In this document: piece after piece, positions 1-64,000 of the stretch | Numbering within the stretch: the first letter of the stretch is position 1 | How the letters are laid out: each line of letters starts with the position of its first letter | Assembly (NCBI GenBank): GCA_033220425.1 | Contig: CM065647.1 | Coordinates: 5,642,001-5,706,000 of the forward strand | DNA: 64,000 nt | Reading direction: 5' to 3' | Source of the DNA: Lepraria neglecta | Lineage: Eukaryota; Ascomycota; Lecanoromycetes; Lecanorales; Stereocaulaceae | Notes under the pieces: generated by a model | Database searches by the model: none | Told to the model about the DNA's origin: nothing | What the model saw: the letters and a program-made list of their open reading frames with translations, nothing else | Position numbers and translations under genes: made by a program

Positions 1-652
1 TATCTCATTTTCGATGAAAGCCAAACGATAAAGAAGTAATAATACTCTGGTGTCTGAGCCGAGGAAACAAAACGTTCTGGAAGATAGCCGCTAAGGATGA
101 CTGCGGCTGCAAGCCACAATGCGCCAAGCCAAACAAAGCCTTGACACAGCCCCATACGCTGATGATTTCGACATCTTGCGTCATAACGACTGTAACTCAT
201 CCCTGATCATCAGACCCGTAGCGTCAGGCTACAGACTTCGGCATGCATCGGCTACTCTTGGAGCTGCGTTTGACGCGTTGCCTCTGAGCCGTAGCTAAAG
301 CTGCCCACCATTCCACAAGGCTGAGGAATAAAGCCGTAACCTATTGGACCCTATCAACGTCTCGAAGTTATCAACGTCTGGAAGTTTCCAGTCATCCCTT
401 GCCGCTCCCGAGTCTAGCGATAGGATTCCGTTCAAAATGTCGCATGACTTCGGTGGTACCAATGACGTATCACGTTCCAAGCATCCACTCCTACCTCGCT
501 CTGGAATCAGCCGTCGCTGCTTTCGTATCTTACGCCGGTGGTAGCCGATACTTGGATCAGGTACCCATTTAATTCAGTATATTTAGACCGCCAGCAAGTC
601 CTTCCCCTCTTCTTCCCACCTCCCTCAACCTGCCATCCAGTCCATCCTCGAT

Positions 653-700
653 CTTCATCTCAACAAGCTCTTCATCTCAACAAGCTCTTCATCTGATCCA
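653..700. repeat. 17-bp tandem repeat, about 2.7 copies
   Basis: The unit cttcatctcaacaagct is read at 653-669 and again at 670-686, followed by a partial third copy. It sits just upstream of a small basic open frame and has no evident function. Confidence 0.8.
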
Positions 701-1209
701 CCCTCACTTATCAACTCAAGCCTCGCGAAGAATTTATATCGCCATACAGAATGCCGGGCCATAAGTCGCAGAAGACCACAAAGAGTGTCTCGGTCAAAAC
801 CACAAAAGTTGGCTGGGAAAGGATATCCAGGACGACAGAAATGGTCTCGGTCAAGACCACAAAACGCATCGCGGATAAGAAGCTCGCTTATGCTATCAAA
901 CCGCCAAAGAAGCGAATCCACGTCCGACTAATCGAATACCGAGTATGAAGCGATCAGACATAATTTCAATGGCGTTGACCCCGCTTGGCTTTGGGATAGG
1001 AAGGTGAAGATAATCCGCGATGTTCAATCAGCAAGGCTAGAGCTCGACGGACGTAACGGATGATGGATCTGTGGACATTGAGTTTATCAAGGAAGGAGCT
1101 AGTGGTCTTGGCAGCTGGACAGTCTGACAGTCGTCTTTCACTGATCGTTGGCGGTGATACGACTTCAGAGTTCCATCCTCATGTTCAGTATCTCGCCAAA
1201 GTCTGAGCT

Positions 1210-1234
1210 TGGTGGTGGTGGTGGTGGTGGTGGT
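1210..1234. repeat. GGT trinucleotide microsatellite
   Basis: About eight consecutive GGT units are visible directly. No gene context is evident. Confidence 0.85.
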
Positions 1235-2416
1235 AGCATGTCTGTTTTTCTTTCACAAGGTTGCGGTTATTTCTTTGAAGGGTGTTCATCGTTTTCATTT
1301 CAGTACCTTATACATGTATGATAGGCTCTCATTATCTCCTTTTAGTGAGTCTGCTACGTCTTGCAGCTGTCTCTCTCAGGCGTGCTTATCTTTTTCATTT
1401 CAAGGCTATGAGCTGGATGATGTTGCTGGCGAGGATTTGAGCTGCTATGTCTTCGGGGACCATTTTTGTGATAGAGACTAATGCACGATAATTAGCGAAA
1501 ACTAGGAAACACGAATGAAAGAGCCCAAACTAAAATTGACCAGCCTGGTCCTCTCTGACATACACATAATTCTGCACGGAGGAGACTGAATCCACACCGG
1601 TTATGAATTCTGACCAACCAGAAAGATGCTCCTTGGGACAGCCATTATAGTCACAGTAGTGGCACGAGCTTCACCGTCCTGACTAGAATCCTGCAAAGAC
1701 TTACAGTATGCCGGATGACGTCTGGGAAGCCAGAATAGTACAGTACATTCGGGCACTAGCTTGCCTGCGCGGAGTGTAGAGCGCATCTGATGCGCATTGC
1801 GCCACCTGTCGACACCCCAAGACCCAATCAGATTTAGTGCAGGCCAATAGGGATGAGTCATGAAGGGGTTTCGCGCATGCCACCTCGAGAATAATAAATC
1901 ATTCCAAGTGCTAGCGAGACAGAAGCACTAAAAAAGGGTTGTCACGGGCACCACTGGCGCTCAATTAGCCATTCTTCGCGCTTCCTCCCTGCAGAGAGCA
2001 TGCCTCAGCCACAATCCTTCCCACCAATACGCAAGACTAGCGGCTGGAAGATACTTAACATTGGCTTTCGAACTGTTCATGGCTGTTCTACTCATTACTT
2101 CGTGGCTTGACCTTACCGGTGTGGGCAAAAGCCATAGGTGACGCATGTGACAGGTCTGACCCAACAGTTTACCAAGCCTTAACCAGTAAGCCTCAATAGG
2201 CTCACAACATGTCCAGCCTTGTCTTGCACACTCGTCCTTTAGATACAGCTTCGGTATCAGAATTATCATGGAAGATCATCAACCTTGCCGTGCGTGGCCC
2301 ACAAACAGAGAAAGGCATATATTTTCATTGAGAGCCCAACAAACCGCGGCGAAGGTGGTGTCATTTCCTGACAATGTTTAGCCGTATATCTCAAAAGACG
2401 ATGCGCTCAGCCGGTT

Positions 2417-3684
2417 CTAGCCGCGACTGTGGAGATTCGAGTAGTGTATATCCTTGTTATGAGTTTCACTGGCGCGGTAAAGAGCACATTCATCTCTGTG
2501 GTAACAGGGAATGGCAGTATTCCAATTGGTCAAGGCGAAGACATGGATGGAGGTATTTACCATAACCCCAAGCTTATCACTCAAACATACATGCAGATGG
2601 ATGCTTAGTGACTCGAGATGTCCAAGACTATCGGCAAGGCAACATCCTGTATGAGATCCATCTCATCGACTCTTCCGGCTTTGATGACGGCACCCACGTC
2701 GATGCTGAAGTCCTGTCCCGCATTGCGACCTATGTCAACAACACCTATAAGCTCAAGCCAACCCTTGCGGGTGTCATTTATCTGCACGACATCTCCGTCG
2801 GGAAATTAGGAGGTGTTGGGCAAAGGAATCTTCGTATGCTCGAGAAGATGATAGGAATCGACAAATAGGACAACTGTACTTTGGTGACGACGAAGTGGTG
2901 TTGCATAAACAAACCGCAGGGCGAAGAGATGAGAAGACACTGAGAGATAAGGAGAAGTACATCGGAGCAATGTTACGCCATTCGCGACAAGCGTCGATGG
3001 TGCGATTTGATCCAAAAAGCAAAGGCAAGGCTTTGGAAATCATTAAGCCACACTTGAATAAGAGCTTCGCACCTGAAATCCCCATCCAGGTGGTCGATCC
3101 TCCCGGGCCAATACTTGCCCTCGGAGAGACTGACGCTGGAAGAGTTGTGGCAGAGAACCTTGAGAAGCTTCACCGAGCTACAGGACAGTTAGAAGAGCTT
3201 CAAGGGTCGCAGAACATCCTCGCTCAGAAGTTCGACGAGAAAGCTTTTCGAAGAATTCAAGAGTAAAAGAGAGAAGCTGATACTCAAACACCAACTCCAA
3301 AGGGCCGGCAGATGGATAGTGAAGGCCGGGATTGTAGGAGGGACAATAACAGCGACAATTTTCACCATAGGTCCCGGCGCCTCTATAATTGCCTTAGAAG
3401 CGCCTTTTGAGAAGTTTGCAAGAAGTCAGAAGAGGGAAGAAAGGCAAGCGATAGACCGGCTGGAGAAAGAATATAAGGAGGAGAGCAATTTGGAGGATTT
3501 GGAGGATTTTATGATGAGTGTGGACATGCGAGCTGACTTGGTCATCGCTTTCTTGTGGGAACTCCTTTTGTTTCGGCGCTGTTTCAGTTGTTCAAAGCGT
3601 GGCGTTCTGGTGAATGGTGAAGATGTTACCCTTTCCAGTTCGATCTGTATTGTTAATAGACATTACATTCTCTCATGCATATAA
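2417..3684 (+). pseudogene. Decayed AIG1/G-domain GTPase-like gene
   Basis: The conceptual protein follows the fungal G-domain (AIG1-like) family: an ILVM..TGAxKSTFI P-loop region near 2450-2500, a GT-AG intron at 2553-2608, the switch/G3 region LIDSSGFDDGT near 2665-2695, a conserved block up to MLEKMIG, then the G4-like string CTLVTTKW near 2875-2900, followed by a helical tail and a hydrophobic glycine-rich segment near 3325-3400. It is broken at several places: both canonical P-loop glycines are replaced (SFTGAVKST instead of the usual GxTGAGKST), an in-frame TAG lies at 2866-2868 between IDK and DNCTLV, the frame shifts just after TTKW, and shifts again near 3240-3250 at an A-run. I infer a dead gene. 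Assembly error is the alternative, but the P-loop substitutions are independent evidence of lost function. Confidence 0.75.
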
Positions 3685-4513
3685 CTTCTCCAAATAAAGC
3701 TGACATATCGTATCAAGCAAACAAAAAGGTGATGGGGACTCTAATGGTTGCGTGAATCTTTCGTATAACTCTTCCAATATGGCGATTACATCTAGAACCA
3801 CGATACCGGCGTGCTTGGGTCCAAACTATTAGAGCATCGAGGATTTATTAGCACATCGGCCTTCCTATCCAATCGGCTCACTTGCGTATAATGTTGTAAG
3901 CTGAAGGGACGCGCAAATTTGAGCAAGTTTTTCTGCAGGCTTGTGAGGAATAGGAAAAGCGGGAGTAGATCGTTCTTTGGATTTGCATGTTCGTTGACAC
4001 CCCTCGGAGAATAAAGAAGGTTCATGTAAGTCGTGTAAGCAAGCAGAGAAGAATGATGTGGGGTTCCTTTGATGGAGAGGCTCTGTAGATTGTAGATTTC
4101 GAAGGGGTCAAAGACGCCATGTAGATCATCTAAGAATAACGTACCTCCTCGAGCAATATTAATGGCAAATGGTGGAGCCTTTTTGGAGAAAATGTAGCCT
4201 CACTGTCAGTTTTGGGTAACAAGAGGATGAGAAAATACCCACTCCCGGTGGGACCCCTAGAAGCCGCCTAAAACAAATGTCAGCCTAACGCTACTCGGGC
4301 ACGCTAAGGCTGCCTTCGGGCGTCTTCCTTGGGCCGCTTGCAGGGGCCGATGAATAAAGGCTGAGCTTCTCCCACATTCATTGTGCTTCCTCTCTTCAAG
4401 TACACCAACTTCGAGCCAAAGACACAACTACACAAAGTCATCGCTATCAACTACAGCAACCACTCTCCAATCACCGATAATCAGACCAAATTCCAATTAC
4501 CAATACCAGCAAA
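3685..4513. other. Intergenic region before metallothionein gene 1
   Basis: No coding signal recognised. The last 140 bases are CA-rich with repeated CAACTAC/CCAAT-like strings, as expected for a 5' untranslated leader of the small gene that follows. An AATAAA-like, AT-rich spot lies at about 4352-4357. Confidence 0.4.
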
Positions 4514-4712
4514 ATGGGTACGTCAACCCCCACGTCGATTACCCCACCTGCGCCGCCCCGCGGACAGATTGTCTGACTGACATCTACGCTACAGGTCCAG
4601 GATGTTCATGCAGCTGCGGCACCTCCTGTGCTTGCCCTACTGGCCAGTGCACTTGCAAATGTACGTACTTTGCATCTCCTCGGCGAAGTCCAGCGAATGG
4701 CCGCTCACAGAG
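4514..4712 (+). CDS. Metallothionein (copper-type), gene 1
   Basis: This is a micro-gene. The first exon is only ATG plus one G (4514-4517), followed by a 77-nt intron (4518-4594; gtacgt...ctacag with a ctgactgac branch site). Exon 2 from 4595 encodes a cysteine-rich peptide. A second gtacgt donor follows at 4661; splicing to either acceptor at 4710 or 4716 gives an immediate TAG, leaving a 23-residue product with cysteines at 5, 7, 9, 13, 15, 20 and 22 (C-x-C pairs) and a final Lys. Seven cysteines in about 25 residues with no aromatic residue matches the Neurospora-type fungal copper metallothioneins, which bind Cu(I) in the cytosol. If the second intron is retained, translation would run on to a TGA at about 4738. 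The exact 3' end is my inference; the Cys pattern is direct. Confidence 0.75.
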
Positions 4713-5269
4713 CACAGAGATACAACCACGATCGACGTGACCGCGGAAATGGTAATATGAAAGGGCATGGACAAGGGCGGTTTAACGCGGGATACTGAAT
4801 TGCATTTCGAACGGGTTAAGGTCATGGGATGCGTGCTGGGATAAGATAATTGCAGGAACTACAACATTGGTGGAGGGTCTGATACACTCATTGGTCCCCG
4901 AAATGCAAGACACTCATTGAACCCTTATGCTGCCGTATTGAACCACGTGTTGCGTCCAACCCGGAGCCCATTCCTCCCACATGATTCTTCTGCCAATATG
5001 ATCGCCCATGATCCTGGCTCCTTTGCGTCGTGCATGAGCTCCTCCACCAATGCCATTCATGTCGTACCCTCCTTGTTCACAATCTTATTCCTTCGGGCAT
5101 CGTCACAGCAGTCAAAGAGTAACCCCACCGAGTCCTCATTTGCTGAAGCTACAAAGTCATCTAAAATGAATCAAGAAGGTGTAGGAGATTGACGGACATG
5201 CGTGGTTTGTGCTCTATTGAGGGGCTCGTGCGTAGAATGATGATTGGCTTAGCCTTGACCTGCTTTTAT

Positions 5270-5277
5270 TATATATA
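5270..5277 (+). promoter_or_regulatory. TATA box of metallothionein gene 2
   Basis: An eight-base alternating TA run lies about 125 bp upstream of the ATG, followed by a CT/CA-rich leader, a typical arrangement for a strongly induced fungal gene. Confidence 0.55.
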
Positions 5278-5399
5278 GTGGGCTCGTCCAACCTCTTTCT
5301 AATTCTTTCACCATATACACACTCTGTTCATTGCAACCTGTATAATCCTTGAACAAATCAAAGTATCAAACCAAACTACCAACCCAAACACCAGTGACA

Positions 5400-5534
5400 A
5401 TGGGACCTTGTGCATGCTCCAGCTGCTCCTCGTGCGCAGGCGACTGCGCTGGATGTGGATGTGCTAGCTGTGGTGTACGCCATGTTTTTCCCTCCTTGAA
5501 CTGAGCATATTACTGACTGTATGCGTAGCACTAG
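5400..5534 (+). CDS. Metallothionein (copper-type), gene 2
   Basis: Exon 1 (5400-5474) encodes 25 residues starting MGPCAC; a 54-nt intron (5475-5528, gtacgc...gcgtag with a tactgac branch site) is followed by a two-codon exon, CAC TAG. The spliced product is 26 residues, the same size as the Neurospora crassa copper metallothionein, with eight cysteines at 4, 6, 9, 12, 16, 19, 21 and 24 and no aromatic residue. The function inferred from the family is cytosolic chelation of Cu(I) or other soft metals. It sits 0.7 kb downstream of gene 1 in the same orientation. The two peptides share the MGP start and intron-donor sequence but differ in Cys spacing, so they are either an old duplication or separately acquired paralogues. 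Confidence 0.85.
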
Positions 5535-5802
5535 GAGTGAACCCGAGGATGGAGACAACGAGGATCGAGAATAGGATGTCAATACGCATATGATTGGGAA
5601 ACACATGGCATAAACGGCGTATGGACACTTTGCTGTCAGTCTGAACATGGGATCGAGATGGGAAATGGAAAGGAATATGGATAGTTGTCGCCACCGTAAA
5701 GTGCATTGAATGACAGACCACCCTGGGACCTGAGTACATAGCAGTATACATGAATGATGAATCCTGCTTATTTGCCGTGCCTGCCCTTGATGCCATGTAA
5801 GA

Positions 5803-6977
5803 TTATCTCGCCTCAGCATCTGCGCCCTCTCCCACTAGCAAGATCTCAGGAGGCCCGTCTGTATGACAAGCCCAGCAGGAAGTAAGCGAGCAGTTCTCGC
5901 ATTGAGAAATGAACTTCCACCCCACGTATTTGCAAAGCTGGCAGTGCCCTGGATGCTTCTTGCTCACTGTCTGCACGCGCCTCCAACAGCCGTGATCGCA
6001 GCCTGTTTCAATGGCGGCTCGTACCTCATCCAGTTGTTCTTCCCGAGGACGCTCATCAGGCTTCCCCCACGTCTGTCTCAGATGCTTCTCGTATCGAGCA
6101 AGAGATCTGTCGGAACGGAAGATCGTGCGTCGCCTGAAAAAACCCGTGGGTGTTGATCGTCGGCCTACTGGACGTTGTCAAGGAAATCGGGTGCAAATTG
6201 TGGGCAAGTGCATCGTTTCCGAGGTGTGCCACAGACGTCGCAGGATTGGGCTTTGCAGAGGCATCTAATGATTCATTAGTGAGAAATACGTCTAGCTGAA
6301 GTCCTTCTGAGGCTCACGTCATGCGGTTGCAACCAACATTCAACTCTATCATGTTGTTGCACTGATAGCACACCTGCCACTTCTTATCCTTTGCTAACTC
6401 GACTACTCTTCGGCGTTCCTCATCTGTAGGACAGTCCTTGCCCTCATGCTGGGCCGTCCGACATTTCACGCATGTGTTTCGGTTGCAAGCCGGGCAATGA
6501 CCCATGTCATCAACGATTTTGTCTTCGGGAATAATGACACGGCAGCCGGGTTTAGCACAGAGAAGCGAACATGCTGCTGCAATCTTGGCCTGCTTGGCCT
6601 CGTAGTCCGTGACAAGTTTCGGTAGAAGGGAAGCCCTCAGGATTTTGAGCGTGAAAGGAACGCGGCAGCACTGCGGTGGAAAAGTCTCGCCGGGTTGGAG
6701 GGCGCTTTCGACGTACGAAGCAAGGCACTCATTGCAGTAACTATGCTCGCACACGGCACTGAAAGAATCGAAAACACACTGATCGCCGCAGGAGGTGCAG
6801 ACCAGTTGTTTGTCGCTTGTGCTTCGCTTTGATGGTGGCTCAGGCGATGACTCCAGCAATGGCTCCGGCGACGAAGCACCAGGGTTAGTAGGGAGAGTCA
6901 AGCTGGATTTGGGTGTTGGCAAGAAAGGCAAGGTTATTGTGTGCTGTGATCGTATCCATGTTGACTGTGGTCAACCT
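5803..6977 (-). CDS. RBR-type E3 ubiquitin ligase
   Basis: Reading on the minus strand: a long exon (to 6318) carries a Ser/Pro-rich leader, RING1 (CTSCGDQC...C.H.YCNEC), and an IBR domain with CPACNRNTCVKC. After an intron (6265-6317) comes the RING2 half (TCLCKAQSCDVCG...CTC; 6264-6169), then a 35-nt in-frame GT-AG intron (6134-6168) and a last exon (6133-5803) with a further Cys-rich module (HCQLCKYVGW...CENCSLTSCWACH). The predicted catalytic RING2 cysteine is in NVGCNRMT; the usual NHM is NRM here. RBR ligases form a thioester with ubiquitin before transfer; the substrate is unknown. No ATG lies in the frame of the RING exon: it is open back to a TGA at about 6977, while an ATG at about 6959 is in another frame. 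The start therefore needs an upstream exon (a possible acceptor CACAG lies just before TCAACATGG) or the gene is damaged. Confidence 0.75.
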
Positions 6978-7247
6978 TGAGGTGGCTTTGTCGGTCTCGG
7001 AGTTCCGGCTTGAGGTGAGGTTGTTGTGAGGAAAGTGATGCAGATGTCAGCTCGGAGACCCCAGTGAGTTTGAACAATTGATTTGAGCTTGTCACTAGAT
7101 CATGAGCACGGAGCCTGGATCTCTAGCAGGGAAAGGGATGTCTGATGCAAGATCCTCCAAGAGTGTTCGTGGGTGCAGATGAAGAAGGGTGATTGATCAT
7201 CTTGATATGATCGGATGTGAATACGTAAGTAATCAACGGAGCTTGAT

Positions 7248-8891
7248 TCACTCCAGGCCCATCCTCGCATCATCTCCAACTCCCCAAAATCCGTCACGTT
7301 CTTGATGAGATGGTAATTGCTGGGTATCGTGTTCATCGTCTCGTAAGGTGGTTGTTCCCGAAAAATCACCACTGCTTTGTGTGCTCTTACTTCTCCTAAA
7401 GAAGCCACGCCGTCTATGACTGCTACTCGAGTCGCTATCTTTGGTCGAGTGCGAAGAGTCCGGCGGCGTGTCTGAGGGCGCCGAGCCAGAGGTCGACGGG
7501 ACGAGCGTATCAGTGGAGCCATCAAGCCCAGTGCCCGGCCGTATCTCGACTAGCTCAGCATCTCGATACCATTTTCGACGTCTTGTGTATCTTCCCCAGC
7601 CGTCTTGACCGCGGCGACCATCGTTCCACTATGTCAAATTAGTCAAAACAGTTGGCGGCTGATGCATCTGACATACCTTGTTGTCATAATAGATCCAGCC
7701 ATCGTCGCCGGTGCTTGCTTTCTTCTTGCCGCCTCCTTCAACCTGCCATTCACTCCCTCGAACCCAACGCCATTTTGCCGTCCCATGCTCGACTTCCGGC
7801 AGCTGGAAGGTGTCTTTTGGATCCGAAGGGTTGAGATGCTCATCTGTCCAAGCCGCTCGCTCATAAGCTAACAAAGAATATGTCCAACCCAGGCCAAGCC
7901 AACGCCGTTGATTCTCAAAAACGACAAAGGTGAAGCGTACACCTGAGGGTTCTGCGTTGCCGTTGGCGGCTAAGGAGTTAGCTACATCATGTTGGCTCTT
8001 ATGCCTGGGTGGAAGCGGAGGTGGTGGGCCTTTGCTAGGTGTGACTGGCTCTGGTGGAACACCAAAATTCAGACCGGTAGTCGCAGATACGATACGGCGG
8101 ATGAACCTTGATCGCCACAAAATTGTACGTGATACTCGAGCCGGTCTCGAGTGCCAGCTGAGCATAAGGGTGCCAATCGCAAGCACGACTCGGCGAGTAG
8201 TAAGAATGTAAAGAGGAGGCAAGGTCAAGCCAATCCAGATCGGTGTGATGAAGAGAATGCGTATGAACATAGTAGTGAGAGCAGGTCTTGTAGTGGCTGA
8301 TGTTGCAGTTCGTTGCGTCGAGAGGAAGTCCGTAAACTGCATGAATGGTTCGAGCAGTACATTACATCTTGAGTTTAACACTGTCAAGGTGTCCACTATC
8401 TCATCCAGGCTCTTCTGATGCTTCATGCTGCCCTCTGAGTGTGTCGCTTTCGAGTCTTTGAACTTCTCGTTCGTCCACCCACTCGACGACAAGGGAGAGT
8501 ATCGCCTCGAGTACATGCCCAGGATGACACATACCACTACCATTATAGGTCCCGCATATCTGATGATAACATCGCCGTAGAGAGTTATCGCCCAAAAGCC
8601 TGCCACAATGAGAAAGCTCTCCCATGGATCTCCACTCGTCCATGTTATCAGGCCCACCAGCTGATTGAGTGGTAGGAGGAATGGGTGGGAGAACGCGAGT
8701 GCTCGGGTGATTGTAGGGGGTGTTGCAACAAGTAATGGTGACTTTCTGTGGACGAGGATTGTAGACCGCTGCCTTGTAGCTGGAGATGCACCGGAGGAAT
8801 TGGGAGAGAAAGCGGCAATGGTGGGGGGATTTGGATCGTCTTTGGCTTTTCCCGACCCAGTGTCTGACACGCGGGTTGGTGAAGATGCCAT
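7248..8891 (-). CDS. Pex30/Pex24-type peroxisomal membrane protein with dysferlin domain
   Basis: There are two exons (8891-7677 and 7628-7248, intron 7629-7676), 531 residues. The N-terminal half has two hydrophobic blocks (around FLIVAGFWAITLYGDVIIRY and, about 100 residues later, MFIRILFITPIWIGLTL), as in the Pex24p domain. The C-terminal half has a DysF module: FVVFENQRRW.. then TKWRW-like AKWRWVRGSEWQVEG, DGWIYYDNK, and after the intron WNDGRRGQDGWGRYTRRRKWYRDAEL, ending WGVGDDARMGLE. Family members shape ER membrane at peroxisome-forming sites and control peroxisome number and size. The start is the ATG at 8889-8891 (MASSP); in-frame codons upstream lack an ATG. It diverges from PAM16 across a 451-bp intergenic region. 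Confidence 0.85.
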
Positions 8892-9342
8892 CTCCGCTAT
8901 CCAAGGTGTTTCTATTGTCGTCAATGTCAGTCAATATTGTGCGACTTAACGAAGGGAGAGTTCCGAGAGATGCCTGGTCAACATACCAAACGCAGCCATG
9001 CAAGAGCAAACAATTCAAGGACACCTGCTCAAGAGGCGTTCCTATCATGTTGCCCGGCTCATCAACACTCTTTTCTAGCAATTAATGACTGTACGACCGC
9101 AAACAATCCAGTACGCCGCGTGATTTGTGAATGTAAGAAGCCGAGGCATGCCAGAAACCTGTAAATCGTCACATCTGATCCCGCGTAGATCGATGACTAA
9201 GCAATGATCTGCAGCAAGGGTCCTCCGAAAATTGATGCTTTCGTTCGCCGCCATCTCTGTCACACTCGTATGGCTGTCCACAGCTCATGACGCTTTTGGG
9301 ATACAGTGTGAGGTAGTTGAAAGGGGGTGTCAGTCATTATAT

Positions 9343-9823
9343 ATGGTAAGCTGCCACGGTTGAATGCCTACACTCCAGCTGGAATCGCCACTAATGCTGA
9401 ACGAAGGCACACCGCATTATCACCCAGGTCGTCATAACAGGCACCAGAGTCCTCGGCAGAGCCTTCGCAGAAGCATACAAACAAGCTTCAGCATCACAAC
9501 AGTATGCCCGGCAGGGCGCAAAAGGGGCCCCGGTCGCTTCAAATAACTTTGCCTCTTCAGGCCTCACCCTCGACGAAGCATGCAAGATTCTCAATGTCAA
9601 ACCACCGCAAGGAGGAAAGACGGATATGGAGAACGTGATGGAAAGGTTCAAGAGCTTGTTCGATAAAAACGACCCCACGAAAGGGGGAAGCTTCTATTTG
9701 CAGAGCAAGGTATTACGAGCGCGGGAACGGATAGAGCTGGAGGTTAGGGAAGCAAAAGAGGTGGCGGAAACGGAGGCGGAGCTGAAGGAAGGGTGGAAGC
9801 CGAAGGTATGGAAGGATCGATAA
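9343..9823 (+). CDS. PAM16: PAM16/TIM16, mitochondrial import motor subunit
   Basis: The first exon is the ATG alone (9343-9345); a 61-nt phase-0 intron (9346-9406) is followed by exon 2, giving 139 residues beginning M-AHRIITQVV. The conserved N-terminal strings TGTRVLGRAFAEAYKQA and the J-like core LTLDEACKILNVKPP, with a degenerate J-domain tripeptide, identify PAM16. It heterodimerises with PAM18 on the matrix side of the TIM23 complex and restrains stimulation of mtHsp70 ATPase. The tail is charged and helical (EVREAKEVAETEAELKEGW). Length and motif order match the family. The single-codon first exon explains why a plain open-frame search misses the start. Confidence 0.92.
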
Positions 9824-11176
9824 CATCTGTTCTACGAGCATGGAGCCAATGTTGAGTTGGGACACTAGTGAACTCGGAACCACCTCCTCCTATACCTAGG
9901 CTCGGCGCGCAATTAGGGAAGATCAGTGGCATTTGGGGTGACATCTTTATTGCATAGCCAGGCGTTTGGGAACATTTCTACTCTACGGGTACGCTCGTCT
10001 GCCGGGTGTAGTCATACTGTGTCGTGTAGCGACCTTTGACTCGATCAAAATATTCCACAAACAATACTTGCGGGCGCAGTGTTATATCAGCTGCAATGCA
10101 TGACTCACAATTTTGGCCTTTATCGGAGTGTGTGTCCAGTCAGAGCATATGATGAGCGATGCGTCGTTGAAAAGAAGGATCCGGGGAGGAAAGCGTTGTA
10201 CCAGCGTCATCGATTAGGCATTTTCTAGGCCAGTCTGTATGCACGGTGCTACTTCAGCACTCAATCATTTCACGGCCCGAGCATCTCCTAGACATAAAGT
10301 CCGGAGCTTTACTTCATTTTGAACGGCTGAGCTGGTCACGATACCGATTACTCGATCTATGAGCCTGATTATGGCGGGAGCATCCTCTTCCAGACGCATC
10401 TGTGATACCGACGATCAAACAGCACATCCCAGCCAGCCTCGTGCAGAAAATATGGCGCAATAGATAGCATGCCGTCCCCCACATTGTGGGCACCAAGTAT
10501 AGCCAGTCAATCTTGCATGACTATCTTGACCGCTGTTAATTCCTTAAGTGCGCGAATAAAGGCCGTGGTCATACCTGATACGCAACGGTTGAGATAGAGT
10601 TGGTCTATCATTCGCTTCTAGAACAAAGCTAGATTGCTAGAGCTCCCTGTGCCTGCAGGGACTGATGCGACTTGGTCAAGCTGATGGCGCTAAGAGAAAG
10701 TCTTTATCGCAATCGCGGGCAACATCAAACTCCCGTTCCCGCAAACATCCACATTCCTACATACAACCTTCTTCTAACCCCGACAACTATATCCTACGCC
10801 TTGTTGACGAAGTAGCCTGGCGTTGGCTCTGCTAAGTCAGACAGCATCCCCAATTAGTAATCCCAAGTCTTCGCGTCATAGATCAGGGATGGCGCCATCA
10901 TCCGCCCGTAGACCCTGGTGGGGAAGTTTTTGCTACGGATATCTTGTTAGGCCGAATTCATTTATTAATGGCTGATTCGCATGCTGCATCAACAAGTCAT
11001 TGTCTCTGTTCTCATTCACTTCCGAACGCAGGTCTAGGCAGGTACACACACTGCTAGTATCCTCCCCATCTTTCAACAACCCTTGGAAGTCCTCAGCTTC
11101 TCGAGCTTTCCTTACCTCTTCTTCGTCTCATTGTCATAGTCTGCCTTTCTTATCTACAAAGTATCAGAAGGCCATC
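9824..11176. other. Intergenic region, no gene seen
   Basis: About 1.35 kb without a coding signal I can support. The final 180 bases before the Ara2-like ATG form a CT-rich leader in which a non-ATG frame is open, which I read as 5' untranslated sequence rather than a longer N-terminus. Confidence 0.5.
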
Positions 11177-12451
11177 ATGCCTCAAACCTCTCCTCCTCTA
11201 TCCTCTCTACTCCCACCTCTCATCCTAGGAACAGCCACCTTCAACGACCAATATAATCCAGATCCCTACGCCCTGCCGACCACTGGCATTGTCCACCGCG
11301 CCCTCTCACTCGGTGTGCGCGCCTTCGATACCTCCCCATACTATGGCCCCGCAGAAGAGCTACTCGGGAAAGCTCTGGGCACCCCATTCGTCCACGAGAA
11401 CTTCCCCCGCCGCGATTACTTCCTCCTGACCAAAGTTGGCCGAATTGCTGGCGCGGAATTCGACTACTCAGCGCCTTGGGTACGACGCAGTGTCCAGCAC
11501 AGTCTCGACCGACTCCATACCAAATACCTCGACGTCGTCTACTGTCATGATGTGGAGTTCGTCACTCCAGAAGAAGTCCTCACAGCCATAACCGAGTTGC
11601 GAAGAATACGGGACGCCACCGGCCAGATCAAGTACGTGGGGATATCAGGATATCCAGTGGAGACCCTTTGTGAGCTTGCAGAGATGATTCTCGAACGGAC
11701 TGGGGAGCCTCTAGATATCGTGATGTCATACGCAAACTTCACCCTGCAAAATACCAGACTCAGCTCGGTCGCTGTACCAAGGCTGCGCGCAGCTGGTGTT
11801 GATGTGGTCCCTAATGCCTCTGTCCTCGGCATGGGACTTCTCCGTCGCACAGGTGTGCCTATCGGCGCTCAAGGCGATTTCCATCCCTCTCCGATCGAGC
11901 TTCGTACCGTTATACAAAAGGCCAGCGACTGGTGCGACAAGAAGGATAATAGGATCGAGAAAGTCGCCATACGTTTTGCGCTGGAGGCATGGATGCGCGA
12001 AGGCGCCTCTGTGGGCTCGAAGGGCGACCCTGCCTCGGGGATTCCATGGACCCGCGAGAAAGTCGACATTAAGTCAGCGAAGCTTGGCGTGAGTGTTATG
12101 GGTGTCAGCAATATCAACGAACTCAACGAGACGATGCGCGTCTGGAGAAGTATACTCGACGGCCTTGAAGGCGGCGAGGAGACGGCTATTCAATCTGGCC
12201 GAGGGAGCAAAGATCACGTATGGAGTCTGTCGCGGCAAAGGCAGGTCCAAGAGTTGGCCATTGGGATACGAAGGACATTAGGAGAATACCTCGATTTTGC
12301 GTGGCCGAGTCCTCCACCAAATTACGTTAAACTTGGATTGGAGCCGACAAAACCCGCACCTCTCCCTACACCAGCAGCGTCGCCCGATCAACTCGCCTTT
12401 AAGCTTCCTACCGGAGAGTCCATGGATGTCAATTGTTCTGATTTGATCTAG
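11177..12451 (+). CDS. D-arabinose 1-dehydrogenase-like aldo/keto reductase (Ara2 type)
   Basis: A single exon of 424 residues. The aldo/keto reductase fold signature is clear: LGTATFNDQY at the first strand, AFDTSPYYGPAEELLGKAL carrying the catalytic Asp and Tyr, LLTKVGRI with the Lys, and YLDVVYCHDVEF with the His, then GQIKYVGISGYP. The length and the CHDVEFV string fit the Ara2/L-galactose dehydrogenase-like branch, which oxidises D-arabinose to D-arabinono-1,4-lactone with NAD in the erythroascorbate pathway, in the cytosol. The start chosen is the ATG at 11177 (MPQTSPPL); the frame is open for 59 more codons upstream but without an ATG. Substrate assignment is by family only. Confidence 0.85.
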   Translation: MPQTSPPLSSLLPPLILGTATFNDQYNPDPYALPTTGIVHRALSLGVRAFDTSPYYGPAEELLGKALGTPFVHENFPRRDYFLLTKVGRIAGAEFDYSAPWVRRSVQHSLDRLHTKYLDVVYCHDVEFVTPEEVLTAITELRRIRDATGQIKYVGISGYPVETLCELAEMILERTGEPLDIVMSYANFTLQNTRLSSVAVPRLRAAGVDVVPNASVLGMGLLRRTGVPIGAQGDFHPSPIELRTVIQKASDWCDKKDNRIEKVAIRFALEAWMREGASVGSKGDPASGIPWTREKVDIKSAKLGVSVMGVSNINELNETMRVWRSILDGLEGGEETAIQSGRGSKDHVWSLSRQRQVQELAIGIRRTLGEYLDFAWPSPPPNYVKLGLEPTKPAPLPTPAASPDQLAFKLPTGESMDVNCSDLI

Positions 12452-13640
12452 CATTTAGCTATTACCAACTAGGGAGGGATTTTCAAAACACAAAAAAAAG
12501 TCATGCAAATCGGCGTCACATCTTGCGTGGTCTTTTCACGGATGCTTCAGCAGGATCTACAGGCCGCACTACTTTCGTTTGCGATCGGGAGGGATCTTAG
12601 AATTGATTGAACCGTGGTGTTTTAGAAGGATGGGACATGTTATCTAGACCGTCTCATTGAACGGAGGAGTTAGCACTCGCTTAGAGGGAATCAACCCCAA
12701 GCTTCTAGAACTAGACAGATCTTGCATTCATATGTTTGCTACGAACGTTTTGCTAGGCTCTTTTGGAGTCACTACCGCTGAAAAGGAGCATAGAAAAATT
12801 CACAATGCTGGCAGTCTTTCGGTCTCAATATCATAGGACCGTTTGGTCCAAATTCGGGAACTTCTAGTGATCTCGTGTCCCTCGACACCGCAGTTTTGAG
12901 CGAACATTGAGCAATAATACTTGACCTTTTGACTCTTGAGCAACGAACCACCTTAAGTTTCGGTCACTTCATGCTTTGAGCAAAGAGCTCTGCACTTTGT
13001 GCTTTTCCGGAGCAGAGACCTCCCCATCTTCCGGGTCTTTTGAGCAAAATAGGAACCACGATGTTCGACGGTCTGATGAAGGGAATCTTAATTAGGTATA
13101 GCGTGTTGAAAATGTGATTGCGGTTTCAAACACAATATACCGTTCACAATGGTGGATTTCCTTCAGCTCACGTACGATCCTGCTCTCGTAACGGACAACC
13201 CTCACTATCCATTAGCCGATTCTGATCGACTTTGAGCTAAGCCTTGAGAGCTAAGAATTGCATCAAGCTTTATCGAGCAAGCTTTCAAATCGTCAACATC
13301 TCAGCGGACAGCAAAAAATGTCGGCCCTTCAAACAAGGTTTTTATCTAAAGTCTACGAATACTTGGCATTTTTAAAGGTACAGTAGCACTTGCGTTGATG
13401 CTGCCTGCTTGAACAAGTACTTCTTCTCATCCTCAAACTCTCATATTCTCAGCGCTTCGCTTCCACCGAACTGGGCTTTCATTCTAGGCTGCTTCTTCGA
13501 AGTAAGATTTGCTGTAAGGAACAGCATCCTTACGCGGTCAAATGCGAAATGTGGACTTCGAGCATTCTCCTTAATCCCAAGCAAATCAATACAACCAATA
13601 CTCTTGTCATCGCTCGCTACTAATTGCCCAACATTGCAAA
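12452..13640. other. Intergenic region, no gene seen
   Basis: About 1.2 kb between convergent genes. Apart from frequent TTGAGC/GAGCAA strings between about 12890 and 13050, I see no structure and no recognisable coding frame. Confidence 0.5.
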
Positions 13641-14825
13641 TCATGGACTATAATACCGCTGCACAACCGGCTCCTTCCACGTATTGTTCTGATTCTGAGG
13701 CCACGGCGCTGCGCCATCAGCAGCTTGCATGACCGGTCCATGCACCGGAACTTTATCGTACGTATACCTGAAGTCTGGCTCCCAGTCTTTGCAGTACTGT
13801 ATGAGTACCAATCCCGTGAAGATGAAAATGGAAGGGAAGCCCCAGAGTGCTGCTTCGATGACAGTAGTCTTGGGGGCTTCGGTGCGGGCTTCGAAGGCGT
13901 AGAGGACTGCGACCACGAGAAGGGCCGTGGACCGGAGGATCAAGAACGGCTCGACTAGGAGGAGGAGGTAGGTCATTATCTGTAGAAAAGTTGTTAACAT
14001 GAGTGATTTTGACCTCTGTTTGAGTCTGATCATGCTGGAGTAACTTACGCGACTCTTCAACTTCTGGGCCCTCGCCCTCCAGAGAATGAAAATGGCACAC
14101 CCCATAATCTCAATCGTTGTCACAAGGTAGAGTGCATTGTACGTCAAATGGACCTCTTTATAGCTGTTCGCAGCCTTGGCAAGCCTCGGGTCGATTAGTT
14201 GGTCCACTGGGAACCCAAACAGCAGCACCTCCGCATAGATGTAGAGCGCCGTGTCTGCGATCGCCAGTAGTATCAAGATAAACACGACGAAGGAATGTGC
14301 GTGCTGCCACCACAAGTAGCCCGTCAAGTCGCCACACACCCATCTGTTGCGGTTCTTGATGATGCGGTAGACCATGGCGATCAGACCAACGTCTATGGTG
14401 TTGTCGAGGGCAGGCTTTAGTGATGGAAGAATCAGGAAGACTTTGGGAACCGTAAGCTGGTATTCATGGACCATATCGTCGATGAATGTTCGTATGAATG
14501 CTCTGAATGAGCCACCTGGTAAGCAAGGAGCAGTGCAAGACGGTGAAGGGGGAACTTACGATGTCATTCCCACCAACAGAGTCATCATTACCGCAAAGGC
14601 TCTTCGGCTCCCTTGGACGTCGGCTTTCTTCAACCATGACGCGATTGTGAGGATTATGAATGCTGCGGCGCATACGGCGACGATGACTATGGGGGCAACA
14701 AAAAGGGGATTCTTGAAATGACTGCCTACGAGCGTGACGTTGTCGCCGGTGGAGTTGGAGAATTGGCTGTTGAGTGTGCCATTTAGAATGCTTAGACTGC
14801 TCATAGTGTCGTTGCTTGAAGACAT
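13641..14825 (-). CDS. Multi-pass integral membrane protein, unknown function
   Basis: Three exons (14825-14560, 14502-14049, 13979-13641) give 352 residues. The N-terminus is short, Ser/Asn/Thr-rich with several N-glycosylation sequons (NDT, NGT, NST, NVT), so probably extracytosolic. About seven hydrophobic segments follow, including LFVAPIVIVAVCAAAFIIL, FVVFILILLAIADTALY, LYLVTTIEIMGCAIFIL, TYLLLLVEPFLIL and FPSIFIFTGLVLI. The C-terminal tail is Pro/Gln/Asn-rich. The topology resembles fungal seven-TM receptor-like proteins, but I recognise no family motif and assign no function. The second intron (13980-14048, 69 nt) is a multiple of three without a stop, so a 23-residue longer isoform is possible. 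It is divergent from the Cut12-like gene. Confidence 0.7.
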
Positions 14826-15724
14826 GATGATAGGAGCATACTGGTCTCAGGAGAGATCTTGCTGCGTACAATGCAGGTTCACAGTATGGAAGCGCAATAC
14901 AAAACGGCAATGGAAGAGCAAGAGCGAGACGGCGTTATTTAACAAGGACTTTGCCAACACGAGGTACTCACCGTCTTCACAAGCTCGAGCCTCTAAGACG
15001 CTGGTATGAAATTGTCATCATGAGTAACTCACCTCCTGTGCAAGCGCTAATTTTGAAGAACGTCGGTATTCGCTACACAATGTCATTCTACAGGGCAGTA
15101 GGGCTGCAGATATCATCTGAGCTGAAGCAGAAAGACGGATGATGCCGACGGTTGATTCGATGCTTTGGATGAGCTGAAGCGTGATGGCGTTGTTGGCCCC
15201 TTGGCAAGGCAGTAATATTCACGCTACCCAGACATCCAGACGTGGTCCTTTTGCGCCACCATCTCCCGCCTGCATGTTGACTTCTGTAACTCTGTGAGGA
15301 GGTGTATCAGTTTCTGGATGATCCCTATTAGATTCCCTCTTCTCGTCCTTCTGAAGCATAGGCTTCAATGGGAGTATTTCGCAGGTCGATATACTCGTAT
15401 AATACACAGAAATAGCGTCAATTCCCAAGTTTGTTGGGATGGAGGGCATAGCCTCAATTGCTTATTTTCGCGCCGGTAAGCTCCAAGCTTTGAGATAAAA
15501 TTAAGCTTATCATGGTAGGCTTATTTGAAAGGTGCCCAGGTGAAGTCATATGCCTCAATGTCCTTGTAGGGCTAAGAATATGAAGTGAATCTAATTCCGC
15601 GCTAACATCAAAACCAGATTAGCTCTGCTTGGCACTATGGAAAGTAAACAAACCCTGGAGCAACGACAACTCCAACCTCGAACTCAGTCACCACCATCAA
15701 TAGCGACAAACCCACACAACCAGA
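14826..15724. promoter_or_regulatory. Shared intergenic region between divergent genes
   Basis: About 900 bp separates the start codons of the membrane protein (-) and the Cut12-like gene (+). It presumably holds both promoters. I could not identify individual sites; the last 100 bases before 15725 are CA-rich, leader-like. Confidence 0.4.
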
Positions 15725-17767
15725 ATGACTCAGCCAATGTCGCCACGGTCGCCACTTTCGCCTACTAATGCGAACCGAATGGCGCCTGCGACAGTCGAGC
15801 GGAAGTCGCCCTTCAAATCGTCAGAGAAGCAGGCCTTCGTGGAGGTGGACACCGAAAATGTGCCATTCGACAGCCCAGGAGGCCCACCTAGCTCTCCATT
15901 CATTGCAGACCCTGAATCGTCGTCAGTGAAGGCTGCAAGCCCCAGCAAATGCTCGTCACCACAGAAAAGGCCATTGGAGGACTACCAACCGAGGCGGCTT
16001 ACAGAGGACGCGCTGAGGGAAAATGCAGGTCTGACACGCGTGGTACGGTCAATAGAGGATGAAACCACTACAATGACCTATCATACGCTGAATGATGATA
16101 CGATGTCAAGTGTAGCTGGACCTGGTGGCTATGCTGGGATGGACGACACTGCTTTCTCGGCCTTCTCGGCTGTCCCAAACGCAGACATGACCCGGTTTGC
16201 ACAATTAGGTCGATCGCCCACCAAAAACGGATTTGGCAGTCCAGCGAAGTCTCAGCGAGACGGAGCGCCAACGCCTAGGCCCACAGGGCGAAACACACCA
16301 TCAAGAAACAGATATGAACATGATGATGGCTACTCCTCACCTACACCACGCCGTCAAAATTCATCCCGTGACAACGATACCACTAATCTCCTCGTTGACT
16401 TTACCGGTGATTTCACCTCTATGGCACAGCCTGTAGACAGATCGCCCACTCGAAATGGCCGACTGTCACCTAACAAATATCAATCAGACCTCGTATCATA
16501 TGCCTCAAGTCGCCGCACACCATCTCCAGCAAAGCATCCTCTACCTCCCGGCACTCCTTCGGAATCGCGTCATTTTGCAAACCTCCTCGACTTCGACCTT
16601 CCACCAGCACCTACACCACGCTCGATACCGAGCATCTCGGCTCGCGAACTCGAGTCTATGAAGTCAGCCTTCCAGTCTCAGATATCATCCTTGACCGCCA
16701 CACTCAAAGGAAAGGATGCTGAAGTCAGTAGCCTTAAGGGTGCAGTGGAGGATGCCGAAAGACGCGTTGGTGAAGCGCTGGAAGAGATACGTAACGAGCG
16801 AGGAGCAAAGGAGACTTTGCAGAATGAGAAGCTTGACTGGGAGAAAAGAGAGCAGGAGATGAAGGACGTATTAAGAGGTGTGAAAGAAGAGATTGTGCGC
16901 AACGATCGTGAGAAGGATCACCTGCTGCAAAGACTTACGGAAGTGGAATACAAGCGAGAAGAGGCCGAGACGAAAGCTCTGGAGGCGGAAAGCAAGATGG
17001 CCGGTATGAGAGCGAGCTCGTCTTCGACCGCACCCCCGGCCAATGGTAGCAGCACCAGCTCTGAAGTCGAGGCCGCAGTGACGAAAGTCGCCAAGGAGTT
17101 GCACGGGCTGTATAAGAGCAAGCACGAAACGAAGGTCACTGCGCTGAAAAAGAGCTACTCTGACAGATGGGAGAAAAGGGTCAAAGACCTCCAATTTAAG
17201 ATCGATGAGCTGAGCAAAGAGAATGAAGACCTGCGCGTAGGCAGGGATGCCACGATGACCGGCGTTGACCCTGGAAGATTGATACCATCCGTCGAAAGCG
17301 AAGAGCAAAAGAAGGAGCGAGAAGCAGAGAAGCGGCGCTTCAAAGAACAGAAACTCAAGCTTGAGAACGTAGAGCGAGAACTCTCGTCCCTCCAATCTGA
17401 GCTAGCTAGCTCAAAAGAGACCAACGCGTCTTTAAACTCAGAATTGGAGGCTTCCCGGATAGAAACCGCCGAGCTAATCGCAGCGACGGAAGAGCTCATG
17501 TCGATCTCTCAATCCGCCATGTCCAGTAGCCCCAGTGAAACATCACAAGCACCCTCAGACACAAGATCCGCCCTTTCCCGTTCAACATCCGGCAGTGGGC
17601 TGAAGGCTCCAGGATTCGGTACCTATAGTGGAGAAAGTAGGATAGGACGCATGGCTCCAACGTACGGATCTGGTTATGGAAGGGAGAGGAGTGGAAGTGG
17701 TCCTGGGGGAAGGAGTGGGCTGTTAGGGAACATTGAGAGGATGGGGAGGGGAAGGGCTATAGATTGA
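15725..17767 (+). CDS. Coiled-coil protein, probable spindle-pole-body Cut12-like
   Basis: A single exon of 680 residues. Residues 1-300 are disordered and rich in Ser/Pro/Arg with many SP/TP sites (possible CDK targets), with short conserved-looking strings such as DDTAFSAFSAVPNADMTRFA and NLLVDFTGDFTSM. From about residue 310 (ARELESMKSAFQSQISSL) a long heptad-rich coiled coil runs to about residue 610, interrupted by a Ser-rich linker near residues 430-445. The tail is Gly/Ser/Arg-rich. This architecture and the strings just before the coiled coil recall fungal Cut12-domain proteins, which sit at the spindle pole body and help activate mitotic entry. That identity is from recollection of the family; a generic coiled-coil scaffold is the alternative. 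Confidence 0.55.
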   Translation: MTQPMSPRSPLSPTNANRMAPATVERKSPFKSSEKQAFVEVDTENVPFDSPGGPPSSPFIADPESSSVKAASPSKCSSPQKRPLEDYQPRRLTEDALRENAGLTRVVRSIEDETTTMTYHTLNDDTMSSVAGPGGYAGMDDTAFSAFSAVPNADMTRFAQLGRSPTKNGFGSPAKSQRDGAPTPRPTGRNTPSRNRYEHDDGYSSPTPRRQNSSRDNDTTNLLVDFTGDFTSMAQPVDRSPTRNGRLSPNKYQSDLVSYASSRRTPSPAKHPLPPGTPSESRHFANLLDFDLPPAPTPRSIPSISARELESMKSAFQSQISSLTATLKGKDAEVSSLKGAVEDAERRVGEALEEIRNERGAKETLQNEKLDWEKREQEMKDVLRGVKEEIVRNDREKDHLLQRLTEVEYKREEAETKALEAESKMAGMRASSSSTAPPANGSSTSSEVEAAVTKVAKELHGLYKSKHETKVTALKKSYSDRWEKRVKDLQFKIDELSKENEDLRVGRDATMTGVDPGRLIPSVESEEQKKEREAEKRRFKEQKLKLENVERELSSLQSELASSKETNASLNSELEASRIETAELIAATEELMSISQSAMSSSPSETSQAPSDTRSALSRSTSGSGLKAPGFGTYSGESRIGRMAPTYGSGYGRERSGSGPGGRSGLLGNIERMGRGRAID

Positions 17768-18500
17768 GAGGAGAGAGTATTGGATGAGCCCTGATGATCG
17801 AGGGATGCCTGGTGGCAAACTTTGTCGGAATTTCGATATCGAAATAGTTGTATGATAACTTGCATGTTTACACAATGGCTCCAGGACGTTATTAGCACTT
17901 ACATATGCTAACAACGCCAGATAGGCACGGGAAATAACTAATGTTGTATGCTGCCTTTGAGCACAGCAACACTGTGCTGAAGGAAGGAGCGTCTGTACTG
18001 GCCGCGGTAGGAAGAACAGGGCACTATTCTATGTTTAGGGGCTAGTGTACGGCGAAGGAGCAATCAGCCCCCAGATCCTGCCTGGCTTTACTTCCGACAA
18101 CAACCACCTCAATTACTCATCTCACTCTTGATAGACGATTAACCCTGCATTGGTGAGTACTTATCTAAGAATTCATTCGCTGGGTACGTAGTGTCGTCAT
18201 CGTCAGCTACAGGCCATAGCTTTCCTTCAGTGACAGTGCTTTTACGCCGGCCTCTTGTTGCTCTACCAGCCTTGAAATCTTTCATCGGCCACAAGTGTGA
18301 TCCATGCCAAGCTCAGTGCTGCCTACACAATCTACCATAATGAGGCGATGAACGGCAAACTTCCATCTGCGAACTACCACCCAACCTCATCATGTCAGAT
18401 CTAGCTGTATTGCCTCAAGCAAGACTAGATGAGCTTGCAGTATCGAAGCCTAGAGATGGAGGCTAATCTGAATACACTGCAAGAGAGAGGGGGTTACGGG
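17768..18500. other. Intergenic region, no gene seen
   Basis: No recognisable coding frame. A short ATG frame at 18392 ends after about two dozen codons and might be a remnant of the HET gene's original N-terminus. Confidence 0.4.
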
Positions 18501-20553
18501 CCCTTGTGTGCGGTGACTACAGAAACAATTTACTCAATTGGAATGTTATGGAACCACTGTGGCCGATGCCAAAAGACGATGATGATCTACCGCATCGCTT
18601 CGAGACTAGCAGGGCGAAACTAGAGGAATATTCTTCTTTATCGTGTTCGTTCTGCAATTTACTTCTCAGCAAGTCCAACGACTTCTTCTTGTGCGAGTTT
18701 GTAACATTCAACGCCTCTCTCACTTAGAAGGCCTCGAGGCCAGCAATTCTACTTGGCGTTTGAACACCCAATTAATGGCTTCACCGGGGCTTATGTTGAT
18801 TTATATTCTACACAGGGTGAGAATAGACTTTCTTCGACGTTACCTTATTGGGCTGCCATTTGTGACGATGACACAGATAATCCTGCTGCTGAATTCATGC
18901 ATGAGAACGCTATCAAGCCAGATTTCTCAACTCCAGCCATGTATGAGCAAATCGAACAGTGGATGGATGGATAGATGTTTCAACCATCATGACAGATGTG
19001 TAAAGGCTAGCTCCTCGAACATGCCAACATGGTTACTCCATATCATAGAGGAAGGTGAATCATTACGATTGGTGGAGACATGTCTCCAAAAAGAGCGACA
19101 CATAGCTTTAAGCTATCCATGGGGAGGAAAAATTGATTTGATCACCACGAAAAAGTCGTTTAAGAGCATGACAGCGACGTTCTCGACCAGTTTGTTACCC
19201 TAAACATTGCCGGATGCAGTTCATGTGTCCTACCAAATCGGGATCCGGTATTTATGGATCGATTGCTTGTGTTTAATTCAAGACTCCGAAGAGGACAAGA
19301 CCATCGAGATTTCCAGGATAAATATAGTTTTCAGAAATGTATTTTGCACGATATCGGCTACAAATGCAACTTCGGTCTACTCTGGCTTTCTCGATACCAC
19401 CAACCTTTATCCTGGAAGCTACATACTGCCATTACCTCTTCCTGATGGTTCCATTGGAAAGCTCTCAGCCCGGACAGAAAGACCCTACAACGAGTCAGAG
19501 GAGCCTCTGAATCAAAGAGCATGGACTCTGGTGGAGAGATATCTTTCACCGAGGCTGCTTGATTACACCACCAAGCACTTGGCTTGGAAGTGCTGGAGTA
19601 AGACCTACTGTTTTGACATACATAATCGAATCTACTTCAACTCAATTCCTCCTCTTCTGGGCCAAGATCTTGCTCCCATCCTGAATTTGCCCGAGTATAC
19701 AGGATACGAGATTCCCACTGCGTCGCTATGGCCAAAGGTTTTCCAGGGGTACAGTCGTCGGAAATTGACGTACGAGGAGGACAGACTTCCAGCTATTACA
19801 GGCCTCGCAGTCGAGTTTCAACGGCATGTTGGAGGTAACTACCTCGCAGGGCTTTGGAGACCTTTTCTCCTGGAAGGTCTCCTCTGGCAGGCTTGTGCCG
19901 TGGAAGCTTCGGCTGAGCTCTGGATCTCCCCGACCGTTGAGGAAGAGGTCCATGATAGGCCGCCCAAAGAATACAGAGCGCCCTCCTGGTCTTGGGCATC
20001 CCAGGCGGGCGCTGTTTCCTATGATCTCCCGTCGGAGGGGAAACAATCGCAAACGTTCACAGATTTCAACAAAGTACAACGTACCCTTGAGATTACAGAC
20101 TGCAAAATAAGGCTAGCCAACCCTCTCTCGCCATATGGACGTGTGACTAGAGGGTTACTTGGCGTACGTGGGCTTCTTAAGCACTTAACACCAGCAACCC
20201 CATCCAGACTGAGATCTTGGACCCTGGCGCAAGAAGACTGGCCATTGGAGGGATTCCATGCTCGCATTTTCGCTGACCATCTTCCCATGTGAAAAACAGA
20301 AGACTATTCTGAATCGCTCTATTTTTTTGAGACATTCCGCCGTGATCGGAAAAAGCTACATCGCGACGACTATGACTCAGACGAGCGAACGACCAAGACC
20401 ATATCGCATGGCTTCATCCTGATACTTATGGGCCAGGACACTTATCGCCGTGTTGGCTTCTACAAAGAGGATCAGCTTGGTACAGAGAAATGGGTTGGTG
20501 GATGCGGACATTTTTTCGACGGATGCAAGAAACAAACCGTCCGTATTGTGTAG
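18500..20553 (+). pseudogene. Broken HET-domain (heterokaryon incompatibility) gene
   Basis: HET-domain signatures occur in order but in different frames: an N-terminal LEEYSSLSCSFCNLLL string (about 18615-18670), EQIEQWMD (to about 18970), then CFNHHDRC...HIALSYPWGG (about 18975-19125), IRYLWIDCLCLIQDSEED (about 19240-19290) and QRAWTLVERYLSPRLL (about 19510-19560), followed by the W-rich region APSWSWAS (about 19980). The breaks are explicit: a tandem GGAT copy near 18962-18975 shifts the frame inside EQWMD|RCF, and a TAA at 19201-19203 interrupts LLP|TLPDA where the family has a Gln or Lys. A further open block at about 20412-20553 (ending KQTVRIV, stop TAG) matches the usual HET C-terminus after a probable intron. 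HET proteins trigger regulated death on non-self recognition; this copy looks inactive. Confidence 0.8.
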
Positions 20554-21544
20554 CTTGCATACTACTTACGCTTGGAACAACCGCATCTCATGAGGCCGGA
20601 AACCAATCATCAAGAAAGCTGTCTTACCGCTGTTATATAAGTGGACCACCTCACTAGCCATACATCTGCTGCACCTACTAGTCTAAGAAGGCAGACTTTT
20701 CAACAAGGGTTCGAAAGCGCCGGGGACCGAGACACGGAGAACACTTGCTCCACTGGACTGCGTCTTCCTGGTCCGGTCCTGTTTTGTCAAGACCAAATCG
20801 ATTAGGCATGAACTGACTTGGACACTCTTGGCCGATACATCAATCACAATGCGCGAGATGCTACAGAGCAGAGTCTTCATAGCGAGGTTCCAAGTTGTGC
20901 CGCCATTCTTGAGACCCGGGGATTTGTCAATAAATACCGATATGTGTTCATGGAGCTCTGACTTCTTCCTCAAGTCCTCCATCTCCTTGTAAGAGTTCCG
21001 AGCATTCGGAGTAGCAGTTCGTGTTGCTTCAGCCGCTCAAGGCATAGATGCTTGTTAGACCGGACCTCATGTCGCCGCGAAGGTGTTGGTTTAGGTATGT
21101 CTGGGTCGTCGTGGCCACAACATTTCAGTACTTTACGTCTTCGAGACGGCTCAGTACCCTACAGAAAATGCGCACGAAGGCGAATTGTGGTTGTAAATAG
21201 TTCTCGTTCTTGAATCTACGCTATGTCTAGCCCGAAAAGATCCATCTAAACGCCAATCTTGATGCAGATTACCTCCGATGCCTATACCAACGCCAGTGCA
21301 ATGTTCGACCGTAATCTCGTGAACGCCATGAGATGATTATATAGCATAACTCATGAGAAATGAAGAAACCCTCGCACCAGCCGCTTTTTCGCCCCGGTCC
21401 CTTCAGGCCTCTTCCTGATTCGCGACTGTAATAAGCATGAAATCACGTTTCCTCGCTTCATGCCTCGCGTTTCGCATGAAGCTTGCCATTAGAAGAGATG
21501 AGAACCCTTGCGTCATAATCTGCGTCCGCATTGTACTCTTATAT
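20554..21544. other. Intergenic region with one unrecognised minus-strand frame
   Basis: A 99-codon minus-strand frame at 20982-20683 (starting MEDLRKKSELHEH) has plausible amino-acid composition, with an amphipathic stretch, but no recognised family. It could be an N-terminal fragment of another non-self-recognition protein or chance. Nothing else is supported. Confidence 0.25.
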
Positions 21545-23340
21545 TCAAGGATCTCCCTGGTCCGTGACCAGGATGTGCACTATCTCCTCGTTCCTTTCCT
21601 CTGGCATCGCATTCTGTATGAAGCTTGCCATAGGCCTGACTGTAGCAGTCTTGTTTTTCGTTCTCTTGATCGAGAATAGCTGTAACGCTCCTGCAATCGC
21701 AACAATCCCACTGCCCCACCACGCCAGTCCTGTAAAGCCGATTTGCGTGCCCACACCGTATAGATAACCTGCAAGCGGGGGTGCAACGGTTCGGCACGCT
21801 GCACCAGCCGATGCGGCAAGACCATTGACCTTTCCGAGGGTGGCCGGTGCTGGTGCTGCTTCTTTGAGCATGATGAGAAGGACTGGGTATGCGAGGATGG
21901 ATGTGAAGTTGCGGATCGTGAGGCATGCCCAGATACTTGGGTATAGCGCGTTATCGGGTACAAAGGCGAGATAGGGGACGATAAAATAGGCTATTGGGTG
22001 CATGATAGTGACGGTGACGAAGGTCTTCCAGACGCCAAGCCAGGATGCGAAGAGTGGGAAAATGATGGCCTGGATGAAGAGGGCGATGAGGCCGTTGATG
22101 GACATGATAAGGCCAACATGTTGGGTGGTCAAGCCAAGGCCGCCGCGGATGTCGAAGGCTGAATGAACGTTGCCGGAAGTGTCGTTCTCGTCTTGGAGGA
22201 AGATAGGAAGTAGGTGGTCATAGGTCATGCTGTGGTAGGTGAAGATGCCGAGGGCGACGACTATCATTACTACCTTTCTGGTGAAGACTTTAGGCTCGTG
22301 GCGAGAGTGGACGGAAGCTGGACGCGACGTGCCGTCTGGATTAAGGAGCCACTGTTTCTCTTCGCGGATGTTGACGGTATTGAAGGTACCGTAGGTGTCA
22401 GCGCGGAGGTCAACGCCCGAGTCTGCTGTGGCCCCCGCTGTAGCCATGAGAGGTGTCTCTGCCGTCGTATGATCCAACTCTTCTTGTGTGCTCCATGCCT
22501 GCATGTCTGGATGAGTCTCGACCAAAAAGAAGTAGCCGAAAAGGATGCTAATTAGGAGAAGAGCAGCGCAGATGAGGTTGGGAAGGAGGTAAGGAAAGGT
22601 GGCGAAGACGCCAGTAGGCGAGAAGAGGGAAGGCAGGGAGACGGAGGGGCGGGCAAAGGTACCACCAATTGCTGGGCCAATGATCGTACCGATACACCAG
22701 ACGAATGGCATCACAGCGTACGCTCGTGCTGAAGTTGTCAGCTTCGCAGTTGTAGTATTGTCGGGTGTAGATGATGCTCACGTTCATGCTCCGGCTTCTT
22801 GACCAACTCCCCCACCATGGTCTGGATAACTCCAATGTTTCCATCTGTCATCGAATAAGCCACCAAGTCTAGCTGCTGTAATATCGAGTCCACTCACTGA
22901 GAAGTCCACCCAAGGCTCTACCGGCCAAGGCCATCCAAAAGTTGGTTGAGAAGCCAACGATCAGCAATGATATGAGGGTGCCAGCACATCCTATCAGGAG
23001 GACTGGCTTCCGGCCAATTCGATCCGATACGCCACCCCAGGCGAGGCCCGTCAAACTCTCAGCGAGAGCGAAGGAGGAGATGAAGATGCCGGCCCAGAAG
23101 GATGCTCTAGCTCTATCACCGATGTCGAAGTCTCTGACCATTACCCAGGCGTATGGGAAGCACGACGCCAGTGCTATCGGTTCGGCCACGCGACATATTG
23201 CTGGGGGGCATCATCAGCGGCGAGTCGTAGATGGGGAGTAGGTGGGATGGGGATGGCTTAGGCATACCTAATAGGAGAAGTTGTACGGTGGGGAAGCTGT
23301 CCGGGTTGGGGTTGGTTCTTGAATCATGTGTCAATAGCAT
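21545..23340 (-). CDS. Major facilitator superfamily transporter (DHA1-like)
   Basis: Four exons (23340-23268, 23200-22898, 22844-22782, 22728-21545) sum to 540 residues. Exon 1 encodes FPTVQLLLL joining ICRVAEPIALASCFPYAWVM; TM segments then alternate with the MFS motif GVSDRIGRKPVLL (motif A) and GNIGVIQTMVGEL / RAYAVMPFVWCIGTIIGPAIGG (motif C-like, TM5). A long cytosolic loop of about 90 residues after the sixth TM is typical of the fungal YCR023C-like and zinc-induced-facilitator-like DHA1 branch. About six further TMs follow and a charged tail. The family exports small molecules by proton antiport; the substrate is unknown. The start is the ATG at 23338-23340; upstream in-frame codons lack an ATG. 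It lies 10 kb from the polyketide cluster, so a link to it is not supported. Confidence 0.85.
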
Positions 23341-24696
23341 TTCCTCTAGAAGATATATGAATCTCACAGTACACAACCGTGCTTGTTCTTTGAAGATACC
23401 AAGCTAAACAGTTGTGCTGAAGCCCGATGCTGAGCCTGAAGTGATACGATTTGATGTGTAGAAGACGACAGCGAGATGGCGATGTGAAAGTATATAGATA
23501 AGCTGGGGAGGGTTGCTGCAGGCAGTGAGAAGAAGTGGGAGTGGTCCGTTGTATCGGATTTTGTGCGGGGGGAAATCTCGAGGAGGGCCAATTCTGATTC
23601 GACCAATTTCCATGGCCCCAGCCGAGCCACAGATGATGAAGAGTACAGAAACCCTGCTATCTCCCAACCATTCACGGTCTGGATCAACTTCCGCAATATA
23701 ACTTCCCTTATCATCAAAATTTCCTTTCCAAAGGCGTTGACTCCGATACCGCTGGGAAGATCCGCCCGAGGAAGTTTGATAGCCATAACAATTACGCCAA
23801 TCACCCTCTCAAGATGCAGACATTGCTATACATTACAACCTGATCGGTCTACTCACAGTCAACCAGCTGATCGATCATTTTCTTCCGCACTCTCGAGCCT
23901 CCACAACAGCGTTCAATTACCGTCTCCACCGCCATACATGACATGCATGAAAAAGAGTCATGGCGCAGACCCTTCCTCATGAGCAACAACGGCCAGACTA
24001 TTGTTGGGCACAACAGGGCCACAAGCGACTGCAATTACATGCATGAACTGCTTGAAGATCATGTTCTCTGCTCTGATCTGGCCCAAGTGAAGAACGTTAC
24101 CAGCGTTTATGCAGCTCGTATCCGACTCCTCGGGGTCATGCTTCTCAAAACCGTCCACAGCGCCTGAAAAGTGCTGTCTCCTTCTGGAAAACATGGGGAT
24201 TCATCCTTACTTGAGAGGCTGACAGAAGCTGTCAAGAACAACTGACTGCTTACCCTGCGAAGTCGGACATTTCTCTTCTGTACATGCTTGGCATCCTTTT
24301 CTTGGAAGGCGCACAAGGGTCCTACATCCTGAACTCAAACACAATCCTTTAAACTATCGAAGTTCTTACTCATCTCCTGACCTTCGGTCCGAGGTCCGAC
24401 TCTGTTTATATGATAGCTGTTGGTTCTCCGGTGGGCACGGGTGGTCAATGGAGCGGCTCGACAGCGCTTACCCGCTAACCCGTTCATCTCAAACAACGAG
24501 CCCCGCTTCATACGAGTGGGATGAGCTCCTGACATTTTGCAGATTTCGGAGATTTTGCTGCCATCCGCTTTCTTTTGTAGCAGAAAGAGTGCCGTGGGCC
24601 GCACTGATTGGTGCTTTGTGTCTTACGTTGCTTTCAATCTCATTCCCATGCGGCTTACGTCTCCTGGCTCAAACGCGAAATGAGCTTGTAGCTATC
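23341..24696. other. Intergenic region, no gene seen
   Basis: The region lies between the divergently transcribed MFS transporter and expansin-like gene. Several overlapping open frames exist, but none has recognisable protein character. Confidence 0.4.
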
Positions 24697-24703
24697 ATAT
24701 ATA
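24697..24703 (+). promoter_or_regulatory. TATA-like box of the expansin-like gene
   Basis: The sequence atatata lies about 204 bp upstream of the ATG at 24907. Between them is a CT-rich leader in which cacattctttta occurs twice (about 24797 and 24838). Confidence 0.45.
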
Positions 24704-24906
24704 CGAAGCATCAGCATGGCACTTGGCGACGCTCCCGTACTTCTCTCGCGCAGGTCGTTTCAATCACATTCTTCTATCGAAGTCTTTCGACTTCTCACAT
24801 TCTTTTATCACTGCCAGCCAGTCGTTTTTCAACCACCACATTCTTTTACCATCGTCAATCGTTGAATATTCGCTTCTTGCATTCTCCCAGTCGTCCTTTC
24901 GCCAAC

Positions 24907-26485
24907 ATGTTGCTGCCGTTGGTGTCTGTTCTTTCAGTAGCGTCCGTCGCCAGTGGCTCCGTCATTCGTCGCCAAGATCCAGGTCTTCAGTCCATTCCTG
25001 CCACAGGAAAGCCGGACAACACTTTCAATAACGGAGCTCCACAGTTGAATGCGGAGCCACCTCAGACTTCAGACCCTGCGCCAGATGTCTACGGTGCTCG
25101 ATCGATCGACCTCCCCTTTGGTCGACTTTACCATGGCAATCTGATGTTCTTCCCCGCTGGCCAGCTCAATACGCCTGATGGAATTACAGACCAATGGGTC
25201 AACACGCCAGCTAATCCTACCCAAAATGGGATTGACTCAGCCAATCAAAGTGCTTGTGGCATACCCGACAATGCCTACAGTGCTTCCAAAGTCGCTATCC
25301 ATCCGTATTTCCTCAAATATGCAGACCTCAGCCGTAAGTCAAGATCATTTATATGGAAACATTGGACGTACTGACAGTGTTCGAACAATCAGGTTATTGC
25401 ATGCAGGATGTCTGTATTTCATTCTGGAAGGAAGATGGCTCCTCGGATATGATGCTCAAGGTCACTGACGTAAGCACCCTTTCTGAGCGATTATCTCCAC
25501 TTTCATACCCATAGTTGAGTCGCAAGACATGTTTTGGACCTGGGATTTTCTCCGGACCTTGAGATGTGTCTTATGAGTTGTCCGTATTGAAGGAAAATTC
25601 CTGAATCCGAAATGGCGTACAGATCTGCAGCACCGACCCCAATGACCCAACCCATTGCGCAACCCCAGCAGACATCAAGATTGATCGCAGCAAAGCTATG
25701 GTCATGGAAGGGCTTACCGACCCCCCTGACGTAACGGCGCATCCAGAAGTTATGGGAAATCAGTTCCCAGACCAAGTATGGTGGTTTTTCATGAAATGTT
25801 GGGACGATGTAAGATATCACTATTGCTCACTTTTCTTCATTATTCATGTCTAATCGCTCATCTCCTCCAGGGCCTTCCACAGCCAGCCTACCAAGGCAAC
25901 AACTGGTTCACCGACCCACCTCTCCCCAACAATCTCCAATGGGCACAAGCATCCCAAACCCAACAGACAGTAAACAACCAGGCCGCCTATGCTGCCAAAG
26001 GCTGGCCCACATACCCAAACGGCGCCTACAACACTGAAAGAGACAACACGACCTCCCCTCCCATCTCAGACTGGGCTCCTGGAGATCCAACACCCGCATG
26101 GAGCCCCATCGCTGGAGGCAAAGGCTGGGGCAATCCTTCTGGAAGCGACGGCTCACCGGCTGCCGCATCTGTGGTCGCTTCGAATCTACCTGCTGCATCG
26201 ATGTCGCTCAAGCCGGCTATTATTCCTGGACCGGCTACTGCTTCTGTAGTTGCTTCGAATTTGCCTGCAGCGTCGATGTCGCTCAACCCTGGTGTTATTC
26301 CTGGACCGTCGGCTGCGGCAAGTGCTCAAGGTAGTAGCCAAGGTGCAAGCCACAGTACAAGCCAAGGTGGTAGTGCCGCTACCTCGACCAGCGCTGGTGG
26401 ACCGCCACCATCGATGACTCCGGTTCCAGGTCTCACGCAAGCTGGTACCGATGGCGAAGAGCAGGATGAATGTGATGAGCTGTGA
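24907..26485 (+). CDS. Secreted expansin-like / DPBB-domain protein
   Basis: Four exons (24907-25333, 25393-25469, 25623-25808, 25871-26485) give 434 residues. The N-terminus MLLPLVSVLSVASVASGS is a signal peptide followed by a possible Kex2-type RR site. The mature region begins with a Pro/Asn-rich linker, then a DPBB-like core: GNLMFFPAG, NQSACGIPDN, YCMQDVCISFW, MMLKVTDICSTDPNDPTHC (the D-C pair typical of double-psi barrels) and VWWFFMKCWDD, then a second conserved block with GWPTYPNGAYN and PAWSPIAGGKGWG. The C-terminal 110 residues are Ser/Thr/Ala-rich, probably O-glycosylated, and contain a near-perfect direct repeat. I read it as a cell-wall or plant-wall acting, non-hydrolytic carbohydrate-binding protein; enzymatic activity is not implied. 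Confidence 0.75.
26158..26322 (+). repeat. Internal direct repeat in the expansin-like C-terminus
   Basis: The unit reading ASVVASNLPAASMSL then P-x-(I/V)-IPGP is encoded twice in tandem, with only a few substitutions (LKPAI versus LNPGV). A recent in-frame duplication of about 75 bp explains it. Confidence 0.8.
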
Positions 26486-26899
26486 AGAGACTTGTCTGAG
26501 ATAGGTACTGCTCGCACAGTATGAGATGGAGGTAATGCTTGTATGGATAGGCGAGTTGGAACACATTGGTAGCATGTGCGTGCTGGTCGTGCCTCGCCCG
26601 CCATGATTTTTTAGGCTTAATTAAGACTTATCACATCTTTTGCTTGGACATTCTTCAGAGCCTATCATAAGGCTCACTGTAGCCGGGATCAACACGGACG
26701 AGCAGCTTACCAACAGCAGCCCTAGCGCTAATATTAGCGAAGGGGTCAACATCAAAGTTCCCCAAGGACTATGTTCCCCCGAATTTGACCGCAGTGCTGG
26801 GCTTTCCCTAGGCAGTTCAACAGGAATCTGTCCCGCCCATGGCCGGGATGCCCCTAAATCTCCTTAACCCAGAACCTGGGCACCAATCTCCAGCTCCAA
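26486..26899. other. Intergenic region downstream of expansin-like gene
   Basis: A + strand frame at about 26640-26867 is open but unrecognised. No other feature. Confidence 0.35.
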
Positions 26900-27240
26900 A
26901 GCCGGGGCAGGTTTCGAGGACGGTTTACGGGACCATGTCGGGAACTTCCATGATGGAAGTCCTCAACGGGTGGAATTCAATACCGCGCTATTTGGTGTCG
27001 AGAACGCCCTGGATGATAGGCGGGCTGCTGATTTGGTTGATTTGCTGGCGGAGGTGTAGGTTGGCCTTTTTGAGTGCGCGGGTGGGAGAGGGTATGGCTG
27101 GGTAGGGTTGAGTGGAGGACGTCTCTCAGATGCAATCACGCTCGCGGACTTGTTTCTGGATAGAATTACCGCTCAGGACCAATACGGATTGGAGCAAGGT
27201 CTGCTCACGCTCAATGGATGCAGCAAAGAGTATTAACCAC
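26900..27240 (+). pseudogene. Possible decayed coding segment, unrecognised
   Basis: One + frame reads with convincing protein character: ...GFEDGLRDHVGNFHDGS, then FNTALFGVENALDDRRAADLVDLLAEV, a TAG at about 27053, and continues on the far side with GRGYGWVGLSGGRLSDAITLADLFLDRITAQDQYG. Composition and helix periodicity on both sides of the stop suggest one former reading frame interrupted by nonsense mutation (GAG or CAG to TAG). I do not recognise the family. Confidence 0.35.
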
Positions 27241-29050
27241 TTACAGTGCTCTCCACATAGCCTTCAAGGAGACAATTCGAGCACCCGATATCTTGTGTCC
27301 CTACTTTGAACTTGGAGAATACGATAGCAGCTTGCTGCCACTCTCTAGCCGAGGATGCGCTGTGAGGAAAAACGCTGCTCGTAGGAAAGAGAGAGTGATT
27401 GGACTCGAGTCTTGCTGCGCTCTCGCATATGCAAAGGAGGATCAATGCAAGAAACGTGAAAAAATTGAATGCATTTCGGTCTAGGTTTCAACGACCATCT
27501 ACGATCTGAGCAAAGAATTACTATCGAAGAGCTGTCTACCTCACGATTTCTCGACTGACCGTGTTGGAGAAGGGACGGAGAAAGCGCACAAGCTGTATAC
27601 ACGAAGTGCTTGCTTTGCGATCCTCAACGAAGACATCCATGGCAACTGTTCATCTTCGTATTGACGAACTTAAAATACAATGCTTGTAGCGTTCAAGCTT
27701 CAGGTTGGCCTCCAGCCTCATCGACAATCTCACGCTGATCGTCGAACGGTCAGGGGAAAAACTTGAATAGCCGTTGGGATCTGCGTCATAGGCATGGCGC
27801 TGGCCCGCATGCGGCACATGCCTACCCACTTGCATGCATCTGAGCCACCACACATGTTGATCTATGAGGCTCATCGCATCAATAAGTTCTTTTCAACATG
27901 CACGTAGCTTCTCAGTGTTTTTTTTATTCCATGATTTCTTTTCTCTACCCTGCTGTGATGTTCATTTTAATTTGCGACTGAGGGTTCCTCCCCTTTCAAT
28001 TTCCTAGTCTCCTGTCGATCTTAGCACCAATCCATGATTTGCTTCCTCATTTCTCTCCTTTTCAGACCCACAAGGATGTCTCTATTTGCCAGTCGTTGCT
28101 CCTTCTCAAGATACTGCGATTTTCTGCTCCTCTTTCGCACACGTAATATCTGAGATTCAGTAATACGAGCGATTGTCTGATGATCAGCCACAAGAGCCCG
28201 AGTTTCTAGGTGCCTTGAAATATTCGAACTAGCAACTCGTCACTGCATGAGCACGAATCACACCTTAGCGCGAACTCCTATAGGGTCTACCTGAGCCTTA
28301 TCTTCCCGGTTTCACATGCAGCCACACCGGGCGTGGCGCTCTCCCATTGAACGGGAGATGGAATCTATTACTGGCGTCCGTACTAGCCAGCGCTGAAGCC
28401 ACCACGAGTCAGAAACAACCGGAGCCCCATCCTTGGACTTTTCCGGCTTTTACGGCCGGGAGAACGACCGTGTTTTACGGCTAGGAACATGTCTAAGAAG
28501 CAGTATAGTGTACTAGCATGGCTTGCCTTACCTGCGTGATTCACCGATTGGCGAAAGCACGTATCCGTGCAAACGACGAAGCGCTGAAAAGTCGAAATTA
28601 TACAAGGATGAATTGAAATGGAAAGAGACCAATCATTCTTCCAATTCAGCCACACCGCCATGAAATGATGCCAGACCCTTTTTCTCCGGGTTTTGAAATA
28701 GCAACAACCGTTGGATAAATTATACACGACATCGTCACATCATAACGCTAAGCTTTCACGATCCTTGTGCTTTGGCTCTAGTACCCGGCCTACATGGCGG
28801 CTCCAGCTGAACTTTTTTTAATTTCTTGAATTCGACGACGACCCCCATCGTCAAAGGACGTGCTCGTCCTGCTTCGAGGACGGGGCACCATCGCACTTGC
28901 ATGGGCTCGGGCGTACCGGCTCGTTGTATCATCCTGGTCTGGTGGAGGTGATCATCGTCATGAAGGAAGAGATGACGAGGTGCGCGAAAGGAAATCGTCT
29001 ATTTAACAGCCCTCAAAGCCCCATCAATCTTTCAAACCATCAGCATCCAT
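27241..29050. other. Gene-poor stretch, nothing supported
   Basis: About 1.8 kb with no recognisable protein, RNA gene or repeat. Local palindromic strings such as the GTCCTGCTTCGAGGAC stem-loop near 28866-28885 are present without further context. Confidence 0.4.
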
Positions 29051-29252
29051 CTCACAGTCTCCAATATCCACATCAATATCCTCCACATCTTCAACCCAGA
29101 CCCTCTCCTTCCTCGGCCCCTTGGTCACATCCCTCAGCGGTCTGCTCGCATCGCTCATCCCAGTGGTCAACAACCTCTTGGCCGTCGTTAAGGAGCTCCT
29201 TGATGTCATTCTTGGTGGATTGAGCATTGCCCTTGCTGGTCTTGTCTTGTAA
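29051..29252 (+). pseudogene. Orphan 3' exon encoding a hydrophobic C-terminus
   Basis: One frame downstream of an acceptor-like ctcacag ends at TAA 29250-29252 and encodes a Ser/Thr stretch followed by a strongly amphipathic Leu/Val-rich tail (TLSFLGPLVTSLSGLLASL ... AVVKELLDVILGGLSIALA). This resembles the C-terminal exon of a small secreted or surface-active fungal protein. No matching 5' exon with a start is visible upstream, so it is either a relic or a gene I could not assemble. Confidence 0.3.
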
Positions 29253-29660
29253 TACAATCAATATCAAACAGCCACACGGCATTAGGATAAGCAGGACTTG
29301 TTAGTCTCCGAAGAGAGCGGGTCTTGCAGGCACTGAAGCACATTTGAGATTCGATCATCTTTTGTACATATACTCCCTATTATCATCGATCGTCATTTAA
29401 TGAAAGCTCCGTTTCAACAACAAAAACACCGCGACTTGCGAAAGTCCCTTAAAGATTGTACTCTCTATTGCATCGTGAACCACTACTTAGCAAAGACTTC
29501 GTGCTCCCTAGTCATCAAATTACCCTAGTCGTAATTGAGGCCTTCCCAATATGGAAAGTCTCCTAATTGTATGAGATTGCAGGTTCGTGTTTGAGTCGGG
29601 TGGCCAGCGCGAAATCGCAGGTGTGGCTTTATCGTTATACCCGGTGGATATAGCTACTCA
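29253..29660. other. Flank of the Fot1/pogo element
   Basis: No gene recognised. AT content rises toward the element boundary. Confidence 0.4.
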
Positions 29661-29662
29661 TA

Positions 29663-29716
29663 TTGACCCCACAACCGGCAGGACCCTACAACCGGCAGAC
29701 GCTAAGCCTAGTTAGG
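29663..29716 (+). repeat. Left terminal inverted repeat of the Fot1/pogo element
   Basis: Pairs with 32215-32268. Three of the four mismatches are transitions, consistent with RIP. Confidence 0.9.
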
Positions 29717-32214
29717 TATAGTAGTAAACAAATACCATAAACAATTCTATTCGAATTGCTCTATATCACCCACTCAACTCCACTATTATAGCCACGTCAA
29801 CGCTCTACAAGCCCCTGGACCCTCTTCTAGATCTAGCCGATGACGAAGACCTCTAGATAGGTCCTCCGGAGCTCCTAAAGGAGTAAAGAATCCTATTAGC
29901 TCTGCACTTTTATCATAAAGTTGTTAGCACCCTATAAGCCGAACCTATTTACCAGATCGCTAGTCGCTTTCTGTCATGGTTCTACATGTATACCTCATGA
30001 GCGCATATCTCAGTCTACCATGCGGTACATCTCAGCACTAGCTTGGCGCATGCTTATATACAGAATTTGCTCCATAGATTTCTCATCATTATATATATTC
30101 AATATATTATTCAAAACATCTATATAGAGAGCACTTTTGCTTCTTTCTCCTGACACTTTCGGATTAGTCAGAGTACTCTATAAGATCGGATTAAAGGGGT
30201 AAAATTAAAGAAGGAATACGACGAGGAACAGTAATTACTATTACTAGTAGAAGAAGCTTCTATTATAAGATAGATAATATAACTCGGCAAATAGGGGTAG
30301 CTACTAAGGCTTATTTAATTGCGCTCTATAGCCTAGTAAATACTTTAGAAAAGAGGCTATATAAGAGATCTAGGATATTATTAGGTCAATAAGTTCTTAT
30401 ATCGCTATCCCGATCTAAAAACGAAATTCCTCTCGTCTATAGATAAGAATAGGAATAATACCGCTAGTAACTCTATAACGATAGCTTATTAGTTCGAGCT
30501 CTATATTATAATAAAGTAGAAGTATAATATAGAAGACTAGGATATATATAATATAGACGAGAAAGGCTTTATACTTAGAGTTCTAAAGAAGGTTAAATAT
30601 ATTATCTCAAAATATACTATCTAACTATATATCACTTATTACGGTAATCGGGAATAGGTATCTCTTCTTAAGCTTATCTCACTCGACGGAAGACTCCTTC
30701 GGCTCTAGATTATCTTTAAAGGAAAGTAATAGTAAGTAGTCTACTAGGAAGTACTAAGTAAAGAGAAGGTCTAGAGTTATATTATATATAGTAAGAACGG
30801 CTAGATAGATAATAAATTAGACCTACTTTAGATAAAGGAGTACTTCTATAAATATATAAAGCGAGAAGGCTTAAAAGATAAATATAGAATATTTATATTC
30901 GACAGCTATTAATCTTATATCTTAAATAAAGCTATTAAGTTCTATAAGGCTTATAATATTATCCTTTTATACCTTCCTTCCTACTCTATATATCTACTCT
31001 AACCTCTAGATATCTTATTCTTCGGACCTTTAGCTAATATATATTAAAAGTAGCTATTAGAAGTTATAAGGTTCGCTATCTATATTTCGGTAAATAAGAT
31101 AGAATTTATTAAATATTATTACTAAGCGAGGAAAGTAGTAGATAGGGAGGATATAATTAAAAACGCTTAGAAGAAAGCTGGCTTATCTCCCTAGAACCCT
31201 AATATAATTATTAGAAAGCTCCCTGTCAATATCGATATTAGTATTCGTCTAGTTATACTATCTAAAGCCGGGGTTACTATTAATAGCTTTAAAACATCTA
31301 CTAATATCTAGTAGATATAAGACCTCCTTTAAGCTATCGGAAATATTAATTCTTAAGTAGAGAAGCTAGGGAAAGCCGCTATCTATACTACCTTCTTCTT
31401 AGAAACTTAAGAGAGTATTAATAAGTAACTAATAAGAGCTAGTTAATAAAATTAGAGGCGTAAAGGTAATAAGTAAGGTACTTATAATAAAGCCTAAGTT
31501 ATAAGCTTAGAAGTCGTCTAAGAGAGGTTACTTACTAAAGAATAGTAAGAGAAGGAGGATACTTTAAGAAACTAATAGAAGGAAGAAGTAAAGGAGAAGA
31601 AGGTACTAGATAAGATCTAATAAGCGAAGAAGAAAGAAGAAGCTAAAATATATAAGCTTATTAGTTAAGTAAGAGTAAAGGCTCGAAAAGATAACGAGAA
31701 GAAGGTATTTACTATATTAGGATTTATCCGCTATCTATTCAAGCTTCTAGAGCCTCTAATAGTAATACCAAAAGTACCCCGAGCGACAGTAATCACGACT
31801 CGCCGAGTATGTATATCAGATATATCACTAAGGACGGAGCAGCCAGTCCCTGAGCGAGAGCTATTACCTACTCCTATGGCTACGCAAGGAGGTCGGATTA
31901 TTAGGAAGCCACAGCGACTACTAGAATAGAAGCTATACTTAAATAGGAAGGAGGTATTGCAATCGCGTTTTCAGGCCTGATTTTGAATTCGATTTGCGAT
32001 ATAATATAGTAAGTATATTCATATATTTAAGAATGCGGGTGGATATACCATACTATATATCTAAGATATGGCTATTCTAGATATCAGGGCCTCTTTTACT
32101 ACTAGTCCGCTGCCTCCGAGTATATTATAGAGCCCCAATTCGGTCAGTTCGCTATATAATGTCCTTGAATGGAGGTATTTATGTGGACAACATTGCTAAT
32201 TTTTTAGAAGTTTG

Positions 32215-32268
32215 CCTAATTAGGCTTAGCGCCTGCCGGTTATAGGGTCCTGCCGGTTGTGGGGTCTA
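32215..32268 (-). repeat. Right terminal inverted repeat of the Fot1/pogo element
   Basis: Reverse complement of 29663-29716 with four mismatches; TA follows directly at 32269-32270. Confidence 0.9.
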
Positions 32269-32339
32269 TACTAGTATTGTTGATATCGCGACGTGTATCT
32301 TTCAGTCACAGTGCCAAATATAGCAGTCCCAAACCGTAC

Positions 32340-32411
32340 CTGACAGGCATCCACAAACACATCTTCACCACAGGCCTTCCTCACGACCTTCTCAGCCATT
32401 GCGGGCGCCAT
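32340..32411 (-). other. Orphan ATG exon with donor site beside the transposon
   Basis: On the minus strand an ATG at 32411 opens 24 codons (starting MAPAMAEKVVRKACGEDVF) ending exactly at a consensus-like CAG|gtacgg donor. The transposon end lies only about 70 bp into the putative intron. I find no continuation beyond the element, so this may be the 5' exon of a gene truncated by the insertion, or coincidence. Confidence 0.25.
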
Positions 32412-32703
32412 GCACCTACGGTCAAACGTTAATGAATTATTATGAGTGTCGTTAGTGGTTGTGCTTGTGATGGCTGCGGCCGCCGCGCGCTGAGCCTCCG
32501 GGAATCTATTCTAGGTAAGGTTCAGATGTTGGTACTGCACAGCCCCATCATGTCCCAGAATGGCTGCCTAAGATTCAAATCTATACATTAACCCCACTTC
32601 TGCATTCGAATCAATTTTCTGCCAATCATTCTCTGCTTCTATCTACTCCACGTCTTCAATCTGAGTATCGCAATCCCCACTTCCTTACCTCTTCCCCGGA
32701 AAA

Positions 32704-33350
32704 ATGTCTCCCACCCTAAACCCTCGCACCCTCCGCCTCGCCTCAATCGCCTCCGCATCCATCGGCCTCTTCCTAAACACCATAACTATAATAGTAAACA
32801 AACTAACAGTCGACTTGCACGCCCCCAAGCACCTCTCGGCATGGGCTTTCCTCCCCCTCATCCTCACCATGCTAGGAAATTACACCATCCTCCATTTCCA
32901 TGCTGTCTTCAAAATCAAACATGACATCCCCGCCAACCTGCTCATTATTGTTGATGATTGCGCTTTCTTGGCTTTCTTGGCCCTGCTGATTGTGAATGGC
33001 ATTATTATTCACGATCTGGGGTGGAGTCATTGGGTCGCGATGGATAAGATTCAGATGTTGACTTATAATTCTATGCCGTGGATTTTTTGCGGGTGGGTCC
33101 TCCTCTATCATCTAATTCTCGGCACCAGTCCTAAATAGTAACGGCTGCTTATAGTGGCATCCACCTCCTCCTCGCACTACAGGGTGCAATCGATGTACTC
33201 GGCCTCAAGTTTCCAAAGCGCAATACTCGTTGTGCGGATTGCCATCGCAGAATTGAGCAAGGAAAGGGCAGGGCTGCGGATGATGGCGCGGGCGAGCCAC
33301 TGTTGAGAGCTGAGGATAATAGTGATGAGGATGTTGAGGATGATGTTTAG
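32704..33350 (+). CDS. Small four-TM membrane protein, unknown function
   Basis: Two exons (32704-33092, 33155-33350) give 194 residues. Four hydrophobic segments are visible: SIASASIGLFLNTITIIV, FLPLILTMLGNYTIL, CAFLAFLALLIVNGIII and IFCG|GIHLLLALQGAIDVLGL, followed by a cytosolic tail with RCADCHRRIE and an acidic end. Length and layout resemble MARVEL-like fungal membrane proteins, but no diagnostic motif is recognised. The gene converges on the polyketide synthase with 600 bp between stop codons, so it is the outermost candidate member of that cluster; co-function is not shown by the sequence. Confidence 0.7.
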
Positions 33351-33950
33351 AGGGAAGGCTGTGGTGGGTGAGGAGGATTTTTGGAGAGGAGACGCTGCTG
33401 AATGCGTTAAGTGTTGTTTGATGGGGCGGCAAGTAATATAAGAGCAGCTTTGACCCCGCGTGGCTAGATGGTTGTCACGAATTCATGAGTCTTTGCGGGC
33501 GATTATACCTATTGATCTGTGCTGTTGTAAAGACTCAGGCCTTTTTGCGGGTGTCCGGGTAATTCGGACGTCTCTATGTCTCGAAGCCAACAATGTCTGG
33601 CAAGAAAGCACTGATTGAGTGATTTTCCGAGACACAATCGTAGTAATTGTCCAGTTGGGACTCGTCCGCCCATTGTTCGTGCAACCAGTCTCTATGAATC
33701 CAAAGGCAACTCCGTGAGACACTCGTCCGGATTCTTCTTCTGCTCGCGAAGCCTTACGATAGCTGCTCAGTGGACCACCAGTCAATTTCCCTGCAATTGC
33801 TTCGATAAAGTCATAATCATATCGATTTCATGTCTATTCTAAGTACGTGCTGTAAATGTAAAGTATGTCCCAGAAGTAAGCGCCAAAACCCCCACAGACG
33901 CCACCGTATATGCTCTATTACAAAATAACCAGAAATCTATATATCACGTA
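33351..33950. other. Intergenic region between convergent genes
   Basis: Six hundred bases between two 3' ends; no coding signal recognised. Confidence 0.5.
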
Positions 33951-36900
33951 TTATTCTGAAGGAAGTCCTGTGGCCACGGCGGCTGCGACAGCGGCGATCT
34001 ATTAAATTCGAGTTAGCAAGCTTCTTGGTTGAAAGGAGCGGACGGACGTCGAACGTACCTTTGGTGGGAACATGATGGAAAAGTGATTCCCTCCCACAAC
34101 ATGGCATGCCACCTCCGTTCCGGTAAGCTTGTCCCATCCACTCGGTCCGAATGAGTCTCTCTTCCCCGTTAACCACTGCTTGGCTTTGTCCATGTCCGCG
34201 TTGATGTCTCCAGAGGATGTAGCTGCCATGTACTCCTTGCCCTGTTCTTCCCTCCCCTCTAATACGCCCTCTTGAGCCCAGATCACTGTGACTTTGCCAG
34301 GGCTCTTGCCTGCGGGTAAGGGCGTGGCGGTGTAATGTTCGAGAGCTCTGACACTGCCTAGGAAATGCAATCGAGTGCGCTCAGTGATAGGACCACCGGA
34401 GCTCGAAAGGCCGTCGAAGACGCCTGCTTTCTCAAGAAGGTTTAGCGTTGGTGATGGCAGTGGCGGGAGCGTTCCAGGGCAGGGGCTATCAATCATGATC
34501 AAGTTTGTGATGGTCTCTCCCTGTGCGATAAGCTGGCGTGACGTTTCGTAGGCGTGGATACCGCCTAGAGACCAACCACCAAGCATGTAAGGGCCATGCG
34601 GTTGGATTTTGCGGATCTCTTCGATGTATATGGCGGCGACTTCCTCGAAGGAGATGGTGTAGTCGATGGGCGAGTTGTGGAAAGGGGAGTCGAGGCCGTA
34701 GACTGGGACGCCTGAGGGGAGAGCGGGGAGACTAATGTAGGAGAATAAGGAGCCTGCGCCATCGGGGAGGAGGAAGAGTGCCTGCCGACCCTTTTGTGGT
34801 CGGCCTTGGAGGAGGACGGATTTGCTCCTGAAGGTCGGTTTGGACGGCTCCGCATTCTTTTCAATGCGAGCCAATGGCAGGTCTAGAGATTTCTGAGGAG
34901 AGGCTGGAACGCCAAGTGCTTTTTGAACGTCGGCGAAGGTTGGGTTCTCGTGGAAGAAGTTAGCGGACAGGTTCATGCCCATCTCTGTTTTGAAAGCATC
35001 CAGAATTGAGATGGTCAGGAGCGAGTCGACACCAATCTCGGCGACTGGGGTCGACAGTTGTATCTCTGACTCTTCGATGCCGACCTCACGGGCAATGATT
35101 GACATCAAGATGGCTACCATATCTGGTTCTTCTGGAGTGGAGATCGTCGAATTGCTTTGTGACCTTGAGAACCCGGGTGATTCATTTTCGGAAGAACTGT
35201 CACTATCGTAGGAATCGACTGGGATTTGCGTCAGAGTCATCTTGTCGAGGAAGAAGGCTTTGAGCTGAGCAACAGTGGGGTATTCGATGAACAGCGAACT
35301 GGGCAAGTCCAGTCCCGTCTCTGGTCGAAGCCTGCCCAGTATAGAGATCGTGAGTAAAGAGTCGACGCCAACATCACTGATTTTCACGTCGTCACTAAGT
35401 TCGCTGACTTCGACGCCAACTTCGGATGCGATCGTCTCAAGGATTTTCGAGAATCCTCCGCCAGAGCTTTGTGCGACAGGGGCAACAGCAGCTTTCCTCG
35501 TAATCGCTGGGCGTTGCCTTGACGCTTTCGCAGCGACTGGTTTTGGTGCCACGCTCGCCTTTGGACTGGTCCCTAGCAGGCTCTGGAGAGTTGTCCGCTT
35601 CATCTGTTGGAATTTGATGCCTTTGCACACTACAACGATCTCGTCACCATCAAAAATGTAGACGTCGCCCGCTTGAACACCCCGAGAACCGGTCGGTTGC
35701 ATGCGAACGTAGCCGCGATATGCTTTCTCGTGAGAGAGGGGTGCCGCAATGCGGAAGCTCTCCCAGCCATGAGAAATGAACACAGTATCTGCCGGAGTCT
35801 TCACGCTGGCATTCAGGATAAACCCTGCAAGATGGGCCACTGTGTCAATCCAGTATGGGCTATACACGAATTGGCCATTTCCAGCAGTCGACTGGAATCT
35901 GATATTAGCCGCCGTCTCGTTCAGCTCGCAGTCCATAAAGAGCTCGTCGATGTTGTGGTATTCCTTGCTGTATGTCACGACAGTTTGGAACTGCTTGTAG
36001 ATCATGTCTTTCAGCATCCTGTGAGTACCTGCTGAGTTGGCAGGCTCGATAAGTTTGTCAATCCTCGATTGGACAAGATAAGCATTCCTCTGCCACTCGT
36101 CCATCCATTGTTGGCCATCACCATACATCACAGTGCAGTGTGCATGCTCTTGGCGTCCTTTCTCGTCTTGAGAGCTGATGATGATGTTCACTGCTTTCTC
36201 GTTGGAGTTTCTGGATGCAGAAACTTTGAGGAGCTGAGAAGTTTGGTCAGAGTCCACGATGAGTGGCCTGAACACTTCCATCGTTGACAAATCCATCGCC
36301 GGTACCGGATCAGATGGTGTCATGCGTGAGGCGATGTACCAAGCTGCCGTGAAAGCCACATCCGCGTAAACAGAGCTTGGACATAGGCCGATACCGTTAA
36401 CAAGATGACCTCGAACAGCATTGTTCAATTTTGGCTCTGAAAGTTGGGATGAAAATGTTACCGAAGCGCTATCATTTGTGAACAACTCATTTTCCACTTG
36501 TTGCAAGCAGGTCGTCGAGAAGGCTGTTTTCGGTGGTGGTGCTGCTGAAGCTGTACCGGCTGTCTCGCCTTTCCGCAGAGACCAATCTCCTTCATGCTGG
36601 ATCCAGTAGTTCTTCAGATCGAAGGCATAGGAAGGTAACTCCAATAGTCTGAGAGCGCTCTGGAAGTCTCTGTGATAGTCGACCCAGTTGACCCTCACTC
36701 CACTGTTGTAAGCATTTGCCATGCTTTTCGAGATCGTCGACCAACAGTCCTCATCGCGCTTTAGGGACGGAAGGGCCTTTGTCGGGCTCAATCCCAATGT
36801 CGACCGTACCATTCCGTGACACAATGGGTGTGGACCTATTTCGATCCATAGGCTTTCATCGCGCGCGATGCCCTCGGCTTTGCAGGTCTGAAGAGCTCCT

Positions 36901-39900
36901 TGGAATTTCACAGGCCGCCGAGCTTGTCTAGCTAGGTAGTCAGGTGAAAAAACACCCTCATCTCTTACTAGTGAGCCTAGAAGCGTTGAGGCAACCGGAA
37001 TGGTGGGCTTGCGGAATTCAACATTCTGTGCGAGAAGCCGTATGTCGTCCAAGATTGGGTCCATTTGCACCGAATGGAATGCGAAAGGAAGCTTCAGTAA
37101 TGTTTTCTTCACCCCGGCCGCGCTGAGTTTCTCCTCTAACAAGCTGATGTCCTTGATCGCACCGCTCACAACTGTACTGCTTGGTCCATTCAAGCAAGCA
37201 ATTTCGCAAGACGGCATTTGCCCGCAGGACATGATCTGCTCGATAGGCTCAGCTCCAGATTGGACGGCTAACATGGCATGACTGTTGGCGATGCATTTCT
37301 TCTCCATCAGTTCTGCGCGTTTACCAACAAGGTAAAGCGTATCGCTAACCGAAAGTACACCAGCGACACAGAGAGCAGCATACTCGCCAAGGCTATGGCC
37401 AATGACAGCTTTAGGAGCGATTCCCCATGATTTCCAGAGGGAGGCAAGTGCCAGTGCGACTGATACCAAAGCCAACTGAGACTCACTGGGGCTCGGTAGA
37501 CGATCATCAGAAGCGTCCGCTGTTATTGTCCATTTGAAAGACGGTAATCCCTGCTGAATACAGATGCTATCAAAGTCCCAAATGCTTTTCCGGAATGTGC
37601 TGTTGGTCTGGAACAACTGGCGTCCCATACCAAGATATTGCGAACCTTGTCCGGTAAACAAAAAGATTGCAGAGGAGACCTCCGTGGTTGCAGTTGGCTC
37701 CGAGGAACTGGCGAGGTCTTTTCTCATCGACTGGGTAAGCTGGTCGATACTTTCGATGCCATATGCTTTACGGATGACGTGATGCATTCGTCGCGCGGTA
37801 GTCGTATAGGACAGGTCTTGCAATTGTGTTTCCGGGTTTGACTCGATGTATTCCAACAGCCGTTGGGTATTCTGCCTGAACGAGGTCGATGTTTTGGCTG
37901 AAACAGCTACGACGTAGGCAGTGCGAGGATCTAGGCCTTCTCGCATAGTCTTCGGGGCATCTTCTATGAGAAGACTTGTATTGCCGCCCTGTTCGAGGGT
38001 TTTCAGCATGGTTTCTGCCAAATGTCGGCTGAGGGCGATTACTTACTGTGGCGTTGAAATTGTTCAGCAACACTCGTCTTTTCCCATCACCTCCGCTGCG
38101 AGCTTTGAATGGGGTCATTTTGCGGTTGATGCGGACGTTGATCTTGTCTAAGGGAGGGAACTTTTCATTGATACGGCCTTTGATACCGACATGGGGAGGT
38201 ATAGCGTTCTTCCGCATCATCAACAAAACCTTCACCAACGAGTTTGTGCCGGCAGCCTAAATCGTATTTTGTTAGCGACTGCTTTAGGCAAATCTAAAGG
38301 GGAGGCTTTACCGCTTCGGCATGCCCGAAATTTGCCTTCACTGCACCCACGTGCAAAGGGTTCTCCTTCGTCCGACCTGCAAGTACGTTTGTTACCGAAG
38401 TGAATTCCGTGGCATCCCCGGCTTGGGTTCCTGTTCCGTGCATCTCTACATAGTCAATCTCGCTTGGCTCGACATCTGCTTCCCGCAGGACCTGCCGCAT
38501 GAGTTTTTGCTGGGCTCCAGCGTGTGGATGAGTTATAGAGACCGCGTGTGCTGAGTGATTTGTAGCGGCAGATCTGATGACAGCTTGGATATTGTCTCCT
38601 TCGGCCATAGCATCATCCAAGCGTTTCAGGATAATGCTACCTACTCCATCTCCTCGGCAGTACCCATCCGCGTCATTGTCAAATGTTTTGCATGATCCTG
38701 TGGGTGATAAGAAACTCCCTCGACTTAGGCCTGAGAACATGTCAACGCCTGTCAGAACATTTGTTCCTCCAGCGACGGCGGTATCACACTCATGTGCTCG
38801 TAGCGAAGACATGGCCATTTGGATAGAGAGTGTGCTGGAAGAGCAAGCAGCATCTACACAATAAGACGGACCTTCCCACTTGAAGTGGTAGTTAAGCCGG
38901 CCAGGACCAAAGGCTCGGATGCCTCCAGAGACATAGTACATCTCGATATTCTGTGATGCGTTTGCTTCGCGGTAATCGTCGAGTGTCTGGCCAAAAAAGG
39001 TGCCAATTCGATCGCCAGCGGTCGATGGGGTTCCATCTGGAGTGTAACCTGCCATCTCAAGGGCCTCATATGTCGTCAGAAGTAACAATCGCTGGGCTGG
39101 GTCTGTTTGTGCTGCTTCTCTGGGAGACATGTTAAAGAGTCTTGCATCAAAGAAGCCAGGTCGGTCCACGAAACACCCATACGGCGTGTAACTCGTGTTC
39201 TTGATCTTTCCCGACGGATCACAATGAGTATCAACGTCGAATCGATCTCTTGGAATCTATCTAGCGTTAGGTTCTGATCCTTCGATGGATATTTTGGACT
39301 TACCTTTTTGTGAACATCTCTGCCATCTTCGAGGATTTTCCAGACATCTTCCAGGGTTTCGGATTCCGGTAGTCGAGCTGCATAGCCAACGATGGCGATA
39401 TCACTGGACCGATTCTCGGGTTGGAGTGCTCGCAGTGGCTGTAACTCAGTACTTTCTACAACGTTGATTCCGGCGCTCGTCAACTTTTGCCGAAGGCCAT
39501 CAGCGGCGCGTACAGGACCGGTGCTAGTCAGCACAACGTCTTGACCTGCAAGATTGGAAAGTATGTTTTGAACAACTTTTGACCAGCTCAGAGGTTCTTG
39601 AAGGATGTCCAAGACAATGTGCTGCAAGGCCTCCCCAAGGGTGCGGGCTGCAATGGGCTCCCCAGACCTTGTGGAGAGGATGGCCACATCTTTCCTGAGA
39701 CGATGCTCATGGCTATTCGACAAGGGGCCAATAATCCTCTCGAGGTCGGGAGTTCCCAGATGAGGAGCATGGAACGCGGCGGTGATAGGAAGCTTGACTC
39801 TGCGCGCTTTCTTCAAAGGCCCGGAAAAAGAAAAAAGGGACGCCAATGTAGAAGGCGGCCCGCTAATGGTCGCCGTCGAATCTGACAGCGCGCTAATGTA

Positions 39901-40620
39901 CGCCGTCTTGCTCGTGGCCATCGTCTATTGGAGGTAGTTGTTAGCGATGATAAAGAATAAGCGAACAAAGTGGGCTCATACATAAGTTTGGTGGAATTGA
40001 TCGAGGGCCTCTTGCTGCTCGAAGGGAGCAATGCCGGGCACGATAGTCGCCCAGCTTTCACGCGATTTTTCGATTTGGTCTGATCGACGACTTGCTTCTA
40101 GACCTAGACGCAGCGAGACGCGAACGATCTCCGGTGCCAGATTGAGCAGCTGGCTAGTGGTGTTCGAGACCGCCATGGCCGCCGCCGGCAGCATGCCTGT
40201 GCATAATCCGACCAAGTACGTTGTTGATGAGGGATTTGCTTCAAAGGCAGAGTCGTCATTTTCTCCTCGGCTGCATTAGAAAAGCAGAATTAGCCTTAAG
40301 TTTCGAGAGGCGGGTGGTGAGATTCACATCAATATCAAACCCAACTGGGCTATGCAAAGAAGAACGGTGGTGACCGCTTCCTCAGGAGTGTGGCTCTTCG
40401 AGTATGTCTCTGCCAAACTGAGAATCGAATCGAAGGAAGGAAATAATGAGCGATCTGGCTTTTCTGAGAGTGCTATCTCTTGCCGAACAGCATTGTATGT
40501 CTTCCGGAAGAAGACCTGAAGCGTCACGGATTCTCTTGACTGGCGATATAGCTGCTTGATAATAGGACACGGGTCGACCGTTTGGTCCCCGAAGAGGACC
40601 AGTTTGGTAGGCAGAGTCAT
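33951..40620 (-). CDS. Non-reducing polyketide synthase, SAT-KS-AT-PT-ACP-ACP-TE
   Basis: Seven exons (40620-40328, 40270-39982, 39924-39304, 39256-38312, 38256-38047, 37988-34059, 33998-33951) sum to 2111 residues. Domains with catalytic residues: SAT with Cys121 (GLCTG) and His246 (AFHAPHL); KS with Cys539 (DAACSSS), His674 ([11 protein letters not shown]) and His713 (NFGHAEA); AT with [10 protein letters not shown] and Ser985 (GHSLGEY); product template with His1314 ([13 protein letters not shown]) and Asp1501 (YWIDTVAHL); two ACPs with Ser1663 and Ser1775 (both GVDSLLTIS); and thioesterase with Ser1926 (GGWSLGG) and His2088 (GGNHFS). No reducing domains are present, so it iteratively condenses malonyl-CoA into a poly-beta-keto chain, cyclises it in the PT domain and releases it through TE/CLC. 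All active sites are intact, so it is probably functional. The tandem-ACP-TE layout is shared by pigment (naphthopyrone/naphthol) and perylenequinone-type synthases; which product it makes cannot be read here. Confidence 0.95.
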
Positions 40621-40691
40621 TGTGAAGGAGATCGAAAAGAGCAAGGAGGTGGAATCTCACTAGCCCGCAGACAGCGGGTCCAGCTCTGGTC

Positions 40692-40700
40692 TTTATAAAA
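40692..40700 (-). promoter_or_regulatory. TATA-like box of the polyketide synthase
   Basis: Read on the minus strand, tttataaag lies about 75 bp upstream of the synthase ATG. Confidence 0.5.
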
Positions 40701-42540
40701 TTGAGTAAGAATTATTCATCTGGAAGGCTGAGTCCCGAAGGTCTCCGACGCCTCAACCGCTGTCTTCTTCATGGATGAAGCTCCTTGTGGACGTTCTGCT
40801 AACGTGAGGATGCACCTTATCGTCCCATATCGCGTCATCAAGTATCAAGCGAACATTGATCAGCTTTCTCGTATCTACCCGGACCAGGGGGTCTCAATGA
40901 AACGTTCTCATGATAGTCATGAGTCAACAGGCGATACCAGAGGATGTCCATCGTTGAGCCTGTGGGTCAAGACAAGGGTGTGAGCATCCGATTCGCCGCT
41001 GGTATCAGCAGCGGCTTACCATTACCTGGTGCCTGATGGCGTTCATCTATCTCGTCCCGCTTGTTCATCCCACGCCTCGCGTCAATTCCTAAGCAGTATG
41101 AGACTCAGCAGGACGGAGCAGATGGCGCTTACGCCCATAGGAATAGATAAAACAGCGGTGTGTATATTCTTCCATGACAATGGTTCTTGAAGTTGAACAC
41201 CGTGTGACTGCATACCATACCTTATCACCCAGTCAATTGCACAGGAGAACCCCCTGTGTAGGAGTCCTACCACCTAGGCAGCATGACTCCCTAAGCGAGT
41301 GTCGGTCAGAAGAGTATGACAAAGGGTTCAATGTCACCTAACCGAGGCCTGAGAAATATCTAGGGCTGACAAGATAGTATATTTTTGAACATAATTCTCC
41401 TATTGGATTGCCCGCACGTTGCATGGGTTTATGCGAGGCCTGCAGACCTTCTGGGTTAACCGAGAACGTGGGATTTCAGTATGAGCCAGCATCTGGATTT
41501 GAGAGAGACCCACGGCACCGGCACCGGGTCGTAAACGTTCCCACAATAAGGAGACCCGAAAATCATTACCCTTGATGGTGGTATCTCGATCCGTTGAACG
41601 ATACGAAACATGCTCATGACAGTGGTCACGGATCCACTTTTGTGGAGAACGAGAAGCTGAGCTGATTACGGAGACGCCGTATGTAGCAAAACATGAGAGG
41701 TAAAGAACCCAACTGCACAGCCTGTGCGCTCGGAAGTAACATGGAATGAGGCTACCAAGCGATTGGGAGAGCTAACTGAGGGAAATTAAAACGAGTGTAC
41801 TAAACTGCAAAGTTTTCGATACTGTTGCAGAGCTGCAACCGCTGAGAGATTAACAACGCGTTCGGGGAAGCCTGAAAGGTGCTGATGGAATAGCAAATTA
41901 CGCATCGAGGTTGCTGTGCGCGAGTAGTGAAAGTAAGTGATGACAAGACGTCGGAAAGCGCAATGGTCATCAATGACAAAACGGGACGCGTCATACTAGT
42001 ACGGTAATCTATGGCTTACTAAGAATGCAATTTCCAAGCACGATTCCCGATTCTAAGGGCCTTCTCATGCAGCTGATTCTAGGATCGCTTCGACTTGATC
42101 TTACCTTTGCCTCGACCTCTAGGATTACACTAGCAAGCGATCTTTGTTTCCGTCCAGAAAAGGTCGGCCTTTCAAAAATTCCGAGCGAACCCGTGTGATT
42201 AGAAAACAGGTATGGGAGCAACACTAAGCTAAGGGTTGAGATAAACTGTCAATAGCAAGCAAGCAAGCCTAGCTCGATTAGGAACCCGTTGCTTTTCGTA
42301 TCTTGGCTCCAGCTGGGATCAAATCCATGCACGTCTCTATGCTTGTAACCGGGCTGCTTAATGTCAAGTGAGCCTTGTACCAATCCATCTGCCAAGGTCT
42401 GGCGGTGAACTGCCTTGGCTCGCTCTTGCTCTCAAGTCGAGTATTTCCTCGGGGACACCGCTCATACTTGAAGCCTTTTATATTCCGGTGTAATATTCGA
42501 ATTCTAGCTGCAGGCCGACAGCTCGTATGTAGCGCTCGCT

Positions 42541-42594
42541 TACGGCCTTACGGCCTTATGGCCTTACGGCCCTATGGCCTTATGACCTTATGGC
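42541..42594. repeat. 8-bp minisatellite, about 6.5 copies
   Basis: The unit TA(C/T)GGCCT is repeated in tandem with scattered C/T and G/A differences, within the intergenic region 0.6 kb upstream of the P450 start. Confidence 0.85.
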
Positions 42595-43177
42595 GCTGCG
42601 TAATCGCTTGAGAAGCGCGTGGTGCGCGAAAGAGCCACCGAGCTTATGCGATGCAGGCCCACCTTAATCTGACACAACCCCCTCCTCGAAGCCTATTACC
42701 ATACATGCAGCAGGTAGACTCATCTCAAGCTGACATGAGAATTGACGTCATGGAGCGGTGTGATGCTGGCAAATAGTTGACATGCATCTGTCAGATACGA
42801 CGTTCAATCTGGGCCAACCGCAACGACTGCTCATTCTGTCGGGCTTCACCAAATCCATGGCCTATAGAAGATCCATTGGAGACCACTGATAAGCCTATCG
42901 TTTTGATCCCATGAATTCCCGATATGCATCCAGGCCTTGTGGATAAACCTTGATGTTTTACGCACGAAACCCGGTATCATGCATGTAAGATGGTGTAACG
43001 TCGCCGTGTGATGTAAGCATTCCTCGGAGTCAGATCAGAGATCTCTTTGTGCTTGGCTCTTCGCCCATCTCTTCGTCAATTAAACCCCCCCGCAACATTA
43101 GCAAACATGTATCCCCCTTCCTAGAGAACAACCTTTTCTTATTACAACCTTACAAAGATCTCGCAAAGATAGCAAAA

Positions 43178-45262
43178 ATGCTGGGCGTCATCCAATACAG
43201 TCTTCTGACCATATTCTGGCTGCCCATAGTTGGCGCTGGTCTCTATGGAGCTGGTCTAGCAATTTATCGCCTTTTCCTAAGTCCCCTTGCCAAGTTTCCC
43301 GGTCCTAAACTTGCAGCTTTGACTCGCAAGTATGAATCTTATTATGAGGCGGTTCAGAATTACGAGTATCTCTGGAAGATCAAAGCGATGCATGAGAAAT
43401 ACGGTAAGCAATTCTGGCTTTGTAGACCGCGTAGCATTGTGGACTCGATAAAAGCCTGGGTAAATCCAAGGTTGTTTGAACATACTTACTAAACTTAGAA
43501 CTTCAGGTCCCATTATTCGCATTAACCCCCACGAACTTCACATTGACGACAACGATTTCTTCGACAAATTGAACAGCTTCCAAGGAAAATGGGACAAGGA
43601 CCCCTACACAGCTCATCAATTCGCCAACCCCGGATCGTTGGTCGGGACCATCGATCATGATCTTCACCGCAAAAGACGGGCAGCGGTCCTTCCATTCTTC
43701 TCGAAACAAAAAATCTACGCTCTGGAGCCGGTGATACAATCTACGATTGAGAAGCTATGTGACAAGATGCAATTTTATCAAAAAACCGGACAACCACTGA
43801 ACCTACGCAATGCGTTCAAATGCTTTGCGGCTGATGTTGTTGCCGAATATTGCTTTGCTGAGAGTGGAGGTCTTATCGATAAACCCGACTTCGCGGCCGA
43901 AAATTGGGTGCAGCATCAGCAGGGTTTGAAGTCTGGCTTGAGGGCACGATATCTCCCACAGTGGTATATGCCCGTGGTTCGAGGGGCACCCGCATGGATT
44001 CGCCAGACTGTTGACCCAGCTGCGAAACATTTCGAAGTCTGGCACAGAGTGAGTCTCCTGAGTCCCGTCAAGTAAAATCAGTGCAGTAGGAGAGCTCGTG
44101 GATTCAACAACGCTTAGTCCCCTTCGTCGTTTGTAATATTTGGGCCAAGCTGACGATTTGCACAGGACGTAGAAGGCCCAGTCGGCCGAATGGAAACACG
44201 CAAAAACGACGAATTCTACGAAAAAGCAGGCCACCGAACCATCTTCCACGAGCTCATCAACAGCCCCCATCTCCCTCCAGCCGAAAAGGGAACAATCCGT
44301 GTCATTCAAGAAGCCGGCGCCATGGTTGGAGCTGGTGGTGAAAGCACGTCACAAGTGCTTACAGCCTTCATGTATTGTCTTTTGGCAAATCCTCAAGCGA
44401 TGAGCAGACTGCGAGAGGAGCTGCGCTCTGTTGTGCCAACTGCAGACTCTCCGGCACCTTCTCTACGGCAACTCGAAGCGCTTCCATATCTGGTACGTCA
44501 TCCATATTATTGCGGGCTTCGCGAAGAATTTGCTGATTGACTCGATATTAGACTGGTTGTGTTAAAGAAGCATTGAGGTACGTTCTTCCCAGACAAGCCA
44601 AGCTATGCAATCGTTTGTACTGACATTTAAACAAAAGGCTTCGTACTGGAAAAATCGCACGACACCAACGTATCCCAGCGGCTCGGTCTCTTTACTACAA
44701 GAACTGGGAGATCCCAGCCGGTGTAAGTAATGATCCATCTACCACAAAGCAACACCACTGTAGTTCAATTGCACTGTCTACACGCACTCAGCCTCATTAT
44801 CAGACACTTACATTTCATTCTGCACTATTCACCATCATGAGAATTTTCTAACCTTTCCCAGACAATCGTCAGCATGACCCCCATCTTCGTCCACATCGAC
44901 CCAGAAATCTTCCCCAACCCGCACGCCTTCATGCCCGAGCGCTGGCTCAACCTCGACGAAGCGGAGCGCCAACGTCTTGAACATTACTTCGTCCCCTACT
45001 CCAAGGGAGCACGTCAATGCGCTGCAATCACGTGAGTATTCCTCTCGCGACGGCCGGACAAGATAAGATATTAACAATGTGGATCCACAGGCTGGCAAAT
45101 TCAGAGCTCTACATGTGTATAGCCGCCATTGTCGTCCGCTTCGATCTCGAGTTATTCGAGACCGACGAATGGGATACTGAAATGGCTGTTGATTCGCATC
45201 ACCATTCTCCTCGGCTCGGGTCCAAGGGCGTTCAGGTTTTCGCGAAGAGATCGACTTTCTAG
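43178..45262 (+). CDS. Cytochrome P450 monooxygenase
   Basis: Seven exons (43178-43403, 43507-44048, 44166-44492, 44552-44577, 44638-44722, 44862-45031, 45091-45262) give 515 residues. An N-terminal membrane anchor ([20 protein letters not shown]) precedes a Pro-rich hinge ([11 protein letters not shown]). The helix I motif is [12 protein letters not shown]; the ExxR motif is split by introns as CVKEALR; PERW follows at FMPERWLN; the heme-ligand Cys455 lies in [13 protein letters not shown]. The canonical loop is FxxGxRxCxG; here the first Phe is Tyr448 and the last Gly is Ala457. The family uses NADPH-P450 reductase in the ER membrane to hydroxylate, epoxidise or couple substrates. Placed 2.6 kb from the polyketide synthase and divergent from it, it probably oxidises the polyketide. 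The 26-nt exon 4 is unusually small but in frame. Confidence 0.9.
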
Positions 45263-47131
45263 ACTTTTAAGGATGTGGGAGTAAGGGAGTGATGGGCTAC
45301 AGTGGTAAAATCGGTTGGAAGAATGAGGGTCTAGATCTTCTGCATGTTTGTCAAGATCCAACATCTTGTCAAAGTCTTGCCAACCTTGAGAGCTGCAGTG
45401 CGATTTTTCCAACAAAAATCAAGATCACGTCTTTCTTCTACGAGTCTTCTTACTCACTCACTCACTCCCAACGGCATAAATGATCAGAGCATGTACTAGA
45501 TGTAGAATACGGCCCAAAAGCAGTCCATAGAGCAATAGATTCCCTAATCCTACATCTTCACTAGTCTAGCTTACTCTACTAGCTAGCCGCTTGCGCGATC
45601 ATCGCAAGAGATTTCACCCCGGGTGGTTGCCTAACCCTGGAAACGTATTCCATACCCAAAGATACGAGAAGCATGTAAGAATGACAACCTCGACCCGAGT
45701 ATGAGCGACGGCTTCGAAATGCGCTGGGGGGAGGAACTTCCATCCCTCCAACGGTTGTTCTGTCTCCACTCACACATTGCTTATGCATCCATGCGAAAAT
45801 TTCACGATAACAACGTGGCTTACTACAAGGCAGCATACCTTAGCTTGTCATGTCGCGAACCACAGTTCTTCGGACAATACTTGCGGCCGTACCTCCGTCC
45901 TGGGTCCACTTTACTGTCTGTATCCATTTTATTCTTTGGATCCACTCTGTTGTCAGTATCCACTATGGTTCATGCCATGAGCCACGTTGATGTGGCATGG
46001 CCTGAGCACGTTGTTCGGACATTCCAAATTCTTTCTGTCCGAGCGCATGAGCCCTGCATGACGGTTAGGGTATCCCGGAACCCGATTGGAGGCGAGGCGC
46101 AGAAGGCTGAAGCAGTCAGCTTGGTAAGACATAGGGATGGCTTGATAAGGATACTGGTCCCTGACAAGATCCACACTTGTTCGCCTTAATAGCTATTTAC
46201 AGGTTAGTTCAATTGTGGGACGGGATCGTTAGGTTTGACGCCAGTCGTGCAGCGGCCGCTCTAGAGAGTAATAGTCTCGGTACATCACACTCCTTGTATT
46301 TTGTGTCGACGACAAAAGATAAACATCATCAATGGCATTGGTCTTGCATACTGCGAACACAGTTAGGGGTGTGCGTCGTATGCAATGCGCATGCCCACTG
46401 ATCTCCCTGCCCAAGATCTTGCAGGGACCCACATAATAAGCAGGCATAATTCTCCGATGCAACGTGCCAAATGCAACGTCACATCGCTGCTGAAGGAGAT
46501 GATTGCCTCAACCTCGCGACCAGCTTTCTCACCACAGTAAGAAGGGCCCGGGGACTTCTTCCATCCGCAACTCGCGTCATCGTCAGACCCGGAGCCGAAA
46601 GATGGCTTATTTTCTCTTCAGCTATCTTCGTTTATCAATCCTTCGAGCACACCGATAACAGTCGCCTAACTCCACATACGAGCCATCAACTAAACCTGGC
46701 GCGATGCTAAATAGCTTGTGCTGTGCCGTCTACTAGACTGACAGCGAGAACGCCCCGAACTGTTGACATCGATGATGGAGGATCAGACCATGTCACCGTT
46801 GATAAGCACTGTGCCTGATACGCACTTCTAACGGGCGAATTATGGAGACTATCAGGCTTGTCGAGCGAATGGTGGACGGAGGAGCCATATCGGCCCCTGT
46901 TGGCATACACGCAGATATGTGCTAATGTATGGATTATCAAGCCATTGACCGTGCAAGGCCCAACTAGTGTGCTTGTGGGTTGATAGCATCGTCGACGTTG
47001 CGAACTTCGCGTTTCCGTTGAGATACGTAGTTGCATCCAAAACCTTTCGGCACGAAGTTTTCTTCCTCTGTCATATCCTCTCTTTTCTTTTTTTTGCAAG
47101 CAAAATTTCTGGAGAAAAAAAGCCGTCTGCA
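45263..47131. other. Intergenic region between P450 and methyltransferase
   Basis: 1.87 kb without a coding signal I can support. Open frames at 45701-46189 (+) and elsewhere lack recognisable protein character. Confidence 0.4.
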
Positions 47132-48894
47132 ATGGCTTCCGAAATTGCAAAGTTGGCGGCATTGGTGTTGACAAATACTGTTCGAGTTGATGATTATTTG
47201 CAAACAAATAGTCTTCCTTCGCCTTCTTTCCACGAAGATGGCCCTGTCGACCTGAAACTTTCTGTAGAGATTGAGGCAGCTCGGGTTGTGGCCCTCGAAG
47301 CTTCCCTCAGACTGAACGATCTTCTGCGTGGACCAATCGAACTGCTTCGACCAACGGTATATCTCCATGCTTTCATTGCCGACCAATATCTAGCACTGAC
47401 GCGTTCAATACCATCACCAGGTCAATGGGGTCAGTCTCGAAGCAATCTATAAATATGACATTGCCAGCAAGGTTCCTATCCATGGAGAGATCTCTGTCGT
47501 TGAGCTCGCAAAATTGTGCGATATCTGCGAGCCAGATCTACGCCGGATTCTTCGATTTGCCATCAGCCACCATCGTGTTTTTCAAGAGCCTCGAAAGGGG
47601 ATGATCGCCCATAGTGCGGCATCACGAAGAATAGTAGAGGACTCGGCAACACGGGATGGCCTTGGGCTCCAGTTTGCCGATGGTTGGCAATCCTTCGCAA
47701 GGGTCTGTCTCGAGCTCACCTTACTATTTCTCGCAATCACTGACTTCAATGGTAGACTGTTGAGGCTATGGAGAAATGGAAAGAGCAGGAGCCAACCAAA
47801 ACGGTAAGCCTCCCTTTAGTCATCCCTCAGTCGCCACTGAAGTCGTGGGATTTGACACCACCCGTGTTACTCCCGTACCCGAACGCCATACCCAGCGCCA
47901 TACCCAGCGCCATACCCGCAAAGGCGGAATAAGGATCTTACCACGGAGCAAATGTTAATAACTTCGCTTCTAGGGATTTGCTCTTGCACACAATACAGAA
48001 AAGCCAGTCTTTGACTATCTGGAGGAAAACCCCGCAAAAGCGAAACGCTTCGCCGGCGCCATGTCATCCTTTGCAACCTACAAAGGTAACGGCCCTGAAT
48101 TCCTAGTCAATGGCTTTCCATGGGCTTCTCTTGGTAGTAAGACTGTAATCGATGTTGGCGGCTCAGAAGGGAAATACAGCATCGCCTTAGCACAATCGTT
48201 CCCAGATCTGAAATTCATCATTCAAGATCTTCCCGCGGTTGTCAGAGCCGTCGATGCTAAACGGCCAGTACCGTCAGAGCTCGTTGATCGAGTAACGTTT
48301 ATGGCCCATGACATGTTCAAGGAACAATCAGTATCTGCCGACATCTATTTGTACCGCTGGGTGTTCCATGACTGGCCAGACGCGTATGTGGTGAAGATCT
48401 TGCGGCAGCTGATACCTGCTCTGAAGCCTGGAGCTCGGGTCATTATCAACGATACTATTCTACCTGAGCCAAACACTTTGTCAGAACTGCAAGAGAGAAA
48501 AATCCGGTATGACGAACTGACATCAAATATTAGTTGGTGCATTCGCTGATTTTGAAACAGTGCTCTTGACATGGTCATGCTGTCCTTCTTCAATTCTCGG
48601 GAACGTGAGAGAGACGATTGGGAGAGGATCTTTCAGGAAGTTGATAAGCGGTTTAGATTCGTAGGTGCTTGGGTGCCTGAAGGTGCTGCATTGGGTATCA
48701 TTGAGGCTGTTTGGGAAGCCGAGACTGTCAATGAGGTCAATGGGGTCAATGAGGTCAATGAGGTGAATAAGGCAAAGGAGATGATTGAGTTCATGGAGGT
48801 GGATGGGGTCAACGAGATAAATGGGATCAAGAAGGTGCATGGAGTCATCGAGGTGAAAGAGGTCAGGGAGGTGAATGGGTCGAACGGACATTGA
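47132..48894 (+). CDS. SAM-dependent O-methyltransferase (plant/fungal type)
   Basis: Five exons (47132-47356, 47421-47702, 47756-47803, 47974-48506, 48561-48894) give 473 residues. The N-terminal third is the helical dimerisation domain with the winged-helix strings LEAIYKYDIASKVP and ISVVELAKLCDI. The SAM site is TVIDVGGSEGKYSIAL (about 243-257) followed by LKFIIQDLPAVV; the catalytic base is His317 in YRWVFHDWPD. Family members methylate phenolic hydroxyls of aromatic polyketides, so a tailoring role after the neighbouring synthase and P450 is the natural inference. The conserved fold ends at LGIIEAVWE (about residue 415); a further 55 residues are built from an imperfect VNEVNG-type repeat and look like a recent low-complexity extension. 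The 170-nt third intron carries its own minisatellite. Confidence 0.9.
47883..47918. repeat. 12-bp tandem repeat inside a methyltransferase intron
   Basis: The unit cgccatacccag is read nearly three times within the third intron (47804-47973). Confidence 0.85.
48727..48890 (+). repeat. 9-bp coding minisatellite in methyltransferase 3' end
   Basis: The unit GAGGTCAAT (Glu-Val-Asn) and its variants recur in frame, most cleanly at 48731-48770 and degenerating toward the stop codon. Because the unit is three codons long, copy-number changes keep the reading frame. Confidence 0.8.
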
Positions 48895-49057
48895 GTGATC
48901 GGATATAGATAGTTAGACAGCATTATCCTCGGCAAGCTAATACGATCGAGATCTTTGCAATCTTCTTACCATCAATAATCCAGAAGAATTTGCATCCGCC
49001 CATCAATTGAAGAGGGCACAGCAACGTCGCCGAGTTCAAGGTTCCATTCTACGCTTA

Positions 49058-49291
49058 GAAGGGTTCACCTCCTAATGGGCCAAACCCCCAAATGGGCCAC
49101 TTGTAGGGCTGACGTCTGTAGCCTCCCTAGAATTTGCCCTAGAGCTGATTGCTTAGGCGACAGGTTTGTCCCCGGAACCTATCGGCTTAGGGCTTGGCGG
49201 ACGAGCTCTAGGGTGCTCTCCCGGAGTATAAGGGTTTCAGCCCTATGAGTGGCCCATTCGGGGGTTTGGCCCACTAGGAGGTGAACCCTTC
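49058..49291. mobile_element. MITE-like element with 55-bp inverted repeats
   Basis: A 234-bp element beginning GAAGGGTTCACCTCCTA has its 55-bp end (49058-49112) repeated inverted at 49237-49291 with four mismatches, all transitions. TA flanks both ends, so it behaves like a Tc1/mariner-type miniature element. It has no coding capacity and lies in the 0.5-kb gap between the methyltransferase and the next gene. Confidence 0.85.
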
Positions 49292-49416
49292 TAACCATTC
49301 TAGGAACTGGCCGAGGCACATCGCGTCGAAGCACCCCTCGTCCTCAACCTCCTCTTCACTCTCGTATACACCACAACTATGCTGCCCTAGTTCTAGCTAT
49401 TGGCAATCGCCCTACA

Positions 49417-51181
49417 ATGGCATCCAACGACCCATATATCTCCCCTCCCCCGACTCCCTCCAAAGCGAAAGTGGACCCAATCCTCCGCAACGCGCTCCGC
49501 TACACGATAAGCGCAAAAGAATACAAGACTCTCCACCAATATTTCATCACACGCTCTCCAGCAGCCGTACGGAAACGAGCACCTCCTCCGCCCAAATACG
49601 CTTCACTTGTACAGACCAAGGATGATTACAATGGGGCGGCTATCAGAGCATCGCTACGAGTGTTTATTGCAGTTCAATCGAGCTTGAAGCTATGGGAGGT
49701 GATTAAGGCCAACCTGCTAGCTAGGGGAAAACCGCAGAGGTAGGCGAGCTGTGCTGAAACAGAGAGATGATTGCTGATGAGCACATTCAGAGTGAAGGCC
49801 AAGACTTCGATCCTCAAATCCCCCAATCTCCGCCTTTCCCTCTCTCTCTCCCTGATCCTCCTCCTCCACCGCCTTCTCTTCCGCTTCTTCTCCCGGCTTC
49901 GCACGAATCTCCTTACCAAAGATGCCGCGCCCTTCCGTCGACGAAATCTTCGAATATCAAGGTCACTCACATCCAGACTCGCCCCGGCAATTGGTGCAAG
50001 CTTAGCGGGCTTGGCACTTGGTGTCTACCCTGGAGATCAATTGCGGATCTCGATGGCTATATATGTGGCGACGAGGTCCTTGGAATTTGCGTATACTGCG
50101 TTAGAAGAGGATGGCTGGTTTAGGAATAAGCCGTGGTGGTGGGGGAGCTGGATGTTGATGCCCGTAGCGTGCGGGCAGTTGCTGCACGCTTTTGTTTTCG
50201 ATAGGGATTGTTTTCCCAAGGTACGTCGAATCACTGCAGCTTACAAAAGGACAATGGCCCTTCTGACATGTCCAGGCCTACGGCGACTTCATCCTCGACC
50301 ACACCCCGAACTACGTCCAGCGCCGACCACCTAGCTACCCGCCTTCCCTGCCATGGCCAAGCACATCCACAATCGTCGACTCGCTCGCTAAGATGTCACG
50401 GCTCAATTGGCCGTACGCCTCACTCTCCCAATCGTCCCCCAAAATGCTGACCAAAGTCACCAGACCGTTCATATCACCCATCCTCTTCCCGCTCAATCAG
50501 AACACCCTCCCCACCTCCCTCTCCGCCCTCGCACCAATAACATCCTCCGCCCACCCCTCCCACACCGCCCTCTCATGCGCGACTCTCCATCCTACCACGC
50601 CTTCTTGTACAATGACCTTCCTCCAATACATCCTCACTGCATTCCCTACCCTCGCGAAGTTCTTCGCCGCCTACTACACCCTCTTCGCATTGCCGAAATA
50701 TAGAAAATTCATCGCGTCGCCCGCGCACGAATTGAATGGGTTGGCAAAACGGGTACTCAGAACGGCTACGTTTTTGACTGGCGCAATCGGCACGAGTTGG
50801 GGGTCGATATGCTTCTTCCAATACCTCTTCCCGCGCACCTTGCTACCCTCCACGCGGTGGTTCCTTGGCGGGTTCTTAGGCGGACTATGGGGCTTCGTGG
50901 ATCGGAAAGGCGGAAAAGGTCATTTCTTGTACAGCATACGGTTGAGCATTGATAGCGTCTGGAAGGTGGGGGTTAAGAGGGGATACTGGAAGGGCATGAA
51001 TGGGGGCGATGTAGCTGTCTTCGTCGCTGGATTGGCTGTACTTAATGTGGTTTATGAGAAGCGGAGGAGCGTGGTTGGTGGTGGTGTTGGAAAAGGGGTG
51101 GGATGGTTGAGGGGAGAGGAGCTCTTTGGCACGAAGAGCGCTGAAGAAGAGCAGAAAGAGGTGGATGAGAAGGACATGTGA
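49417..51181 (+). CDS. TMEM135-like integral membrane protein
   Basis: Three exons (49417-49739, 49791-50220, 50276-51181) give 552 residues. The N-terminal 110 residues are soluble and Pro-rich; then come hydrophobic segments (LSLSLSLILLLHRLLF, IGASLAGLALGVYPG, WWWGSWMLMPVACGQLLH), the conserved-looking AYGDFILDHTPNYVQRRP, a second set (FPTLAKFFAAYYTLFALP, GAIGTSWGSICFFQYLFP, WFLGGFLGGLWGF) and VAVFVAGLAVLNVVYE. Order and strings match fungal homologues of TMEM135, a Tim17-related protein tied to mitochondria and peroxisomes in animals. The biochemical role is not known. The start at 49417 (MASNDPYISPP) begins 125 bp after the MITE. Confidence 0.65.
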
Positions 51182-51404
51182 TGGAATATCTGACGCTGTT
51201 CACGATCGAACGAATTTCATAAGCGGACGGGATCTTCATGCTTGGCGAGGTTAATTCTTAGAGTACGAATATCCAGTCGAAGATTTCGAATCTTGCTCTT
51301 CTCCTAACATAATCAGGTGCCATTGGGTATCATCGATAATCATCATTGTCCCAAACGCCAATCGCTATGCAAATCTTCCACCCCTCTCTTTCAATTCTTT
51401 CCTT

Positions 51405-52313
51405 TCATTCCTCACCTCCACACAAATCCTCCAGCAGCTCCAACATCCTTTTCTGCAATCCCACAAGCTCATCCTCGGTAATCGTCCCCTTGATCTTCGA
51501 CTTCCCCTTCCCACTCACCAGCCCTTTCATCGTGCAGAAAAAGGGCACCTCTAACTTCGCTAACTCTTTAGTCGTAGCAGCTGCCATCTCCAGACAAGCG
51601 CGGTAGACTTTCTTGTCGTATATCTCCAGCTCTTTCTCCGGTGGTAGATCGGGTTGGTTGAGGGGAGCCGTCTTGCCGCCGAGGGAGGAGAGGACGGAGT
51701 CGAGTTTGCTGCGGCTGGCTGCTCGCCCGTGGAGTCTCTTGGTCAGTTCTTCCCGAGTGGCCCACCATTGCCATTCATGCTGGTGTTGTGTCCTGATCAA
51801 ATGTTTAATTCGGTGTGTGAATTCTGAGTTGGACGCTGTCAGAGTGGTGACATGGCGAAGAGCAGGCGCCCAGGTAATGATTGTTGCAGGCGGGTATTGA
51901 GGCGGTGTGTAGGTCTTTTTCACTGGAGGTGGTGTGGCTGTCGCGGGTGGAGCTTGTTGTTGGGCGGGAGTCTGGATTTGGTGAGGATGGGAAGGGCGGC
52001 GGGTAGGCGTTGAAGTCTCGCTTTGTTGGTGTGATCTTGCATTGTGCCGAAGCGAAGCGTCATAGCTGCTGGGCTGTTGAGGTTGTAATTGTGCTAGATT
52101 TTGAGAGGGAGTGACTGAGGGAGGAGGCTCGTAGCTCGTAGCTGCAGGATCGTATTCGGCCTCTTCGAGCTCTGCGTCTTCGCCTCGAGCTTCTGTTTGG
52201 TATGGACTAGCCTTCTCCTGCCCGATTGGAGCTTGAGTAGGAGCTGGAGCGTAGGCAGCGAGCGTTCGTAGCACAGAGGCTAGATCTGGGGTTTGGTAGC
52301 TGTTCGAATCCAT
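51405..52313 (-). CDS. DUF2458-family protein
   Basis: A single exon of 302 residues. The first 140 residues are low-complexity and rich in Gln/Pro/Ala/Thr. The conserved C-terminal half has PATIITWAPALRHVTTL, HRIKHLIRTQHQHEWQWW, ELEIYDKKVYRACLEM and KELAKLEVPFFCT, matching the fungal DUF2458 domain. No function is established for this family that I can name. It is divergently paired with the COX14-like gene across 442 bp. Confidence 0.7.
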   Translation of the reverse strand: MDSNSYQTPDLASVLRTLAAYAPAPTQAPIGQEKASPYQTEARGEDAELEEAEYDPAATSYEPPPSVTPSQNLAQLQPQQPSSYDASLRHNARSHQQSETSTPTRRPSHPHQIQTPAQQQAPPATATPPPVKKTYTPPQYPPATIITWAPALRHVTTLTASNSEFTHRIKHLIRTQHQHEWQWWATREELTKRLHGRAASRSKLDSVLSSLGGKTAPLNQPDLPPEKELEIYDKKVYRACLEMAAATTKELAKLEVPFFCTMKGLVSGKGKSKIKGTITEDELVGLQKRMLELLEDLCGGEE

Positions 52314-52755
52314 TGTGGTCAGTGAGCGCAGGAGCGCAGGAGCGCAGATTGGGTTGCTAGCACAAGGATGCAGAAGTAAGGGACAGTAGAGCAGGCGTGT
52401 GAGAAGTGAATGAGCGTGATACTGTCGAGAAAGGGGGCGTTTGATTGGGAGATGTGTAGATGGAGATTTGGAAGCACAGGTCGTGGAGGAGACTCGTCGT
52501 CAAGGAATGAGATGGCCTTCATCGCCAATAATCCCTAAGTTGCACAGCATATCCCCCCCCGCGATCTCTGCAATTGCAGAAGCAGTTTAAGTCTTGAAAG
52601 TTATGTTCCTTGACGAACAAGACTTCATGATCGTCATCTCGTAGTGGTGATGATCTCCAAATCGCGCTAAAACTTTTCTCTATCCCAACCCTACAACTCT
52701 GCTTTCTGTCCGTGACCTTGACGACTACATTACCCCATTGCCTCTACGACCCACA
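52314..52755. promoter_or_regulatory. Bidirectional promoter region
   Basis: 442 bp separate the two start codons of divergent genes. A C-run (about 52552-52560) and a TC-rich stretch before 52756 are visible; individual sites were not identified. Confidence 0.4.
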
Positions 52756-53749
52756 ATGTCCCGCTCCGCAGCAGACGCAACCCGTTTTACAGCGACCTCG
52801 CCCCATGCCTACTCAAAAACCTTCCTCCGCTCTGCTCCCTCCTCCGCAAATACACCCCCCAGATCGAGCACCAACCCCCACCGCTTCTCCAATCCCAATG
52901 CTCCAAGAAAACCTCCACCAGGACCAAACAATATACCACCGGCAGAGACACCAGCGGAAAAAGTAGCAAGACTACGAGCAGCGCGGCTTGCAGAGAAAGA
53001 GGCGCAGATATCGAAATGGGATAAAATAGTAGTCCGGGGAAGAGTCTGGGCGGACAGGGCACACAAAGTTACTGCCTATAGTCTAATAGGCTTCTCTGGT
53101 ATGCTTGCCCTCTTGCCTCACGTTGGCTGTTCTCCCTAAGAAACACAACACTGACAGCCATTCGCACCCAGTCATCGCAGCAGGCGTAACAGCCTTCGCC
53201 CTAACAGACATGATCCTCCACAACAGACGCAAACGCTCCGCCTTCTACGCTGAACAACACGCCCTCTACGCCACGCGCCTCCTCGACGCTATAGAAGCTG
53301 AGAAATCTGGCCTACCACTAGACGAAGACCAAACACTCATACTGAACAGAGAACGGGCGAGGGTGCAAGCCGAAGAAGCGAAAAAGGAACGCAGTTGGCG
53401 GAAGAGTATTAAGGGCATGCTGATTGGGGGATTGAAACAGGATGAGGAGGCTGAGAAGGTGTCGGAGGTGAGCGTGCCGACGGAGGCGCAGGTGTTGGAG
53501 ATGATGGGGGTGGATCAGAGGAGGATATTGGAAGCTGCCGAGGAGGGGGGAATGGGGGAGGGTGAGATTGGGGAGGGGAGGAGAGATGGGAGTGGGATTT
53601 TGCAGGCTGTGGAGGATAAGAGGAGGGAGGGTGAGAAGGTGATGGAGGCTGGAGGCGTTGAGGGTGGACCGCTGGATCAGATGGCGGAGGGGGCGGTGGA
53701 GAAGGCGAGGAGTAAAGGAGGATGGATGAGTTGGGGGAGGGGAGGATGA
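52756..53749 (+). CDS. COX14-like mitochondrial inner-membrane protein (tentative)
   Basis: Two exons (52756-53098, 53172-53749) give 306 residues. An Arg/Ser/Thr/Pro-rich N-terminus of about 80 residues could be a mitochondrial presequence. Residues about 85-150 hold a conserved-looking core: KWDKIVVRGRVWADRAHKV, then one TM (YSLIGFSGVIAAGVTAFAL) and a basic NRRKRSAFYAEQ flank. This resembles the single-TM COX14-type assembly factors, which couple Cox1 synthesis to complex IV assembly. The remainder is charged, helical and Glu/Gly-rich. The family assignment rests on the short core and may be wrong; an uncharacterised mitochondrial protein is the alternative. The start is the first in-frame ATG, MSRSAADATRF. 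Confidence 0.5.
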
Positions 53750-54194
53750 AAGGGGCTTGGTTTTTGTATTATATTATAGACTGGGGTTAATATTATGGCA
53801 TAATAGCCTTCTTGTGGGATGATCCCAAACCGTGAGCGCATTGCATGGAGAAGATGCCGTAGAATATATCAGACGGGAGGGCTTTGATCCGCTCATTGGC
53901 TGGTCGATTGTTGCAAGACACGAGAGGAAGCTGTCTCGGTAGGTCAGATCAATAAGAATTAATGCAAGTCTCGAATTGAAGATCTATGAATGATATACTA
54001 TGCTATGCCTGAGAGTAGTCGGAAATGCACCTTGCTCAATTGCACCACCTAAAATGAATAAAATTCTGTCCATTTCGCCGTCGCTGAATCGAATATTGGC
54101 ATGGGTATCATGGTAACAAGATCCTTCAAACCCAGAGACGCTAGGCCAACGTCCGCTATGCATGTTCATTGTACAGTCCCTTTCCCATCTTTCA
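53750..54194. other. Intergenic region between convergent genes
   Basis: 445 bp between the 3' ends of the COX14-like gene and TOR; no coding signal. Confidence 0.5.
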
Positions 54195-57100
54195 TCACCA
54201 GAAACTGCACCAACCGATATAATGCTGGCACAAGTTCTCCACATTTGTCGCCTGCGCAATCAACTTCTGAACCTGCATGTCCACGCTCAACTCCTCACCA
54301 GGCTTGAAGTCCTGCCCCATCAACTTGTCTTTCACTCTGGCCAACACCTGCACTGCTCTCGCGTTCTGAACTTCACGGTTCTCATTCCCTTCCTGTGCTT
54401 CAAGCGCCCCCGCCTGCAGAGTCGAAAGACGACGAACGCGGTAAGAGCTCCCTCGAGGACGCTCCTGCTGTGCGGTTTCGAGATCCCCAATGATGGATTG
54501 GCGGCGCTCGGAGGGGAAGGATGGCTCGTCTGGAGCTTCGCGATGGCCGAGACGCCAATTGAGAAGAGGATCATGGATGAACGCTTCGAGGACAGCCATC
54601 AGAGATTCCTTATTGTCGCGAATAACGCGCATTACGGCCTGGCAGGAAATCTTGTAGCTGCCGTCGATGTTGCTGACTTCCATTGCGTAAGTGAGCATAC
54701 GGGTCAGACGGAAGGGAGCTCGCTCGGGGTATTTCTCGCGGTGCATGGCTACTTCGAAGCAGTCGCCAAAATCGATGTGGATTACTTTGCCGGTGATGCG
54801 GTCGATCATGATATTGGAAGGATGACGATCGCCTAGGCCAAGAATGTAACCTACCATCGACATTGTGGCAAGGGAGCGGGTGTAGTTCGTGCGGCGCTCG
54901 AGCCAGGACTCGGAACTCTTGCTCTTGAGCCAGAGCACGCGGTAGAGGTCTTTCCCGGTGGTATTGTCCATAGCATAGCTAAAGACTTCGACTTTTTGCA
55001 TCAATGTAAGATTATCGAAGTCCGGCGCCATCTGGAGCATGATCCTATGCTCAATATTGAGCAAAATCCGACGATGCTCACGGTATTCCTTGATCAGGTT
55101 GTGCATGGTATCGCTGTTTGGAACCCAACCCAACAAACCTGACTGCTGAGACAGCGGGATTGCTGGGAACCGCTGAATGTTCAGATGACGTTTGAAGCTC
55201 TCACCGTCATTATTGAGAAGAGTGTTGACAAGGCCGAAGAGCTGCATCACACGCTCATCTTGACGGATATCCTCATGTCCCTTCAAGCAGAATTCATAGG
55301 GTATTCCGTCACTTCCTTGCATCTTCATTCTCCGTGGACGCTGCTTTGATGGAATAACCGTCATAGTACGATCAAAACCGAAAATTGTGATGATAGGTTT
55401 ATGGCTCTGATACGTTCCAGGCACCGCTAGATCGAGGTTCTTAGCGTCCTTCAGCCTGGGTGAGATGTACGCCAGGTCAAGGCTCAAGATACTTGGCAGC
55501 TGTCGTGAAATGCGGCGGAACACAGAATAGTATAGGTCCCAGGCTTGATTCAAGTCTCCCAGCTCGTTCGTCTGGCGATAGACGTTGCACCAATGCTGAG
55601 CTTCCTGAAGGTCTCGGCCAAATGTTTGAGTAAAAGAGATCTCGCGCAGTGTTTGAGGTCCCTTTGAAAAGATTTAGCACGTGAGCGTAGAGAGGGGTAT
55701 GATGAGACTTACTGCCTGCAGTATGTCATGTAGAGGTGTGAGTGTGGCAAACATGCCATCGATATCGTGATCACCAAAGTATCTATGACAGTCAGCACAC
55801 AGGCCCGGTATTTTTGGATCTTGACGTACAATCTGGATGCTTCCTCCAACGCTTCATGCCAAAGCTCGTGCCACAACACAGCAACTCGAATGAGCTCGCG
55901 ACTAACAAGATCAGCCTGCTCCACCAAGACGGGACTATGCTCCCGCATCTTGTCCATGATTTGCGTCGCGGACTGAGAGCGCCGAACAACATTGGACTTC
56001 ATAGTCACGGTAAGTGGGTAGACCAGCGCCTGCGGGTGGGCCTTTCCGATTTCAGCCAACAAACGATGGATCGTCGCTCGCGTACGGTTGTTAGGCAGGT
56101 TGATACGGGCGATCAATTGTGGGATGACTTCCAACCAAGTATCAATGCTGACATCATTGAACCCTTCGAGAATGACCGTGTTGACTTCAGGATCTCCGCC
56201 ATGAGCGAACCATAGCGTCAGCAGTCGAAGTGTATCCTGAAGAGAGCTCGACGACGATAGTGCTATGGATTTGAAGAAGCCTCTTACAGCGGGAACGACG
56301 TGGTCGGCATTCATGGACTGGGGCAAGCTGGTACTCGAACGCTTTGCATATGTTGTCAAGGCCGTCACCACCTCAAAGTTGGCCAGAGCCCACGTATGCC
56401 ACGCCTTATACCAGCCTTTGTCGTAAGTGGTCGCATGTGCATATGCATCGATGATCTCGCGCACCACATGGGATCCCTTGGGGTTCCAATACCCGTGCAT
56501 TTCAGCTGTCATCCATTCGCCCTGTTTGACATAGCATTTTGCTAGCAATTTGCTAATGTTCGTCTTGTCGTTTCGGGACGTTTTTCCGTTTTGGCTATTT
56601 GAATCCAACAAGAGATTGGTTCCGGAAACACCGTTGATGCCATTGACTCCGTGCCCAATATTGGACGAGCTATATGCATCGAACTGCATGGCTAAATCTG
56701 TCGTAAAGGTCCGTAGCTGTTGTAAAGAGATGTCGGTTTGCCCAGTGGCCCATTGGTATTTGAGTTGTGCATATACGACCTCTGGTACAATGATGGGACC
56801 AGAAAGCCCATTTGGAGCTAGTGCTTGGCCAGCGTAGTTATGCCCGCTGGAATCATGTAGTTGGTCAAGCGCCTTTTCTGCTAAGCCAATGCGACCAGAC
56901 TTTCGACAGAGGTTGGCAAATTTTATCCACATGTCAAGGTTCTCCTTGGGTGAAAGAACAAGAGCTCGCACTTTGAGCATCCGCTGCCAGACATCAATGT
57001 TGGGCTGACATCCTTTGAGTCGTGTTGTCCATGTCGCCCTCATCGTTTGCTGCTTCTCGGGATTGTTTTCGCTCTTCTTGTATGTGATAATCTCCTCAAG

Positions 57101-60100
57101 CTCGGCAAGCATCTGAACCCGCACGACAGTAGGATATGCTCGGGTATACGACTCCCCAAGTAGAGCGCACAGCTCTCCGTCCAGCCCATCCCTCGTCTTC
57201 TCGATAAAAATAGTGGCTTGCTCGAATTGATTACGATGCAACGCTAGAATGGCGCTGAACCACGACCTGTCTGTAGACTGAGATTTCATGGCCTCGAGGT
57301 AATTGTCCATGAGTTCCCATCGGTTCATTCCCCATGCCGCAGCGGCTGCCAGAGGAGCGATCGCGCGCTTGTGATCGAGCGTAGCAAGACTCCACTTTTG
57401 TTCGGCCAAAGCAGAGAGGTTCTCCCACTCACCGAGAGCATGGAGACATCTCATCTTTCCCATAGTGATCTCGAAAGCCGTTCGGTCATCGTTCACATTC
57501 GCCTCTCGTCGCTGATATGCTGCAAGAGCTTCGTCCCATCGCTCGAGCTTCTCGAACCAGGTCTCTTTAAGCTCGAAATCTCGATATTTTTGGGCGTTAC
57601 GAAGAATACCTACAGCTGCATCTGACTGTTGCAGTTGGTTATTGATAAAGATGAGTGCTTCGACAGTGCTTGGAGTCTTCTCTTCCTCGAACTGCAGCTC
57701 TTTGTAATGGAGGGCTTTTGCGAAAGCATGATTCTTGGCCGCGAAAGCACCCAATGTGCGGATATCTATTGGAAGCGCCTTGTCATCATGCTCCATGAAT
57801 TCACAGAGATTTAAGAGTACCTGTAGGATCTCCGGAGGTATATTGGGCGAGGTCAATGCTATCTCAAGGGATCGTATGAGCTCTTCTTGATACTGGTCGT
57901 AAAGCTCAGGCCAGCAGGAGGCAAAAGCAGAGTTGAACAGGTCTTTTGCAAGCGGCTGATATAGACCAGCCAGGCCAGCACACGCCCGCAATGCATGCGA
58001 TGGAGACTCCCTGAGGAGCTCGACACTGAAACGGCGAATCCATTCATGCCAGTCCTCTGGGGTGGACTTCTGTGAAGCCTCCCACGCGTTTTTCAGATGT
58101 TCCTGATTAACGGGCAGCTTCTTTTGGCCGATCTCTGCGAACCCGGAATCATCGCCCAAGCCTCCGTAGTGCTCATCAGGGCTGAGATCTTGGGGCAGTG
58201 GCTCGCCCTTTTGCAGTTTGGAAACCAGAACATAGTAGTTGTGATGCACAATATGATTTGCGATGAGGACCTTTTTGACTGTGTTGACATAAAGCAGATA
58301 ATCCCTGCCAAGCTGGAATACGTATGCACAAATGCAATCGAGTGCTGCTTGCTTTAGTGTCTGCTCTTTGCCAGCGAAAATCTCTAGCAGGTTGTGTATT
58401 ATCAAGGACGCATAGTCGGAAATGTTGACAAGCCGAGATATCTTTCCAATAGTGTCGATAGCCGCCTTGCGCAAAGTCACGGGGTTTGATTGCTTTTGGA
58501 ACATGTGGATAAGCGTCGGTATGATCATATGCATGTGTTCTTCTGCGCTCTGACCAAAGACCAAAATGGTGTGCAGTACCCTTTCCGAGGCTGTCCTCCG
58601 CCCTGAAGAATCATCTTCGAGGACTTTGAGCATGAGCGGGAGCAGTCTCGTGATACGAGACTTGAATTCGCCTTCCAAGGCTCTTGCCATCGCTTCCACG
58701 AGCGAAAGTGCGGTAGCTTGGATCGAGCTGTTTGTCGACCAGAAGTCTTCAATGAGATCCATGAGTGGCGGCACATAGTTTCTGATGTGGACGCGAACAA
58801 TGGATACCAAAATCGACAGTTGGTTGAAATAGACCTCGAGGCGTGTGAAAGGTGCAGCACGAATAACCGTCATGAAGCTTGGTATGATCAGGCTCAGGAA
58901 GGGTATGCATTTCAATCCGAGGGTTTTGAATATATTGACTACAGCCTCAATGACCCCGGAATGGTACTGTGACAAGGATGGATCGGCTAAAACAGTCTGT
59001 GTCAACGTATGGAAAACGACCTTGGGATAGTAGTCCTCATTTGATGGTGTTATCCCCTCTATGACAAGTCCGACGTCTGAGACTATTTCAGCCTCGTTCT
59101 TCAAACGAGCCTCGGGAGATGTGTCCAGAATTTGCTTTGCAAAAAGTTAGCAAGCTGAACGAAAGGATGGGATTGGAGGAGTAGGAAGATATACCTGATG
59201 CTTATAGGGATCCAGCGCTCCGAGCATGCCCATCAATTTGATGGTCTCCTTTCGCAATGCTCCTTGTTGCTCTGTCTTGATGATATTGACGAGAAGATCA
59301 AGTAGTTGCGGAAAGTCCATATATGGCTTGATTACATATCCTGAATTGCTTGCAAGCTGACCAAGGGTATGAAGGGCAGCATCTCGTTTTCTGAGAGAGC
59401 TCAGATCTTGGAGTGCTTCAACAATGGTAGGCATGATTGTTGGGATATATGGCTCCAGTACCGTGCCTCCAGTAGAAGCAAGCTGCCCAATCGCAACTAT
59501 CGTAGTCGCAGCCACAGCATTATTTGAATCTCGAGCCTGCGGAAGTAAGATCTTGACTAGGGTGTCACAGTAAGGCTTTGCCAGCCTTGACGCATTGGCG
59601 ATGACAAGCCCAACAAGCTTGGCACCATCTTCTTGACTCTTCGGATTTTTGGAATTGCGGATGCCCATGATTAGATTGACCAGTATCTTGCGCAAAGAAG
59701 GAAAGATGTGTGCTGGGTTGACCTCCGTAAGACGGCCAACGATCACTATGGCAGCCTGTCGAACTCGAAAATCCGAGTCATTGACAGCAAGGAATATGGA
59801 GCGTATATTTTCTGGCTTTCCAAGGTGTTTGTCGAATCTGGCGTCCAAAGCTTCGAGCACTGTCCGTCGGATGTCGGAATCTGAGTCGGCCACTCCTAGC
59901 TCAAGCAGCTTCGTAATCACGTCTCCAACAACTCTTATGGCGTGGAAGCTGGTTTGGTAGATGATAGGATCCTGGACAAAGAGTTGGCAGCAGGTTATTG
60001 CTGATGCCTTCCGGATGTTTGGATTGTTGCTGTCGGTGTAACGCATTGCAACGTCTCGGACGAACTCATTCAAGCCATGACCTTGAAGGCAATTAGCAGA

Positions 60101-61711
60101 ATTACAACAGGCAAACGGCAGAAAACGGTCCGTGTGTTTGAACATAGGAAAAAGACGTACCAGTGAAGTCGAAGCTACCCAAAGTCACTAACGCAAGCTG
60201 TATCTCCGAGTCTCCAACCACTGCGCCTGATAGATGAAGATCCTTCGCGAACGCCGGTATTGGTGGAAGCTTGTTGTCTGGGCATCCTAAAGGCTTGAAT
60301 GGGCGGCCGGATAGGACGAGACTCAGCAAGTCGAGGAGCTTCTCTTGAATTTGAGGCTTGATGGGGTGAATGTACTGCGCCATATCGATCAATGCCTTTT
60401 CGAGCGACTCGCTGAGGCCGCAGGCGAACATGGGATCGAGCAGAGCTTCCATGTACTTGGTAAGAGCCATACCAACAGCTGCAGAAAGCATGCTGATACA
60501 TTCGAAGACTGGTGCTTCGTCTGTTCCCACACGATTACGCCTATGTAGCTATTAGTTTATCGCAATATCAATTCTGGGAATGAGCTTACGCTTTGACACT
60601 AAGGCCTTCCCTAATGTAGACAATTATGCCGTCGAGGTAAGGAGCAATAGCACTAGACACCGCATGCGCGATCTTGCCAATTGCAATAAATGCAGCATTC
60701 CGCTCTTTATCTTTCTTGAGCTGACCTTGTAGGAATATCATGAAATTGTGGAGGTATGACTGGGTAAACTGCTCCGGTGCGTATCCTGCAAGCACGGGTA
60801 TCACAATCACAACCAGGGCACGGATACGAGGGTCTCGATGATCCTTAAGATGCAGAGTGATCTCGCATGCCTCGCGATAGTGCTCCCCCATGAACATGCC
60901 GCCCTTGCGGAGTAGTTTTTCCATAGTGAGCAATGAACCGTGGGTGATGTCTGGGTTGGGGGACTTGAAGCCTTGGAGAGCATCATCATAGACCCTCCCG
61001 AACCACTGTTGACGAAGATGAGCATCGCGAGCTGCGATGATCTCGAAGCAGGCACCTGCTGCCTCGGCAGCTGTCTCACGTATGAGGACTTTCGGGTCCC
61101 GCAAAGCCACCAAGATGCAATCGAAGATCTGAGGTACGAAGGCGTAGAGTAAGGTAGGAGAGTTCAGCGCAAGTTCTCGAATGACAAGCACAGCGGCGAA
61201 TCGTCGTGTTTCTTGTCGTTCTGATTGCAACCACTCAAGAGCCGATGAGACCTCAGCTTCAACAAGCTCAGCCGTAAGTGCCCCGCCTGGTATTGCTAGG
61301 TGACCTAGTGCTCGTGCTGCAAACACTAGGACCGTATTATCATTGCTTCGAAGAGCTTGTCGAAGGTAGACAGAGAACCTCGTGGTCTTCTGAGCCGCAT
61401 CATCGCCGTCGAAGCTGATGAGGGCATCTATGGCCAGGATTCCACCAATCTTTTCGGTAGTGTCATTGCTCTGGACGACGAGCTGGGAGATCCGGTGGTT
61501 GACATTGTTATAGTAGTCCTGGAACTTGTCGGAAGGTAGTTCTATTCCCATGATCAGTATGTGCGTGTACTGGTGAAGTTGAACACCCACCTCTGGCAGC
61601 TGCCACGACCTGGCTGTGTAGTTCATACGCAGCATGCCGCCGTGTTGCTTCGTTCTTTGACCGGAGCTCTAGGAAAGTTCGATTGAGGTTGTCGGAGAAT
61701 TGTAGAGCCAT
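54195..61711 (-). CDS. TOR: TOR serine/threonine protein kinase
   Basis: Seven exons (61711-61591, 61541-60590, 60540-60161, 60081-59195, 59134-55830, 55782-55713, 55661-54195) sum to 2393 residues, the usual length. The N-terminal 1100 residues are HEAT-type repeats (for example [13 protein letters not shown] and [15 protein letters not shown]); a FAT domain follows; the FRB domain has [20 protein letters not shown], retaining the Ser that contacts FKBP-rapamycin; the kinase domain has [11 protein letters not shown] with the catalytic Asp and HIDFGDCFE (DFG); the FATC ends [16 protein letters not shown] nucleates TORC1/TORC2 and couples nutrients to growth. The start is the ATG at 61709-61711 ([13 protein letters not shown]), though the frame stays open 133 codons further upstream without another ATG. 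It appears to be the only TOR gene in this window. Confidence 0.97.
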
Positions 61712-64000
61712 GACGACGAAGCGTGCCTCATCAAGCTGGTCGAAGCTGCGAGGTTGAGGTGTTTCGGAGCTCTGAGGCTCCAAGCTGACCGGCTCTAAGC
61801 TGACCGGCTCTATTGGTGCTGAGGTCGCATCTGCATGGAGGAATGGGCCACGGACCCTTCTCGAGCCAATTTGATGTGGGGGTTGTGTGTAGGGAGCTTG
61901 TTTGAATGCGTTGTTCTGGTCGAGTTCAATCACGAATTGCAGCTCTTCATCATCGCGTGTCTCTGCCTCGGTGTCGCTAAAATAGTTCGGGCTGCGCCAA
62001 GGAAGATGAGATTTTCCCAAGCACCATAACTCCACAACAAGAGGTCTAAATACGAAGATTTTGCTGTACGAGTTGTTCGTCTTGTTTATGGTTACAAATT
62101 TATAGTTCAAAGCGAAACTTCATCTTTGCTTGTTGCGATACTACCTGGCTGTAAAAATTGCCCCCAGCCCGAACTATTTTGGCGACACCTCGGTGGGAGG
62201 CATAGCGCTAGGAGTATTGTATTGCCGTAGCGCCGGGATGGCTGCCGAAGTAACTGTTTTGGCGGGCGATCTCCGGAGCGTATCTCTGAAAAGACAAACC
62301 CTATGAAGACTCACTTTGAATGGGAATCAACAGCCTTCATTGCAATACGATGAAGACTCTGTACTTACATGGATCGCGATGTCGACCCCACAATTTGGCC
62401 AGTATGACTTACGTTCTGGAGACCAAGTTGGCTTGCGACAGTCCCTCCTTGTGCCTCCTACATGGCCCTTTGCAGGTCTCCCACTGCGTCACTTAATCAA
62501 CGGTAGAAGGCATACTGTTGATTCCACAACACTTCGATTGGTGCCGTCAACATATGATTCTACTGTTTAAATACTCTCACATTTTTCAGGATGCCGGACG
62601 AGTGTACTAGTTCAAATATCGATGCTTCGTGAGGGTATACAAATTTACAATCACGGCTTGATCAGACGCTTGAATACAGGTAAAAAAATTGAATCGAACC
62701 CTGGCGGTGAATCCAGATAGGAGTCTAAGGCAGCAAGATATCGTCCGTTGCGGACTGCAGAAGAGACTGTCCTGAGTCGTCTTCCTATGCTAGAAGAGAT
62801 TCGGAGTGAATTCCTCTTGTAGTGATAGCTGATCGTCCGGGAATCTACTTTATCTAAGGTCCTATTATCTATCCCTCTGCTTGGACACCGACGCCTTAGG
62901 GGGAATGGAGAGGGGACTGCACCCATATCTTTCCAGCTACTAGTCACAATCCGCAAGAATCGTTTAGCAACTGCCATTCTTTCCGATGGAATACACCTTT
63001 TGGCAGCTCCTTTCACCGCTTCTTTTCGAGGCCGTCTCAAGAGTCAAACACCATAGATGACCTACGTCATACTCTCATTCAACAAATCACAGCATGCGCC
63101 TTGCTGTCCTTGCTCTTCGAACGCGAATGGTTATGCAGAAGTAAGTACCGCCTAGCCAAATTCGCTTTGATGCCAAAGCAAAGTATGGTGGCACTGTCTA
63201 GCCAATACGGGGGCCAGAATCTCATCAACGGAACTTTAGTTGCAGCATTCATAGATTTCGCCTACAAGAGGGCTGCAAGCGCATGGCGAGGCTTCACAAA
63301 GGAAATGATATACTCTTCGAATGAGGTACAGATCTTCGGTGAGAAGAAATGATATCGACACCAGGCCATAATGTATTACAACCCGTGAGCCGCAAGAGAG
63401 CTCGATCCCGACAATTTCTTACTAAAGCCCTGCAATGGTCGGAGCCTAAGCCCGTGCCGACTACGGAACAGACGAGAGTTTAGGAATGGTGTGGGATCAA
63501 TTAAGCCGTGCTGTGCTCTGACCGCAATGAACTTTGAACTGAAAATTTTCTCGTGTAAAGTGAAGTTTGTTTTGGGTCTTTCACCAACTGCCTGCTTCGG
63601 AGAACAGCTCTAGAAGTAGACCAATAGCATATAGAATTCACAGATCCAAGCTAGAGATAATCGTATGGTGGTGAGGGGAACGAATGTCATGCAGGCTTCA
63701 GCATATACCAAGCCCTAAAGCATCCGTGCAGGTTTAATCCCTGCAACCCTCGTGGTCCCTAGAAGCTTGGCGCTTCTCCTCCAGCTTCCATTAGGGCCTT
63801 CCATTCCTTCGCTGGCCCCCCGATGTCCGACATCGCATGAGACGCTCTCAGCGCTCCATTCATACGCAACTCTACGCTCCCTAATCTCTTACATTCGTGT
63901 ATACTTGCTCTACTATACCTTACCCTGTCCTTGGGGGCGCCGAACACCTCGCCCATATATCGGCCTAATGCCTCGGATCTGCATAAGCTGGTGCCCAACC
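61712..64000. other. TOR 5' region and gene-poor end of window
   Basis: The first 400 bases are an ATG-less open frame contiguous with TOR. Beyond about 62110 I see no recognisable protein, RNA gene or repeat up to the end of the window. A tRNA-like TTCGATTC string on the minus strand near 62695 lacks the rest of a cloverleaf. Confidence 0.4.

Follow-up and report, generated by a model that had tools for sequence, protein, structure and literature searches.

The combination of a non-reducing polyketide synthase (PKS), an O-methyltransferase (OMT) and a cytochrome P450 is already familiar from the chemistry of moulds and lichens, since these are the named genes of kotanin/orlandin biosynthesis in Aspergillus niger (ktnS, ktnB and ktnC, respectively; PMC8362661) and they co-occur in Cladonia grayi, whose grayanic acid cluster is described as containing PKS16, CYP682BG1 and an OMT (PMC9964704, PMC10608907, PMC8533459). 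The latter sources describe PKS16-type synthases as carrying two ACPs and a TE. A CYP682 P450 is reported to perform ether closure in PKS16 clusters, and PKS16 of C. grayi is given as 2089 aa. For atranorin, three genes of a 14-gene cluster are reported to have sufficed. The pentaketide 6-hydroxymellein is reported as a product of group II-b synthases, group I PT domains are described as C2-C7 as well, and His2100 of ThiA is named as a further depside marker. TE residues also differ between groups: in PksA numbering, the sites listed are Ser1938, Pro1966, Leu1974 and Phe2010 for groups II-IV, and Gly1938, Arg1966 and Leu2010 for group I, position 1938 being given as the TE oxyanion site (PMC5591372).

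The locus studied here lies in a window of 64,000 nucleotides of Lepraria neglecta DNA, where a non-reducing PKS, a P450 and an OMT form a three-gene set at positions 33951-48894 (Table 1). This is probably an intact, compact aromatic-polyketide cluster making an oxidised, O-methylated product, a complete minimal three-gene pathway and not a remnant. Introns were picked by hand as GT-AG, and all three spliced models are open and in frame (2111 aa for the synthase, 515 aa for the P450 and 473 aa for the OMT); the P450 is transcribed divergently from the synthase. Another way of splicing synthase intron 1 disrupted the reading frame and was rejected; the GTGAAT donor restores it.

Gene structure, domain order and catalytic motifs are read directly from the spliced models. 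Pfam and NCBIfam matched SAT, KS, AT, two ACPs and TE in the synthase, and the PT domain was matched by TIGR04532 with 386 bits (cut-off 168). Domain matches in all three proteins have E-values of about 1e-22 to 1e-115 and are therefore not due to chance. The synthase catalytic motifs were located by string search of the translation. The SAT Cys and His, KS Cys/His/His, PT His/Asp and TE Ser/Asp/His align with residues of PksA and/or CTB1; the alignment does not cover the AT Ser/His and the ACP Ser, which were assigned from Pfam and the customary motifs of these domains. Homology to PksA (norsolorinic acid synthase, group IV) and CTB1 extends over more than 1200 residues of SAT-KS-AT. With its SAT-KS-AT-PT-ACP-TE order, PT included, and its catalytic motifs, the protein is a fungal non-reducing PKS, and the SAT-KS-AT-PT-ACP-ACP-TE synthase, P450 and OMT set of the preliminary description is borne out by spliced models, Pfam/NCBIfam and motifs alike.

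Table 1. Positions of the cluster genes and of neighbouring features in the window.
Feature	Position	Strand	Description
Non-reducing polyketide synthase	33951..40620	-	7 exons, 2111 aa, SAT-KS-AT-PT-ACP-ACP-TE
Synthase exons	40620-40328, 40270-39982, 39924-39304, 39256-38312, 38256-38047, 37988-34059, 33998-33951	-	
Synthase-P450 intergenic region, 2557 bases	40621..43177		no Pfam match, 4 ORFs tested
8-bp tandem array	42539-42594		inside synthase-P450 region
Cytochrome P450	43178..45262	+	7 exons, 515 aa, PF00067; K-helix EALR, I-helix AGGEST
P450-OMT gap, 1869 bases	45263..47131		no Pfam match, 5 wholly internal ORFs tested
O-methyltransferase (Methyltransf_2, PF00891)	47132..48894	+	5 exons, 473 aa
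9-nt coding minisatellite (36-nt higher order)	48727..48881	+	encodes VNE-rich C-terminal OMT tail
MITE-like element, 240 bp	49055..49294		terminal inverted repeats of 58 nt (93%), adjoining the cluster on its right

The KS tree was built from 11 sequences (this synthase, CTB1, PksA and loci L025-L032; L033 yielded no KS) and the PT tree from eight, after L028, L031 and L033, with fewer than 150 residues matched, had been dropped. The PT of the synthase pairs with that of L029 from its own genome (44.2% identity, support 0.954). Unlike it, the PT of PksA (C4-C9) groups with L025 with a support of 1.0, and its identity to the PT of this synthase is 28.2%; the synthase therefore lacks the grouping with the PksA PT that marks group IV. 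In the KS tree, the synthase branches outside L031, L029, L030, L025, PksA and CTB1, a placement that is weakly supported (0.81 FastTree, 51 UFBoot). UFBoot values are 51-61 at the KS and PT nodes deciding group I placement, in a tree set holding no group I sequence, and the outer KS position would suit group I as well. KS identities to the synthase are 58.6% for L029, 53.5% for CTB1 and 52.2% for PksA. The perylenequinone/group IV reading was dropped, as both PT and KS comparisons were against it.

The nearest PT is thus that of a melanin-type synthase. Genes for an AflR/Zn-cluster protein, an SDR and a scytalone dehydratase lie no more than about 6.5 kb from L029, which is a DHN-melanin-type (group II) setting, and L029 resembles this synthase in KS, PT and TE, where the two are the same at 12 of 13 listed sites. 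Unlike L029, however, the present cluster has a P450 and an OMT, and none of the tested ORFs is an SDR or a regulator. Nor is a scytalone dehydratase adjacent to the synthase as in a DHN-melanin cluster: the four matches in the genome are confined to two sites, one on C7 and the other next to L029 on C8. The synthase TE carries three of the four group II-IV (Claisen-cyclase) residues, Pro1966, Leu1974 and Phe2010, while position 1938 is Leu, neither the Ser of groups II-IV nor the Gly of group I. That Ser is also missing from the TEs of L029, L030 and L031 of the same genome (all Ala). The TE tree held five sequences, including the broken L031, which also entered the KS tree and has no group assignment. 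Overall, the TE looks like the Claisen-cyclase type, and PT and TE together point to C2-C7 folding and Claisen release.

These comparisons fit best with a naphthol, naphthopyrone or isocoumarin as the product, O-methylated and oxidised by the P450. The SAT would load an acyl starter, to be lengthened by KS-AT with malonyl units; a C2-C7 aldol condensation in the PT would form the first ring, and release by the TE through C10-C1 Claisen cyclisation would give a polyhydroxynaphthalene or naphthopyrone, or, from a short chain, an isocoumarin or coumarin. The OMT would then cap a phenol and the P450 would hydroxylate the product or couple it oxidatively. The earlier proposal that three enzymes lead to an aromatic polyketide that is oxidised and O-methylated is supported, with a TE resembling the Claisen-cyclase type. 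Of the product classes named with it, naphthol and naphthopyrone are kept, but there is no particular case for a perylenequinone precursor (the CTB1 KS clusters with PksA and L025). The KS/PT phylogeny suggested as a check points to a folding and release mode from the PT, together with the TE, and gives weakly supported nodes in its KS part.

A lichen depside/depsidone cluster, as for grayanic or physodic acid, would use the same genes differently: two orsellinic-type rings would sit on the two ACPs and be linked as an ester by the TE (or SAT), the P450 would close the ether bridge and the OMT would cap a phenol. The locus has the two ACPs and TE, the P450 and the OMT of PKS16-type clusters as described in print (the OMT for grayanic acid), and its synthase is close in length to PKS16 of C. 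grayi. A near-basal KS position is compatible, and four places in the genome that resemble fatty-acid-synthase pairs, by our reading of the matches, are a possible source of starter. This reading was nevertheless lowered as the leading idea because of the TE residues, and we consider it unlikely: in a comparison made without a group I positive control, none of the three group I (depside-type) residues is present (position 1938 has Leu instead of Gly, 1966 Pro instead of Arg and 2010 Phe instead of Leu). The PT is likewise nearest to a melanin-type synthase, although group I PTs are also C2-C7.

The P450 has an EXXR motif (EALR) and the haem Cys, in a ten-residue haem loop containing KGARQC. 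This loop departs from the FXXGXRXCXG consensus at two sites, with Y for F and C-A-A for C-x-G, so that P450 activity is not assured; the word "divergent" applied to it earlier was right in this concrete sense. We scanned 30 loci (L034-L063), the best 30 of 103 P450 matches in the genome, several of which hold loop-less exons or further pieces of one gene. Beside the loop under study, 17 rows were obtained, of which 13 were kept and four dropped by eye as chance frames (two in L041, two in L057; one of them also has F and C-x-G). All 13 retained paralogue loops carry F and C-x-G; the filter mostly passed F- or Y-initial loops, so the Phe count is partly built in and the C-x-G count is not. An Ala at that Gly is reported in 97 of 4304 fungal P450s (2%). 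The best 60 of 281 PDB chains matching the P450 are mostly animal and plant P450s.

A kotanin-like bicoumarin/isocoumarin cluster, in which a pentaketide lactone would be O-methylated and then dimerised by P450 phenol coupling, appears quite unlikely: the printed gene set of PKS, OMT and P450 is alike, by named genes and not by sequence, and a pentaketide is the reported product of group II-b synthases, but nothing found in the P450 sequence marks a coupling enzyme and the odd haem loop is left without explanation.

In the OMT, the Gly-rich SAM motif is retained (IDVGGSEG) and the catalytic position has His-Asp (RWVFHDWPD), as expected of a SAM-dependent O-methyltransferase. The nearest PDB chains are 7bqj and HpiI, both OMT-like pericyclases. 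The catalytic place reads FHDWPD here and LHDWSD in GedA, while 7bqj and HpiI read LHKEPD; an OMT-like pericyclase was set aside on this H-K versus H-D difference. The Gly-rich motif is altered in HpiI and kept in 7bqj (VDIGGITG). Taken together, a separate synthase lineage (basal KS, TE Leu1938), an altered-loop P450 and a repeat-tailed OMT might give a scaffold made by no characterised three-gene cluster, perhaps a coupled dimer; we regard this as rather improbable.

Spacing is 2,557 bases between synthase and P450 and 1,869 bases between P450 and OMT, in agreement with the gaps of 2.6 and 1.9 kb described earlier. Ten gap ORFs were tested (nine of the 27 of at least 60 aa lying wholly inside the gaps, plus one overlapping the OMT) and none had a Pfam match that would indicate a gene relic. 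This agrees with the claim that the genes are not separated by any transcription factor, transporter or further tailoring enzyme, as does, for a regulator, a Zn2Cys6 pattern scan that found nothing in the unspliced window. A search for a promoter dyad shared by the three genes was null, 49 of 60 random triples scoring as high. The cluster is flanked by a TIR element on one side and a MITE-like element on the other, and the same contig carries a broken synthase gene at a distance of about 160 kb.

That the locus is a remnant of a larger cluster being lost is very unlikely: the flanking elements, the broken synthase gene, the off-consensus haem loop and the repeat-built OMT tail would fit, but the three spliced frames are open, the synthase catalytic motifs are present and the tested gap ORFs are empty of Pfam matches. 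The preliminary description took the locus for a larger cluster in "reduced or degenerate" form, which neither these results nor the small sets known in print (kotanin, atranorin) support; the cluster looks small, not broken. If the three-gene set is complete, it would be a minimal system for studying how a finished pigment-type compound arises from an NR-PKS with a single methyltransferase and a single P450, and it could show whether a P450 without the usual haem-loop Phe and second Gly has activity; if not, it is simply another cryptic cluster of a fungus. The literature search returned no paper that could be tied to this locus, and we make no claim on whether it is already in print.

Relatives of the synthase KS were also sought in viral contigs, where two stretches fitted a pattern and neither was confirmed. 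Some 10.6 kb past the synthase 3' end, at about 21548-23345, lies an MFS-like transporter gene, called from weak NCBIfam matches and a reading of the frames, Pfam giving no match on that ORF at 0.001.

The genome comprises 42.0 Mb in 11 contigs, and the window with the cluster covers bases 5,642,001-5,706,000 of a contig of 5.99 Mb (C2). Models of the synthase (NR-PKS), P450 and O-methyltransferase (OMT) genes were spliced by hand with introns picked as GT-AG (16 in all). Pfam analysis recovered the SAT, KS, AT, two ACP and TE domains of the synthase, while the PT domain, faint in Pfam (PS-DH, 23.9 bits), was strong in NCBIfam (TIGR04532, 1.4e-115). The catalytic motifs were located: those of SAT, KS, PT and TE align with the norsolorinic acid synthase PksA and/or CTB1, and those of AT and ACP are assigned from Pfam. 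The preliminary description proved correct in almost all details, and the synthase length it gave was re-derived from the hand-spliced model.

Features of the cluster, its flanks and paired loci elsewhere in the genome
Feature	Position	Strand	Location	Details
NR-PKS synthase	40620 to 33951	minus	cluster	7 exons, 2111 aa
P450	43178-45262		cluster	515 aa, PF00067
O-methyltransferase	47132-48894		cluster	473 aa, PF00891
Tandem array	42539-42594		divergent promoter region	8-bp unit CTTATGGC, 7 copies
MITE-like element	49055-49294		right of cluster	240 bp, 58-nt terminal inverted repeats
Small membrane-protein-like ORF	32665-33350		left of cluster	by-eye reading
AT-rich element	29655-32276		left of cluster	83-nt terminal inverted repeats, multicopy family
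Secreted-protein-like gene	about 24907-26485		left flank	by-eye reading
MFS-like transporter	about 21548-23345		left flank	weak NCBIfam matches, frames judged by eye
HET-domain ORF	19204-20289		left flank	
KS + SAT/AT-like pair	C7:3969514/3986069
KS + SAT/AT-like pair	C2:4217353/4222939
KS + SAT/AT-like pair	C5:2497216/2504436
KS + SAT/AT-like pair	C6:3293225/3283672

References for the domain comparisons were the synthases of the same genome, plus PksA and CTB1 from the PDB. One of the former, L029 on contig C8, is of the melanin type, since an AflR/Zn-cluster protein, an SDR and a scytalone dehydratase are all encoded within about 6.5 kb of it. In the PT tree (eight sequences), part of the KS/PT phylogeny proposed earlier as a check, the cluster synthase groups with L029 (44.2% identity, support 0.954) and PksA stands apart with the own-genome synthase L025 (support 1.0), which argues for C2-C7 closure of the first product ring. 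TE residues reported in PksA numbering are Ser1938, Pro1966, Leu1974 and Phe2010 for groups II-IV, and Gly1938, Arg1966 and Leu2010 for group I (PMC5591372). With group I represented by these reported residues, the cluster synthase (Leu, Pro, Leu, Phe) agrees with groups II-IV at 3/4 positions and with group I at 0/3; the references agree with groups II-IV at 4/4 (PksA), 3/4 (L029: Ala, Pro, Leu, Phe) and 2/4 (L030: Ala, Pro, Pro, Phe; L031: Ala, Pro, Ile, Phe). The earlier proposal, that three enzymes lead to an oxidised, O-methylated aromatic polyketide, is reasonable, and PT and TE narrow it towards a product that would be C2-C7 folded and Claisen-released; its dimerisation would be a guess.

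The cluster belongs to a kind already known. The main alternative, which we consider unlikely, is a depsidone cluster like those of the lichen PKS16 type, whose synthases are reported to carry two ACPs and a TE. The grayanic acid cluster of Cladonia grayi has the same gene set (PKS, P450, OMT), including, as reported, an O-methyltransferase and the P450 CYP682BG1, which forms the ether bond (PMC8533459, PMC10608907, PMC9964704); the likeness of the P450s is one of kind. In the KS tree, rooted on more distant own-genome synthases taken as outgroup (L026, L027, L028, L032), the cluster synthase adjoins the root, outside L031, L029, L030, L025, PksA and CTB1. This position is compatible with group I too, so the depsidone reading remains the main rival; support at the node is 0.81 in FastTree, while UFBoot gives it 51 and the following node 61. 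KS identities to the cluster synthase are 58.6% (L029), 56.8% (L030), 55.5% (L025 and L031), 53.5% (CTB1) and 52.2% (PksA). The TE residues oppose a depsidone product. The placement of the PT also does, but only weakly, since C2-C7 closure is reported for the PTs of group I as well. A kotanin-like cluster, whose ktnS, ktnB and ktnC are of the same kinds as the genes here, is less probable still.

The haem loop of the cluster P450 (Tyr for the usual Phe, C-A-A for C-x-G) differs from all 13 own-genome loops kept as real, which have Phe and C-x-G and were taken from 30 P450 loci with a filter favouring Phe or Tyr first. Among 4304 fungal P450s, the last loop position is reported as Gly in 97% and Ala in 2%, such proteins being termed true P450s (PMC3990721). 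Both EXXR and the haem Cys are preserved; an odd loop of this sort would by itself be no disabling change. For the OMT, the closest PDB chains are 7bqj and HpiI, presumably OMT-like pericyclases. In alignments, its catalytic stretch reads FHDWPD (LHDWSD in GedA) versus LHKEPD in both chains, and a pericyclase identity was dropped; the enzyme is best read as a putative working methyltransferase. The Gly-rich stretch is IDVGGSEG, compared with VDIGGITG in 7bqj and VDLSGITG in HpiI. Its last ~50 residues, a VNE-rich tail, are encoded by a 9-nt coding minisatellite (48727-48881), and among the matches listed no own-genome paralogue, the gene itself aside, extends past query residue 437.

Within what was tested, the cluster forms an island of three genes, with neither regulator nor transporter between or beside them: Pfam covered 30 of the 69 listed flanking ORFs, and a search for the Zn2Cys6 pattern in the unspliced window had no hit. 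The earlier statement that none lies between the genes agrees with that search and with Pfam on ten gap ORFs. Beyond the MITE-like element, three ORFs had no Pfam match, followed by DUF2458, COX14 and TOR-kinase genes. Far left lie HET, TACC, aldo/keto-reductase, Pex24p and IBR ORFs; the MFS-like ORF had no match in Pfam. Among the matches listed, relatives that are 76-97% identical to most of the MITE-like element occur on several contigs. Bases 502-2622 of the AT-rich element are matched by at least 7 copies at 89-94% identity, and bases 317-501 by one other among those listed (C4:3463674-3463858).

Little sign was found that the cluster is degenerate, as had been suggested, and this reading is not supported. 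The frames are open, and ten gap ORFs (9 of the 27 lying wholly in gaps, plus one overlapping the OMT) matched nothing in Pfam at an E-value limit of 0.1. The unusual haem loop of the P450 counts the other way. The genes named in print for kotanin are a PKS, an OMT and a P450 (PMC8362661), and three of the 14 atranorin cluster genes reportedly sufficed for that compound.

Contig C2 also carries, some 160 kb from the cluster, a broken NR-PKS, L031 (G000:C2:5509700-5517800). In the space of about 27 bases its tblastn match passes from query residue 947 straight to 1519, so that a large part of the AT and half of the PT are absent, and the TE translation has two stops; in a TE tree of five sequences it groups with the cluster synthase (0.907). 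At four places, weak KS matches are paired with SAT/AT-like matches 5-17 kb apart, as expected of divergent fatty-acid-synthase subunits; if true, four such sets would be many.
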